From contig NC_049983.1 of the NCBI RefSeq assembly GCF_000003815.2, positions 3,420,282 to 3,484,281 of the forward strand: a stretch of DNA of 64,000 nt, written 5' to 3'. Numbering within the stretch: the first letter of the stretch is position 1; every line of letters begins with the position of its first letter. This document shows positions 1 through 64,000 of the stretch, in pieces. Both the position numbers and the translations under genes were made by a program. The notes under the pieces are model-generated. The model had not been told where the DNA came from. It did not search any database and saw only the letters and a program-made list of their open reading frames with translations. Source of the DNA: Branchiostoma floridae. Taxonomy: Eukaryota > Chordata > Leptocardii > Amphioxiformes > Branchiostomatidae.

Positions 1-709
1 CGCACTGTTATTGATATCTAGACACGCCGTTGCAATAGGTTCTATATTCTTTCACAACATTTGAATTTGAAGTTGTTTGGTTTAGATTCTCGATGTTCTT
101 CATAATGGATCATCTATTGAAACAGAGGACGAATAGCTAGAGACAACAGCCTGACAAAGCATATCGCAACGAATTTGGCGGACTTATAATAAACTGACGT
201 GTCGACCTTAGAAACAAAATTGCAGAGCAGTCGGTTAGTTACGAGTTAACTTTACTTGTCACCAGCCAAACAGCAGTAGCACGGTCCCCAGTTTATTCTA
301 CTTCAAAATGTTTATTTTCAGAGATCATCCTCTTACCGTCTTCTCGGCTCATTGTATGTTTTAATTTTTATCTACCCGATCACATTAAACGGGGGTTGAA
401 GACATACGAACATCGACCGATGGGCGTATTACTGTCCAAAACTGTCATTTAGAGATCCAAGACCCATCCGCCGATCGATTTCGTGCTCTGTGACAAGGAA
501 TTTCGTGGGAATTATGAATGCATACCTACAGAAATCATTTTTGAATTATTGATGATGAAGATGAAATTAACTTTCATCCATAGAAGATACAATTTTGAAG
601 TGTTCATGCAGTAACATTACCCCTGAAGATGACATCTGAAATATATGTCATATATCGCTCAGAAAATATTAGCTCAATATTGAAAGGCTGTATATAATCA
701 AAAGTCACT
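1..709. other. No feature seen
   Basis: AT-rich DNA with stops in all frames and no recognisable exon, repeat unit or RNA gene. Confidence 0.5.
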
Positions 710-1310
710 GCATGAAAAAAAAGAGGTCGATCGGAAGATGGGGTCGACCAAAACGGCTCATACTTGGAATGTGAGATAGGTATGTAAAACTATAAACAGC
801 CATGTAATTAAAACCCTCACGCTATGTCTACCTACGCTATAAGGTTATGTGTGTTTTTGAGTGTGTGTATATGTAGAAGACCAGCATTACTCAAGAATGC
901 CCGGATGGACTGTATTGATATTTGGTACGTGGGTCGGTCTTTATTAGATCTTGAAACGATTCGTTTTTGGGCCCCTAGCGGTTTGTTTTGGTTCTACAGC
1001 GGAACTTCCTGGTTTGATATCTCGAGTTCTGGACGTGCAATGGTCGTGATTTTTGTGAGCTCTTAAAGACCGGGAGTAAGTGGTTTAGGTTTTGCATTCT
1101 AGCGGCTGCTGGAACCGTGTGTCAGACATTGAAAGGGAATGTCTCAGGAAGGGTTTGACGAATCGTCATGATTTTTGGTATAATCCTATTTGCATAATCA
1201 CTGAAGGAATTTTATAAACCCACTCCGTTCAATGATATTTCTGATAAAGATACGAGTTTTAGCATGGGTTTGTTTGTTTTTGATAACTAAGAAAATGGAG
1301 AGTAAGCACC
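710..1310. repeat. Interspersed repeat family A, copy 1
   Basis: The stretch around 'cggaagatggggtcgacc', 'gataggtatg', 'actataaacagccat' and 'attaaaaccctc' recurs at 48460-48850. Its second part ('atttggtacgtg', later 'agtaagtggt') recurs at 51780-52300. All copies are diverged and in the same orientation, as expected of an old dispersed repeat. The short open frames inside are not supported as genes. Confidence 0.6.
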
Positions 1311-1805
1311 GATAATTAAAGGGTGTGTGCTCATCATCATGTGCCAAAGGTAGTTGACAGAAGCAATTAACACAGAATTTTCATCTCTCTAAATCCCAGT
1401 CATTTTAAAAGGTCCTTACCTCCAACCAGTGAGCTTGATGGCTGGTTTTACCTTTGCTATAAAGAAAGACACATGATGATTTGACAACAACCATTGTTTA
1501 ATTAGAACACATTTAACATGAGCCGTCACAGTTAGGAAGACTTTATGGATATTTTTCGGGTTTGAATCATGATACAAGGTAAAATCTTACATTCGGTGGC
1601 AGGTTCATGGTCATTTTTGTGTGTGTAGCATCATTAAACCATGCATAATTGTCAAAAATTGCTATAGTGGAATAGGAATATTGAGTTGAGCTCAACATGA
1701 GGCATATCTTGGCTGGACTTCGTGAACGAGGCAGATAAGGATACATGAAAATGAATTTCACACATTTTGTTGTTGTTCAGCACAATGTACATCTCATAAT
1801 TTAGC
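1311..1805. other. No feature seen
   Basis: Non-repetitive AT-rich sequence without a convincing exon before the satellite array. Confidence 0.4.
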
Positions 1806-4800
1806 AAGTTCCGAGAAGTGGCATACCCCGATACCCTTGTAGCGGCAAGACCTACTACAATACTACAGGACGTTTCAACCCATCCGTATAATGTAATACA
1901 TCAGTAGGAACGGTCAACCTCAATATCTTTTACGGCATGAAAGGCCAGGTCGTCCCGTACACCAGCAGTGGCGTGCCCCGCTACCCTCGTTGCGGCAAGA
2001 CCTACTACAATACTACACTACTACAGGGCATTTCAGACCATCTGTATAATGTAATACATCAGTAGGAACGGTTAACCTCAAGATCTTTTACGGCATGAAA
2101 GGCCAGGTCGCCCCGTACGTGAGCAGCGGTGTACCCCGATACCATTGTAGCGGTAAGACTTACTACAATACTACAATACTACAGGACGTTTCAACCCATC
2201 CGTATAATGTAATACATCAGTAGGAACGGTCAACCTAAATATATCTTTTACGGCATGAAAGGCCAGGTAGTCCCGTAAACCAGCAGTGGCGTGCCCCGCT
2301 ACCCTCGTAGTGGCAACACCTACTACAATACTACACTACTACAGGGCATTTCAGACCATCCGAATAATGTAATAAATCAGTAGGAACGGTCAACCTCAAT
2401 ATGTTTTACGGCATGAGAGGCCAGGTCATCCCGTAAACCAGCAGTGGCGTGACCCGCTACCCTCGTAGCGGCAAGACCTACTACAATACTACACTACTAC
2501 AGGCATTTCAGACCATTCGTATAATGTTATACATCAGTAGAAACGGTCAACCTTAATATCTTTTACGGCCTGAAATGCCAGGTCGCCCCATACGTGAGCA
2601 GCGGTGTACCCCGATACCCTTGTAGCGGTAAGACTTACTACAATACTACACTACTACAGGGCATTTTAGACCATCCGTATAATGTCACACCAGTCGAAAC
2701 GATCAACCACAATATCTTTTACGGCTGAAAGGCCAGGTCGTCCCGTACACGAGAAGTGGCATGCCCCGATACCCTTGTAGCGGTAAGACTTACTACAATA
2801 CTACAATACTACAGGGTATTTTAGACCATCCTTATAATGTCAAACCAGTCGAAACGATCAACCACAATATCTTCTACGGTGGAAAGCCCAGGTCGTCCCG
2901 AACACGAGAAGTGGCATGCCCTGATACCCTTGTAGCAGCAGGACCTACTACATTACTACAATGCTACAGGGCATTTTAGGCCATACGCATAATGTCACAC
3001 CAGTCGAAACGATCAACCACAATATCTTCTACGGTGGAAAGCCCAGGTCGTCCCGTACACGAGAAGTGGCATGCCCCGAAACCCTTGTAGCGGCAAGACC
3101 TACTACGATACTACAATACTACAGGGAATTTTATTCCTTCCGTATAATGTCAGACGAGTCGAAACGACCAACCACAATATCTTTTACGGCTGAAAGGCCA
3201 GGTAGTCCCGTACACAAGCAGTGCATGCCCCGATACCCTTGTAGTTGCAAGACCTACTAAAATACTACACTACTACAGGGCATTTCAGACCATCTGTATA
3301 ATGTAATACATCAGTAGGAACGGTTACCCTCAATATCTTTTACGGCATGAAAGGCCAGGTCGTCCCGTACACCAGCAGTGGCGTGCCCCGCTACCCTCGT
3401 AGCGGCAAGACCTACTACAATACTACACTACTACAGGGCATTTCAGACCATCTGTATAATGTAATACATCAGTAGGAACGGTTAACCTCAATATCTTTTA
3501 CGGCATGAAAGGCCAGGTCGTCCCGTACACCAGCAGTGGCGTGCCCCGCTACCCTCGTAGCGGTAAGACCTACTACAATACTACACTACTACAGGGCATT
3601 TCAGACCATCTGTATAATGTAATAAATCAGAAGGAACGGTTAACCTCAAGATCTTTTACGGCATGAAAGGCCAGGTCGTCCCGTACACCAGCAGTGGCGT
3701 GCCCCGCTACCCTCGTAGCGGAAAGACCTACTACAATACTACACTACTACAGGGCATTTCAGACCATACGTATAATGTGATACATCAGTAGGAACGGTCA
3801 ACCTCAATATCTATTACGGCATGGAAGGCCAGGTCGTTCCGTACACCAGCAGTGGCGTGCCCCGCTACCCTCGTAGCGGTAAGACCTACTACAATACTAC
3901 ACTACTACAGGGCATTTCAGACCATCTGTATAATGTAATAAATCAGAAGGAACGGTTAACCTCAAGATCTTTTACGGCATGAAAGGCCAGGTCGTCCCGT
4001 ACACCAGCAGTGGCGTGCCCCGCTACCCTCGTAGCGGAAAGACCTACTACAATACTACACTACTACAGGGCATTTCAGACCATACGTATAATGTGATACA
4101 TCAGTAGGAACGGTCAACCTCAATATCTATTACGGCATGGAAGGCCAGGTCGTTCCGTACACCAGCAGTGGCGTGCCCCGCTACCCTCGTAGCGGTAAGA
4201 CCTACTACAATACTACACTACTACAGGGCATTTCAGACCATACGTATAATGTGATACATCAGTAGAAACGGTCAACCACAATATCTTCTACGGCTGGAAG
4301 CCCAGGTCGTCCCGTACACCAGCAGTGGCGTGCCCCGCTACCCTCGTAGCGGTAAGACCTACTACAATACTACACTACTACAGGGCATTTCAGGCCATAT
4401 GTATAATGTGATACATCAGTAGAAACGGTCAACCACAATATCTTCTACGGCTGAAAGCCCAGGTCGTCCCATACACGACAAGTGGCATGCCTCGATTCCC
4501 TTGTAGTGGCAAGACCTACTACAATACTACACTACTACTGGGAATTTCAGACCATACGTATAATGTGATACATCAGTAGAAAGAGTCAACCACATATCTT
4601 CTACGGCATGAAAGGCCAGGTCGTCCCGTACACCAGCAGTGGCGTGCCCCGCTACCCTCGTAGCGGCAAGACCTACTACAATACTACACTACTACAGGGC
4701 ATTTCAGACCATCTGTATAATGTAATACATCAGTAGGAACGGTTAACCTCAAGATCTTTTACGGCATGAAAGGCCAGGTCGTCCCGTACACCAGCAGTGG

Positions 4801-5205
4801 CGTGCCCCGCTACCCTCGTAGCGGAAAGACCTACTACAATACTACACTACTACAGGGCATTTCAGACCATACGTATAATGTGATACATCAGTAGAAACGG
4901 TCAACCACAATATCTTCTACGGCTGAAAGCCCAGGTCGTCCCGTACACCAGCAGTGGCGTGCCCCGCTACCCTCGTAGCGGTAAGACCTACTACAATACT
5001 ACACTACTACAGGGCATTTCAGGCCATACGTATAATGTGATACATCAGTAGAAACGGTCAACCGCAATATCTTTTACGGCGGAAAGCCCAGGTCATCCCG
5101 CACACGAGCAGTGACATGCCCCGATACCCTTATGGCGGCAAGACCTGCTACAATGCTACATGGCATTTTAGACCATATGTATAGTGTAATACACCAGTAG
5201 GAACG
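1806..5205. repeat. 158-bp satellite array, about 21 copies
   Basis: The unit carries landmarks 'ggccaggtcgtcccgtacac', 'agcagtggcgtgccccgcta', 'cctactacaatactacac' and 'cagggcatttcagaccat'. Spacing between successive 'cgtcccgtac' landmarks is 158 bp (3361, 3519, 3677). Early units are more diverged and vary in the number of TACTACAA steps; units after about 3.3 kb are nearly identical. A 316-bp dimer is repeated at 3621 and 3937, so part of the array has higher-order structure. Open frames inside reflect the repeat and are not genes. Confidence 0.95.
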
Positions 5206-5660
5206 GCCATGCGCAACAGCGATGATGCGCCTTTCACATGTACTTCGCGATCGGGCATGCACCTTGATGGGCCCCGCATCCCTGGCTGCGCTTGCCGACA
5301 ATTTCGTGACGTTATCGACGCGTACATCGTGATGATGTGGCGTACACATGGACGGCGCGATCGGGCACGGGCCCCGACAGGACCCCGTATCTCTGGCTGC
5401 GCTTGCCGACAAATTCGTGACGTTATCGACGTGTACATCGTGATGATGTAGCGTACACATGGACGGCGCGATCGGGCACGGGCCCCAACAGGACCCCGTA
5501 TCCCTGGCTGCGCTTGCCGAAAATTTCTTGACGTTATCGACGCGTACACTGTGATGATGTAGCGTACACATGGACGGCGCAGTCGGGCATGGACCCCGAT
5601 AGACCCCCGCAAGCCTGGCTGCGCTTGCCGGCGATTTCGTGATGTCTTACATGAAACATC
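5206..5660. repeat. 111-bp GC-rich minisatellite, about 4 copies
   Basis: Units share 'gcgtacacatggacggcgcg' and 'tggctgcgcttgccg', spaced 111 bp (5340, 5451, 5562). Because 111 is divisible by 3, long repetitive frames stay open on both strands. I see no start context, signal peptide or splice sites that would make them a gene. The array abuts the 158-bp satellite directly. Confidence 0.85.
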
Positions 5661-6779
5661 TGCCAAAACTGCTCTTGACTCCACATAATTATTCGAAGAC
5701 GGAAGCTGTACATCGTCAGAAACACAATTGAGGAAAAAATGTTTTACGCCTGGTACTCGTCATACTTTATTTTATACTTCACCCCTAAAATGGAATGAAT
5801 TTGATTCAATTGGAAATTAGCTTCTTTTAACAGTGAATGTTCTCACATAGAAGTTAGAGAGCATCCCAAATTGGACTTCAATTTTGAAAAAAATCTGTTC
5901 AACGAATGTTTATCTAGATTAATCCCAGTTTAATTAGCAAACTTGATATTCTAATGTTCGTACCGAAGGGAACAATCTTACTTCGATTTACATTATGGGC
6001 TCCATTGTCACTAGGTATAGAATGTACTTGAGAAATTCCACTAAGTAAGATTCTCTCTCTTTCTCATTCTCTTTTTTCTCTTAAGTGATTTCTTCTGCAA
6101 TAATGTGCTGAATTGTTAGGAGGCAATTTTGATCCATACAGCGGACTCTGATACTCTTATATAGGACTCTATGAATAAAAGGCGATTGTATGGAATGAAC
6201 AAGGTTTTTACAGAATACATACGTGTCTTACAGAACTCTAACAACCCACTACTGTAAGAATTAAGAATGAATTACGAGGTTCAAAATAATTTCAACGAAT
6301 ACATACACTTTTTTACGATAAGCTTACATTGTAAAAACCCCGTATAATTCGCACGTTTCTAAGTCGTTAATGGTATGAATTCCGTCAATTTCGTCTGAAT
6401 TTTAAGACACCATTTTTTTTAGTGAAAACAAACTTAGCGTCGTGTCTGTATTTGTTTATTGGCTTGTACAATATTGTCATTTATGATATACAAAAATGTC
6501 TTTGTTTTAGGCTATTCTCCGAGTACAAATCATAGAAATTTTGCGATAATCCTTTACTAATCTGTGTCATACAAATGCTAGATACGTTACACCACTACAA
6601 AGCGTTATACATTTGCCACCTCATACTCACGCAAAATAATGTGTCCATGACAGCATACATACAGCGATGTCACCTTTATATAGCCAGTAGAAAGTTTAAT
6701 TCTGCTGTTTTACATCACCCTGTTAATTTTCAAATACCAATACTAGTTAGTTCATGTTGATTTGATTATAGGTGAAATG
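5661..6779. other. AT-rich unique sequence, no gene seen
   Basis: Contains a short pyrimidine-rich run near 6050-6080. No exon or repeat that I can support. Confidence 0.4.
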
Positions 6780-6885
6780 TATTGCTCGACATTTATACAT
6801 TGTACAATGTATGGCAACGGCTGTTACACAAGTACAAAATAAGTGTATAGAACAAGACTTGATATCCGAATTAACATAACAAGAA
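6780..6885 (+). repeat. Interspersed repeat family B, copy 1
   Basis: Shares 'acaatgtatggcaacggc', 'cacaagtac' and 'aattaacataac' with 39930-40110, and more weakly with the flanks of the MITE at 37.7 kb. Three related copies in one orientation. Confidence 0.5.
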
Positions 6886-6909
6886 GGGCTAACAAAAGTC
6901 TTTGATATA

Positions 6910-7843
6910 GACCCCGTTCACACTCAAAAAAAATGAAGCGGCTTCAACGTGGAAGCCGCTTGAACGTGCAATCCGCTTCAAATTACGTTCACACTCATTA
7001 CAGACAATCAGATTAATCGCACACAATCCAAGCTGATTGTGATTCCGTACCTGGACTTTTTGCACAACATTGTTTGTAGGTTTTCTCAAACCCACTCTTA
7101 ATAGTCTTATATCATGATCCAGAGAGAGATCTGTTCAAAGATATGCTTGTTTTTTGTGATTTTTTTAGACCCCGTTCACACTCAGAAAAAGCAAGTGGAT
7201 TAAACATTGATCCGAATCATGTTTGCAAACCGCTTGAAAAAAGTTGCGTCCACACTCATTACAGACGAGCCGATTAATCGCCCACAATCCAATCCGAATG
7301 AGTACTTTACTTTCGTACAGCATTGCTCCTAGGTTTTCTTAGAGAGGTCTGCTCAAAGATGTCCTTTTTTTACTTGGATTTTTTCGAGCTTGATTTGTTT
7401 CCTCTCTCCTCCAAAGCGCAATCAAAAGCTTCCTTTGTTTCCAATTCCACTTGCCTTGACCCTACAGCATCTTTTGTTCTTTCCGGACATTATTGATAGG
7501 CACAGAAATAAGTAACATGAGCAAACCTGTTAGTGTGGCGCGTGTTTCAGCTCTCGCTCTATGCAAACTTTGACCCCGTGTACCTAGATATACAACCTCC
7601 AAATGGGGTAAATCGGAAATTTGCATAGAATCTATCCACTTTGAGTTCACACTCAAGATTTGAGCCAAGCGGATTGTTCGCAAGTGTCTCAAACTACCTC
7701 CCAGGGATGGATTGCAAACGAGCCGGATCGGAGAAAATACAAGCCGCTTGGAGCGTTCACACTGATAAAACGATCCGGATCCTTGCAGTTTAAGCGGCTT
7801 GCACGTTTAATCCGGCTTGCTTTTTCTGTGTGTGAACGGGGTC
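6910..7843. mobile_element. Non-autonomous DNA transposon (MITE), 5' part duplicated
   Basis: The core element is 7168-7843. Its left end GACCCCGTTCACAC, then CAGAAAAAGCAAG and GGATTAAAC, is matched in reverse complement at the right end, giving terminal inverted repeats of about 40 bp. TTA flanks both sides (7165-7167 and 7844-7846) as a 3-bp target duplication. A second copy of the same left end begins at 6910 and runs as a direct repeat up to 7167, so the 5' region is tandemly duplicated. No transposase frame is present. The TWA-like duplication suggests a PIF/Harbinger type, which is inference. Confidence 0.8.
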
Positions 7844-7846
7844 TTA

Positions 7847-8688
7847 GTGTTACAATCGAGTTGGGCTATACATTGAGTTTCATTACTCTTTCTAATAGCA
7901 AAGCAGTCTTTGATATATTTGCCTATCTTTGCATTATGGTAGTTGTGGCATCCAAAGATATATACAAATCTATCTGTAGCATCGAGTCTCTTGAAATCTG
8001 CTGTACAGGATTCGTGAAATGTGAATAGCTCATTACGTAAAAAAGCTTATCTAGAACATTCCATTAAAATTATATGGATGACGTCCACGAGCGTATCAAT
8101 TTTCGTCTATTTCCAAAAAGAACGTTTTGAACCTGACTATAAATTGGACACAGCAGCTGTCAAATGAGCAAATAGATGTTGCAAAAAATTTTAAGAAATC
8201 AGGCACTAATATCGTAGAATCCTAAAGCCAATTCCAATGTCAAAGAAGAAAATGTGAAAGAACTCTGAATGAAGACTGTCATTTGGTACACCATATTCTG
8301 TGCCTTTAGTAATTTGTTCAACCTTCCTGGGCACCTACAATTCATAATGATGGCTACTTTTGTAACCAAGCTTTTCTTTTCTCCGCATGTTAGCATCAGT
8401 TTCGGGGTTCCAATTGGATGTCATCCATATAATCAAATTAACATGGCCTTACTGGTAAAAAATACATATTGTCCAGTCCAGTTGAACACTCGTAGAAGAT
8501 CAGATCACCACAACAGACTAGAAGCGCCAGTTTTAAAGCTATACTGATTATTCGTTATTAACGTATCCTTTTGGATATAATTTGAAACCAACACTTGATA
8601 CAACAATTGCATTCCAATAGTATGCTATATGTACATATGCGACTAATCTGTTTTAATGAGTCATTTGCAATGCATTATAAAAGCATAA
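7847..8688. other. No gene; short dispersed repeat near 8380-8455
   Basis: The segment 'gatgtcatccatataatc' followed by 'aacatggcc' recurs near 17450, 19355 and 47275 and marks a dispersed repeat. The rest is AT-rich with no supported exon. Confidence 0.45.
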
Positions 8689-9335
8689 GCACAGCAGATA
8701 TCACAGATAATTATATTTCAGCCATACATAGTATGGTGAAATATATTGTATTCGTAATGTTTCTTTCTTTCTTCTTTCTTTCTTTCTTTCTTTCTCCTGT
8801 CAAATCTTCAAAGTGATTCGTCTCCGCCGTTCCTGGACCGAATGACCTGAAATTTGGCACAGGGGTAGAATGGGCCAATACCTTGATGCTTTTTTTCTCA
8901 GTTTTTTCATATCTGCCTCTAAAATGATTTTATTGAGATTTTTTGGTCAATTTTAGACCAAAACTGTATATTTTGGCCCCTGTACCCTGGTATTACAACC
9001 AAATGAGCTGAAATTTGACAGAGATGTGCCTTGATAATGCCCCCATATAAATTCGATAACACTTTTGGTGTACAGTACAACAAAATGCTTATTTTTGCGA
9101 TTTTTTGACCAATTTTTGACCAAAAAAGGACACTTTTGGCCCCTGTACCCTGGTATTACAACCAAATGAGCTGAAATTTGACAGAGATGTGCCTTGATAA
9201 TGCCCCCATATAAATTCAATAACACTTTTGGTGTACAGTACAACAAAATGCTTATTTTTGCGATTTTTTGACCAATTTTTGACCAAAAAAGGACACTTTG
9301 GGCTCCTGTACCTTGGTATAGTCTCTTGTGCCATA
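8689..9335 (+). repeat. Interspersed repeat family C with internal tandem units, copy 1
   Basis: Starts near 'tatggtgaaatatattgt', passes a (TTTC)n run at about 8758-8796 and continues with 'aatgacctgaaatttggcac'. The same order recurs at 60810-61440. Inside this copy a 163-bp unit beginning 'ttttggcccctgtaccctgg' is present at 8971 and 9134, with a third partial unit near 9295. The minus-strand open frames here are periodic repeat translations. Confidence 0.75.
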
Positions 9336-9990
9336 TATTGACTGCAAGCAATGTAAGCTCTTACCATCTTCCTATCTAACAGTACATACTGTGATATGAA
9401 CTGTGACATACAGCATGTTCCACATTTAGTTGCTTTTGGGACTTTCAGATGAGTCATTCCTTACAAATTACATCTGAAAGAAATTCAGGAGAAAATGATT
9501 CTCATGAAAACTGCGAACTGTAACCATGATGTCACTGATCTTGTGCTATGCTACTTTCATGAAGACTTCAATGATGTAAATGAATGTTGATGAACAAACT
9601 TCAATGAATTTTGAACAACTAGTAAAATGGAACTGGTCAAAGTGTAGTATAAAACATTAAATGACACTGTAATAATGTAAACATTAGTGGTATATCAAAG
9701 TTATTTTATGGTCTTAAATGCATGCTATCATGTTACAATGTGTCGAAGAAGCTAGTCTTGGACGTGTGTACAATTATTGACATAGCAATACAAATACGAC
9801 TAATATCTTGCACTACAGCAATGTTAATGTTCAATAATGTCAATATTTTGATGTTGATGAATACAAATATATGCTAAGGAGCAACCAGCATATGCGAACT
9901 GGTCAAGGTGATGTACAAGACAGTGAATAATGATGTAATGTTAGTGTAAGCATGAGTGATTTATCAAATCTATGTTGATTATTATGAAGA
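9336..9990. other. No gene seen; weak internal repetition
   Basis: AT-rich. Segments near 9590-9740 and 9890-9990 are loosely similar ('gaactggtcaa' followed by 'tgtaatgtta'-like text), suggesting an old duplication. No coding evidence. Confidence 0.35.
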
Positions 9991-10900
9991 GCTTTTATAA
10001 TAGTAGGATTGATTTTTCATTGTCAGGAATAGTTGGAAAGTAAGCGTGTATTTTGGATACACTCATACATAGTTGGTTTCTTATATCATCATAAAAAGAA
10101 CAATTAGTGATAAAATAACTCTCGTCTTCCACAGCATTTGAGGGGCAATAATTACAAATCCTCTCGGACAAGGGTAGCTTCATATATCTCCCCTTTGAGC
10201 ACTAATTCTAATCTTACTGGTAGCGGAACGCTGCTCAAAGTCACAAAGTTCGAGATATTTCTCTATACAATATTCGGTTTTAACTTTTCTATAAAATCTA
10301 AGCTTGCCAGTATCGGCACACAGATTATGGAAGAAAGTTTGAATATACATATCTGAAAACCTTGGCCTTAATAGATTGCATATATGTTGAGGTTCATAGT
10401 TGGTGCTATCACCATATAATAAGTATGAGTAGCCATAGTGATCGAAGATCTCCTTAACTCGCTGTAATAGTGTCCGTCGACGAATATTTGTCAGAGATGC
10501 ATGTTGTAATCGGAGAGCATCAACTTGCAGCGGGTGTGTATCGGATTCTAGTTGTGTTAAGGTTGTCCAGAATTTTACAGTGCGCAGGGATGTATCTAAA
10601 TCTAGTGGGAATCTTCCTAGTTCTGCTCTTGCTGCTACATTGCTACTGTTTCTATGCACACCAAGTACATTCTTGCAGAAGCGGTTATGGGAATTTTCAA
10701 TAGGTGAGGTGTCATTTATAGGGTCTTTACCCCAGATTTCACATCCATACAGAAGTATTGGTTTAATACAAGTGTCGAATATTCTTAGTAGGCACTTCGG
10801 AGAGACAGACGAACGGAGTAGCGATTTGAGACTGAACATGGCCTTCCGTGCTCTGAGTGAGAGCTGTTTTGGGGACCCCGGACTAAATGTATGGTTTGGC
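9990..10900 (-). mobile_element. Non-LTR retrotransposon 3' remnant (post-RT and zinc-knuckle region)
   Basis: The minus-strand frame from 10839 encodes the region after the RT catalytic core: 'IKPILLYGCEIWG', 'ARAELGRFPLDLD' and an Arg-rich helix. A -1/+1 shift near 10183 leads into a second frame with the C-x2-C...C finger 'RICNYCP' and 'ESYFITNCSFYDD' typical of LINE C-termini. The catalytic palm motifs are missing, so this is a 5'-truncated, frameshifted dead copy. The clade cannot be fixed from this part alone. Confidence 0.85.
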
Positions 10901-11238
10901 CTCCTGAAGATCTGACTGGAATATTGGACTGAACTTGAAAATGTTTGTCAATGCTGCATACAACATGTAACATGTTTTATGTCATACCTGTGACGTGAAA
11001 ACGTTCCATACGGGTGTTCCGGACCGGCTGGTAACTTTCCGTACGGCCCGGGGTTATCACACGGGCTCCATTCGAATAAATCGAACTGTTTCGAGTGGGC
11101 CGAGTACGGCGCCATCGAAAGTTCGAATACCTGATTTGGACGTTGGAACATTACTGTTGCAACAATTTTTTTTCGAGGGCAACAAATTTGTTCAACTTCT
11201 GGCGCATTTCGCATCAAAACAGTGTTTTTCTCAGATGG

Positions 11239-11411
11239 GTATGACATAAATAAAATACAACACGGTGTATTCCGCATCACCCTCGGTCTCAGCCCTCCCG
11301 CGGGTCGGATCACCCTCCGGCCTTCGTCCGTCGGGCGATCCGACCCGCGGTCGGGCTGGTACCTTGGCGATACGGAATACACCGTGTTGTATTCTATATT
11401 TATGTCATACC
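11239..11411. mobile_element. Palindromic MITE, 173 bp
   Basis: The left arm 'ggtatgacataaata' plus 'aatacaacacggtgtattcc' is mirrored at the right end (11373-11411), giving arms of about 38 bp. The GC-rich interior holds a second inverted pair built on 'gggtcggatc' and 'gatccgaccc', so the element can form a long cruciform. A further copy of 'tttatgtcatacctg' lies at 10976-10990, showing that the outer 10976-11250 segment is also inverted-repeat bounded. No coding capacity. Confidence 0.8.
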
Positions 11412-11511
11412 TGGGCCACACAGGCTTCGAAGTTGTATCACACAGGCTTCCATCGAATAATTAGAACATACACTGCGCACGATACTGGTAAAGTACGATT
11501 TTGATTTTGCC

Positions 11512-11845
11512 TCAAGTCAGTTAGTGAAGGACAGGTGAAAGGTTGGATAGCATCTACAGACCACCAGTTAGACAGCATTTACATGTCAGTGCTGCAAGTT
11601 TGAAGATCTCTGACGCTGTCAATAACTTTGTGTCACAGGTAGGACCATATTTACTGGCCAGATTGTAGTTGAGTCAGGACGTACTTCACTGGCGACAACT
11701 ACGGCGTACTTCAGGAAGTTAAGCTGTATCGGATCCAGTTCTGTGAACTACGACGTAGCTCGGCAAAGTACGGCATAGTAGGCCGAAGTACGGACAAATT
11801 GCACGTACGACGGGTTGCCCTTAGCTTTAGTCAGCGATTCAGATA
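11512..11845 (+). repeat. Interspersed repeat family D, copy 1
   Basis: Sequence with 'gaaggacaggtgaaagg', 'ccaccagttagacagcat' and 'gaactacgacgtagctcggc' recurs in inverse orientation at 18325-18710. The two copies are roughly 90% similar by eye and differ by small indels. Confidence 0.8.
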
Positions 11846-12389
11846 AATAGAAAGGTTGTCAAGACCACAAAACAAACGTGTCGACATGGTTACGAGTGCA
11901 AGATGATATTCCATCGATATGGTCCCAGTCGCAACTATTGTGACATACTAAAGGGGCATTCCACTCCAGAAGCGGGTATCATAATTCATCAGAGAATAAA
12001 TTGTTATGCTTGAATCAAGTTTGTTTTGTCAAATGTACCATGAGTTGAAGCCTGAACGCAGGGCGTGCATTAAAGCGATCGACTTCTTGAATTCCCCGCT
12101 AGTCCCTTACCAACAATCCCAGAATTCAATGCGCATGGTGTGTTACGGACGGGCTGGATCGACAAAGCCGCCAAGGACTCTTCCAGTTGAAAAGGTTGGT
12201 ACTGGCATAAATTTCGATGTTAGATACTCAGAATTGCTTTTAGGGCTAGACTAAATATGTGTGCACAACCTCTATCAGAACTGGTAGGCAAACGCGTTCC
12301 AATCATTATTTGCGGGCCATTCTGTAGCGATCTGCCAATATGTAGATAGTCATTTTTAGATAGCAGAATGGTCCGTAAAAAGTTGCCAA
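11846..12389. other. No supported gene
   Basis: An 82-codon open frame lies at 12006-12254, but I recognise no domain, splice context or homologue in it. Confidence 0.3.
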
Positions 12390-13165
12390 ATTTCTGTATT
12401 CCGAGGTTCGCTGAGCATCAGACTTTTTGTGTACCTTCCTAAATGTCCGATAGTAATTTTACCGTTTTCGGTTTGCTCTCACTCACTCAGCGTACCGAGA
12501 TATTGGGCCCGAAACTGACCATGAAAGTAGCGTGTTTACTGTTAGCGGCGTCATTTTTAGCCTCCACCAGGCCTTGCTACGGGGGTGCGTGGATCGCACA
12601 ATACTTTCAGCTCTCACTACAGTGCTAAAATCTCTGCATCCCGGAAAGCTAAGGTCTTCAAACGTTTTGTGTACATTCCTTAACTGTTTGATAGTAACTC
12701 GACTGCTTTCGTTAAAGTTGTAGTTATACCGTTTACGAGAAATTGGGCCTGAAATTGACCTTGCATTCAGAGTGTTTTCGGCTAGCGACGCCATTTTTTG
12801 TTGACATGTGATGACCTAGTTTACTACAGTGATAATATCTCTGCATCCTGAAAAGCTAAGGTCTTCAAACTTTTTATGTGCATTCCTAAATGTTTGATAG
12901 TGACTCGACTACTTTTGTTAAGCTCGTAGTTATACAGTTTACGAGAAATCGGGCCCCAAAATCGTCCTTGCATTCAGAAGTGTTCACGGCCAAGCCATTT
13001 TTGTTGACATACGATTACCAAACTTTTACATTGTATTCAAGTGCTAACATCTCTGTATTCCCCAAAACTACGGTCTTCAAACTTTTTGTGTACATTCCAA
13101 AATGTCTGGTAGTCACTCGACTGCCTGTAGTTGTACAATTTACAAGAAATTGTTCCCAAGGTTGG
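12390..13165. repeat. Tandem repeat, about 210 bp x 4, diverged
   Basis: The landmark 'ggtcttcaaac' occurs at about 12652, 12860 and 13071 (208 and 211 bp apart), each followed by 'tttttgtgtacattcc'-like text and later 'cgagaaattgggcc'. A fourth, weaker copy starts near 12410. Units are diverged, so this is an old array. Confidence 0.75.
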
Positions 13166-13298
13166 CTAAGATAGCAGACACCACCGGAAGTGCAGGATTT
13201 GCAGAATTCCATAGCATGCAATAATGTCATAGAGTTCCGTGTCTTTAAAATTATGCATGAACTGGTGCATAACTGCCACTTCTGTTTTTGTTTGATAG

Positions 13299-14316
13299 AA
13301 AAGAGAAGGACGTGGTCGAGGAAAAGCCAAAGTCAAAAGGTAATTAATTTTTAATTTCATTACTAGTAGAAAAGTGTCCTCATGTGCCTACTTACATGAT
13401 GTATGTATATTTATTTCTTAAAATGACAACACTGGATTTGTCAAGGGACATGATATGTTTGGTAAGATTACTTGTTCTGGTAAAAAAGATTGACAGAAGT
13501 ATATGATTTGGGCTAATGGACTAGGCACTGGTATACCTTAAAGTCAAACCAAAACATTTATTGCACTAACAGATTTTGTAGTGCATGCAAAATCTAATCA
13601 TTATCATGACAAGCTTATAATTGCTTCTTTCCTGGGAGTGACTCTGAAATTAATATAAGAAATGTTCTCTGTTTTGGCATGTAAAAGAATATGTGGCTAC
13701 TATACTGTATAGTAGCTAGTGTAAATCTATATTTAAAACCTTTCAAATATCCGATTTAAGAATTGTAGTCAGTACAGTAATATATATTGGGTGCAGAAAT
13801 GTGCTAAGCACTGTTATAAGTGATATATTCTTTTGTAGGCAGCCCAGAAGCCATTCTTGCTTGCTTGCATGCTTGATGGATGTTATATTCAGAAAAGCCA
13901 TCTTGGAGTTGGGTGATGTTGTAATACTAAGATCATACTAATAGTTCATGTATGGTCGATTTCAGCAAAAGGTTGACATGGAAGAGTCGGTTTTTGCATG
14001 GAAAGGGAGATGGAGTTTGTAAATTTCAGCCTCTCTTGTTATTCATGATTGTCATTTTTAACATAGATGCAAATGTGGCCTAGTATTATTTTGTCATCAA
14101 TGAATATCTTAATCACAAGAACATTGTTGACTTCAGAATATATTCTTTGCAGTTGACCTAAGGCAGCGGTTGGACTACAGTAAGAGGCAAGGAGACTATG
14201 TGGTCAAAAACATCTATGAGAAGAAACAGGACTACACTTTCAAAAAGAAAGGTGTTGAAGGCTGTCATACACAGGCGTCGGGAGTTTTGTGGTGGCTAGG
14301 TGCTCCAAAAGCCTGA
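13299..14316 (+). CDS. Possible last two exons of an unrecognised gene
   Basis: A 41-bp candidate exon at 13299-13339 (acceptor TTTGATAG, donor AAAAG/GTAATT) encodes a Lys/Arg/Gly-rich stretch, KREGRGRGKAKVK. It joins in frame to 14163 (acceptor CCTAAG), which runs through 'QRLDYSKRQGDYVVKNIY' and 'EKKQDYTFKKKG' to TGA at 14314-14316, with AATAAA at 14332-14337. The phase match and poly(A) signal support a real 3' end. The acceptor choice at 14162 is uncertain, because using the AG ten bases upstream would put a TGA at the junction. I recognise no domain; the basic composition would suit a nuclear or nucleolar protein, which is speculative. Upstream exons were not found. Confidence 0.35.
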
Positions 14317-14359
14317 CTTTCCAGGCCAGACAATAAAACTGCCATTGCACAGTACCGTT

Positions 14360-15955
14360 CAAGGTTTACAGGCTAGTAAACGAGTCTCGTTTGGAACTCT
14401 ACTGTTTTCATGGTCATGTTTTCTCATTTTTGTTATGTTTTTTTAGCATACATGCTTTATATGACAAAACTACATGTAGTTTCTGTTTTGAACGTTTCAA
14501 AACTGCTGCTCCTATTTCTCTTAGACACAAGAAATGTGAAAATATAAATATTAATTCATGAACATGCAACTTGAACATGTTGGCAGTAGCCCATATACTT
14601 CAGGTTAAATCCAGGTAGATCCTGATATACTGATTTTATATGACAGGCTATATTATTATGTTAATAAGGACAAGTTCCCATTGTATATCCAGTGGATCAT
14701 TTTATTCATAAATATCCTGCCTACATATGTCAGAAACAAATGCTGTTTTACAACAATATATGTGTGTCCACCAAAGTTTTCCCTGCCTATTTTTGAAAAT
14801 TACACAGAAATGTAATTGTATATTGATTTAATATACATGTCTTTCTTGCTGTATATCTAGTTCAAAGGAATATGAAAATAAGGATACTTAATATGTTCAA
14901 GGTTTCTATTTGGCCTGTTGTATAAACCATGAATAGGTAGATAAATTTATACAGGTGAGGTAGATAGATGTCCGCATTTGGTTGAATGCACCTGTTATAG
15001 TGCAAATAATGTGGAAACTGTGTAACACTGTTATCAAGATTGTTTTATTTTAGCAGTAAAGCCTCACCCTAATTCTAATTCTAACCCCAAGCTTAACAAG
15101 AATGGATAACCCTAACAGTAAAAAGTTAGTAGAATACAGACTTATAGATCACTCTCTGGTTTAACGTCAGATCAATTTAGCAATTGAACATGTGGTGGCG
15201 AAATATCTTAACAGGAAAATGTCCTATGTAATTAGTCTCATCTTTAGAGGGATAAGTCTGTCTTATTTTGGTGACTGCACAGGCTGGAACCACGCGCTAC
15301 ACTGATCTCCCAAGATGATTCTTGTGGACCCAGCACGAAAACTGTCTGTACGCTGACAGTTGTAAGATTCTGGGAGAAACAAAAATGCATGTAAATTGTA
15401 ATGTTATATTTTTTTTGTATTAAAAGATTGCAACAAGTACACTGCTTGCCATTTTGTTTCAATCTGGTTATTTTCAGATCTTGGTATTGCCCTAACAGCC
15501 CCCCTACAAACATTTCCAACTTTTCACACTAAATTGGTGGCACAAGTTATCACAAAACTGTCCATTTCTTCACACAAAAAGTACCGGAAACGATGTTTAG
15601 AAACTTTTAGGTGCACAACATATCAGGTAATATACTGTAGTGAAAAAAGGTTCCTGAAAAATTTTAGTATGATTCATACTTATTAAGTTCAGAATGATGC
15701 AGGTAAAATTTGTCTGGTGCAGGTAATTTCCATTGTTACCTGCACCAGTGCAGGTATACAAAAAAACAGTATTTCGAGTCCTGCTAATAGATTTATATAC
15801 AGGTCACAAATTCGACCACATGCGGCTATGTTTCCGTAAGCTCACCATCGTGCGACCCCACACACAGATCGTGCAAAATAAATGGAACAGAAACACAAAA
15901 TCTACATTTACCTATTTCTCAATGGCTCCCTGACATCTTCCAGTCCAAGTCATTT
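14360..15955. other. No gene seen
   Basis: AT-rich sequence. It includes a short CCTAA-like interval at 15060-15110 ('ccctaattctaattctaacc') too short to call a telomeric repeat. No supported exon. Confidence 0.4.
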
Positions 15956-15959
15956 TGTC

Positions 15960-16398
15960 ACTGTAGATAATATAAGTGCAGTTTTCACAGACCTCATGAG
16001 ACGGGATGGAATTCCTCGTGTAGCTTGACGCATTTCAGCTGGCTACGGCCGCTCCCGACGCCCATACCGCTGCGATCGGGGTTGCTGTGGTCCACGGGAT
16101 CTGTCAGCTCACGAAGGTCGTGGCAACACATACACTCACACACTGTAGGCTGCAGTTGTAGTCATCGCATCTGCACCATATGCTTCTTGGCGCTAGCATG
16201 CATGCAACCCTCCGTCTCGTAATCCCGGCCGTCTCATGCCGCCTCTGGTTGCGTGGCGGTCCCAGCAAAGGCTTCTGCAGGCTAATTGTTCTCATCGCTA
16301 CTCTCCGACTCTCCAGAATCACGTTCAGGCTCATATGCGTATGGCATAATGTAGTCTGGGTCGAACTAGTCTGAGCCACGGCCGCCTGAGTCCGCCAT
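15960..16398 (-). pseudogene. P2X7-like intracellular-domain protein remnant
   Basis: Reading the minus strand from ATG at 16398 gives 'MADSGGRGSD', then a stop, then 'FDPDYIMPYAYEPERDSG' and an acidic Ser-rich run. Further on, in shifted frames, come 'WCRCDDYNCSLQC', 'CMCCHDLREL' and 'CVKLHEEFHPV'. The PY-x-(F/Y)EP opening, the WCxC...C...CC cysteine set and the later C-x3-H box are features of the large invertebrate family related to the P2X7 cytoplasmic domain. Stops and frameshifts break the frame several times, so I call a pseudogene. An alternative is a transposon-associated gene using that domain. Confidence 0.5.
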
Positions 16399-16755
16399 GA
16401 CACTTTGTCGTCTGCTTCGTGTTTTGATCTGTGTGGATGCCCATATTTGGAAAACCCGTGACGTCAGGTCAAAGCCGAGAATTGGAAGCGGTCCCGTATG
16501 GGGGTTCATAGGTTTAGAACAGTGTTTGGTCGAAAAGTCAGTCGTGGTGATTTAGTCAAAAGTCGGGTGCATTTGTATTCCGAAGAGTGTAATGTATATG
16601 GGAAAAATACCCGTTTCATGAGTGGAATCCCCCTTTACGGGTTTAATCGGCGACAACAAAGGAAAGTCATTTTGGACAGTTGCAAATGCATCGTGCACAA
16701 CTGTAAATTGTGTAAAGCAGCTGCAAAGTGATCAAATACATGCCGTAAGTTGCAA
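16399..16755. other. No supported gene
   Basis: A 77-codon open frame at 16498-16731 has no recognisable domain or splice context. Confidence 0.3.
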
Positions 16756-16759
16756 AGAA

Positions 16760-17340
16760 TAACAAAAGACGAGGTGAAGATGAGTTGAGGAAGCTTGCAA
16801 AACTGTCTCAGGCATCCATGGTGTGACCAAATTAGGTTAAGGGACAGTGATAAGTAACAAAAGTAAGGCCGGCTTATATAGGTGCATAGTGATACCAAAC
16901 AGTGCCCAGGGTCTCTCTTTAGTACCTCCAAATCACGATTTTGATACCTTTTAACATTTATTTTTTATAAGGGGTTCCACCTACCCCTCACTCGTGTATA
17001 GTGGGTGCGTCATGCCCGAACATGCCCCTAAGGCCTGCCACTGCCACAAAGACCTACCAATGCCATAAGCCGAAGCAAAATACTCATTTTAGGATTCGAA
17101 CTCAGGACCCCTTGGGCCTGAGCCCAACACGCTGCCGATTACGCCACGCGATCTCACTATCAGTATCACAATGCTATTTTCTAATGGCAGAAAAGGGGGC
17201 GTTGTTAGAAGACAATGGGAGAAAGCATCGAGAAGCTACACATTTCAAGGGACAGTGAACAAGTAGGTCATGGCCTTGGGTACATAGAGATAACAAAAGA
17301 TGCGGTGTCTCTGTCTCGGCAGGGTGTTTGGTCCATAACA
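16760..17340 (-). repeat. Repeat block E, copy 1 (contains SINE head)
   Basis: Begins 'gaggtgaagatgagttgagg' and runs through 'gtgcccagggtctctcttta' and the tRNA-like segment to 'agataacaaaagatgcggt'. A near-identical block starts 1972 bp downstream at 18739, and a shorter relative lies at 17610-17960. Both full copies share the tRNA-derived head, so the block is a SINE-bearing composite. Confidence 0.8.
17083..17157 (-). mobile_element. tRNA-derived SINE head
   Basis: In reverse complement the segment starts GTGAGATCGCG. It shows an A box TGGCGTAATCGG (17135-17146) and a B box GAGTTCGAATCC (17092-17103) with tRNA spacing. The anticodon-arm region TTGGG-CTCAGG-CCCAA would put CAG in the loop, as in a Leu tRNA. 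The acceptor stem does not pair and no CCA-type 3' end follows, so it is a pol III promoter-bearing SINE head and not a functional tRNA. Confidence 0.75.
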
Positions 17341-17609
17341 CAGAGGTTTTGATCATTTAGATTTCATAATAAAGGCAACTTTTTATTTTGGCCAAACTTT
17401 TTGTAAATTCACACACTCGCATCAGTTCAGGGGTTTACAGAGGATGTCATCCGTATAATCAAATCAACATGACCTAAATGAAGATATCAGAGAAAAGACC
17501 CGTTCATATGGTGGCCTTGAAAAGGAACACCTGTTTCACCATACCGTCCACTGTTGTGGAGAAGCATGTTAATGAATAGAATATTGATCTAGACCACTAC
17601 TTGGCGGCA

Positions 17610-17960
17610 AAATTGAAGGTGAAGCTTGCAGAACTGTCTCAAGCAACCATGGTATGACCAAATCAGTGCCACAGTATTATTTTTGAAACACAGAAACGGG
17701 GGCGTTGTCAGCAGACAATGTAGATAAGCAACACAATGAACAAGTAGAACATGGGAACATAAAGGTATCAAGGACGTTATATAACGTCCCTGCGGATGCA
17801 TAGAGAGATTAAGGACGTTATATAACGTCCTTGGAGATACCAAAGGGTCCAGGGTCTCCCACGAAGGGTCGTGTGGTGCAACAGCATGGTGTTTGGCCCA
17901 TAACCCAGCTGTTCTGACCACTTAGATTTCATAATGAAGGCAACTTTTTATTTTGTCCAA
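17610..17960 (-). repeat. Repeat block E, partial diverged copy
   Basis: Shares 'ctgtctcaagcaaccatgg', 'tgaccaaatcag' and 'gggggcgttgtcagcagaca' with the copies at 16760 and 18739. It lacks the tRNA-like head and carries the twin palindromes at 17772 and 17813. Confidence 0.65.
17772..17830. repeat. Twin 18-bp perfect palindromes
   Basis: GGACGTTATATAACGTCC occurs at 17772-17789 and again at 17813-17830. Each is a perfect dyad; the second extends to 22 bp with AA/TT. Start-to-start distance is 41 bp. Confidence 0.9.
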
Positions 17961-18029
17961 ACGTTTTTAATTCGCAAGCATGGTTTGACTACTTGGTGAT
18001 ATCATAGATGTATGTCAGTCGGTTTGATT

Positions 18030-18249
18030 GACATGTCTTCTCATGTGACTACTCATTTACATAATTGCTAGCTCAGGGTACGATAAGTAAGACTGTCACG
18101 TTGCACAGACGGAATAAGCACGTGAGAACAAGATTCATCTCCAGAAGGGCATGTCTACTCATCTGCATACTCATGTACATACTTGCTAGGTGAGGTTATA
18201 ATGAGGACGGTACACAGAGTATATAAACCCGTTCCTACCCGCGCTCTTC
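18030..18249 (+). promoter_or_regulatory. TATA promoter of the small secreted-peptide gene
   Basis: TATATAAA lies at 18220-18227. A TCATAAC initiator-like site centred on A18250 is 30 bp downstream, followed by a short exon with a strong donor. Upstream are an E-box CACGTG (18119-18124) and a GATAAG (18082-18087). The segment at about 18032-18095 is echoed at about 18150-18212 ('tctcatgtgactactcat' versus 'tctactcatctgcatactca', then a shared 'tacat..ttgctag'), so the upstream region contains a diverged duplication. No function was measured for any of these sites. Confidence 0.6.
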
Positions 18250-18308
18250 ATAACTCTACTTCGTCATCTCAAGTCACACCGTGATCTACCAGACCGAAGA
18301 TTCATAAG
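18250..18308 (+). other. Non-coding exon 1 of the secreted-peptide gene
   Basis: About 59 bp from the predicted start to a consensus donor CATAAG/GTAAGA at 18308/18309. There is no ATG in it. The next acceptor, TTTTCAG at 19696, lies 13 bases before the initiator ATG, a usual arrangement for a 5' UTR intron. Confidence 0.55.
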
Positions 18309-18324
18309 GTAAGATCCAAGTCCT

Positions 18325-18710
18325 ACTTGCATGGCTTAAGCTAAGGGCACAACACCCCGTACGTGCAAATACATACTGTCTACATGTCACAACGTGGGTA
18401 AAACTCAACTACGCCGTACTTCGGCCTACTATGCCGTACTTTGCCGAGCTACGTCGTAGTTCACAGAACTGGATCCGATACAGCTAATTAACATTCCTGA
18501 AGTACGCCGTAGTTGCCACCAGTGAAGTACGGCCTGACACAACTACAATCTAGCCAGTAAATATGGTCCTACCTGTGACACAAAATTGTTGACAGCGTCA
18601 GAGATCTTCAAACTTGCAGCACTGACCTGTAAATGCTGTCTAACTGGTGGTATGTATATGCTATCTAACCTTTTCACCTGTCCTTCACTGACTTGAGACA
18701 AAATCACCAA
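18325..18710 (-). repeat. Interspersed repeat family D, copy 2 (inverted)
   Basis: Reverse-complement relative of 11512-11845: 'gccgagctacgtcgtagttc', 'agaactggatccgatacag' and 'cacctgtccttcactgac' are all shared. It lies inside intron 1 of the small secreted-peptide gene. Confidence 0.8.
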
Positions 18711-18719
18711 GGACAGTGA

Positions 18720-19345
18720 GAAACGAAGATACTCATTGAGGTGAAGATGAGTTGAGGAAGCTTGCAAAACTGTCTCAGGCATCCATGGTGTGACCAAATC
18801 AGGTTGGTTCAGTGGCACAGCGTTATTTTTGAATGGCAAAAAAGGGGCGTTGTTAGCAGACAATCGAAAAGTATCACAGCTCAAGGGACAGTGAAAAAGT
18901 AAGGCTTATATAGGTGCATAGTGATACCAAACAGTGCCCAGGGTCTCTCTTTAGTACCCCCAAATCACGATTTTGATACCTTTTAACATTTATTTTCTAT
19001 CAGGGGTTCCTCCTACCCCTCACTCGTGTATAGTGGGTGCGTCATGCCCGAACATGCCCCTAAGGCCTGCCACTGCCACAAAGACTACCGATGCCATAAG
19101 CCGAAGCAAAATACTCATTTGAGGATTCGAACTCAGGACCTCTTGGGCCTGAGCCCAACACGCTGCCGATTACGCCACGCGATCTCACTATCAGTTTCAC
19201 AGTACTATTTTCTAATGGCAGAAAAGGGGGCGTTGTTAGAAGACAATGGGAGGAAGCATCGAGAAGCTACACATTTCAAGGGACAGTGAACAAGTAGGGC
19301 ATGGCCTTTGGTACATAGAGATAACAAAAGATGCGGTCTCAGCAA
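18720..19345 (-). repeat. Repeat block E, copy 2 (contains SINE head)
   Basis: Near-identical to 16760-17340, including the tRNA-derived head on minus at about 19112-19190 (B box 19123-19134, A box 19166-19177). It sits in intron 1 of the peptide gene. Confidence 0.8.
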
Positions 19346-19426
19346 GGGTCATCGGTCATCCGTATATGATCAAATCAACATGGCCCAAATGAAAATATCA
19401 GAGGAAATATTACTTCATTCCTAGTT

Positions 19427-19471
19427 CCCCTGTCATATTTGGCGAAAATCGATCGGACGATGATTCTGCGG
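19427..19471. mobile_element. Solo end of the foldback MITE seen at 31.1 kb
   Basis: 'cccctgtcatatttggcg', 'aaaatcgatcggacgatga' and 'ttctgcgg' match the terminal repeat of the palindromic element at 31048-31257. Only one arm is present. Confidence 0.6.
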
Positions 19472-19709
19472 CAATCGCCCAGGCCTCTCTCATAATAATA
19501 ACTTTATTCCACAACAATTGTTACAGTACAAGGTACAAAGTATGGCTTTTATTTGACAGGGACGGTTTTCGGGTGAAACTTTGAATACGCGCAACCCTCT
19601 GTCGATCTTAAATATGGCCGACCTTCCATCGATACGCCCGAAGATCGTGGATAATGTGACAGGGTATAACCGAATCCTCTCCTGATCGTTTTTCAGACCA
19701 AGCTCCACC

Positions 19710-21633
19710 ATGAGGCTGTTCGTTGGTGTCCTGTTGGTGACCTTGCTGATGGTGGCCATGCTTATCGACGACTCGGAGGGCTTTTGGGGCAGCAGGCGTA
19801 GGCGTAGGCGCAAGCCGAAACTGGACAGCGATCCGGAAGGTGGGTGTATCGGTTGGATTTTTCTGTGGGCCTTTTGAAGAATATTCTGCATTTATTTCAA
19901 AGCCTCATTTCGAAGCAATCAGCATGGGGGGTTGGATAGAGAAGAAAATAATAAATGTACATTTTGGTTATGTTACGTACATGGTTTGTACCCAAATGTT
20001 AAGGTACTTTTGAACAGTGTGTCTTGTTTGAAAAGTTTGGTGCCATGGCATTTTACCTCATCGATATCTTTGTGATGTTATATGTGTAACGAGCAAGTTT
20101 TCATGGTTTTCAAACGTTAAAAAAATCCATAAGGTTGGTCTGGTATGTGAAAGTTTTGTCTGAACAAACAAACTATGTAATCAAGTCATGCGATCTCTCT
20201 ATTGCTGGCGTTTAAAGCCACATCCTGTCCCTTTCAGGTATAGGGAGCTTTAATGACATACCACATGTGATGTCGTAACTGATACACAGTTCCTGGCATG
20301 TTAAATGTCGTTATATCAGCAGAGATGCGGTCGACTTGATATGAAAGGTGTGTGAGTAAAAAATCTTACACCTGGAGTGTAATGCCGTAGGGACCAATCA
20401 AGAAACCATTCGCATGCGAATTTGATTGATGTATGGCGACATGTATGCCGTAGGCGTAGGGTATGGAATTTCAGGTGTTGGGTATCAGCCGAAAGCACTT
20501 CTAAAGATATATAAAGGATGTCAACAAATTCTTGACAAAGTTTTTAATTTCTAGTCTTTTGATAACCTATAGATGTACCTAATGATTAGTTTCCTTCAGC
20601 TTAAAGTCTAGAAAAAAACGTCAATGTGAACATTTGACAAACTTGCATTGTCCTTCTTAACAAGGACGATTGCACGGCAATGCTTTGAGAGTGTGCAATT
20701 AACATTCCGTTTTTTGTTGAGGCTGACCTACTTTTGGGTCGGTAATTTTCTTAATAATCCTTAATGTTTTGCCCCCATAGTTGGGGCTGTTTTGCCATCA
20801 TTATGATGTGATGTTGCTTCAAAGGAACCAAAGGTCCTGGCAAATCCCACCAGACAAATTTTAGAAAATGTGGGAATGGTATGAGTATTTTTAAGAGTCT
20901 CATTTCGAAGCAATTAGCATGGTGAGATTGGATAGAGAGAAAATATTTTTGATGTGTATAGTCTTGATGTTCTGCATGTCAATATGTATTTGTAGAAGGA
21001 TAACTTTTATTTTGGAATATTGAAGAGCGACATGATTGTGATTATTATTTTGATGTGAACGTTGTTTTTAGCTTCTCTGACAAACTTGTGTGGGCTATGA
21101 ATGTGGTGTCTCATATTCCGATCTGATAGTATACACAAATAAGTGTTACCTTAAGTCTATGTGCTCTCAATCACACCTCCGTCACTGGCGTTTTCTTATT
21201 GCCCGCCTTTACTTATTGTTTTCCAGAGAAACTGATGGAGGTCGTGGAAGAGGCCAGGTTCCTCCTGGAGGATCTGGAGGACCTCGATGATCAGCCCGGG
21301 AAGCTGGCTGGAAACGACGCACCCATGGAGGAGCGGGGATATGAGGAAGACGGTAAGAAACCTGACCAGTTCTGTTCCCACATCGATGAGCGCAGTTGTT
21401 ATATGTTAAAGTGTTTCATTTCATCGTATGGATGATTTATGTAACTAGACGAATATTTTTCGAAGTAAACGGACTTGAATTTATGATGAGTTCGTTGCTT
21501 AATGATTCTTTGGGAAAAATTCCGATGACACAACTTAAAATATTTAGATATTGATATGTAATTTGATACATGTATAATGATCTAATCTCATTATTCCTTG
21601 TCATCTTTTTGTTTTACAGATGACTGGAAGTAA
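19710..21633 (+). CDS. Small secreted precursor, 89 aa, cationic then acidic
   Basis: Coding exons are 19697-19839 (ATG at 19710), 21227-21352 and 21620 onward (TAA at 21631-21633). All junctions are GT-AG and both coding introns are phase 1. The precursor starts MRLFVGVLLVTLLMVAML, a clear signal peptide. A short cationic segment follows, FWGSRRRRRRKPK. The rest is acidic, with an E/D/L-rich predicted helix (KLMEVVEEARFLLEDLEDL) and the tail GYEEDDDWK. There are no cysteines. Signal, short cationic peptide and acidic propiece, with a non-coding first exon, is the layout of piscidin/pleurocidin and tunicate antimicrobial precursors; homology is not shown. The Arg run could instead be a proprotein-convertase site of a signalling peptide. 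No family recognised with certainty. Part of intron 2, exon 3 and the start of intron 3 lie in a 1.2-kb inverted duplication. Confidence 0.72.
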
Positions 21634-21716
21634 AGCTGGCTACCGCGACACCAACCGGTCCGGACTTCCGAAGTTTGACTTTTTCAAAGCGTCAACAGCC
21701 CAAATATGGCATATTG

Positions 21717-21745
21717 AATAAAACTGAATAAACCTTACAGGTGTA
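21717..21745 (+). terminator. Poly(A) signals of the secreted-peptide gene
   Basis: Two AATAAA hexamers (21717-21722 and 21727-21732) lie about 85 bp after the stop codon, inside the 265-bp spacer between the inverted duplication arms. Confidence 0.7.
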
Positions 21746-22047
21746 CTTTGTGCTAGAATTATTTTTTTTTAATTGTATAATGCAAGTAGATAGTCCGCAG
21801 TCAGAGAGGGGAAGAAGGAAGGATTAAGAAAGATCAAATTACATATCAATATCTAAATATTTTAAGTTGTGTCATCGGAATTTTTCCCAAAGAATCATTT
21901 AGCAACGAACTCATCATAAATTCAAGTCCGTTTACTTCGAAAAATATTCGTCTAGTTACATAAATCATCCATACGATGAAATGAAACACTTTAACATATA
22001 ACAACTGCGCTCATCGATGTGGGAACAGAACTGGTCAGGTTTCTTAC

Positions 22048-22173
22048 CGTCTTCCTCATATCCCCGCTCCTCCATGGGTGCGTAGTTTCCAGCCAGCTTC
22101 CCGGGCTGATCATCGAGGTCCTCCAGATCCTCCAGGAGGAACCTGGCCTCTTCCACGACCTCCATCAGTTTCT
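22048..22173 (-). pseudogene. Inverted orphan copy of peptide-gene exon 3
   Basis: A 126-bp minus-strand copy of exon 3, with intact acceptor (CCAG at its start) and donor (GACG/GTAAGA). By eye the one coding difference is Asn-Asp to Asn-Tyr in 'AGNYAPMEE'. No inverted copies of exons 1, 2 or 4 exist here, so it cannot encode the precursor alone. It could be an exon for an antisense transcript or simply a by-product of the duplication. Confidence 0.75.
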
Positions 22174-23026
22174 CTGGAAAACAATAAGTAAAGGCGGGCA
22201 ATAAGAAAACGCCAGTGACGGAGGTGTGATTGAGAGCACATAGACTTAAAGTAACACTCATTTGTGTATACTATCAGATCGGAATATGAGACACCACATT
22301 CATAGCCCACACAAGTTTGTCAGAGAAGCTAAAAACAACGTTCACATCAAAATAATAATCACAATCATGTCGCTCTTCAATATTCCAAAATAAAAGTTAT
22401 CCTTCTACAAATACATATTGACATGCAAAACATCAAGACTATACACATCAAAAATATTTTCTCTCTATCCAATCTCACCATGCTAATTGCTTCGAAATGA
22501 GACTCTTAAAAATACTCATACCATTCCCACATTTTCTAAAATTTGTCTGGTGGGATTTGCCAGGACCTTTGGTTCCTTTGAAGCAACATCACATCATAAT
22601 GATGGCAAAACAGCCCCAACTATGGGGGCAAAACATTAAGGATCATTAAGAAAATTACCGACCCAAAAGTAGGTCAGCCTCAACAAAAAACGGAATGTTA
22701 ATTGCACACTCTCAAAGCATTGCCGTGCAATCGTCCTTGTTAGGAAGGACAATGCAAGTTTGTCAAATGTTCACATTGATGTTTTTTTCTAGACTTTAAA
22801 CTGAAGGAAACTAATCATTGTACATCTATAGGTTATCAAAAGACTAGAAATTAAAAACTTTGTCAAGAATTTGTTGACATCCTTTATATATCTTTAGAAG
22901 TGCTTTCGGCTGATACCCAACACCTGAAATTCCATACCCTACGCCTACGGCATACATGTCGCCATACATCAATCAAATTCGCATGTGGATGGTTTCTTGA
23001 TTGGTCCCTACGGCATTACACTCCAG

Positions 23027-24439
23027 TGTAATCCAGGCCTTGTCTCCTGAGCCTTATCTGTAGATCCAGTTTACTGAGGGCGAAAGTAGAAATCTCAGCA
23101 TCCCTAAGACAGGTGTAGACTTTAAGCCTTGGACGGACAGTTTCTCCACCTTGTACATTCTTTAAGGTACGCTGGTTTTGTCTTATCCAGGTCAAGAGGG
23201 TTAATCAAGTAATGAAATGGTGTCTGAGCTGCGACCTGGGATTAGAGACGGAGAGATGTTTATCGTGATGTGAGGGAGGGAGACCTTCTGCCCCGATAAT
23301 GAAGTGCTGGTGTACTACGTACGGTGTTATCTTGGACCTAGTCGGGCGAGACTGTAGGCGACAGGGTAGTGATCTCCATGTCACACTGTATGCAAGGTGT
23401 GGCCGTATTTGTCGAATTTGAAAATCGCCAAAGACTGGAGCTTATTTTTTTTATCTGACAATCTATCCTGTCACGTTGACCGAAGCTTGGGGACCTAGGA
23501 CCATCGGCTGATCTGTATTATATAGAAGCAGGTAAACAACAGAAATACAGATTTATTCATATACTAGTATGCAGGTATTCTGCATAATTACAACTTGTAG
23601 GTGAAACATCTTTTAAACGTTTGTGAGGTTATGTAGACTAATAAATAGAATCTACAGACTTTTTTCGAAGTTAAAAATCTTGTCAAATTCACGTATATAC
23701 CGTAACAATATAACAAACGATACTGACGGTCTAGTTTATATATGGAACCTTACTAATTGAATCAACGTTTATCTGCAGTGACATCTTCACGGCGATCATT
23801 CTTGAAGTGACATCAACAAGAGTTCAAATCTAGAAACACAGCCACACAGCATAATTTGTGATGACGTAACGTTACATCTCACCTGCATTTGTGTAAAGCC
23901 GGGACTACCGGGAGCGTTGACAGCCGTAACTGCACGCCGAGATTTTGCGGTTACCGATGAGAATCTACCTCGTACCACAAAGCAACTATCAAAACTATGG
24001 CTCCTATCAGTACCAATATGGTGCTATCATCACAGATGCTATAATCTTTTGAAAAAATATACAAACGTTACCGTTACGTACTTGCTTTTACATCGCACAT
24101 TATTACGCTTATAAGGCTACATCTAGCCTGGTATCTAGCCATATTATAGCTCCCAGGTCTCTTCTGCCAGGAGGGAACAGCAGAGACTCGGGACATGTAC
24201 AGAAGAGACCTGGGAGCTACAGCAGGATAACAGCTACAGCTATACAGGTTATCGCTACGAAAGGCCGCCATTTTGTTTTCATCGTGGTGATCAGCTGGTC
24301 AGCTCGACATCCCAGCAGGCAATGCGCGTCACAGCATTTTTAGTCTATCCAAGACAAGTCTCGCTAATGGCAAGGATCTGGAACACTGGATCGTAACCTT
24401 TACCCGACACTATCGCCTAATAATTTCCCATTTTTAACG
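23027..24439. other. No gene; one hairpin
   Basis: No supported exon. A 20-bp perfect inverted repeat, TAGCTCCCAGGTCTCTTCTG, lies at 24147-24166 with its complement at 24200-24219 and a 33-bp loop. Confidence 0.5.
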
Positions 24440-26230
24440 ACAAGAAACGCCAATGAGAACAGAATGGGGTGTATTCGAGATGTTTTCATGCAGGGGAAAT
24501 TCATAAACGCACAAGATTTAATTTTGAATTTATATGACACAAGGAATTTCCTAGCTGAACTAAATAATGTATGGGGTGCTATATCAGGGCATTGGAAAAC
24601 ATTGTTGAGCCAGGTTGGGGATCAGCATACGGATGCTGATTTCCAACCAAATCAGCTTGGAATTTTAAAGAATGAATTTGTTCCCCTAGAAAACTCAACT
24701 CTAGGACTCTTTATAACCAGATAAATCACAGAATGCTACAGAAGTAAATGTATTAATAAGTGGATTGAACTACTTTTCTTACATTTTTAGATAAGAAGTT
24801 AATTTGGAAAAAAAAAATTTTAACATTAAAGATAACAAATTAAAAGAAATTAATTTCAAACTCCTGCACAAAATTTTACCCTGTGGATTAAAGCTAGATA
24901 AGTGGCAAATCAAAAACAAACTGGGTGAAATATACAGCCCCGTATGCACACTATGTAATGAAAAAGACACCTATGTCCATATGTTTTTAATTGTGGAAAG
25001 CTGGAACTATTTTGGAAAGATGTTGAAAATGTGTTGCGTCAAAAAGGTTTACATGTCACAATAACAAAACCAATTTATATTTCTTCAGTAACACCTGTCT
25101 TGTAAACAGGGTAATTAGTATTGCAAAGTTCTGTATTTTTAAACAGTGGTTGAGACATACAGATACGGATACAAAAATATACAGCAACATATTTCAAACA
25201 TTTTTGACAGACTTAAGGTTAACCCTCAAACACCCGAGTGGGGTCCATTTGGACCCCAGGCGTACTTTTTGAAGTACCATTTGAACATTTTTGATCTGAA
25301 GAAAAATTCCTTCCGTGACTTTGTTAACCAATATCTTCTATACCTTCTCCTAAGTTTTTTATGAAGATTGGTAAAATACTGTGGAAGCTATAAAGAAAGT
25401 CCGTGATCAGTCCGTCTGGGGTCCAAACGGACCCCAGCCAAAAAGTGCAGCTTTTGAAACAAAGTTTTGAGTCTAACTCCCTAACTACTTATCCTATCAC
25501 CACCAAACTTTTAGGGGATAATAAACATGTAAAACTAAATCCTTATACAAACATTATGACGTCATTTAGCTTATAAGGGCGGCCATCTTGGATTTTGACT
25601 AATGACGTCATGAAATTAGCATAAATTATGAATTTTGAATCATTATAATAGCATTGAACTTCATAGAATTTTATTGTTGTAAGAATATAAGCATGTTTTA
25701 CCAAGAAAACCTTGTTTAAATCGAAATTGGATTTTTTGGGGCAAACATATGCCTGTCAGAATTCCGTTACCATGGCAACCCCAAATAATGATAAATTTTT
25801 TTTGACAAAAAAATTTTGCTAACAATATTTTGTGTTATATCACCAAGTTTCATAGCTTTAGCACTAGCCGTTCATGAGTTACGCGACATAATAGTTGCTG
25901 AAGGCCTCAAAATTCCCCTCTCTGGTCAGAATAGGTTTAGTGCAAAACATGGTCCTTCTGATCTTTTGCATACATTATGATAATGAGGTGGAATTAGTAA
26001 CACCTTAACATGTCAAAATATTCCTCTTACATTGACGAAGCAATGTATGTACAATGATCACCGATAGGAATTGGAACTGAGATTTTATGAACAAAACATT
26101 TTGGGGTCCGTTTGGACCCCACTCGGTCATTTTAGTCGCAAAAAAAGGTCGGGTGCTTGAGGGTTAACTTTTGTACATAAATTGAAATATCCATGTTTTC
26201 TGAACATATGCAGTATGGAATAAAAAAGAC
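24440..26230 (+). mobile_element. L1-like LINE C-terminal relic, interrupted
   Basis: Plus-strand frames give 'FMQGKFINAQDLILNLYD', 'LNNVWGAISGHWKTLL', then 'NFKLLHKILPCGLKL', 'DKWQIKNKL' and the finger 'CTLCNEKDTYVHMF'. This is the usual order of L1-like LINE C-termini. Frameshifts and stops separate the pieces. The piggyBac-like element at 25223-26163 is inserted inside it: the frame reading 'NIFQTFLTDLRL' before the insertion continues as 'TFVHKLKYPCFLNICSME' and a stop after it, once one TTAA is removed. Confidence 0.8.
25223..26163. mobile_element. Non-autonomous piggyBac-like element, 941 bp
   Basis: TTAA flanks both ends (25219-25222 and 26164-26167). The terminal inverted repeats are CCCTCAAACACCCGA on the left and, in reverse complement, CCCTCAAGCACCCGA on the right. 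Subterminal GGGGTCC-x-TTTGGACCCC palindromes occur near both ends and a related GGGGTCCAAACGGACCCC near 25418. TTAA targeting and CCC-starting ends are the piggyBac signature. No transposase frame is present. Confidence 0.92.
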
Positions 26231-27150
26231 AAAGTCTTGAGTAATTGCTGTCTTGCCCACAAGCTGGCAATATGACTTGTACTGTTGCAGATGTATCCGC
26301 TTTTATCTGTATTTCGATGCTTGCCATTAATGCATTTAATGCTTTTGTTCTCCCTTCGTGAGCACTTACTTGTTGCATTTTATGATTGGAGTGGAGCTAA
26401 GTGCTTTAGTGCCAACGTTCATTGTAAAGAGATACTAAGTTACATTATGGTTACCATGAATTTGATGCCTATCTTCTGCAGGACTCTGTTCGCCACTTCT
26501 TTCTTCAGACAGAACTAGTGTAGTACTGAAGTCAGGGGACATGTTGTGAACTATAATAGCTCGTTATATGTATATGTATATTTGACGTAATCTATTTTGT
26601 TATTGTTTGTTACCATGGTTACTTGCACACTTGATTGTTTTTTTTATTGTATCATTGTAAATGAAGAATAGAATGTAAAAAAAAAGGAGCAAAAATTAGG
26701 CAGGATACCTGGTAACATGATCACCCACTACAGTCTCTGACTCCTTCGGACTTCAAATTTTGAATATAGTTTTCTGGTATGTGATTCGAAAGGTGGCTAG
26801 AGGAAAAAAAGCCCCTTCCGCATTAATTGGGGAGTGTTACGGAGTGCCGGTACCCTTGGAGCCAAACTTGAGCCAGACTGGCCGACTTTCATGCATCGGC
26901 TGCGGTGTGATACCTCAGCTGGGGGTCAAATAGAAGTGGTTTTCAAAGTAGAATGAGCGAGCAAACGTTACCTCTTTTTCACATGCAGACAGACATAATA
27001 TTAGCTTAAATGTAACCTATCAAAAAGCTTAGTATAGCCACAGTATAGCAATGGATATATTACTATACTGTACAACCAGACATGCTAACTTACTAAAACA
27101 TTGTTGAAACAGCTTATGACTCTTTGGGTATATTTTCAATACCAAACGAA
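26231..27150. other. No supported gene
   Basis: AT-rich sequence, with a stretch at 26700-26950 that is more GC-balanced but shows no exon. Confidence 0.4.
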
Positions 27151-29400
27151 AATTTATTTATTTATTAGGATTCTCCACACTGGAGGGTATGGCGGAACAG
27201 GTGTCAAAAGACACCTTTTCGAAGCCGCCATACCTTAAACATAACAATGATACACCAAATCATAATATACATAAAATACAAGAACAGATATCATAATCAA
27301 TGTAACGTTCAAATCAAGATAAATCAACTTAACAACACACATACATTATTGAGTCCAAATTTATGAAATAGATATACATGTGGTCATAATATAGAGTAAA
27401 ATTATCGTGGCCTTGTGGCAATGCAAGAGGCGCAACAGCATGCTAGTGACCATGTGCAAGCCTGCTCTAGCTTGAAGTTTTGTCGGAATCGGTTTTGCAT
27501 GAATGTAGATAGATTTCGTTTAAAGGCAGACACATTGAACGGGCTTGTGGCTGATGCTCCCAGCCCTCTGATTTCAACGGGAAGTTTGTTTCAAATTGTG
27601 ATAAGTCGTGGTATAAATGAGGAGGCAAATGAAAAAGATCTTTCTCTCTGAGGGACTAACATGTGTGCCCTTAAACTACGTGGCGTTCTTGTAGGGAATG
27701 CAGCTAACCTCGCTAGATCTGAATCATATACCTTTGCAAGGGACTTAACGAATACCACAACATCAGACATCTCTCTTTGGTAAGAAAGTGGTAACAAGCC
27801 AAGTCTAGATAGCCTAGACTTGTAGTCCAGGTGTTCAGCGGAGGGCCCGAGGATGTACTTCGTTGCCCTTCGCTGTACACCCTCGATCAGGGATGTGAGA
27901 TTACGTGATGTGGGGCTCCATACTGACGAACAGTATTCCAAAACACTTCTAACAAGAGACAAATATAATGTCTTACGTATATCAGTGTTGGACTTGTAAC
28001 CTATGGAACGCTTGATAAACCCAAGCATTTGGTTAGCTTTGGCCACTGTTCTTATGACATGGCTATTCCATGTAAGGTTGGATTTTACTGTGGTGCCAAG
28101 GTCAGACATGCTGTCCACTTGTCAGGTTTGAACTTGACATGTGATAATCAAATCTGATGGGGTACTTAGACCGACGTGTAAACCTTAACACTATGCATTT
28201 GGATAGGTTGAAACTCAACTTCCACTTTATGCTCCAGTCATGTAGTGAACAGATATCTGTTGTAGTTTTGAACAGTCATTTGTGCTACGGATCTCTCTGA
28301 AACATTTGCTATCATCTGCAAAAAGTGCTGACATAGAGTTTCTAGCCGAGTCAGGTAGATCATTTATGTAAAGTACGAACAACAGTGGGCCTAGGATGGA
28401 GCCCTGTGGGACTCCGGAAGTGACGGTACGCCAATCAGACCGACTTCCTTCAACCACCACTCTTTGGCGGCGGGTTGTCAGGTAGGACTCAATCCATGAC
28501 AAGAGACTACCACTAAAACCGTACATTTGTAGTTTATGGACTAGTAGAGCATGTGGAACTGAATCAAATGCCTTGGCAAAATCTAAAAACAACATGTCTA
28601 CTTGGCCTCCTTTATCAAGAATTAACCCGACCTGATGGTATACTTCCAAAAGCTGGGTGGTGGTTGACCGGCCTTTCATGAAACCATGTTGTAGATTGTG
28701 TATTGACGCATGAGGCCTAGGAATAATGCTGTCGTGAACGCACATTTCCATGACTTTACTTACAGTGGAAAGTAATGACACAGGCCTGTAGTTAGAAACG
28801 ACCTCTTTGTCTCCCTTCTCATGAATGGGAGTGACGTGAGCGTCTTTCCAATGTGAGGGGAACTTACCTAAGGCCAAAGATTTATTAAATAGTAGAGTCA
28901 GGGATGGTGCGATAACGTCCGCACATCTCTTCAAGACATGAGGAGACATAGCATCTGGACCTACAGCCTTATTTGGATCAAGAGGAATCTACAGAAAACT
29001 GTAAGTTTCACAGAGCATCATCGCTTACAATGTCTATAACAGGGTTTACAGTGTCCATATCTGGCTTTGTAAATGTGGAGAAGAAGTAATCATTGAACAT
29101 AGATGCCTTATCTATTGGACACTGTGCAATAAGGCCGTCTAGTTGTACCACTGATGGAAGGGACTTGGATTTGGACTTTGCCCGAACAAAAGCCCAAAAA
29201 CTCTTAGGCGACTCATGAAGAGTGGACGACAGGCTCTCCAGGTACTTCTTGTATTTGGCTGAAAGGACGTTTTTCAGCCTGTTGGCTGAAAGGACGTTTT
29301 TCAGCCTGTTCCGAAGTTTGCGAAACTTTGTCCAGTGAGAGGGAAGGTCATTTTGAAATTCAAGTTGAATGCACACAAAAAAAAACCTGAAAAGAATCCT
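27150..29400 (-). mobile_element. Non-LTR retrotransposon (CR1/Jockey-like), RT region, frameshifted
   Basis: Minus-strand frames in order: linker before RT (29376-29008), RT palm (28949-28227) and post-RT (28118-27591). The RT has 'NYRPVSLLSTVSKVMEM', motif A 'FLDFAKAFDSVPH', motif B 'SGVPQGSILGPLLF' and motif C 'ALFADDSKC'. The thumb region has 'LEYCSSVWSPTSRNL' and 'IEGVQRRATKYIL'. Three frameshifts or stops disable it. The endonuclease is absent, so it is 5'-truncated. The 3' end carries AAATAAATAAAT on minus next to a stem-loop. Confidence 0.92.
27186..27234 (-). promoter_or_regulatory. LINE 3' UTR stem-loop
   Basis: GGTATGGCGG pairs with CCGCCATACC (27186-27195 and 27225-27234). Nested inside, AGGTGTC pairs with GACACCT around an AAAA loop. 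It lies next to the simple-repeat tail, where CR1/L2-type elements keep the structure their RT recognises. Confidence 0.65.
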
Positions 29401-30334
29401 TCATGTCAGCGGTACAAATACCAGAATCGGTTTTCTGCATCTTACTACAGGCATACTAGTAGCGCTCATACTGCTATACTATGTGGGTAATCAGTGTTTG
29501 TAAAGTCTACCCAATCTTTGAGGTAGCAGAACACAGTTTTCTGCCTATGGGGATTTCTATAGTTAAAGGCCACAAGGTGACTTGCTTCGACGCATCGAAA
29601 AATAAAGTAGGGTGCACTTTTGGAATACCAAAAGCGGATATGTTTGAGTTGAAGGTACAAGCCACAAAATATTAAAAAACAAAAAAAATCCTGTCGGCGT
29701 ATCGTCTTCTCACGCCCTCGTTGAAATGCCCATCTGCGGAGGTCACAGAACTGCAGCCGGCTCACACTAGAAGGGCAGTTGCGTAATGGGGCGCATTTAT
29801 ACACGAAATAGAAAACTTTTACAATCCAAATCATGCAGTCTCAGAGTCGACACCTTCCGTGACCACGCAGCACAGGTTATATCTGGCTGCCCCTCAAATA
29901 AGGCTTTGTACCTCTCCTTCAACAAGTTTATCCGTACTATTATATGTACCCGCGTCATACACCCCGGGGTTCGCCCATTAATACTTTGTTCTGCTACCTC
30001 TAATGGTGGCACTGTAAAGACCCGGATGTTATAGTAGCGGGGGGGGGGGGTCGTTGACGCTCCAATTGAATTTTACTTTACAGCTCTAAACTTTACCTTC
30101 ACGACAATCATGACGTTTTAAAGTGTGACGTTTTCGGCTACGCTTTTTACCCTCAGTCTTCACCTGAGGGCTACCTCCTGCCCCAATACTGGCAGTACCC
30201 AGATGTTGCAGTTGTTATGGCGTTGCTAAGGGGGGGGGGGGTAATTGTTATCAAATCATATTATCTACCTTTATCTCTTTACTTTTCAAGACAATACATA
30301 ACATACAAATAATATACACAAAAGACCGTTATCC
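29401..30334. other. No supported gene; poly-G runs
   Basis: Small open frames on both strands show no domain. Homopolymer G runs lie at about 30040-30050 and 30231-30241, each after a short GC-richer stretch. Confidence 0.4.
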
Positions 30335-30375
30335 ATAATCATAATGCAGTCCGGTCGTGAGGTCAGAGGTCAGCA
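30335..30375 (-). repeat. Fragment of the LINE 3' end seen at 38.5 kb
   Basis: 'ataatgcagtccggtcgtga' followed by 'ggtcagaggtc' is identical to 38479-38513, at the C-terminal/3' end of the minus-strand LINE there. Confidence 0.6.
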
Positions 30376-31047
30376 TTGGATTAAGTGCTAAAATATCAAA
30401 CTTTTATGCCCGCAAAAGATATTTGAGGATGCTTTCCTTTTTACCGCAAGCACACTTCTTCGTTACGCAATAAAATGATGTCTCCCAAATCCAAAGGTTT
30501 TAACGATAGCTATCCAGTTTCAAATTGCAATGACCCAATAGCACGGATTCATATTGATCCCAGACGCAAAAAGCCCTCATGCGGCCAAATGATGTATTGC
30601 ACACCATACAGATTGGTTGGATTAAAGTCAGTTTAATCATTGAGCACGCTGTAAGGAGGTCGGGGCCAAGCTTAGTTACAATAGTGACTATTACAAGCAG
30701 TCAACAAGACCAAACAATCACAAGTGTACGTTGGCTTCCACCTTTTATTTCATATTTCTTGGTCACATAAACTTTAAATTGGGAATCTGCAGACACTATC
30801 TTAACTAGTGTTTAAGCACTGGTCTTTAAATAGCAATAATTGAGTACTAGTAATCAGTATTAGTAATTCATAATTGCTTATCCATAATAAGTAATAGTCA
30901 TTAGTATAAGCGATTAGTATAAGTAATTTAGAACTAGTTTTAAAGCAGTAGTATTTTGTAACAGAAAATTCAAGATGGAGAGTAGTATTTTTAAAGCTGT
31001 TATCTTAAATAATAAATACTGTCACTCGCTCATTCATAACTAAATAC
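30376..31047. other. No gene; AT-rich with TAGTAAT-type runs
   Basis: 30780-31030 is low-complexity AT sequence with repeated 'tagtaat' and 'agtaata'. Nothing coding seen. Confidence 0.4.
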
Positions 31048-31257
31048 CGTAATATTCTTTATACCCCCCTCACATTAGGCAAAAACAGATCGGACGACGA
31101 GTCTGCGAGCTCTAAATTACGAGGAGGCATGACGCTGATGCCGACGAAGAAATGGCAGAGTTCCCCCCTCCCCGTCAGCGTCATGCCTCCTAGTAATTTA
31201 GAGCTCGCACACTCGTCGTCCGATCGATGTTCGCCTAATGTGAGGGGGGCATTACGG
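31048..31257. mobile_element. Foldback MITE with about 85-bp arms
   Basis: The left arm 'cccccctcacattaggc', 'cggacgacgagtctgcgagc', 'tctaaatta' and 'ggaggcatgacgctga' is matched in reverse complement by the right arm ending 'gcctaatgtgagggggg' at 31249. CCGTAAT at 31048 and ATTACGG ending at 31257 may extend the terminal repeat, with a 9-base interruption on the left. Only about 30 bp separate the arms. A single-arm relic is at 19427-19471. Confidence 0.85.
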
Positions 31258-32139
31258 ATGCGCCAGTCAATGTAAAGACAAGGGGAATGTGAGTACACAA
31301 TGTAAATATATCTACCAAGTATTTGACATTTGGTGTAATTTGGATCTATTTTGCATTCTAATTTTCAGATTGGCAATGTTTAGTCGTGCCATGTTTTTTC
31401 AGGCTGTTGTATGTTTATATTTTGGCATCAGCCAAGCATTCGCGAGTTTCGTACTCCTAGTAAAGAATGGAAGGGTTGAAAAAATACTTGAAAAAAAAAG
31501 AATTATTCGAAAATGTAATCCTCAAGCAAATGTAGGGGGAAGGCTGTTTTCTGCCTGACTCAAGTTCTCCCACACACTACCCTCCTGTCAACACTAAAGG
31601 GCAGTTCAGCCTTTTCTCCACACATCTGCTTTGAGACGCCAGTCTCCGTTATTTCAAGTCGCGGTTTTCAGCATCAGCCGGGTTCACGACAGCCCGTCTT
31701 CAGCCTGCAGAGGGGGATGGGAACGAGCTTTGTTAAGCAAATTTGTCCCAATAACCAGTCCCACATGACTGATTCTCATAAATGTTTCAGAACACCTGAA
31801 AAGGAGACAAGACAGCAATGGATTCGTGCATTCTACTTCCATGTACATCTTTCCTTTGACATAGTCGACACTATATTTCTCCTCTTCCATATCTAGAATA
31901 CCGAAACGCTGCATTGCTATTGCACAGAAATGAATTAAGTTGAAAGAAGGCGATCCCAATAGCTTGGAATCTGTATTAGATTTTAGATCATATAATAGTA
32001 AAAATCTGCTTTTTAAACTATTTGACCGTCAACTCAAATGTTACCTGCAATTAGCCCTTTGACAAGAGTTTGCAGTAAACTATAAAGTAATATTCTATTT
32101 GTCTAACTGGAGACATTTCTTGGGAAGTGCGTTCTTGGG
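31258..32139. other. No supported exon
   Basis: This lies where further 3' exons of the minus-strand WxxW/vWA/WAP gene would be expected. I found no further Cys-rich or domain-bearing exon; a 91-codon minus frame at 31684-31959 is unrecognised. Confidence 0.35.
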
Positions 32140-32896
32140 ATGTGACTAAGGCAAGACTTACAGAATAAACAAACAGACAAACAAACTGAAGACAGCGTCT
32201 TGGGAATTTTGTGAAGATGTGACTAAGGCAAGACTTACCGAAAACAGCGTCTTGGTAGGTGTGTTCTAAGGTTTAACCATGATAAGACTTACCTAAGACG
32301 GGGTCTTGGCAGGTGTGTTCTAAGATGTAAGACAAGACTTACCGACGACAGCGTCTTGGCAGGTGTGTTCTAAGGTGTTACCATGATAAGGCTTACCGAA
32401 GACACGGTCTTGGCAGATGTGTTCTAAGATGTAAGGCAAGACTTACCGAAGACAGGGTCTTGGCAAGTGTGTTCTAAGGTGTAAGACAAGACTTACCGAA
32501 GACTGAGTCTTGGCAGGTGTGTTCTAAGGTGTAAGACAAGACTTACCGAAGACTGAGTCTTGGCATGTGTGTTCGAAGGTGTAAGACAAGACTTACCGAA
32601 GACTGGGTCTTGGCAGGTGTGCTAAGGTGTTACCATGACAAGACTTACCGAAGACTGGGTCTTGGCAGGTGTGTTCTAAGGTGTTACCATGACAAAACTT
32701 ACCGAATACTGGGTCTTGTCAGGTGTGTTCTAAGGTGTTACCATGACAGGACTTACCGAAGACTGGGTCTTGTCAGGTGTGTTCTAAGGTGTTACCATGA
32801 CAGGACTTACCGAATACTGGGTGTTACCATGACAAGACTTACCGAAGTCTGGGTCTTGTCAGGTGTGTTCTAAGGTGTTACCATGACAAGACTTAC
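32140..32896 (-). repeat. Minisatellite of WAP-exon donor sites, about 14 copies
   Basis: Units of about 46-56 bp. On minus, each carries TGCCAAGACCCAGTCTTCG/GTAAGTCTTG, which is the last coding bases and donor of the WAP exon ending at 32897. By my reading about 13 copies keep a GTAAGT-type donor. The coding echo is 'CQDPVFG' versus the exon's own 'CQDPDFG'. The array fills the first 750 bp of the downstream intron. Confidence 0.85.
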
Positions 32897-33025
32897 CGAA
32901 GTCTGGGTCTTGGCAGGTGTGTCCACAGCCATTAGAGCAGCAGAGTTGTCCAGCTCGACAGTCGGAGTCGTTGCTACACATCTCCATACAGATGCCCACC
33001 TGGCCGGTTACATCAGGGCACTGAC
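32897..33025 (-). CDS. WAP domain exon
   Basis: 129 bp, phase 1 on both sides. Eight cysteines with exact four-disulfide-core spacing: C...C-x3-C-x5-C-x5-CC-x3-C-x3-C ('ICMEMCSNDSDCRAGQLCC' then 'SNGCGHTC'). Acceptor GCTGTGCAG and donor TTCG/GTAAGT. Symmetrical 1-1 phase lets this module be inserted or skipped without a frameshift. Confidence 0.9.
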
Positions 33026-36000
33026 CTGCACAGCAAGGGTAAAGGTTAGAACACAGCCTGGTCTCACACACGCGTTTACAGTTACAGATAACTGTTGTCC
33101 ATGTTGGACCAAAAACGTACTCGAAGTCCAGTGAAAATGGGCCTTAGATGCGCATGTAATATTTTCACCTAGTGTACTTCTCCCTTTGTATGTGTTGTAT
33201 TGAAAACAGGGAAAGAGTTTCTATTGCTAAAGTGCCATAATACCGTTTGAATAATACGCACCGCAATGCTCAGCTAAGACGCGCCGGGCGAGTTTGCAGG
33301 CAGCCGGGAACCGGGTGCCGAAGACCCTGTCGGAGCCGCCGGCGATGTCCGCCAGCGCCGCGGGGTTGAGCACGAGCGGGTGTCCGGCAGCCACACCCCA
33401 CAGGCCGATTCCCGCGCTCCGGGCAGCTGCAACCTCCGCCGTGTAGTCGTCGTCAGACTGGTGGTACAAGTACATTTTCTTTTAGCTCTTCAGTTGACTG
33501 TATAAATTTGTAGTTTTGACTTTACTAAAGACTTGAAAACTGACTTAAAAACAAGTGTGTAGGTTATTGTAACCTCAGTGATACAGGTGCGGGTATAAAT
33601 TAGGAAGCTGGAGATGAATAAGACGCAGTGGAGAGAGATGAAGAAAGAATGATTGCTGACCTTTGCATTAGCAGAACACATTGGACTTCTACTACTATGA
33701 ATCAGACACGCTTGGGATTGCGTCCCCGCCGCAAAAGTGCCATCATGATTTTCCACCAACTGTTCACACGGTACAAAAACGAGATGCACACTTTCCTCTG
33801 ACAGCCCTACACCAACTGTAAGATGAATACTTGGCGCCAACCCCGTCTGCTAACAGCTGTCACCTCACCATCTGCTTGGAGTTAAGCCCATTAACAAACA
33901 CATAAAGCACGATGCCTGTACCAATATATCTCAAATATAGGGGTGATTTCTGATATTATTACATCGATTATAACGACAGATACGGCTCCCAAAATCTCAT
34001 TGATTCGAGCTTTCATCACACCCCACCAACACAACAAGTATGAAACCAATCCATCCAGCCGTTCTTGAGTAATCATCTACACAGACAGAGACACATAACA
34101 GAAAATATAACCTCCATTCCATGACATTTCATGGAGGTAAAAACTATTTCCTGTTTAGCTCGAAAAATTTCCCGCAAATTTTACCCTTCGTTTAGTCAGC
34201 TTCTGAGATATATATATATATAGCTGTGGAAGAAATCCATAAATTGTTTTAAGTGTGGCAAGAGTCAAAGATATGTTCTGTGCTCTGCGAAGTAACTTTG
34301 TGTAAGTTCAATCTATTCTGTTCTGGAGTTGGCAAGTAATAACAAGATTATACATACCTCATCCCTACGCAAGGAAAACGTGGATTGATATGATGAGATT
34401 GTCATCCAAACATTTTAGGAAGAAAATAATGATTGCATGGTAACAAGTATGTTCTATTGTTTTCAGTAAATAAAACACCTGGCATTTATATTGGGACTAG
34501 CCGAGAGTTGATAAAATTGGGGAACGGAAAGGAATCTTTAAAGGGATCTAAATGTGTTACACTGAGACTTAATGATACACTTGCAATTTTTTGAAGTGTC
34601 TAACCATATCTGTCTGCCACAGGGCGACCCCAGAAAAACACAATAATTACAGGCTGCTTTTGTGCTCCCTGGTTTGTTTTCACAGCTCGCACAGCGTACA
34701 GAAGCAGTCTGTAATCATTATATCTTTCTGGGTTCCCTTGTGGTTTACAGATATGGTTAGACAATCCACAAAATTGCACAGCCTAAGGCATACTTGTTAT
34801 ATTGTTCTGTGTACCCCTGTCCGTCTGTGTGATATTTCTCCTTTATTTCTTAATTTCCGCACGCAGGTCAGACCGAGATGTGTTTGAAACTTGAGTCAAG
34901 AGGTAACAAGTCCAATGAAATATTGTAGAATGAGTCGGAACGTTTTTGTTTTTGTTTGTGAATTGTCCAACCATATCTGTCTGCCACAGGGCGACCCCAG
35001 AAAAACACAATAATTACAGGTTGCTTTTGTGCTCCCTGGTTTGTTTTCACACCTAGCACAGAGCACAGAAGCAGTCTGTAATCATTATGTCTTTCTGGGT
35101 TCCCTTGTGGTTTACAGATACGGTTAGATAATTCACAAAATTGCACAGCCTAAGGCATACTTGTTGTGTTGTTAATGTATATCCCTGTCCGTCTGTGTGA
35201 TATTTCTCCTTTATTTCTTCAATTCCGCACGAAGGTCAGACCGAGATGTGTCTGAAACTTGAGTCAAGAGGTAACAAGTCCAATAAAATATTGTAGAATG
35301 AGTCGTAACGTTTTTGTTTTTGTTTGTGCATTGTCCAACCATATCTGTCTTCCACAGGGCGACCCCAGAAAAACACAATAATTACAGGTTGCTTTTGTGC
35401 TCCCTGGTTTGTTTTCACACCTAGCACAGAGCACAGAAGCAGTCTGTAATCATTATTCTTTCTGGGTTCCCTTGTGGTTTACAGATACGGTTAGATAATT
35501 CACAAAATTGCACAGCCTAAGGCATACTTGTTGTGTTGTTAATGTATATCCCTGTCCGTCTGTGTGATATTTCTCCTTTATTTCTTCAATTCCGCACGAA
35601 GGTCAGACCGAGATGTGTCTGAAACTTGAGTCAAGAGGTAACAAGTCCAATAAAATATTGTAGAATGAGTCGTAACGTTTTTGTTTTTGTTTGTGCATTG
35701 TCCAACCATATCTGTCTTCCACAGGCCAGGGCGACCCCAGAAAAACACAATAATTACAGGCTGGTTCTGTGTTCCCTGGATTGTTTTCACACCTAGCACA
35801 GAGCACAGAAGCAGTCTGTAATCATTATGTCTTTCTGGGTTCCCTTGTGGTTTACAGATACGGTTAGATAATTCACAAAATTGCACAGCCTAAGGCATAC
35901 TTGTTGTGTTGTTAATGTATATCCCTGTCCGTCTGTGTGATATTTCTCCTTTATTTCTTCAATTCCGCACGAAGGTCAGACCGAGATGTGTCTGAAACTT

Positions 36001-39000
36001 GAGTCAAGAGGTAACAAGTCCAATAAAATATTGTAGAATGAGTCGTAACGTTTTTGTTTTTGTTTGTGCATTGTCCAACCATATCTGTCTTCCACAGGCC
36101 AGGGCGACCCCAGAAAAACACAATAATTACAAGCTGCTTCTGTGTTCCCTGGATTGTTTTCACACCTAGCACAGAGCACAGAAGCAGTCTGTTATAAATC
36201 ATTATGTCTTTCTGGGTTCCCTTGTGGTTTACAGGTACGGTTAGACAATCCACAAAATTGCACAGCCTAAGGCAAATTTGTCGTATTGTTATGTGTATCC
36301 CTGTCCACCTGTGTGATATTTCTCCTTTATTTCTTCAATTCCGCACGAAGGTCAGACCGAGATGTGTCTGAAACTTGAGTCAAGAGGTAACAAGTCCAAT
36401 AAAATATTGTAGAATGAGTCGTAACGTTTTTGTTTTTGTTTGTGCATTGTCCAACCATATCTGTCTTCCACAGGGCGACCCCAGAAAAACACAATAATTA
36501 CAGGTTGCTTTTGTGCTCCCTGGTTTGTTTTCACACCTAGCACAGAGCACAGAAGCAGTCTGTAATCATTATGTCTTTCTGGGTTCCCTTGTGGTTTACA
36601 GATATGGTTAGACCAAGGAGGTTCAACCTCCTTGGTTAGACAATCCACAAAATTGAACAGCCTAAGGCATACTTGTTATATTGTTCTGTGTACCCCTGTC
36701 CGTCTGTGTGATATTTCTCCTTTATTTCTTAATTTCCGCACGCAGGTCAGACCGAGATGTGTTTGAAACTTGAGTCAAGAGGTAACAAGTCCAATGAAAT
36801 ATTGTAGAATGAGTCGGAACGTTTTTGTTTTTGTTTGTGAATTGTCCAACCATATCTGTCTGCCATCAGGGCGACCCCAGAAAAACACAATAATTACAGG
36901 CTGGTTCTGTGCTCCCTGGTTTGTTTTCACACCTAGCACAGAGCACAGAAGCTGAGTCTGTAATCAATATGTCTTTCTGGGTTCCCTTGTGGCTTACAGA
37001 TACGGTTAGATAATTCACAAAATTGCACAGCCTAAGGCATACTTGTTGTGTTGTTAATGTATATCCCTGTACGTCTGTGTGATATTTCTCCTTTATTTCT
37101 TCAATTCCGCACGAAGGTCAGACCGAGATGTGTCTGAAACTTGAGTCAAGAGGTAACAAGTCCAATAAAATATTGTAGGATGAGTCGTAAAGTTTTTGTT
37201 TTGTTTGTGCATTGTCCAACCATATCTGTCTTCCACAGGCCAGGGCGACCCCAGAAAAACACAATAATTACAGGCTGCTTCTGTGTTCCCTGGATTGTTT
37301 TCACACCTAGCACAGAGCACAGAAGTAGTCTGTAATCATTATGTCTTTCTGGGTTCCCTTGTGGTTTACAGATATGGTTAGACAATCCACAAAATTGCAC
37401 AGCCTAAGGCATATTTGTCGTATTGTTATGTGTATCCCTGTCCACCTGTGTGATATTTCTCCTTTATTTCTTAATTCCCGCACGCAGGTCAGACCGAGAT
37501 GTGTCTGAAACTTGAGTCAAGATGTAACATTAGTCCAATAAATTGGTAGAAAGAATCGGAACGTTTTTGGTTTCGTAAACAGTCTGGTAGAACGTATCTA
37601 AACGCACTCCCACAGTGGACTGAGATAGAAGAACTTCTTGAACGGCATTTGTACATAGTACAACGTATTGCAAGAACTATTATACAAAGTAATCTCCAAG
37701 CAGATTCCTCCGTGGCAGCAGTAACTGAAGCTGGGGAAAGGACTTAAGCCGGCAGAGTGGCCAATTTTAATTCTCTGCCGGCTAAAGTCCTTCCCCAGCT
37801 TATGTTACTGTCTTGCCACGGAGGAATCTGCTTGGAAATTATATACAAAGTACCAAATATATAGCTTAACATCCTATATAATCCTATATATGACTTGAGA
37901 CCCTGTCCTATTTAGTTGTAAATGTCGTTATTATCACCTTTTGTTATCTGTGTTCGTAATCTTGCATGCGCGTCTTTATTTGTTCATATGTCACAAGAAA
38001 AGACCTATGTAAGCAATGCTACAATCCTCGTTAGATGAATGTGAATAGAAAGGTTAAAAAGGAGGGTGTTGTTGCTTCGGTAAAGCCCGATACTTTATGG
38101 TGAGAAAGTTAAATTTCAAAATCAAAAAGTTATCATTGGAAAGATGTTGGTAAAATAAGTGTTGGTAAAATGAAACGATATTTCTACGGTAACAGTCAGT
38201 CGTTGACCTTTAAAAATTCTTTTTTTTTGTTGAGGTTGGGGTGATTTCACGCCAAGAGTAATGATAAAATTTCTGTAATTATCAGACAACGTCCAAATTG
38301 AAGTACTTTTAATGAAAAAATCTTGACAGGGTTAGCCTGGCAATAGCTGGGGGAAAAGCCTTATTGACAGGCCCAAAAGGCCGTACTTCGAATAGAACTT
38401 TATTCTGTTTTCTTTAGCCAGGGTAGGTCATCTCAGTGTAACCACACTGCTTTACAGTGGGGCCGTGGTTATCCATATTTATAATGCAGTCCGGTCGTGA
38501 GGTCAGAGGTCGGCTCTCAGCTTCATCGATATCATACGCTTAAATGTTGCAATGTTTGGAGCCGTTTTTTTAATGTCATTGGAAGGTGCTTCCACTGACA
38601 AACGCCTCTGTGGCTAAACTTACACCTTCTACATTCCCAGTGAACTTGTGGCAGCTGTATTGATTGGCTTAAACTATGACGAGTAGGGTAACTGTGAGTC
38701 TCTGATACCATATGGAATACATTGAGATATTCTAGCAGTAGTTGGTTAACAGACTTGTAGACTGTATGCAACAGGTGATCATTTCTTCTAGTTTCCAGAG
38801 TATTCCAGTGTAGACTAGAGAGTTCATTCCTACCGATGTGAGACGCATATGAAAGACCAAGTGTAATTCTAGCAGCCCGGTTGTGTAGCTTTTGTAGCTT
38901 ATCTGAAAGGCATTTTCCACAGTTACCCCACACAACATCGCAGTAATCCAGTTTGGGAAGGACCATACAATTGAATCTCAAGGGTACATTTAGGCAAAAC

Positions 39001-42000
39001 TGGGGTTAGACACCGTAACACATACACCTAGTCCGGCCGATACACCCTTGCACAACTTATCTATACGTTAGGCACGAGTCAAACTGCGTAGTTGATGTTG
39101 GCCTATAAGGCACGCCATTGTCCGTCCGTGTGATGTTTTTCCTTTACTTCTTCATTTCCGCACGCAGGTCAGACCAAGATGTGTCTGAAACTTGAGTCAA
39201 GAGGTAACAAGTCCAATGAAATATGATAGAACGAATCGGAACGTTTTTCTTCTCTCCGCAGGTTAGGACTGGGTCTGCTCATATCCTGGGCCGGTATGTT
39301 GTGCCAATAGTAAAGTACTGTACATCTTCTAAACCTCAGTCTCAAACTGAAGGCATTTATATTAAACTTCAGCGAAGCACTACTTAGCCTATTAAACTTT
39401 ATGCTACACAGGAGTGAAAACATATATTGATACACCTTGACTTGTTTTTGTTAGCGCAGAAACAGTTTGTAATTATAATTGTGTTTTTTTGGAGGGGTTC
39501 GCCCTGTGGCTGATAGATATGGGAGTAATTAACAAATACCTCCATAAGTATGGTATGCGAATGGACCCTTGTGTGTGGTAAGTAGTTGCATGCCTATAAG
39601 GCAATAATTATCTGTGATCAGCTTTATGCAGTGTGTCTTTTGTGAAAAATCATACAGAGTGCTACTTGCACACACAGTCCTAATGTAGGAGTAAAGTCAT
39701 ACAGTACACCAGTTTCTTATATCCACTGTATAAAGTACTACGTTTACCAATGTTTGGTTTGACTTCTTCTTTGAAGGCAGTGGACTGCCCAACGGCAAAG
39801 GGTGGGGGGGGGGGGTAGGAGGGGGGAGTCACTTCCCGGGAGGGTAACATTTTCCCCGCCTGTGCTGGCAAATGTTTCCCTCGGGTGACCAAACTCCCCT
39901 TACCTGACAAATTGCTCTCCCTATAGCCAGCGTAGACAGTCTGGTAGAACGTAGGCCTGAGCTGAGATGGAAGAACTTCATTGCACGACTTTTGTATATG
40001 GCACAATGTAATGTATGTCAACGGCAGTCACTATATAACACAAGTACCATATATATAGGTATAGAACCAAGCCTAACATCCTAATTAACATAACAATAGA
40101 TGAGCCCACATACTGTCAGCAAAAATTTCCCCAAGAACTGAACACCACGTACAATTCCGTTTCTACACAAACGACCGACCGGTCCCTAGCCCTGGTGCAT
40201 CTGCTAGCAAGCACCTGCTTTGTACAGAGGCGCCGCCTAGTGAGCATTGGCGGTACTTAATGGCAAACACCGATTTTGAGGACCGAAGATTAACACCATC
40301 TGGCGAAATAAAATATTGCAAGATGTCAAAGTTCGGAAAGGAGATTTAAGGTCCATTAATGTAATGTAGACATCGAAGTAAACAATTTTAGATGCAATTC
40401 AGTCTCTACAGATGACGTTAGTGAAGCGAATCATACATCTAAAGCTAGAAGGTCAACGAGTTTGACGGAACATTTATGGTGAGTTTCTTTCTTTTTGTGT
40501 AAGAGCAATGTTTAAACTTATCAAGAAAGAGAGAGAGAGAGAGAGATGGTTTATTGCCATTGACATTAAAAACTCTTGCAGTAGATTTACAAAAGGCTGA
40601 ATTGTCGTTTTTTTACAGTCAATATTTCAACCTCTAACTAGTTAACACAATCAAAAGGATCGAGTGACAAAATAACATCTGCTTGTTTACAATGACTCGT
40701 CAGTTATTACACAAAGAAAGATTCACTACTGTTCACAAATTACCCGTCTTAGTTCAGGGGCTTTACACAGTACGGTAATGTGCTATTAGCGAAACGAGCA
40801 GTTCTACACCGGAAGTGACAGAATTTGTCTTTGTTTCTTAGTGACCTATTTTGGGTATCCCCTTGTCTAGATGGAAGCCAATTACAATTAACAACTAGAA
40901 GTCTTGTCCTTTTTAGACAGAAGCATTCGATAAAACAACCATCTCCTTTTTGCATCCGCACGAAAGCATATAAAATAAAGGAATAACACAACTGATAGCT
41001 GACAAAAACCAAACAATATCATATTATGACCTTATAGGCAAAGTATGACATGATGTATTACATTTGTAATGTGGCTCGATTTAAACAAATCACAGCATCT
41101 TATATCTTATTTAGACAGCAATCACAGGTTCAAATACATGGCTTGAAAATGTTTCGGCAAAAATCTTTTTCTTGATTTCATAAATCTTTTTCTTGAACCG
41201 CAAGTAATTGAGTTGCCTAAGGCCCCATTTCCGCCAGACGGCGATCACGATGCGCTCTCATTGCTACCTAAATAGGATATGTGTAACCTATGATTTCCTA
41301 CTGGGTTCATCATACAGCATGTAAAGGTGATCGCGAGACCGAGAGAGCTACAAAACACACAAAACATTTTTAAAAAATCGTTTCTTTTCTATACAATTCG
41401 TTGAGCGATCTGTCAATTTCTATGTCGCAGAGAGAGTGCGGCGAGAACGTCGTCCTAGTGGAAAGGGGGTATAATGCCTTTTTTTTATTCATAGCATGTG
41501 TAAAATCCAAAGCTTTCAAATGCAATAAATCTCTTCTTTTCGCACACCAAGACAGCGGACAAGACAGCAAAGTCAGCCAACGAAGGTACGCGTACCTACA
41601 TCGGCTACATATAGCGGCGAGAAGCACAACTCCAGTTACAAGCTCTGAGGAAGATGCCTGACAGACATCGGAACGTCAGCAAGGTGAGATTAACTAGTGG
41701 TGGGGAAAAAACTCCTATGTGCAACTTTGAATTTGTTTTTACATCAAAAATAAGCCCAAGTTTCTCACCTGTCCGTCTGTGATCACCACGGCAGCCCGGG
41801 GGAAACCGTCACGGAAGTCAGCCTGGGGGAACACAACAAACGTCAGAACATGATTCTGCTGTTCTTACACTTTTCCTCACACCCTTGCAGCAGCCTTAAG
41901 CTACTTTGTTAAAAGACTCTTAGGCTGACATCATTACTGAAACACGTTCTAACTGAATCACAATTGATAAGATTTGAAAGATCTCCTACCTCTGTCAAAT

Positions 42001-45000
42001 ACTGTTTTAGATTATCTTCTATATCATTTTCAATTGTAGCCCTGAATTATACAGACAAGGTGTTGGTAACATCACAACAATTATCAATATGTAATATTGA
42101 TGATGCAATGTCTTTCCCTGTTAAAAGTCTATTTCTACTACCCGGCACTCGTGCCTAGTGATTGCTTTTTCTCCCTCTATGTTGAAGTTGGATTGCATAT
42201 GAAGAATGCATGAGTTTTTACCACAACCAGACTAAGTTGATACCTCAAAACTATTAAAAAACGGACACACATATGAACAAAGAAACATACAGACTTGAAG
42301 CAATCTAGGCCCGGAAGTGTAATCCCTACCGTATCGGCCATGTAGCGGAGGGCCCCGCCGGTGTGGGTCTCGCCCCCTGCCGCGTACATGAGACAGTTCA
42401 CGGTGTCAATCAGGGTCGGGTTCTCCATGGGGTAGGTGCAGACAGGCAGGTACCAGGTCAGGACGCAGTCGTACGTGATGATTCCGATCTACGGAGCAGT
42501 TAGGCAAGAATAGCGATATTGAATTGTTTTGAAGAGAAAACGGCTTCAGCCTCACCTAGCCGTCGGTGCGCGTGTGATTCTATGTGTTGTTCTCTCCTTC
42601 TGTCCTTATCCCTGACCCTCGCCTGTCCCTCCCTCCACTCTCGATGCCCCTCCTTCTCTCTGCCCCTTTTTCTGTCTTTCTCTCACTCTTGTCCTCTGTC
42701 TGCCCCTCCTCCACTTTCTCTCCCCTCCCTATGTTCTTCCTCCTTTCTGTCCCTCTCCTCTCTGTCCCTCTCCTCTCTGACTCACTCTCTCTTTTAGTCA
42801 GTATCTCTCTCTCTGCCTCTTTCTCTCTCTCTTTTTCTATGAAGAAATCTACCAGTCGACTTCTTATATGTGGAAAGGTAAATCTACTAGTGGACTTCTT
42901 ATATGTGGAAAGGTAAATCCAAAGCAGCTACCTCGTGAAAAAATAGGTCGACAACTTGTTCAAATGGAGCAAATCTGTGAACTCGACCCAGCTGCTCGGA
43001 CAGCGACCTAAGAGAGGCCGATGAGGCAGCCCGCTGCTAGATAAGGAGAAGGAGCAACAGTTATGACCTTCTGAAGAAATACTGCCATCCCAGACTCACC
43101 TCAACATCTGCACATAACTCTATGAGGCACTGAACGAGGTCTATGACTCACCCCGACATCCACACACAGCTCTATGAAGCAGAGGATGAGGTTTATGACT
43201 CACCTCGACATCCTCACATAGCTCTATGGAGCACTGGGTGAGGCTATGACTCACCCCGACATCCACACATAGCTCTATGGAGCAGAGGTTGAGGCTATGA
43301 CTCACCCCGACATCCAAACACAGCTCTATGGAGCAGAGGATGAGGCTATGACTCACCCCGACATCCACACACAGCTCTATAGAGCAGAGGATGAGGCTAT
43401 GACTCACCCCGACATCCACACACAGCTCTATGACTCACCCCGACATCCACACACAGCTCTATGACTCACCCCGACATCCACACACAGCTCTATGACTCAC
43501 CCCGACATCCACACACAGCTCTATAACTCACCCCGACATCCACACACAGCTCCATGACTCACCTCGACATCTACACAGAACTCAATGAAGCAGTAGATGA
43601 GGTCTATGATGAACCGTTTGATGCTGAAGAAGGTGGACATGGAGATGCTGGAGGACAGGTCCACCACAAGGATCAGGTCCAGGGAGCAGACCGGCGTTTT
43701 CGGCTCTCTAGTAGGAGGTGGAGGAGGCATGGTCGGTTCGACTGTAGAAAATAAATAAGATATGTGTGTGTTAATCGGACATCTGTTTGATGAAATTAGA
43801 TTTTCATACAATGTATCATTTCATGACAAAGTATTCTCAAAACATCTGTTCTATTCTTTCGTGAATATCAGGGATGCCATCACGGATCACAATGGATTCT
43901 CTTTCAGCACTCAGCCCTGCCCTACATGGGTTTACACCCTTCAACAAATCCCATTTCCTCTTATATTCCGGTATGAACTTTCAGACTCGCTTTATACGTA
44001 AAAAATTGACCAGATTGATCTGTGACTAGCAGCAGATTTTTACAGCAGAAAAGTACCTTTCGCGTAGTTTACGTTGTTGTTTGAATAGACTGACTGACTA
44101 TATCTATCTATTCGTCTATCTGTCTATTTTCATTTATCTATATGTATCTATCGGTCTATTGTTCTATCCATATTTATGCATCTATCTATATATCTATAGC
44201 TATATATCTATCCATCTATATCTATTTCTCTCTCTCTCTCTCTCTCTCTCACTCTCTCTCTCTAGCTATCTATCTAAATCTAGCTATCTATATAGACGAA
44301 AACACGTCCTAGAATTCTGACTTGGCCTTCGTACTCACTCAGCTCATAAAGTCCCACTATCAACCCATCTTTACTAAGCAGAGTGCAGGACAAGTTATGA
44401 TGTTTAAGTGATGTGTAAGTAGCGATGTTACCTTCTGAAGGACAACACACAGCCCAGCGATCAGCTTCGATCTCACAGTAGTAGCCTCGAGGGCAGCGCT
44501 GGCCACCCCGTCCGCAGTAGTAGTTAGGCAGAAAAGGGTCTCAGAATGGACAGTAGGGGTCTGTGGAGACTGTGGTAGTTAGGCAGAAAAGGGTCTCCGG
44601 ATGGACAGTAGGGTTATGTGGAGACATAACAGTAGTATTTAGGCAGGAAAAGGTCTCCGGACGGACAGTAGGGCTCTGTGGGACATAACAGTGGTAGTTA
44701 GGCAGGAACAGGTCTCCGGACGCACAGTATGGGTCTGTGAAGACATAACAGTAGTAGTTAGGCAGGAAAACGTCTACGAACGGGCAGTATGGGTCTGTGA
44801 AGACATAACAGTAGTAGTTAGGCAGGTAAGTGTCTTCCGACAGACAGTAGGTTATGTGGAGACATAATAGTAGTAGTTAGGCAGGTAACAGTCTCCAGAT
44901 GGACAGTAGGGGGTCTGTTGAGACAAAACAATAGTAGTTAGGCAGATAAAGGTCTCTGGATGGACAGTAGGGTTCTGTGGAGACATAAAAGTAGTACTTA

Positions 45001-48000
45001 GGCAGGTAAGGGCCTCCTAATGGACAGTAGGGTTCTTTGGAGATGTAACAGTAGTAGTTAGGCAGGTAACAGTCTCCAGATGGACAGTAGGGGTCTGTTG
45101 AGACAAAACAATAGTAGTTAGGCAGGTAAGGGTCTCTGGATGGACAGTAGGGTTCTGTGGAGACATAAAAGTAGTACTTAGGCAGGTAAGGGTCTCTGGA
45201 TGGACAGTAGGGTTCTTTGGAGATGTAACAGTAGTAGTTAGGCAGGTAACAGTCTCCAGATGGACAGTAGGGGTCTGTTGAGACAAAACAATAGTAGTTA
45301 GGCAGGTAAGGGTCTCTGGATGGACAGTAGGGTTCTGTGGAGACATAAAAGTAGTACTTAGGCAGGTAAGGGTCTCTGGATGGACAGTAGGGTTCTTTGG
45401 AGATGTAACAGTAGTAGTTAGGCAGGTAACAGTCTCCAGATGGACAGTAGGGGTCTGTTGAGACAAAACAATAGTAGTTAGGCAGGTAAGGGTCTCTTGA
45501 TGGACAGTAGGGTTCTTTGACTGTGTAGATATAAGAATAGTAGATATATAATTAATAAGCAGGTAAGGGTCTCCGGATGGACAGAAGGTTTAACTTTCCG
45601 TGGATACATAACAGTGGTAGTTAGGCAGGTAAGAGTCTCCGAACGGTCAGTAGCGGTCTGTGGAGACATATCAGTAGTAGTTAAAAAGGTAAGGCAGTCT
45701 CCAGACCCGGACCAGTAGGGGTTCGTGTGGGGACATAACAGTAGTAGTTAGACAGGTAAAGGTCTCCGGATNNNNNNNNNNNNNNNNNNNNNNNNNNNNN
45801 NNNNNNNNNNNNNNNNNNNNNNNNNNNNNNNNNNNNNNNNNNNNNNNNNNNNNNNNNNNNNNNNNNNNNNNGTCTTTGCAGAGAGCTGTAAGACAGTCGA
45901 ACAGCAAGCAGCAGCATTGCAACTTATATGACACCTACCTGGATAGCAGAAATATACCTGGGCAGCAGAAACCTACCTAAACAGCAGAAGCCTACCTGGA
46001 CAGCAGAAGCGGACTTCGTAGTCCAGGCAGCGCTGGTCCCTCTGCTGAGTGTTTCTGCAGGCGAAGCCGTTTGCTGTGTCGTAGAAGACGAAGGTCTCTC
46101 CGGTTTGGGAAGCCTCCTGTTGGGTGGCGATGACTCGGGCCTCCACGTCTGTAGGCCGTGGGCAGATCTTTCCTGGGTACTCCGGACGGAGGCCGACTAG
46201 CACAACACAGATTCGAATCGTAAGAGACGGGGGGGGGGGGGGGCATAGGCTTTCTTATGAAACCCCGCTTACCCATTCACATGGGCCCATGAAACATCGA
46301 ACATGGGGTCCCAGTAGGGGGGATCTAAAACAACCGGGAGATTATAAAGGATACTAAATACCTTTAGGCTACCGAAAAGACAACTGCAAATTAGTATTCT
46401 TTAGTACCCGAGATAGTAATTCTCGTATAAGACTGATATATATGAGAATTTCCTTATGCGGATTCTATAAGGGTTTAATATGAACCTACCAGGAAAAAGG
46501 AAAGGACGTCAAACTGCAAGCATGACTAAACCAACCTGGATTGCCGTTGGCCAAGGCGTATAAGATTTCCCAGTCTCCGGTCCCACTGATGTTGTCACGG
46601 TCGAACCATTGCGTCCAGCGGGCACATGTACCTGAGGTGGAGGAAAATGCACAGTTTTTTTTGCTATTGTTTCTTTTTATTCAAAGAAAATATAGAAAAA
46701 TACAAAAAAATGGCCAGTACTAAGTGGAGATGCAATCTAGATGTGCACAACTTATATTTACACGCCACTTTCTACATTAGGCCACAGCAAGTAAATTTTA
46801 TGGGTGACATCCGCGCGCTCATTAATTTTTGCCAGATTTCAGAAAAAAAAAACAAGATTTTTCTTCTTCTTTGGAGATGGTCAACATGACGAAAAATTAC
46901 CAAAATGAGCAAATATGTTGTGCTGTAGCCTTATAATTACTTGTAAAAGTGACACTTGTGAGATACCTGCAGTTGTAGAAATGAAACTGATTGGATAGTT
47001 ATAAAAGTGGCACCAATTTGGAAGCCATCAGTGTAGTTAGCAGCTTTCTTTGTGATACCAGTCTACCACACCAGTGTCACTTTCACTACATCAGTACATG
47101 TTTTGACTACAGGGATGAATGCCTTGTTGGCTGTGATACCATGACCATACTTTGCCCCTTTAATTCTTGTTACACAACGTTTATGGGGCCTATTTTGAAA
47201 ATGTAACCATCTTGTTTTTTGTACCCATCTTGTTTTTTTTCGCCCTATCGCACTATTTTTGCAGTCTGCAGAGGATGTCATCCATAAAATTTACTTGCTA
47301 TGGCCTTATCGAAAACAAGAAGATATTTGACAAGAAATTCTAGAGTAACCTACACTGTGTTTCTGTTCATCGTTAGTATCTTCTCTATTGTGCTCATTAA
47401 GACCTTTTTTTTGGACATGCTCGCCATTAGATGTATTTAGTTATGACCGGAAGGCTACTCACGAGGGCAGCAGAAGCGGACTTCATAGTCCAGGCACGTG
47501 TTGTCCGGCTGGTCCTCCTTCTTGCACACGAACCCGGTGGTGACGTCATAGAACTCGAAGACTTCTCCCGTCAGAAACGCGTCCTGTCCGGTGCCCTTGA
47601 CGCGAACCTGTGATGGTAGAGGTTAGAGCGTCTGGTTTTGTTCGAAAACCCTACACATTACGATGACACAAACAAACAAACAAACAAACAAGGTAACAAA
47701 CAAACTGTCCGATGGCGATGACGCGAACCTGTTGTGGTGTCGAGGTTAGAGCGTCTGGTTTTGTTCGAAAACCCTGCACATTACGATGACACAAACAAAC
47801 AAATAAACAAACAAGGTAACAAACAAACTGTCCGATGGCGATGACGCGAACCTGTGGTGGTGTCGAGGTTAGAGAGTCTGGTTGTGTACGAACACCCTAC
47901 CTATTACGACTACACAAACAAACCAATAAACAAACAAGAAAATAGCCTAGCTAACAAACAAACAAACAGACCTGTATGTCGATGGGCGATCGGCAGATCT

Positions 48001-48096
48001 GGCCGGGGTTTTCCGGGCGGAGGTGGGACAGAACCTCCCAGTCCCCGGTAACAGACGGGTTGTCACGGTCGAACCAGGGCGTCCAACGGGGGCACG
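32897..48096 (-). CDS. Multi-exon secreted WxxW-WxxW-Cys-rich-vWA-WAP protein (partial)
   Basis: Ten exons in order on minus: 48096-47972 and 47607-47463 (WxxW 1); 46631-46536 and 46196-45996 (WxxW 2); about 44540-44432 (Cys-rich); 43741-43563, 42488-42330, 41822-41769 and 33457-33262 (vWA); 33025-32897 (WAP). Reading phase is consistent across the joins (0, 1, 1, 1, 1, 0, 0, 0, 1 in order), which strongly supports one gene. All domains are extracellular types: WxxW modules occur in mucin-like proteins, vWA binds ligand through a metal site, and WAP is a four-disulfide core found in protease inhibitors. A matrix, mucus or immune secreted protein is likely, but the exact role is unknown. The true N-terminus and 3' end were not found. 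Five exon edges carry tandem amplifications of the splice junction. Intron 33458-41768 is 8.3 kb and repeat-filled. Confidence 0.85.
33262..33457 (-). CDS. vWA exon 4 (C-terminal part of the domain)
   Basis: Starts 'SDDDYTAEVAAARSAG' and 'IGLWGVAAGH', the beta-strand and helix after the ITDG motif. It ends 'FPAACKLARRVLAEHC', the usual vWA-terminal Cys. It is phase 0 in and phase 1 out, joining directly to the WAP exon as '...EHC-GQCPDV'. GC-rich compared with surrounding introns, as are the other exons of this gene. Confidence 0.88.
33458..34579 (-). other. Intron sequence, no feature
   Basis: Upstream part of the 8.3-kb vWA intron; AT-rich, with a short (TA)n at about 34210. No exon found. 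Confidence 0.45.
34580..37565. repeat. Tandem array of about 370-bp foldback units, 8 copies
   Basis: The landmark 'gaccgagatgtgt' occurs at 34871, 35239, 35606, 35979, 36355, 36750, 37121 and 37492 (spacing 367-395 bp). Each unit contains an internal inverted pair of about 75 bp: 'tgtccaaccatatctgt' plus 'gcgaccccagaaaaacaca' against 'tctttctgggttcccttgtg' plus 'acagatatggttagacaa'. Two unit subtypes differ by 'ttccacaggccagggcgacc' versus 'ccacagggcgacc'. A lone diverged unit fragment is at 39117-39255. Long minus frames here are repeat translations. Confidence 0.92.
36612..36636. repeat. Palindromic insertion in one array unit
   Basis: ACCAAGGAGGTT, one base, then AACCTCCTTGGT: 12-bp perfect arms with a 1-base loop, present in only one unit. 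The neighbouring 'ggttaga' is repeated on both sides, while other units read straight through 'ggttagacaatcc'. Confidence 0.85.
37681..37852. mobile_element. Foldback MITE with 9-11 bp target duplication (Mutator-like)
   Basis: Arms of about 62 bp: 'ccaagcagattcctccgtgg', 'ctgaagctgggg' and 'agccggcagag' are mirrored by 'ctctgccggct', 'ccccagctta' and 'ccacggaggaatctgcttgg'. The 11-bp direct repeat TATACAAAGTA flanks it (37681-37691 and 37842-37852). The paralogous repeat at 39930-40110 shows the unoccupied site ('ataacacaagtacc'). Duplication length suggests a Mutator-like family, which is inference. Confidence 0.88.
38390..38985 (-). mobile_element. LINE C-terminal remnant (Jockey/CR1-like)
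   Basis: The minus frame from 38981 gives 'LPKLDYCDVVWGNCGKCL', 'KLQKLHNRAARITLGLS', 'SSLHWNTLETRRNDHLLH' and 'YPTRHSLSQSIQLPQVH', the thumb/connection and C-terminus of Jockey/CR1-type polymerases. It is 5'-truncated. The 3' part runs into 'ataatgcagtccggtcgtga', also found alone at 30335. Confidence 0.88.
39117..39255. repeat. Lone diverged fragment of the 370-bp array unit
   Basis: 'ttccgcacgcaggtcagacc', 'gatgtgtctgaaacttgagt' and 'caagaggtaacaagtccaat' match the array at 34.6-37.6 kb. A second piece ('ggttcgccctgtggctgata') follows at 39495. Confidence 0.75.
39930..40110 (+). repeat. Interspersed repeat family B, copy 3 (empty MITE site)
   Basis: 'cagtctggtagaacgta' through 'agcctaacatcc' parallels 37570-37690 plus 37853-37880, without the MITE found there. 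The tail 'aattaacataac' matches 6870-6885. Confidence 0.65.
40120..41768. other. Intron sequence; GA run and PLE-like motif
   Basis: (GA)n at about 40528-40546. Near 41640-41675, 'ctctgaggaagatgcctgac' followed by 'agacatcggaacgtcagcaa' resembles the widespread 'ctgAnGA...GAAACGTC' motif linked to Penelope-like elements and hammerhead ribozymes. No exon seen. Confidence 0.4.
41769..41822 (-). CDS. vWA exon 3
   Basis: 54 bp, phase 0-0, encoding 'ADFRDGFPRAAVVITDGQ': the central beta strand and the VITDG aspartate of the metal-ion-dependent adhesion site. Acceptor TCCCCCAG, donor ACAG/GTGAGA. Confidence 0.88.
42330..42488 (-). CDS. vWA exon 2
   Basis: 159 bp, phase 0-0. It opens 'IGIITYDCVLTWYLP', the second beta strand of vWA, and ends 'GGETHTGGALRYMADT', containing the MIDAS threonine. 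Donor GATACG/GTAGGG; the acceptor CTCCGTAG is short of pyrimidines. Confidence 0.85.
42575..42835. repeat. CT-rich low-complexity tract
   Basis: Long run of 'ctctct', 'ccctcc' and 'tctttc' sequence. The open frames through it are compositional (Ser/Leu/Pro) and not genes. Confidence 0.85.
43085..43562 (-). repeat. Minisatellite of vWA-exon-1 donor sites (51-bp then 31-bp units)
   Basis: Starts of 'tatgactcacc' at 43142, 43194, 43245, 43296, 43347 and 43398 are 51-52 bp apart. From 43398 to 43553 the spacing is exactly 31 bp. On minus each unit reads GTGTGGATGTCGGG/GTGAGTCAT, a copy of the end and donor of vWA exon 1 (GTGTAGATGTCGAG/GTGAGTCAT at 43563). The longer units also include 'CSIELC', echoing the exon's 'CFIEFC'. 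Confidence 0.88.
43563..43741 (-). CDS. vWA exon 1 with MIDAS
   Basis: 179 bp, phase 1 in and 0 out. A Pro-rich linker (MPPPPPTREPKTP) is followed by 'VCSLDLILVVDLSSSIS', with the DxSxS metal-binding motif intact, and 'FIIDLIYCFIEFCVDVE'. The exon ends exactly where the 31-bp minisatellite begins. Confidence 0.9.
43742..44431. other. Intron with TATC/TC microsatellite
   Basis: 44081-44290 is a mixed (TATC)n/(TC)n tract. Nothing else seen. Confidence 0.7.
44432..44540 (-). CDS. Cys-rich (lustrin-like) domain exon, acceptor ambiguous
   Basis: Encodes 'DPFLPNYYCGRGGQRCP' and 'RGYYCEIEADRWAVCCPSE', with C...CP-x-GYYC...CC spacing as in lustrin/EB-type repeats. It leaves in phase 1 and joins vWA exon 1 in frame. 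The acceptor is unclear because the exon start is amplified into the 60-bp array. The nearest array-type acceptor (CTCCACAG, about 44562) would read a TGA after 'YCPF'; an AG at that TGAG, 21 bases downstream, would keep the same frame and avoid it. Confidence 0.65.
44541..45940 (-). repeat. 60-bp minisatellite of acceptor/exon-start copies, with 180-bp higher-order units
   Basis: On minus, units read like TCTCCACAG/AACCCTACTGTCCATC-CGGAGACC... CTGCCTAACTACTAC. They are copies of the 3' splice site and first codons of the Cys-rich exon ('PYCPSGDLYLPNYY'). The monomer is 60 bp; between about 44890 and 45500 three-monomer blocks of 180 bp repeat nearly perfectly (45061, 45241, 45421). The array spans the assembly gap. 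Confidence 0.88.
45772..45871. other. Assembly gap, 100 N
   Basis: Exactly 100 N inside the 60-bp array. The round number suggests a placeholder, so the true array length is unknown. Confidence 0.99.
45941..45995 (-). repeat. About 19-bp repeat of the WxxW-2 donor, 3 extra copies
   Basis: On minus, TTCTGCTGTCCAG/GTAGG at the exon end is followed by TTCTGCTGTTTAG/GTAGG, TTCTGCTGCCCAG/GTATA and TTCTGCTATCCAG/GTAGG. Each is a variant of the same coding end plus donor. Confidence 0.85.
45996..46196 (-). CDS. WxxW domain 2, second exon
   Basis: 201 bp, phase 1-1. It opens 'LRPEYPGKICPRPTD', continues 'VFYDTANGFACRNTQQ' and ends 'CLDYEVRFCCP', matching the conserved C-terminal half of WxxW modules. 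Acceptor GTGCTAG; the donor is amplified (see 45941-45995). Confidence 0.9.
46230..46243. repeat. Poly-G run
   Basis: About 14 consecutive G in the intron between the two WxxW-2 exons. Similar runs are at 39787 and 57486. Confidence 0.8.
46536..46631 (-). CDS. WxxW domain 2, first exon
   Basis: 96 bp, phase 1-1. Encodes 'TCARWTQWFDRDNISGTG' and 'DWEILYALANGNP', with the eponymous W-x2-W and the following FDRDN box. Acceptor CCACCTCAG, donor CCAG/GTTGGT. Confidence 0.9.
46632..47462. other. Intron, no feature
   Basis: AT-rich; includes a relic of the short dispersed repeat near 47265-47320 ('gaggatgtcatccataaaat'). Confidence 0.5.
47463..47607 (-). CDS. WxxW domain 1, second exon
   Basis: 145 bp, phase 0 in and 1 out. 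Encodes 'VRVKGTGQDAFLTGEV', 'FYDVTTGFVCKKEDQ' and 'CLDYEVRFCCP', paralogous to 45996-46196. Donor CCCTC/GTGAGT. The acceptor ATCACAG is the proximal member of a tandem set. Confidence 0.9.
47608..47970 (-). repeat. 121-123 bp repeat carrying copies of the WxxW-1 acceptor
   Basis: 'gacgcgaacctgt' occurs at 47599 (true exon start), 47720 and 47843. On minus each upstream unit has ACCACAACAG/GTTCGCGTCATCGCC or a close variant, an acceptor plus first codons of the exon. The units also contain (ACAA)n tracts of varying length. They fill the whole 364-bp intron. Confidence 0.85.
47972..48096 (-). CDS. WxxW domain 1, first exon
   Basis: Encodes 'CPRWTPWFDRDNPSVTG', 'DWEVLSHLRPENPG' and 'QICRSPIDIQ', ending phase 0 at ATACAG/GTCTGT. 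The 5' edge is uncertain: an acceptor at TTGGAG before 48096 gives phase 1, while one 14 bases further upstream gives phase 2, which would fit a candidate exon at 57535-57588. Both lack a good pyrimidine tract. Confidence 0.8.
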
Positions 48097-48099
48097 CTC

Positions 48100-49790
48100 C
48101 AAGTACCCTCCAATTAAACTACAGCCAGGTGTAACATATTATAATGCGAAAAACAATTAAATAAACTTCAACTTGGCAGCTCTAAAGAGATATTTGGTTG
48201 AGCTTGAAAATCACATTTGCAATGTGTTTCTGGATACTTGTTTGACAACTTGTAGCCTTAGTAACTTTATTTCCCACTAGTCTTGCTTTTGGTAAAAATG
48301 GGCTTTGATCTTTGTCAATCATCCCATTGAACCCCATAAGTAAGACTTGAAAAAAAGGGCCTTCATAAAAATGGGCAGCTCTTATGAATTTGAGGTCCGA
48401 TCTTTGAAAAAAAAATGTTTGGAGCATGTGTGTTAACAGTCATTGCAGGAGAAAACCAGGCAAAACAAGGCAGAGGTCGGAAGATGGGGGTCGGCCAAAT
48501 CAACTGAAACTTTTTATGTGTGATAGGTATGGGGAACTATAAACAGCCATATGATTAAAACCCTCCAGCTATTTTTTCGTTATGGCGTTCTGGGGCCCCC
48601 TCTGAGACACTCCAAAATCAAACTATTGATGACTGAAAATTACTGAAATTGCGATGGCTATTCTGATACTTCTGATTAAGATATGACAAAAAAGTTTTAT
48701 ATTCCGATATTCCGTGTGTTCTTTAGTTTCACTGACAAAGTTTGAAGATGAAGTTTGAAATTAGGAGGGTGTTACAGGGGGTTACCAGAACCAATGAAAA
48801 CACGATTTTCAACTCTCTGAATTTTGGTGATCTTTAAGCGAGGTTCGCACAAGGGTTTAAATAGTATAACAGTACAGGTAAAAGCAATCATCTACTGATA
48901 AAAACACATGATAAAATTCTATTAAAAAGTCACGGAACAAATGCGAGTTTACAGGAAGTTAAAAGCTATTTTAAAAAGTTGTTAAGGAGTCAGTTTCACG
49001 CAGTAGAGCACATGAAGTAGATAATTTCGTATTGTACAACTTCAGAGCTCTAGGCATAAATGACAGCTCGCGTCTCTTTGTTTGACTATGTGGAGTCAAT
49101 CTGATGAAATTCATCCCAAGTTTCTAGGGATATACGACTCATTACAAACGTAAGCTGACCACCGTTGTATATGGCTTTGCTGTCCTGTTTAATGTTTTAC
49201 ATGTAGTCTTATGCCTGGTCCTGACTGGTAGACTTGTAACATGTTCTTTAGGTACATTAAATAGTCGCCAAATGATCTCTGAATAATATCAAAAGGCAAT
49301 GTTCAGAAAATTAGTGTAAAACAAAAACACACACAGAGTGTTCCCCTCACTAATGGTGCTTTATTCATCCTTTTTGCTGTAGAATGGATGACCGCTTTCA
49401 TTAAGGTACAGTATGAAAAATTGAACCTAAAGAAATCATGAAAACTTAACTTTTTTGGTTTCATCGCTAAAATCATAACGGTAAAACACAAAAAAGTACA
49501 CGTCTATAACTCTAGCTTCGGTATTAATAAGCCATTACAAACATTTATATAGCTTATTAATAACATTGCGGGTGAACGACAGTAGTACTCAGTCTATCCA
49601 CATAGACGTGGCCAAACAATATCAAACTAACACCAAAGTTTGGAAACCTGAATTCGGTATATATATCCGCTATTAGATCTATTGTAAATGATATTGCATT
49701 ATACATATTTAAGATATTACTACATGCTTGAAGTATTGCAATAGATAATCCTGTCTTGTTTTCCGCTTGCTGAACAGAGAAGACTTAGCA
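48100..49790. other. No gene; repeat family A copy 2 at 48460-48850
   Basis: 'gtcggaagatgggggtcggc', 'gataggtatgggg', 'actataaacagccatatgat' and 'taaaaccctcc' mark the second copy of the family seen at 710. The rest is unremarkable. Confidence 0.5.
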
Positions 49791-51390
49791 AACTGAACAT
49801 TATTCATGACACTAATTATTTTGCATTCAGTTTTCTTCTTAACCCCTTACCTCCCAGTACGTCATTCAAAGTTTTATCCTTTGCCGTAACGGTCAAAATG
49901 TTCTCATCTTTGATGATCCGAACCCGTACCCTGGACCTCAATCGGTGATTGTTGAGATAGCTTTATCCCTGCGCCATTTACCCGCTTGCCTGTCCTAATA
50001 TTTCCGGAGCTCTCTCTTGTATCTTTTAGTATTTGTCTATCCTCGTGGGGATTCTCAGTCTCATCAAGTTTTTTTTCAGGTGTTACAGAATAAGATTCAG
50101 ATCCCCTTCTCCAGAGTGCTGGACATGTCATTGATGAAAATAATGTAAAGTTGTGGTTCCAAACAACATCTGCCCGTTACTATAATTTCCCACCCTGTGC
50201 GTCTCCATTTCCGGAGACGCACAGGGTGATAGTTTTGTCCGGCAATGCCTTACTGCTAGCTGTCTTGCTGGAATTGTTCCTGTTGCAAAAGACTTTGTAA
50301 GTCAAGAATCTGGTCTTTTGCCCATCATGAGATCCGGTACCCGTTCCTTGAGTATGCTTTCTTCCAAGGAGGAATTTGATTGTATTCCATGTCTCTTTCG
50401 GGTTTCCATTGTATGCTTCAATAACAATAACAATAACAACAACAACAACAACAACATGTCTCTGTAGAATGGAGCCTTTGCGAGTTACTGATGTTCATTT
50501 GGTTCATTTAGTTGCAGTACACAGCTCTTTCTTTACCAGTCCAGTTGTTTGGGCGTCCCTCTCTTGGCTTTATCTCCATCGGCTCCTTGGTGGAAGTAAG
50601 TACGTCAAGAGTGCACTTGACCTACATGTCTGTCACATGAGTCACATGTATAATGCTGACTTCAGTAAACATCTCAGTCGCCTGGTCAACATCAAAGTTA
50701 CACAGCAACAGCCATGGTGCCTCTTTCATTTCAGAAAGGGATGCTTCCGTCGTGAAATTATTGCATTTTCTTTTGAGCACTGTTCTTTGCCCTGCTGTTT
50801 GGACCATTGCCTTTGGTATAAACATCGTCGTGTTTTGAGACGCTAACTGTACGTATTGTTGTCTTGCGTAGGGCTAGGTGAATACTAGATCAATGTAAGA
50901 TGCCACATCTAATCATTCTCGGTTTACAGCTCTCGTTGGTTCACAGTTCTAGTTGGTCAACTAACTGTTATACACCGCAGCTTTGTGTCCTATCATGTAG
51001 TGTATTTGATACATCTGATGTTTTCTTCCAGTCCACATTTAAGTCTCCTTGTATGTAGATTTACTTTTGCTCCGACTTTCATCTTTTTTCAATATAATCA
51101 AAGTTATATTCGCATTCGTTTTTAAAATTAGGTGTTCTATAAAACAAACTACCGACACCTGACATGTGGCATATGAACTTCAATCCAAAGTGCCCTCTAT
51201 AGAGGGCAAGGTAAGATCTTCCCTAACGCGAAATAACACTGTTACTAGAAATGTTATACCACCAATACTACACAACCTCCCCTTCCATTCATATCCTTTA
51301 TAAATAGACTCTAGCTTTCTACATGCAACTGTCTGTCCGATATGGATAATCACCGGCGTGCAGTTCTGATACATCCATTATATGTACAGT
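49790..51390 (-). mobile_element. Old LINE relic (endonuclease end and linker)
   Basis: Minus frames contain 'YIQGDLNVDWKKTSDVSN', like the GDFN box of an apurinic-type endonuclease, then 'CGV-QLVDQLEL-TNESC', then 'APWLLLCNFDVDQATEMF', then 'NPKETWNTIKFLLGRK'. This is the order seen between endonuclease and RT in Jockey/CR1-type elements. Many stops and shifts; clearly dead. The RT itself was not found. Confidence 0.6.
50191..50228. repeat. 16-bp perfect hairpin
   Basis: CACCCTGTGCGTCTCC, a 6-base loop ATTTCC, then GGAGACGCACAGGGTG. GC-rich against an AT-rich background. Confidence 0.9.
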
Positions 51391-51779
51391 GTTCTGGTTC
51401 ATTTATTGAGCTAAGTAATATACATTGTTACGTAATTGAGGTGGGCTAGTTTAAGGTTCGTTAGGTATCACTAAGTTTGGATTGTGGTTCCTTCATTATT
51501 GCATATAATGTGCAAATGTACTGCTGGATTCATGTACACATCACTTCATTTGCCCTATAATCATACACACATGAATTTTGCCACACACACGTTAATCTGA
51601 TTAACGGACATATGTTGGATTAACTTGATTTACATATCATATTATTGATCAAAATGATTCCACTAACAACTCACTCAGCCTAAATACACTTGTTCAGAAG
51701 GTAATGTTTTCGGTTGCGTTTGTGTGCATGTACATTTGTATATGTATATGCATGTATATATGTATGCATATTTGTGGAT
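51391..51779. other. No feature seen
   Basis: AT-rich sequence with 'tgtatatgtatatgcatgta' low-complexity text at about 51735-51770. Confidence 0.4.
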
Positions 51780-52300
51780 GGACAGCCTATATCGATTGTA
51801 TTTGGTACGTGAGTAGGTCTTAAGACCCTGAAATGTTTAGATGTCGGGCCAAATAGCAGCTTATTGCGGTACTGCAGTGGATATCAACAGTTCTGTACAA
51901 GATATGGTTGTGATTTCAATTGTAAATATTTTTTTTCATAAGAGAGTAAGTGGTGTAGGTTTGGCCCTCTGGCGGCTTTTTGGTACCGCAGGAGCCAATT
52001 TAGTTTCAGATTTTGAAAGAAAAAACTCAATTTGGAGCCGACAGATCTTCGTAATATTTGTTATGTAGATGATTTGCGTTTAATATGGTGGTTAATGGTA
52101 GTAAAAAAATAAGTGGTAATCATGCCAATCAGAATCTAACTTATATAGTTAAGGAAATTGTATAAACCAGAATAGGACCAATTGAACCTCAGGCCTTTGT
52201 GACAGAGAAAGAGAAGTCCATTGGTGGATAGGAAATATGCTAATGAGGGCAAATTTGCATACTGAATGAGGTATTGTTCAATCGTGGCAAATGACAAACA
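51780..52300. repeat. Interspersed repeat family A, copy 3
   Basis: 'gattgtatttggtacgtgag', 'taggtctta', 'agagtaagtggtgtaggttt' and 'ctggcggct' parallel 918-1115. Diverged. Confidence 0.55.
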
Positions 52301-53800
52301 TCATGGCATTGAATATGAATTATGAAAATGATAAACTCTTTTGCATAAATAATAAAAAATGCTATCAAATTAAGATAAGATTGCCAAGTTCTAGTGTTTG
52401 GTGGAGGAGACTCAATTCACTAATATTGTTAACAAAAAGATGGCCACATTTGCACAAACATGTAATTAATGACAAAAACACACAGTGCATAATTTGTATA
52501 GGTGGTGATGGTATGAGGGCGTGGATCCCTTGTCATTTCAGTTAGTTTCAATTTACATATGGCACTCAATTTACGTATGGCAACTAGATTAAAAAAAAGG
52601 TAACTGCATAAATTCAATTGACTCAGATTCATTTACACAAAAAATACTATAAAGCAACTAACATGCAATTCAGCCTTTTGTTGCAACATGGGAGCGTATC
52701 TATATACAGAATTTTACAGCTGAATGAATCATACTCAAACTTTCTTAGTTACCAAATGATGAAAGAAGAAAAAATAGTTTCCATTTTTCTTTTTAGAATG
52801 CTTTTTCAGCCCCGGTGAATTATCACCACATGGAAAAATCGAGCCGTGTTCCTTTATTATATTTATATATTATAATTATATTTTGCATACGATTAAATGC
52901 AAATATAGGTAATTTTTAACGGATTTTTTTCATAATTCATGATTTTGATGATCATGATAATGAAGATATGAATTTGGCACAGAGGGTCATCATTCAATAC
53001 CAATTATGCAAAATAAGACAAGATGAAACAAGAAGTTTACAAAACCCCAATCTTTCATGAGGTTTGAGATCTAGTAATAAATCCGTAAAGAATTTGATAA
53101 AGTACCCGGCATACAAAAGTAAAAGAAAATTTTGTGCAATAATGTTACTTTTGACGTAGATGGCATTGCAAAGGCTTTCTAGTCAATGGCTAGCTTTTGG
53201 AAGGATAGATATACTATGATGTAAAGTATTTTATTTGGTCTGGTTGGTTTCTAGAGACATCAAAACTCTTCAAGTCATAAACGCTTTGACTCCTTTTTTT
53301 GCATATTTGTCTAGAAATTTGCAAGAAGACGTACGCCAAAAGCAGTAATTTTGGAAACGGCCAAACGTTTCATCCTCCATCTTTCGTGGCGTATTTGTAA
53401 TTAGCATGTTCAAGATCTGGCTTGCAAGTGTGCATGAACAATTGCTGCACATGTAACCGTTAGTCAAGAATCATAATTAAATAGACTTTTATTCAAAACA
53501 GGACAATACCGTCTGTGTATTAAACATGAGAAAGCAACATCATCTCTTAGCCTCCTGTTGACAAAATGGCCACTACGTTTGCTTTCTATTGGCACTGCAC
53601 GAAAAGTGTGATTTTAGTATTTTTGAAATGAACATTCATGTAAATTTGCAATATGAACCATCAGTAAAAAAAGACCGGGTTTCCTCAGATACGCTGAATA
53701 TTTTTGACTGTCCCGTAAATTTAAACGTCCAATACAATGCATCTTGAAAAAGAAAATTGGAGAGGCAAATATTTTCCCATCAACAACACTGCCCAACGAA
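52301..53800. other. No supported gene
   Basis: AT-rich, with scattered short frames lacking domain or splice support. Confidence 0.4.
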
Positions 53801-53804
53801 GGTA

Positions 53805-53810
53805 TTTATT
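53805..53810 (-). terminator. Poly(A) signal for the LRR receptor gene
   Basis: AATAAA on minus, about 90 bp beyond the stop codon of the receptor frame. Confidence 0.55.
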
Positions 53811-53896
53811 TTTGAAAATTGTCATTTCTGAATCCTGAAATTGTAATGTTGGCGGTTAGAGGTTCTAAGTCATACATATTGACTGAGAGTTATTGG

Positions 53897-56800
53897 CTAT
53901 GGTGTGTTAGGGGTTCCCTCTCCTGGCATCTCCCCTGGCCAGTAGATGTTAGACAGTGTGCCTGGGGGAATGGAGGAACGCCTTGGTGTGTAAGGGACGC
54001 TCTCTTCTGATATCTCCCATGGCCAGTAGGTGTTAAGGGGTGTGACTAGGGGAAGGGAAGCGCGCCTTTGTGTGCCATATGTTCCCCCTTCTGATATCTC
54101 CCATGGCCAGTAGGTGTTAGGCAGGGTGACTAGGGGAAGGGATGCACGCCTTGGTGTGTTATGGGTTCCCTTACATGGTATCTCCCATGGCCAGTAGGTG
54201 TTAGGCAGTGGGGCTGGGGGAAGGGAGGCACGCCTTGGTGTGTTACAGGCTTCCTCCCCTGATATCTCCCAAGGCCAGTAGGTGTTAGGCAGTGTGGCTA
54301 GGGGAAGGGTAGCACGCCTTGGTGTGTTACGGGTTCCCTCCTCTGATATCTCCCAAGGCGAGTAGGTGTTAGGCAGTGTGGCTAGGGGAAGGGATGCACG
54401 CCGTGGTGTGTAGGGGTCCCCCTCTCCTGATATCTCCCATGGCCAGTAGGTGTTAGGCAGTGTGACTAGGGGAAGGGAGGCTTGTCTTGGTTTGTAAGGA
54501 GTGTTCTCCCCTGATATCTCCCATGGCCAGTAGGTGTTAGGCAGTGTGGCTAGGGGAAGGGTAGCACGCCTTGGTGTGTTACAGGCTTCCTCCCCTGATA
54601 TCTCCCAAGGCCAGTAGGTGTTAGGCAGTGTGACTAGGGGAAGGGTAGCACGCCTTGGCGTGTTACAGGCTTCCTCCCCTGATATCTCCCTTGGCCAGTA
54701 GGTGTTAGGCAGTGTGACCAGAGGAAGCGAGGGACGTCGCGGTGTGCTATGGGTTTCCTCCCGTAGGATACCCATAGTACAATAGGCATCAGGCGATGCG
54801 AGGATAGCGATATGAGCTTCGGTGACGTGTCGACCCATTGACAGAACTGCATCTGTGACGTTGACGTAGGTCCTCAAACCTTGGTCAGAAGGCTTGGAAA
54901 CCAAAGCTGTCCTCAACTGTCTACGGGCCTTTATACCCTGGACTTCGGAGGCGTTTCTGTAAAAGTTCTTAATCTGGACCTTGGTCTCTTCAGACGATCC
55001 ATATGTGGCGACGGGTCTTATATACGGGTGTCTGCTTGAAGTTGTAGTGTTATAACGGACTGCCCGTCGATTCTGCAGCCACCCCCTATTCCTAAGGACA
55101 CGATGCAAAAACTCGGCAACATCATCATAGAAAGGCATGGGTCCGCTCTCCTCATCATCTGGGATCTCACTGTAGGTATGTCGTGAGGAAGGCAGAGGGC
55201 GCTGTGGAGAGGCTTCTTGATCTGGGAAATCCCCGTATGAGCTCGGGAGAACAGGCAGGGGGCGCTGTGCGGCTGCTATGTGATCTGGGATGTCACTGTA
55301 GGCGGGCTCGATGGACAGTACGGCCGGCAATGACCTACAGGATGACGCATCGTCTGCGGCGCCCCCACGTGAGCATGTTACGGTAGGCAGAGAAGCCGCT
55401 CGTACTAATCCGGGAATCGCGACATCCGGAATATCCCAGTATATATTTGGGAGACCAGGCAAAGGCCTCTGAGCAGCCGCTATGTCATCTGGGATCTCAC
55501 AGTAAGTAGGCTGGACGGAATGCAGGACAGCGGGCAATGACCTACAGGAGGCTACGTCATCCAAAATCATCTCTCGCGAGCATGTAGGGAGAGAAGCTGA
55601 CCTAATCAAACCGGGAAAGGCAACCGCAGCTGGAATTGTGAAAATGTGTTCATTGTCGCTGGCTCTCACATCATCGGCTTTAAAATGTGCTTTGCGCAGC
55701 TTTAATACCAACACTACAAGGGACAACAGTACCAGAATAGAAACTGCCGAGACAAAAACTGATATGACACCGTCTGGTGGTGGTGGTACTTCTGCTCTAG
55801 GTGTGGTATGTAATTGCGGTGTAAAGGTGTCTCCTCGTTCTGCAGATGTGTATTTTTGTTTCGTATATGCAGTGTAGTTCGTCAGGTGGTTGGAGTTTTC
55901 AGTACCTCTACTGTAAGTATTTGTTGTAGTGTCACTAGTGTGTGTCTTACATTGAGTCTGTTGAATGCTAAAGAATAAGTCGGCATGTTCATTTTTGGTG
56001 AGGAGAATGCAGGTGATGTTTTTTGCATTGTCATTGTTAGTGTTGTTTTTGTTGCATCCTGACTCTGTTGTTGTGTGTGTGTTTGAGACATGTGCCTGGA
56101 AAAATGACATGGCAACACCATCAAAGCTTGTATTCCCTTTGGCCATAGAAACTAATCGAAATATTGAGTGTCCCTCAAGGTTCAGTGTCATGCCCCCATC
56201 GTATTCCCAAACCCGTCTGCACTGCTCAAGCGTGTTGGGAGTAGGTGTGTCTGCCAGAGGGCCAGGAGCTAAGACAACTACAGGGGCCAGGATGGAGATC
56301 TTGTTTAGGGAACGACCCCGAGGCAAGGTGCCACACGTTTTGCCAGGGTTGACATTTTTCAAGTTGACGTTACGACGCACATCGTCCGATGAGTCAAACA
56401 GCCATCCAAATGAGAATTCATTAGCATTGTGTCTGACACAGAAGATAAATTGTGGCACCTCAACAACCAATGTTACTGCCCTGCTGATTAGATGGCGTAA
56501 CCGGTGTAGGCTCCACATCATCCCATGTGGCTCTGCATCATAGACAGATGCCAACACGCCACTGCTGATATGGAGCCTTAACAACGATGTCTTTCCCAGA
56601 AACACTGATTCATCCAAACATGACAGAGCATTTCCACTCAGGTCCAACCTTCCCAATTGTAGGTGTTGAAATGACTCGGGAGAAATGCTATTTATTGCAT
56701 TTGAACTTAGGTTCATGATCAAGCTGCCTTTCAGTCCAAAGAGCCAGACAGAGTCCACAACCTATAACAGATTGTTATCTAGATCCAACATATGTAGGCA

Positions 56801-57319
56801 GGTCAGGTGTACGAAGCTCCCTGGCTCTATATTATAGATGTTGTTGTTGGACAAGACCAGAGCCACAAGACTCTCCAACCCAGTGAACCAGGTCTGCTTC
56901 ACACTTGTTAAGCTGTTCGAATCTAGGAACAGTTTGTAGAGACCGGAAAACCCAGAGAATGTTTCGTTCTCTATGTCAGCAATCCTTGTATCTATCAAAG
57001 CCAAAGTGTTGACCACAGAATGGTCAAGCATCGTCAAGCTCTTTGCCGACAGGATGTGGAATGGGTATCCCCTAATGGCAATATGTCGGACCCCAGCAAA
57101 GAAAGAAAATGGACTTCCTGTGATAACAGCCTCATTCGGGACATTACATATGAGGCATGTGGATAGACCAGGCGTCCATGTGTTGAAACCTGCCTTACTC
57201 CTGCCAGACATACATTCTTGCCATCCGGCCTTCCTACACCGATGAAAATGCGGGCTACTTGTAGCTGCACAGGCCGCAGCTAAGAGAAGCAACAACAACA
57301 TGACAGCGTTCTCCCTCAC
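53897..57319 (-). CDS. LRR transmembrane receptor with repeated cytoplasmic tail; one in-frame stop
   Basis: A single exon of 1141 codon positions. Signal peptide MRENAVMLLLLLLAAACA; Cys-containing N-cap; leucine-rich repeats over about residues 95-255 ('LYKLFLDSNSLTSV', 'LVALVLSNNNIYNI', 'LHMLDLDNNLL', 'LGRLDLSGNALSCL'); an ectodomain remainder with N-glycosylation sites; a TM helix at about 517-543 (VFVSAVSILVLLSLVVLVL) followed by KLRK. The 600-residue tail carries several Y-x-(D/E)-(I/F)-P-D boxes ('YCEIPDD', 'YSDIPDH', 'YGDFPDQ') and ten 28-residue repeats. A TAG at 56762-56764, in the middle of an LRR, interrupts an otherwise perfect frame on both sides. It may be an allele, a sequencing error or an early pseudogene mutation. 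Topology is as in LRR cell-surface receptors; ligand and pathway are unknown. Confidence 0.88.
53900..54760 (-). repeat. Ten 84-bp coding repeats in the receptor tail
   Basis: The landmark 'ggccagtaggtgttaggcag' recurs every 84 bp (for example 54105 and 54189). Each unit encodes a variant of TPRRASLPLVTLP plus NTYWPWEISGEE. Every unit keeps a basic-x-Ser/Thr site (RR-x-S/T in nine of ten, RQAS in the other) and a Tyr, and nearly all keep the WPWE core, suggesting selection on the motif. Confidence 0.92.
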
Positions 57320-57534
57320 ACCACCTCTGGCTCAGTCGTATCTTTCATACAAATAACGACTAGTCTGGATGCCGAACAGTTTCCAGGACCTACAGAAGCC
57401 AACTCCTCGGCTCCAGGGCCAACATGCCACCCGAAGAAAGTCTACCTCAGGTCCTCCTGAGTTGCACTATTGATGCTATTGAGTTGGGGGGGGGGGGGTC
57501 TGGCATTCAGGCTAAGTAATGATCTGTCACTTAC

Positions 57535-57588
57535 CTGCAGTTGACGTCTGTGTACGTGTTCCGCACGTCTTTAAACATCAGAAACGAG
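57535..57588 (-). CDS. Candidate exon, possibly of the WxxW/vWA gene
   Basis: 54 bp between CTTCACAG and a consensus donor GCAG/GTAAGT, open in the frame 'SFLMFKDVRNTYTDVNC' with phase 2 out. That phase fits the alternative acceptor 14 bases upstream of 48096. Very short, with no domain recognised. If real and joined, the LRR gene lies in the intron. Confidence 0.35.
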
Positions 57589-57766
57589 CTGTGAAGAAAG
57601 AGAGAGATCTCGATCTGGTTTAGCTCATCGAAAATGTATTTTACACTGGTTTTAACAGAGAAGATTTAGACTCTAGATACAGTAGCTGTAGGCTCATTGT
57701 GCAGGGGAAATCCCTCCTGGATGTTTTAACGTCCAAAATTAAATTTGGGCTCTGGCTAAACGCTGT

Positions 57767-57880
57767 AACGTTTTCCAGCAGATTGCCAAGCGCGTGAGCG
57801 ATACAGCCGGGATTCGAACTTACAGCTTCTTACTCCAGAGGAAGGGCCGTTAACCACAGGACTCTGCACGCAGCTGTCGG
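57767..57880 (-). mobile_element. tRNA-like SINE head
   Basis: In reverse complement: A box TGTGGTTAACGG (57847-57858) and B box GTTCGAATCCC (57809-57819). The arms do not form a full cloverleaf, so a SINE or tRNA pseudogene is likelier than a tRNA gene. Confidence 0.55.
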
Positions 57881-58069
57881 TCGGCTGAGAGCTCCTTTTC
57901 TTAGTTGTAACAATAATTCTTCGTATATGCACGTAACAAGCTCTACACAACACAACAGACTGTGGTGGCGTCTATGCGTACACTGCGATTGTTTTCCGGA
58001 CTGATAATTTGGCAGTGTCATGTCCGTACCCTTAGAGCACTGGATCATGGAAATGAAGTTTCTAGTACC

Positions 58070-59032
58070 CGGGGGTTGTTATTGTGTGAGAGCTGCGCCT
58101 AAACGTGCTTCCTTATCTTCAGACTAATCTCATAAAGTTTCCTATTTATCATGCGTAAGCATAGGTCCTCCTATATGAGTGATAGTTCACAAGAAGCAAA
58201 ACGACTGTGTGGTTTATTTGTTTTACAGTCGGAACATATCATTATCACGAGACAGCATGTGTAAATTTCTGAAATGTAGCTTTTTCGTTCACGGTCCGAA
58301 GCGGGTTGTAATTGTCATTAACTGCAAAATGTTTTATGTGCTTCATTTCTTAGTAATTATTTTTGTCTAAGAGATTTGATGCTTCAGAAATATTTCAACG
58401 TAATTTCAACCTTTAAATATTTGTCCAGTTGCGTAATTCTTTGCAAATATTCATGATTGAGCATATGACATTTTCTTCCATTATTTTTCACCTTTGGGTT
58501 GTTATGGTATAAGATCTGCGGCTTAACGTGCCTCTTTATCTTCAGACTACTCTCATGAAGTAATATTGATAATCATTATTATTATTATTAATTTATTATA
58601 ATTAATAATGATAATAATTCATTAGTAATTTATTATCATTTATATATTTACTAATTAAGTAAATATAAGGTCTTTGCACTGTATACTTTACAAAAAACTT
58701 TATTTTAATTTTTTTGTTTGTTTTAGAGCCGGGACATGTCATTTTCATGTCTATATTTCTGAACTGTTGCGTAAATCCTTGTAATTGAATGAGATACAGG
58801 TTTTTCGTCCAAAGTCAACGAGAGGGTTGTCATTGTCATTACCTGCAAATGTTGTCTATTCCTTACTTTTCTTAGTTGTAATTATTTCGTCTAAGAGATT
58901 TGTTGCTTTGGAAATATCTTAACGTTATTTCAACCTTCTGAATATTTTTCTAGCTGTGTAAACCTTTACAAATATTCATTATGGAGTATATTATATTTTT
59001 GATAGTTTCTTTCATTATTTTTCACCTTTGTG
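58070..59032 (+). repeat. Diverged tandem duplication of about 0.5 kb
   Basis: Copy 1 (58070-58500) and copy 2 (58497-59032) share in order 'ttatcttcagacta', 'ttgtcattaactgcaaa' versus 'ttgtcattacctgcaaa', 'gtctaagagattt' and 'attatttttcacctttg'. Copy 2 has an AT-rich insertion at about 58560-58690. Confidence 0.8.
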
Positions 59033-59289
59033 CACTTTTATGGACTCACGATTGTCCAGAGGATGGTCAAAATATACAGACAATAGGGCCGGAGTAGCAG
59101 TTTTATTGGGGCAAACCAAAATTACAATTTTGAAATGAGGCAAATAATTGTACATATTTCCAAAATTGAAAGAATCGCATCGATGATTGAAAATCATTCC
59201 AAATAATATTTTCGTAAAATCTAAAATAAAATAAAATTTTCATTTTTAATTAAGCTAAAAAAATTGTGACTTTACATATCAAACTTTAG

Positions 59290-59540
59290 GTTATTACAAA
59301 TTATTCTAAAGCCCTCTCAGTAACTCTGTGAGTCTCGTAGCCTTCGAATCCTTGGGGAAGGCACTTTACACGAGTTTCCTCACTTCACTCAGGTGAAAAT
59401 GAGTACATAGCTTCGGCTAGGGTAGTCCCTCGGATAGGACGTTAAAAGGAGGTCCTGTATTCTGGGAGAGCCAGATACTGGGCACGTAAGAGAACCCGCC
59501 ACACTTATCGCAAAAGAGTAGGGGACATTTCCGGTGTGAG
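59290..59540 (+). mobile_element. SINE body
   Basis: 'cttggggaaggcactttaca', 'cctcacttcactcaggtgaa', 'gcttcggctaggg' and 'gggcacgtaagagaaccc' follow the conserved core/3' text of a widespread deuterostome SINE type. The 5' tRNA-like head is degraded. Family name not assigned. Confidence 0.6.
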
Positions 59541-59560
59541 TTGATCAAACCATTCCGGCT

Positions 59561-59677
59561 TATTTGTAACTTTCTAACAAATGCTATGTTTAGTTTTTTG
59601 TTCCATAACATTAAGTGCTTAATATAATGTTATGGAACAATAACCTAAATATAGCATTTGTCAGAATGTTACAAATA
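59561..59677. repeat. Inverted repeat with about 50-bp arms
   Basis: 'atttgtaactttctaacaaa', 'tgctatgttta' and 'ttgttccataacatt' are mirrored by 'aatgttatggaacaa', 'taaatatagcatttgt' and 'gttacaaat'. The loop is about 14 bases ('aagtgcttaatat'). Confidence 0.85.
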
Positions 59678-59859
59678 TCTGGGAATATTTTCTAGATGTG
59701 AAACAATCGTTGTTCGATATACATGTACTTGCCATTAATTTTTAATGCACCAGACTCGGTCTTTCATGCCATCACGACCCAAACGAGAATATGGGCACGT
59801 ACTGTAGATCTTGCAATATTCGAGGTGTCTTAAATTTGTTCGCGTTTTTTGGCGACTGA

Positions 59860-60315
59860 CGTCTCAATTTAATACCTGTTCTACTGTATGTTGCTGAGAC
59901 ATGGAGAACAACAGCTGGCATAACAAAGAAAGTACAAACATTCATCACGCCTGCTTACGGAGATATTGAAAATCTACTGGCCAAACACCATCCGTAAATG
60001 AAGAACTATGGCAACGCACCGGACAGGTACCAGTAGGGGTAGAAATACTACGTAAGCGGTGGATCTGGGTGGGTCACATCCTGCGCAAGCCAGCCTCAAG
60101 CACAGTGAGGGAAGCCTTCACATGGAACCCCACAGGAAAGCGCAAGAGGGGAAGACCTAGAAACACCTGGAGGCGAAGCCTGGAGGCGGACATGAGGGAG
60201 TCTGGCTACACATGGGAACAGCTGGAGGAAATAGCCCAGGACCGCCGGAGGTGGAAGCAGCTAGTTCGTGGCCTATGCCCAAGGATGGGCAGTAGGCCCA
60301 AGTAAGTAAGTAAGT
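59860..60315 (+). mobile_element. LINE C-terminal remnant with (TAAG)n tail
   Basis: Plus frames give 'LLYVAETWRTTAGITKKV', a frameshift, then 'RWIWVGHILRKPASSTV', 'KRKRGRPRNTWRRSLEAD' and 'AQDRRRWKQLVRGLCP', a standard LINE C-terminus. It ends in 'aagtaagtaagtaagt', the simple-repeat tail of a target-primed insertion. 5'-truncated and frameshifted. Confidence 0.88.
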
Positions 60316-60689
60316 CTCAATTCAAAACACATTACACTGGTTACAGCATGTTCTGACTTCCTTTACTACTAGTACAGTATAAGCTGCGAAGTCCGGACAA
60401 CCAGATATTATTGAATATGTACATTATTTTAGTATTTCGCAAACACGATTTTACAGTATCTTTCTGTAAACTAGTCTGAAATACTAGAGCATGAGCATCG
60501 TGCAAATATGGCATATACGTCAGATAGGGCTATATTATCCGTTTAAACGTTAACGAATATTGATACAGAGTACAATAGGCAACATGAGGAGAAATATCTT
60601 TGTGCAGAAAATATAAGTTTTGGTCGGGTAATGTATATAAAGGCCTGCATACGTCAGTGTATATAAACTGTTGCAAGTAAGTTTGTGTG

Positions 60690-60790
60690 TCTGTTTTTGT
60701 GACTGTGCACGTGTGTTTGTTTGTGCGTTTGTGTGTGTGTGTATGTATGTTTTTGTGTGCGGGTAGGTAGATATATGTGTGTGTGTGTGT
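60690..60790. repeat. (TG)n-rich microsatellite
   Basis: Alternating 'gtgtgt', 'tttgtg' and 'tatgta' over 100 bp. Confidence 0.8.
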
Positions 60791-60809
60791 ATGGCAAGCA
60801 TTGTTAATT

Positions 60810-61440
60810 ATATTTCAGCCATACCATAGGTATGGTGAAATATATTGTATTCGTAATGTTTCTTCTTTCTTTCTTTCTCCAGACGCATCTTCAAAATACG
60901 TTATCTCCGTTGTTCCTAGACCAAATGACCTGAAATTTGGCACAAGGGTAGAGTGGGCCAATGCCCTCAGATTTTTTTTTCTTTCATTTTTTTTCATATC
61001 TGCCATTAAAATGATTTTATTGAGGTTTTTGGCACTTTTAATGTAGATTTTGGATCCCTGTACCCTGGTATTGCAGCCGAATGACCTGTAATTTGGTACA
61101 GATATGCTTTCATCATATGTCCACATAGATTCAATAACAGTTTTGGCATATGGTACAACAAAGTGCTTAATTTTGTGATTTTTGGCCATTTAAAAAAAGA
61201 ACAACGACGTTTTAGGCTCCTGTACCCTCTTTTTACAATCGAATGACCTAAAACTATATATATATAGCAGTGCCCTGCACATATGCGCACATGGATCCAA
61301 TAACAAAATGCTTAATTTTGCGATTTTTTTTGGCTCCTGTAACCTCGTTTCACAACCAAATGACCTGAAATTTGGTAAAGGGGTGCTCTAGATATTTATT
61401 CAAATGACCCATGTATAATATTTGGCATAAACTATCTTAA
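60810..61440 (+). repeat. Interspersed repeat family C, copy 2
   Basis: Same order of landmarks as 8689-9335: 'tatggtgaaatatattgtat', '(TTTC)n', 'gacctgaaatttggcacaag' and repeated 'cctgtaccctggtatt'-like segments. Diverged. Confidence 0.75.
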
Positions 61441-61649
61441 AATTATATATTTGGGGATTTTTTTGGTCATTTTCCAATGACCGGAGAGGTCAATGACCCC
61501 AAGGTCGTTAAATATAACTTAATAAAAAACGTATTTGGCAACCATTCATGCCGGCTAATTCAATTTTCTGAGTAGGCTAGGGCTTCCAATCAGCGAGCCT
61601 GTTGTTATCTAGAAGAGCCCATTCCTGTACAGAGGGGTTATGTTTTTGA

Positions 61650-62100
61650 GTGGGAGTATTTTGAGACTGGTCGATTTTGCAATGTTACGTGGGATGTGCT
61701 GGAATAATTCATTCTTGCACGGAGGGGGGATTTTTACAAAATGAATAATTTTTGGACTTCCATTATATCGATTATGTCAAAGTCCTATTTTAGCGGATGT
61801 ATTTTTGCACTGGTCCACTTTACATAGGGGTATCACAGGAAGAGTGCATTCTTGGACGGAGGGGGATTTTTTCAAATTCAGTTTTGGATGGGTGATCATT
61901 CAAAATTCCAATTTTAGCAGAAGTGTTTTTTGACTGGTCTATTGTGCAAATTCCAATGGAGTGCACTGAAAGAGTCCATTCTTGCACGGGGTAATTTTGT
62001 AAGATTCCTTTTTGGACTAAACTGTGCTTAGTAAAAGTGATTTCTAAGCAGAAGTGTTTCACACATGGGTGATTTTGGAAATGTCTATTGTTGCATGGGG
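61650..62100 (+). repeat. Tandem repeat, about 130 bp x 3.5, diverged
   Basis: 'cattcttgcacgg' or 'cattcttggacgg' occurs at 61710, 61847 and 61977. Each is preceded by 'gactggtc..tttgcaa'-like text. Confidence 0.7.
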
Positions 62101-62520
62101 AGGGATATGGCTGAAATATGCTGTATTTGCTTTCAAACAAATGTCGGCCTTTCTAGTTAAGGTACTGTTTCCCTAAAAACTTCGACTGTTGCGTGTTATT
62201 TACCTTGCGCGGTCAAACAGGTGGAGAACACCACAAGGATAAACATCAGTCATAAAACAGCCATGTTATTCCAGCCTGTTTTCCAGCAAACTATCTCCTG
62301 TGCAGACTAGACATGCTACACACCGCCCCGGTGCCCTCTGATGGTGCTCATAGACCATTCAGCCTTGTACTTTGAAATAATAAAAAGAAAAGAAAGAAAA
62401 AAACTAGAAAGGCCGACATTTGCTTAAGAGCAAATACAGCATATTTTAGCCATACCCCTTCCCACGCAACATTGGACTGTTCCAAATCACCCCTGCGCAA
62501 AAATGGAACATCCTCTTAAC
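62055..62520. repeat. Inverted repeat with about 105-bp arms
   Basis: Left arm about 62055-62160 ('gggatatggctgaaatatgc', 'tgtatttgctttcaaac', 'aaatgtcggcctttctagtt'); right arm about 62404-62520 is its reverse complement ('aactagaaaggccgacattt'). The 243-bp centre is unrelated. The left arm is the last unit of the 130-bp tandem repeat. Confidence 0.85.
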
Positions 62521-64000
62521 AGTACATTATCCCCCAAAGTGGACTGGTATTGTGACTTGATTCCAGGTAAAGATAGAGCTTGCTTCTATTTTTCAGAAAA
62601 TGACAATAATCACACCTTCCATTTAGAAAATTTTCATCATGATTGAAAATTGTTGAATGACTTCATGTAATGTCATTAACAATTTTCAGTACGATAACTA
62701 GGTGTAAGTTTTAAAAAAGTACAAGCTCCTTGTGATGTGGGTACATTTATTATTGCAGTGAACTTTTTTTATTCAAGTAGGGCATACGATTTAATAATTA
62801 TCAAGCAGGTGCAGGTACTGTAGGAGCGTTTGTTTTCTTCAAGCTGTAAAACTGTAAAACTGTTTTACTTTGTATGCAATCAGCCATCGAGCCTATTCTT
62901 ATTTTAGTTTAACAACTCAGTCCTGCCAGACCCGGAAGATACGATTGAACCTTGTTCGAGGATTTATTTTCGTCTGTCTGGTCAGTCTGTTCATACCCTG
63001 GCGCTGAGAGTGTTTTATTGGGCTGAAACTCTGGCAGTTTAAGGTTACTTACAATTTAAATGTTCAAAGTTTATGTCAAACAACAACAGCACAAGGAACA
63101 CATACATTTGCTCTGGAGAAAATACAGCAGTTTTCGCAAGTTCCAGTCCAGTGATAGAAATGTGGCCACTATAGATAGGTGGTCACTATAGAGAAAAATG
63201 CTGATCTATTGACTAGGAGCCATACGTTACACATGATTTCAGTACACTGATCATTAATCATATAAACATTGCACAGGTAAGCCAATTGTTTAGATGTACA
63301 ATTAAGTTCAAATAATTCTGAAGAGAAATATTGATGAGAAAATAATCATTCTCGCCACTGTCTAACTTATAATTACGTATCAAAACTAAACGCAGATTTT
63401 CTAACTAACGCACCTTTCGCCGACTTCATCAAAGGACCGCCGGCTATCAATCAAACACGGCTGTTGATTAGACTTAGAGTTTCAAACAGTCATGTGCTGT
63501 GTGCCAGTTGACAGCGAACTTCATGCTACGTGATGTTTTACATTGCTTGGACCTTCTTTCCTACAGCGGTGCTTCTACAAAATATTTAGACTGTAACACT
63601 GAGTCCCACGTGTTTTATAGAATAGAATTTGACGCAGAACAGCGTTTTTTGCTGGGTATTTTTCTTGAAACATGTCCGTGGGAATATCAGCGAGGCGGCG
63701 ACGTAGGGATTTCAGACCGTCAACAAAAGTCGCACGGCGGCTAACGGCGCAGCGAAGATACTAGCGCTATAAATAAGCGCTTCAACTAAGGATGGCAACC
63801 CGTACAATATTTTTGTATACTGTTGAGCTAAGTAAAGTTTGTTGTTTATGAGGTTTTTGTTGGCTATGAAGCTTTGACCCGAAATATTTTAGTCAAACAG
63901 AAGAGAAGTAAGTGACTGCTACGATTATCGTAGATATGGCCCTAAAAAAACTGATAAAAGAAGCCTTCTCAATAGTCTAAAATGCAAGAGCTTCGGGGGG
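62521..64000. other. No supported gene
   Basis: An 81-codon frame at 63499-63744 and the GC-richer stretch around it could be a first exon, but no donor, domain or promoter element stands out. The sequence ends in a G run. Confidence 0.35.

Follow-up and report, generated by a model that had tools for sequence, protein, structure and literature searches.

A cluster of probable "mirage" minisatellites at the exon edges of a single amphioxus gene

In a 64,000-nucleotide stretch of the amphioxus genome (hereafter, the window), five exon edges of one minus-strand gene, with WxxW, Lustrin-type Cys-rich, vWA and WAP domains, are spanned by tandem repeats, an observation that the present analysis confirms as real. 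These arrays very probably belong to the amphioxus minisatellites known as "mirages", which would have arisen by separate duplications across exon-intron borders, changed length through slippage or unequal exchange, and left splicing to the outermost copy. What is new is mainly the number of mirages found in a single gene, since the phenomenon itself is already known, and the surprise is their clustering in one gene family.

The gene model comprises nine exons with predicted edges, set by reading frame, phase, GT/AG and domain match, all on the minus strand. The first WxxW domain is encoded by exons W1a (47972..48094, counted from its first Cys codon; PF13330, E 4e-9) and W1b (47463..47607; E 3e-10), and the second by W2a (46536..46631; E 0.0014, below the cut-off with 19.7 vs 22.4 bits) and W2b (45996..46196; E 1.3e-16), with PF13330 (Mucin2_WxxW) over its cut-off in three of the four pieces. 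They are followed by a Lustrin-type Cys-rich exon (44432..44539; PF14625, E 4.6e-5) and two vWA exons, vWA1 (43563..43741; PF00092, E 0.0094) and vWA2 (42330..42488; E 0.1), the latter array-free at both edges; these three matches lie below the cut-off. A putative last vWA exon was recognized by eye (33262..33472) and gave no Pfam match, and the WAP exon (32897..33025; PF00095, E 2.7e-11) is over the cut-off. AG or GT occurs at 16 of the 18 exon ends; W1a and the last vWA exon each lack it at the 5′ end, which is not fixed in either. Phases agree in all six introns between W1a and vWA2, and likewise between the last vWA exon and the WAP exon. The predicted array-bearing edges are the W1b acceptor (47607), the W2b donor (45996), the vWA1 donor (43563), the WAP donor (32897) and the acceptor of the Cys-rich exon, either at 44539 or at an AG 21 bases upstream in equal phase.

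TRF rows cover all five edges named in the original prediction. The W1 array (minus strand, like the others; 47584..47938; TRF 123 bp x2.9) has units of 121-123 bp at the W1b acceptor, each with 97-99 bp of intron and 24 bp of exon start, and together with its first copy makes up the entire W1 intron, whose 364 bp are intron copies of 120, 99 and 97 bp with two 24-bp exon-start copies between them. The inner two intron copies start with TTTG, as against GTCTG in the first, and have therefore lost the donor GT. In the W2 donor array (45933..46008; 19 bp x4.0), the unit joins 15 bp of exon end to 4 bp of intron, while the Cys-exon acceptor array (44515..45771; 60 bp x20.5), whose 5′ end adjoins a run of N, repeats an acceptor-like CTCCACAG followed by about 43 bp of exon start. 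The vWA exon-1 donor array (43093..43588) combines a 51-bp unit x6.6 (43093-43432) and a 31-bp unit x6.2 (43397-43588), and most units carry GGG/GTGAGT or GAG/GTGAGT. Finally, the WAP donor array (32224..32922) counts more than 11 copies (54 bp x11.4 at 32229-32822, with neighboring rows reaching 32922), and TTCG/GTAAGT is present in most of its ~54-bp units. Each array was thus correctly described as carrying a functional-looking splice site with adjacent codons, the units consisting of a splice site plus 15 to ~45 coding bases.

A single exon edge falls inside each of the five arrays, with at least 8 bp to either side, and their polarity is uniform: donor arrays begin with the authentic site and acceptor arrays end with it, which places all spare copies within the intron. 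As a control, 20 dinucleotide shuffles of 31900-48200 produced one TRF row in total, with a score of 54. The unit consensuses share no blastn match, except for the 31- and 51-bp vWA pair, which bears out the claim that the units are unrelated and supports separate origins. Ten arrays of the gene were considered in all, and the remaining five make no contact with any exon edge identified here; among them is an array of 367 bp x8 at 34597-37573, which was rejected as a junction array since it touches no exon edge.

Mirages were described as minisatellite-like duplications of exon-intron borders in two amphioxus globin genes (PMC3087553, which also cites Adh3 and other loci with mirages), and PGBD5 and troponin C provide further cases (PMC3902484). 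As presented in the excerpts of both papers, their units measure 10-72 and 150-160 bp and occur at donors and acceptors, their length is unstable, and the results suggest regular splicing. These reports refute the statement in the original prediction that no described system of this kind was known. Like the mirages of Adh3, the globins BflGb6 and BflGb9, troponin C and PGBD5, the five arrays are made of tandem, minisatellite-like units that span exon-intron borders at donors or acceptors, many units retain AG/GT splice signals, unit lengths are in the same range, and copy number varies between gene copies. Unlike them, five separate arrays occur in this one gene and a sixth in its diverged copy, whereas in the same excerpts PGBD5 is the only gene described with repeats at two kinds of splice site (PMC3087553, PMC3902484). 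No genome-wide survey of mirages was found among the matches listed in the open-licence literature.

The diverged copy came to light in a search of the genome (513,431,437 bases in 431 contigs) with the vWA array as query, which matched only the window and a gene copy on another contig (C17); on this result, a dispersed repeat was rejected as the source of the vWA units. The nine exons are 85-98% identical between both copies (87.5% for the putative last vWA exon), and mean column identity is 96% between the donors of the Cys and vWA1 exons and 71% over a second stretch with large gaps. The C17 Cys exon reaches 30.2 bits against a PF14625 cut-off of 27, covering the whole profile. In the C17 copy (L004), four of the five edges again carry arrays, with TRF copy numbers differing from those of the window ~1.2- to 6-fold: the 123-bp W1 unit is present x3.5 vs x2.9 (with 6 vs 3 acceptor motifs), the 19-bp W2 unit x23.9 vs x4.0, the 60-bp Cys unit x9.1 vs x20.5, and the vWA array consists of 31 bp x17.9 vs the 31- and 51-bp units of the window. 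In the C17 W2 array, AGGT is kept in 23/23 units (the first 23 of 25 were tallied). No array was found at the C17 WAP exon (18212899-18213020), the sole TRF row of that locus (L005) lying elsewhere. Four arrays common to both copies and one that is not imply that the four predate the split or came by exchange, and that one was gained or lost since then. A WxxW exon further upstream in the C17 copy has the sixth array of this family at its acceptor (L004:2560-3010), and a similar one occurs at another WxxW acceptor (L013).

This second copy also bears on the idea that an assembly artefact or collapsed haplotypes inflated the arrays. The Cys array is touched by a run of N, and the draft genome contained an assembly error at one published mirage, as indicated in the excerpt of PMC3087553. 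However, the recurrence of four arrays at equivalent edges of a diverged copy on another contig, together with the point changes that distinguish array units, leaves an artefact extremely unlikely, and it was set aside.

Small tandem duplications across the exon-intron border, as separate events at the five edges, would have founded the arrays, and replication slippage or unequal exchange would then account for their growth and shrinkage. If the outermost site is the one spliced, the mRNA would remain unchanged, and the arrays would be tolerated as intron sequence because the spare copies lie on the intron side. We infer from this layout that the arrays are neutral for splicing in this gene and lack a function.

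A functional role, either through alternative exon ends or through an in-phase Cys array adding 20-residue repeats to the protein, appears very unlikely. In favor of such a role, on coarse matrices drawn from general knowledge, not trained ones, the vWA spare donors score 9.0 vs 11.3 for the authentic one, and the WAP spare donors mostly 8.7 vs 8.7. In the W2, vWA and WAP arrays, however, every spare donor that scores above 4 and repeats the authentic site shifts the frame, leads to a stop codon or does both, and the W1 spare acceptors encounter a stop ahead of W1b. The Cys array is the exception, as its 60-bp units preserve phase, the 12/12 spare acceptors listed are in phase, and a 224-aa open frame spans part of the array; still, the reading frame from these acceptors meets one or two stops. 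The last unit before the exon in the window (44515-44560) contains a TGA in frame with the Lustrin-type exon, with a further AG in the same phase directly after it, and this TGA is absent at the corresponding place of the C17 copy. Alternative exon ends, suggested by the original prediction, are therefore disfavored at four edges and find some support in the phase of the Cys units. Published results on other mirages also point to regular splicing (PMC3087553, PMC3902484). In amphioxus VCBP genes, partial exons with splice sites occur within introns, and VCBP templates in human cells yielded diverse transcripts, some of them frameshifted, according to the excerpt of PMC2632668. By analogy, spare splice sites may not always be silent, and the VCBP transcripts would speak against splice neutrality in general.

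The original prediction also raised the possibility of duplication targeted to splice junctions. If R-loops or breaks formed at exon-intron borders in the course of transcription, for instance, edges would be hot spots of minisatellite birth. Inside this gene, the figures favor targeting: five of the seven larger arrays (those with at least 2.5 copies, from the ten considered) lie on edges, and in a post hoc placement test on the 16 AG/GT edges at least five edges were reached in 13/4000 free placements and in 0/4000 constrained ones, in which arrays were barred from eating exons. With all ten arrays, five edges were reached in 63/4000 free and 1/4000 constrained placements, and on the 18 exon ends the counts were 22/4000 free and 0 constrained for the larger arrays, and 74 and 0 for all ten. 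Pure chance placement thus fits poorly in this gene, which counts against the mirage account. Against a background of 7.8%, hits on 5 or more of the 16 edges have a binomial probability of 0.006, and against 5.8% one of 0.0017; because the arrays were the reason for choosing this gene, both the placement and the binomial figures overstate the case.

Targeting would predict junctions to exceed neighboring sequence across genes, and a sample of 60 WxxW and p450 loci yielded the opposite of what is seen within this gene: local self-duplication was found at 7/120 edges, a figure that includes every predicted edge whatever its splice score, vs 513/6581 flank points. Among edges with a splice score above 4 on similarly coarse matrices, 3/74 were duplicated (WxxW 3/39, p450 0/35). 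Orientation in this narrow-zone test was set by stop count, in agreement with the strand list for 58/60 loci (L018 and L019 differ). Wider zones, with minus-strand loci left unflipped, gave 10/120 edges vs 107/1020 flank points; applied to the window, this version detected four of the five arrays but not that with 19-bp units, which shows that it undercounts short units. The sample keeps the near-duplicates L016/L017 and L025/L026, its locus L012 is part of the C17 gene copy, and the match in L059 looks like a perfect 58-bp duplication within coding sequence, not a clear mirage. L025 and L026 correspond to WxxW exon clusters at C13:6856221-6861456 and C11:22740839-22746099, which are probably duplicates or haplotypes since their repeat coordinates are mirror images.

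A second line of evidence on targeting comes from tandem runs of the donor motif CAGGTAAGT. Single sites number 6660 genome-wide vs 4814 for the reversed control, and tandem pairs with gaps of 6-36 number 31 vs 6, an excess that shrinks to about 12 donor-motif places (by eye) vs at most 6 in the control when pairs are counted as places. At gaps of 37-67, the pairs far exceed the reversed motif (377 vs 10), which again counts against the mirage account; by eye, dispersed repeat families make up about two thirds of the 100 rows listed. To judge by their appearance, these families look borne by mobile elements. One of them, on C1-C5, has a 51-bp CAGGTAAGT-bearing tandem unit, with inverted pairs ~1-2 kb apart at several places, and a second family on C1-C5 has a 68-bp unit. 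Taking the placement figures, the locus sample and these counts together, we consider junction targeting unlikely, and the reading of the arrays as mirages is retained.

Five CAGGTAAGT runs were taken, three evenly spaced among the first 100 C1 single sites and two gap 37-67 runs picked by eye, and in 3/5 of them a Pfam-supported exon ends in the array. The donor arrays belong to a VWC exon (L067; 75 bp x11.5; Pfam 5.8e-10), a Folate_carrier exon (L068; 64 bp x23.8; 3.2e-10) and a TALPID3 exon (L070; 134 bp x3.9; 6.1e-9). Of the evenly spaced three, which speak for targeting, one ends the TALPID3 exon and two have open frames only. In L069, Pfam gave FAM47 and others below the cut-off only, and in L071 nothing over the cut-off; the latter was rejected as a CAGGTAAGT donor array of its open frame, the motif being on the opposite strand. 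Separately, the non-coding portion of the unit includes a (GTTT)n stretch in three arrays at exon or frame edges (window 47608-47971, L070 and L071), and such a stretch may help tandem duplication to start.

Mirages have been tied to a model of intron gain (excerpt of PMC3087553). In the model of Rogers cited there, introns are gained when AG/GT proto-splice sites are duplicated in tandem, and, as in the arrays of the window, splice sites and a piece of exon are copied along. Unlike in that model, the duplicated segment in the W1 array comprises an intron plus 24 bp of exon, and no new intron is shown. A related, rather improbable reading is that mirage arrays move introns, since intron copies flanking a short exon piece could allow a slide by one piece with the protein unchanged. 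This reading rests on a by-eye alignment of two WxxW domains, in which the intron of the upstream domain on C17 (L004:3020-3178) follows VISTQ and lies 24 bp, or 8 codons, further downstream than the W1 intron (47607). The offset equals the length of the exon piece repeated in each W1 unit, and the C17 intron would correspond to the other end of that piece.

One gene family with at least six separate mirages, in two gene copies, makes it possible to track the birth and loss of arrays and their changes in copy number. Together with the VWC, folate-carrier and TALPID3 donor arrays, these six suggest that mirages are spread across the genome; if so, comparison of gene copies can test whether they drive intron sliding or gain, and if the clustering alone holds, it would be a curiosity within a known phenomenon.

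Other features of the window are independent of this gene. At 53900-54762, an 84-bp array of 10 copies lies in the 3′ portion of a 954-aa open frame whose start, like its upstream neighbor, matches leucine-rich repeats; the array may be a coding repeat, since 84 is a multiple of 3. A reverse transcriptase fragment (PF00078, E 8.7e-28) lies at 28230-28988. Two 101-aa open frames, at 21130-21432 on the plus strand and 21968-22270 on the minus strand, are near-identical over the 70 residues shown and form an inverted repeat ~540 bp apart.
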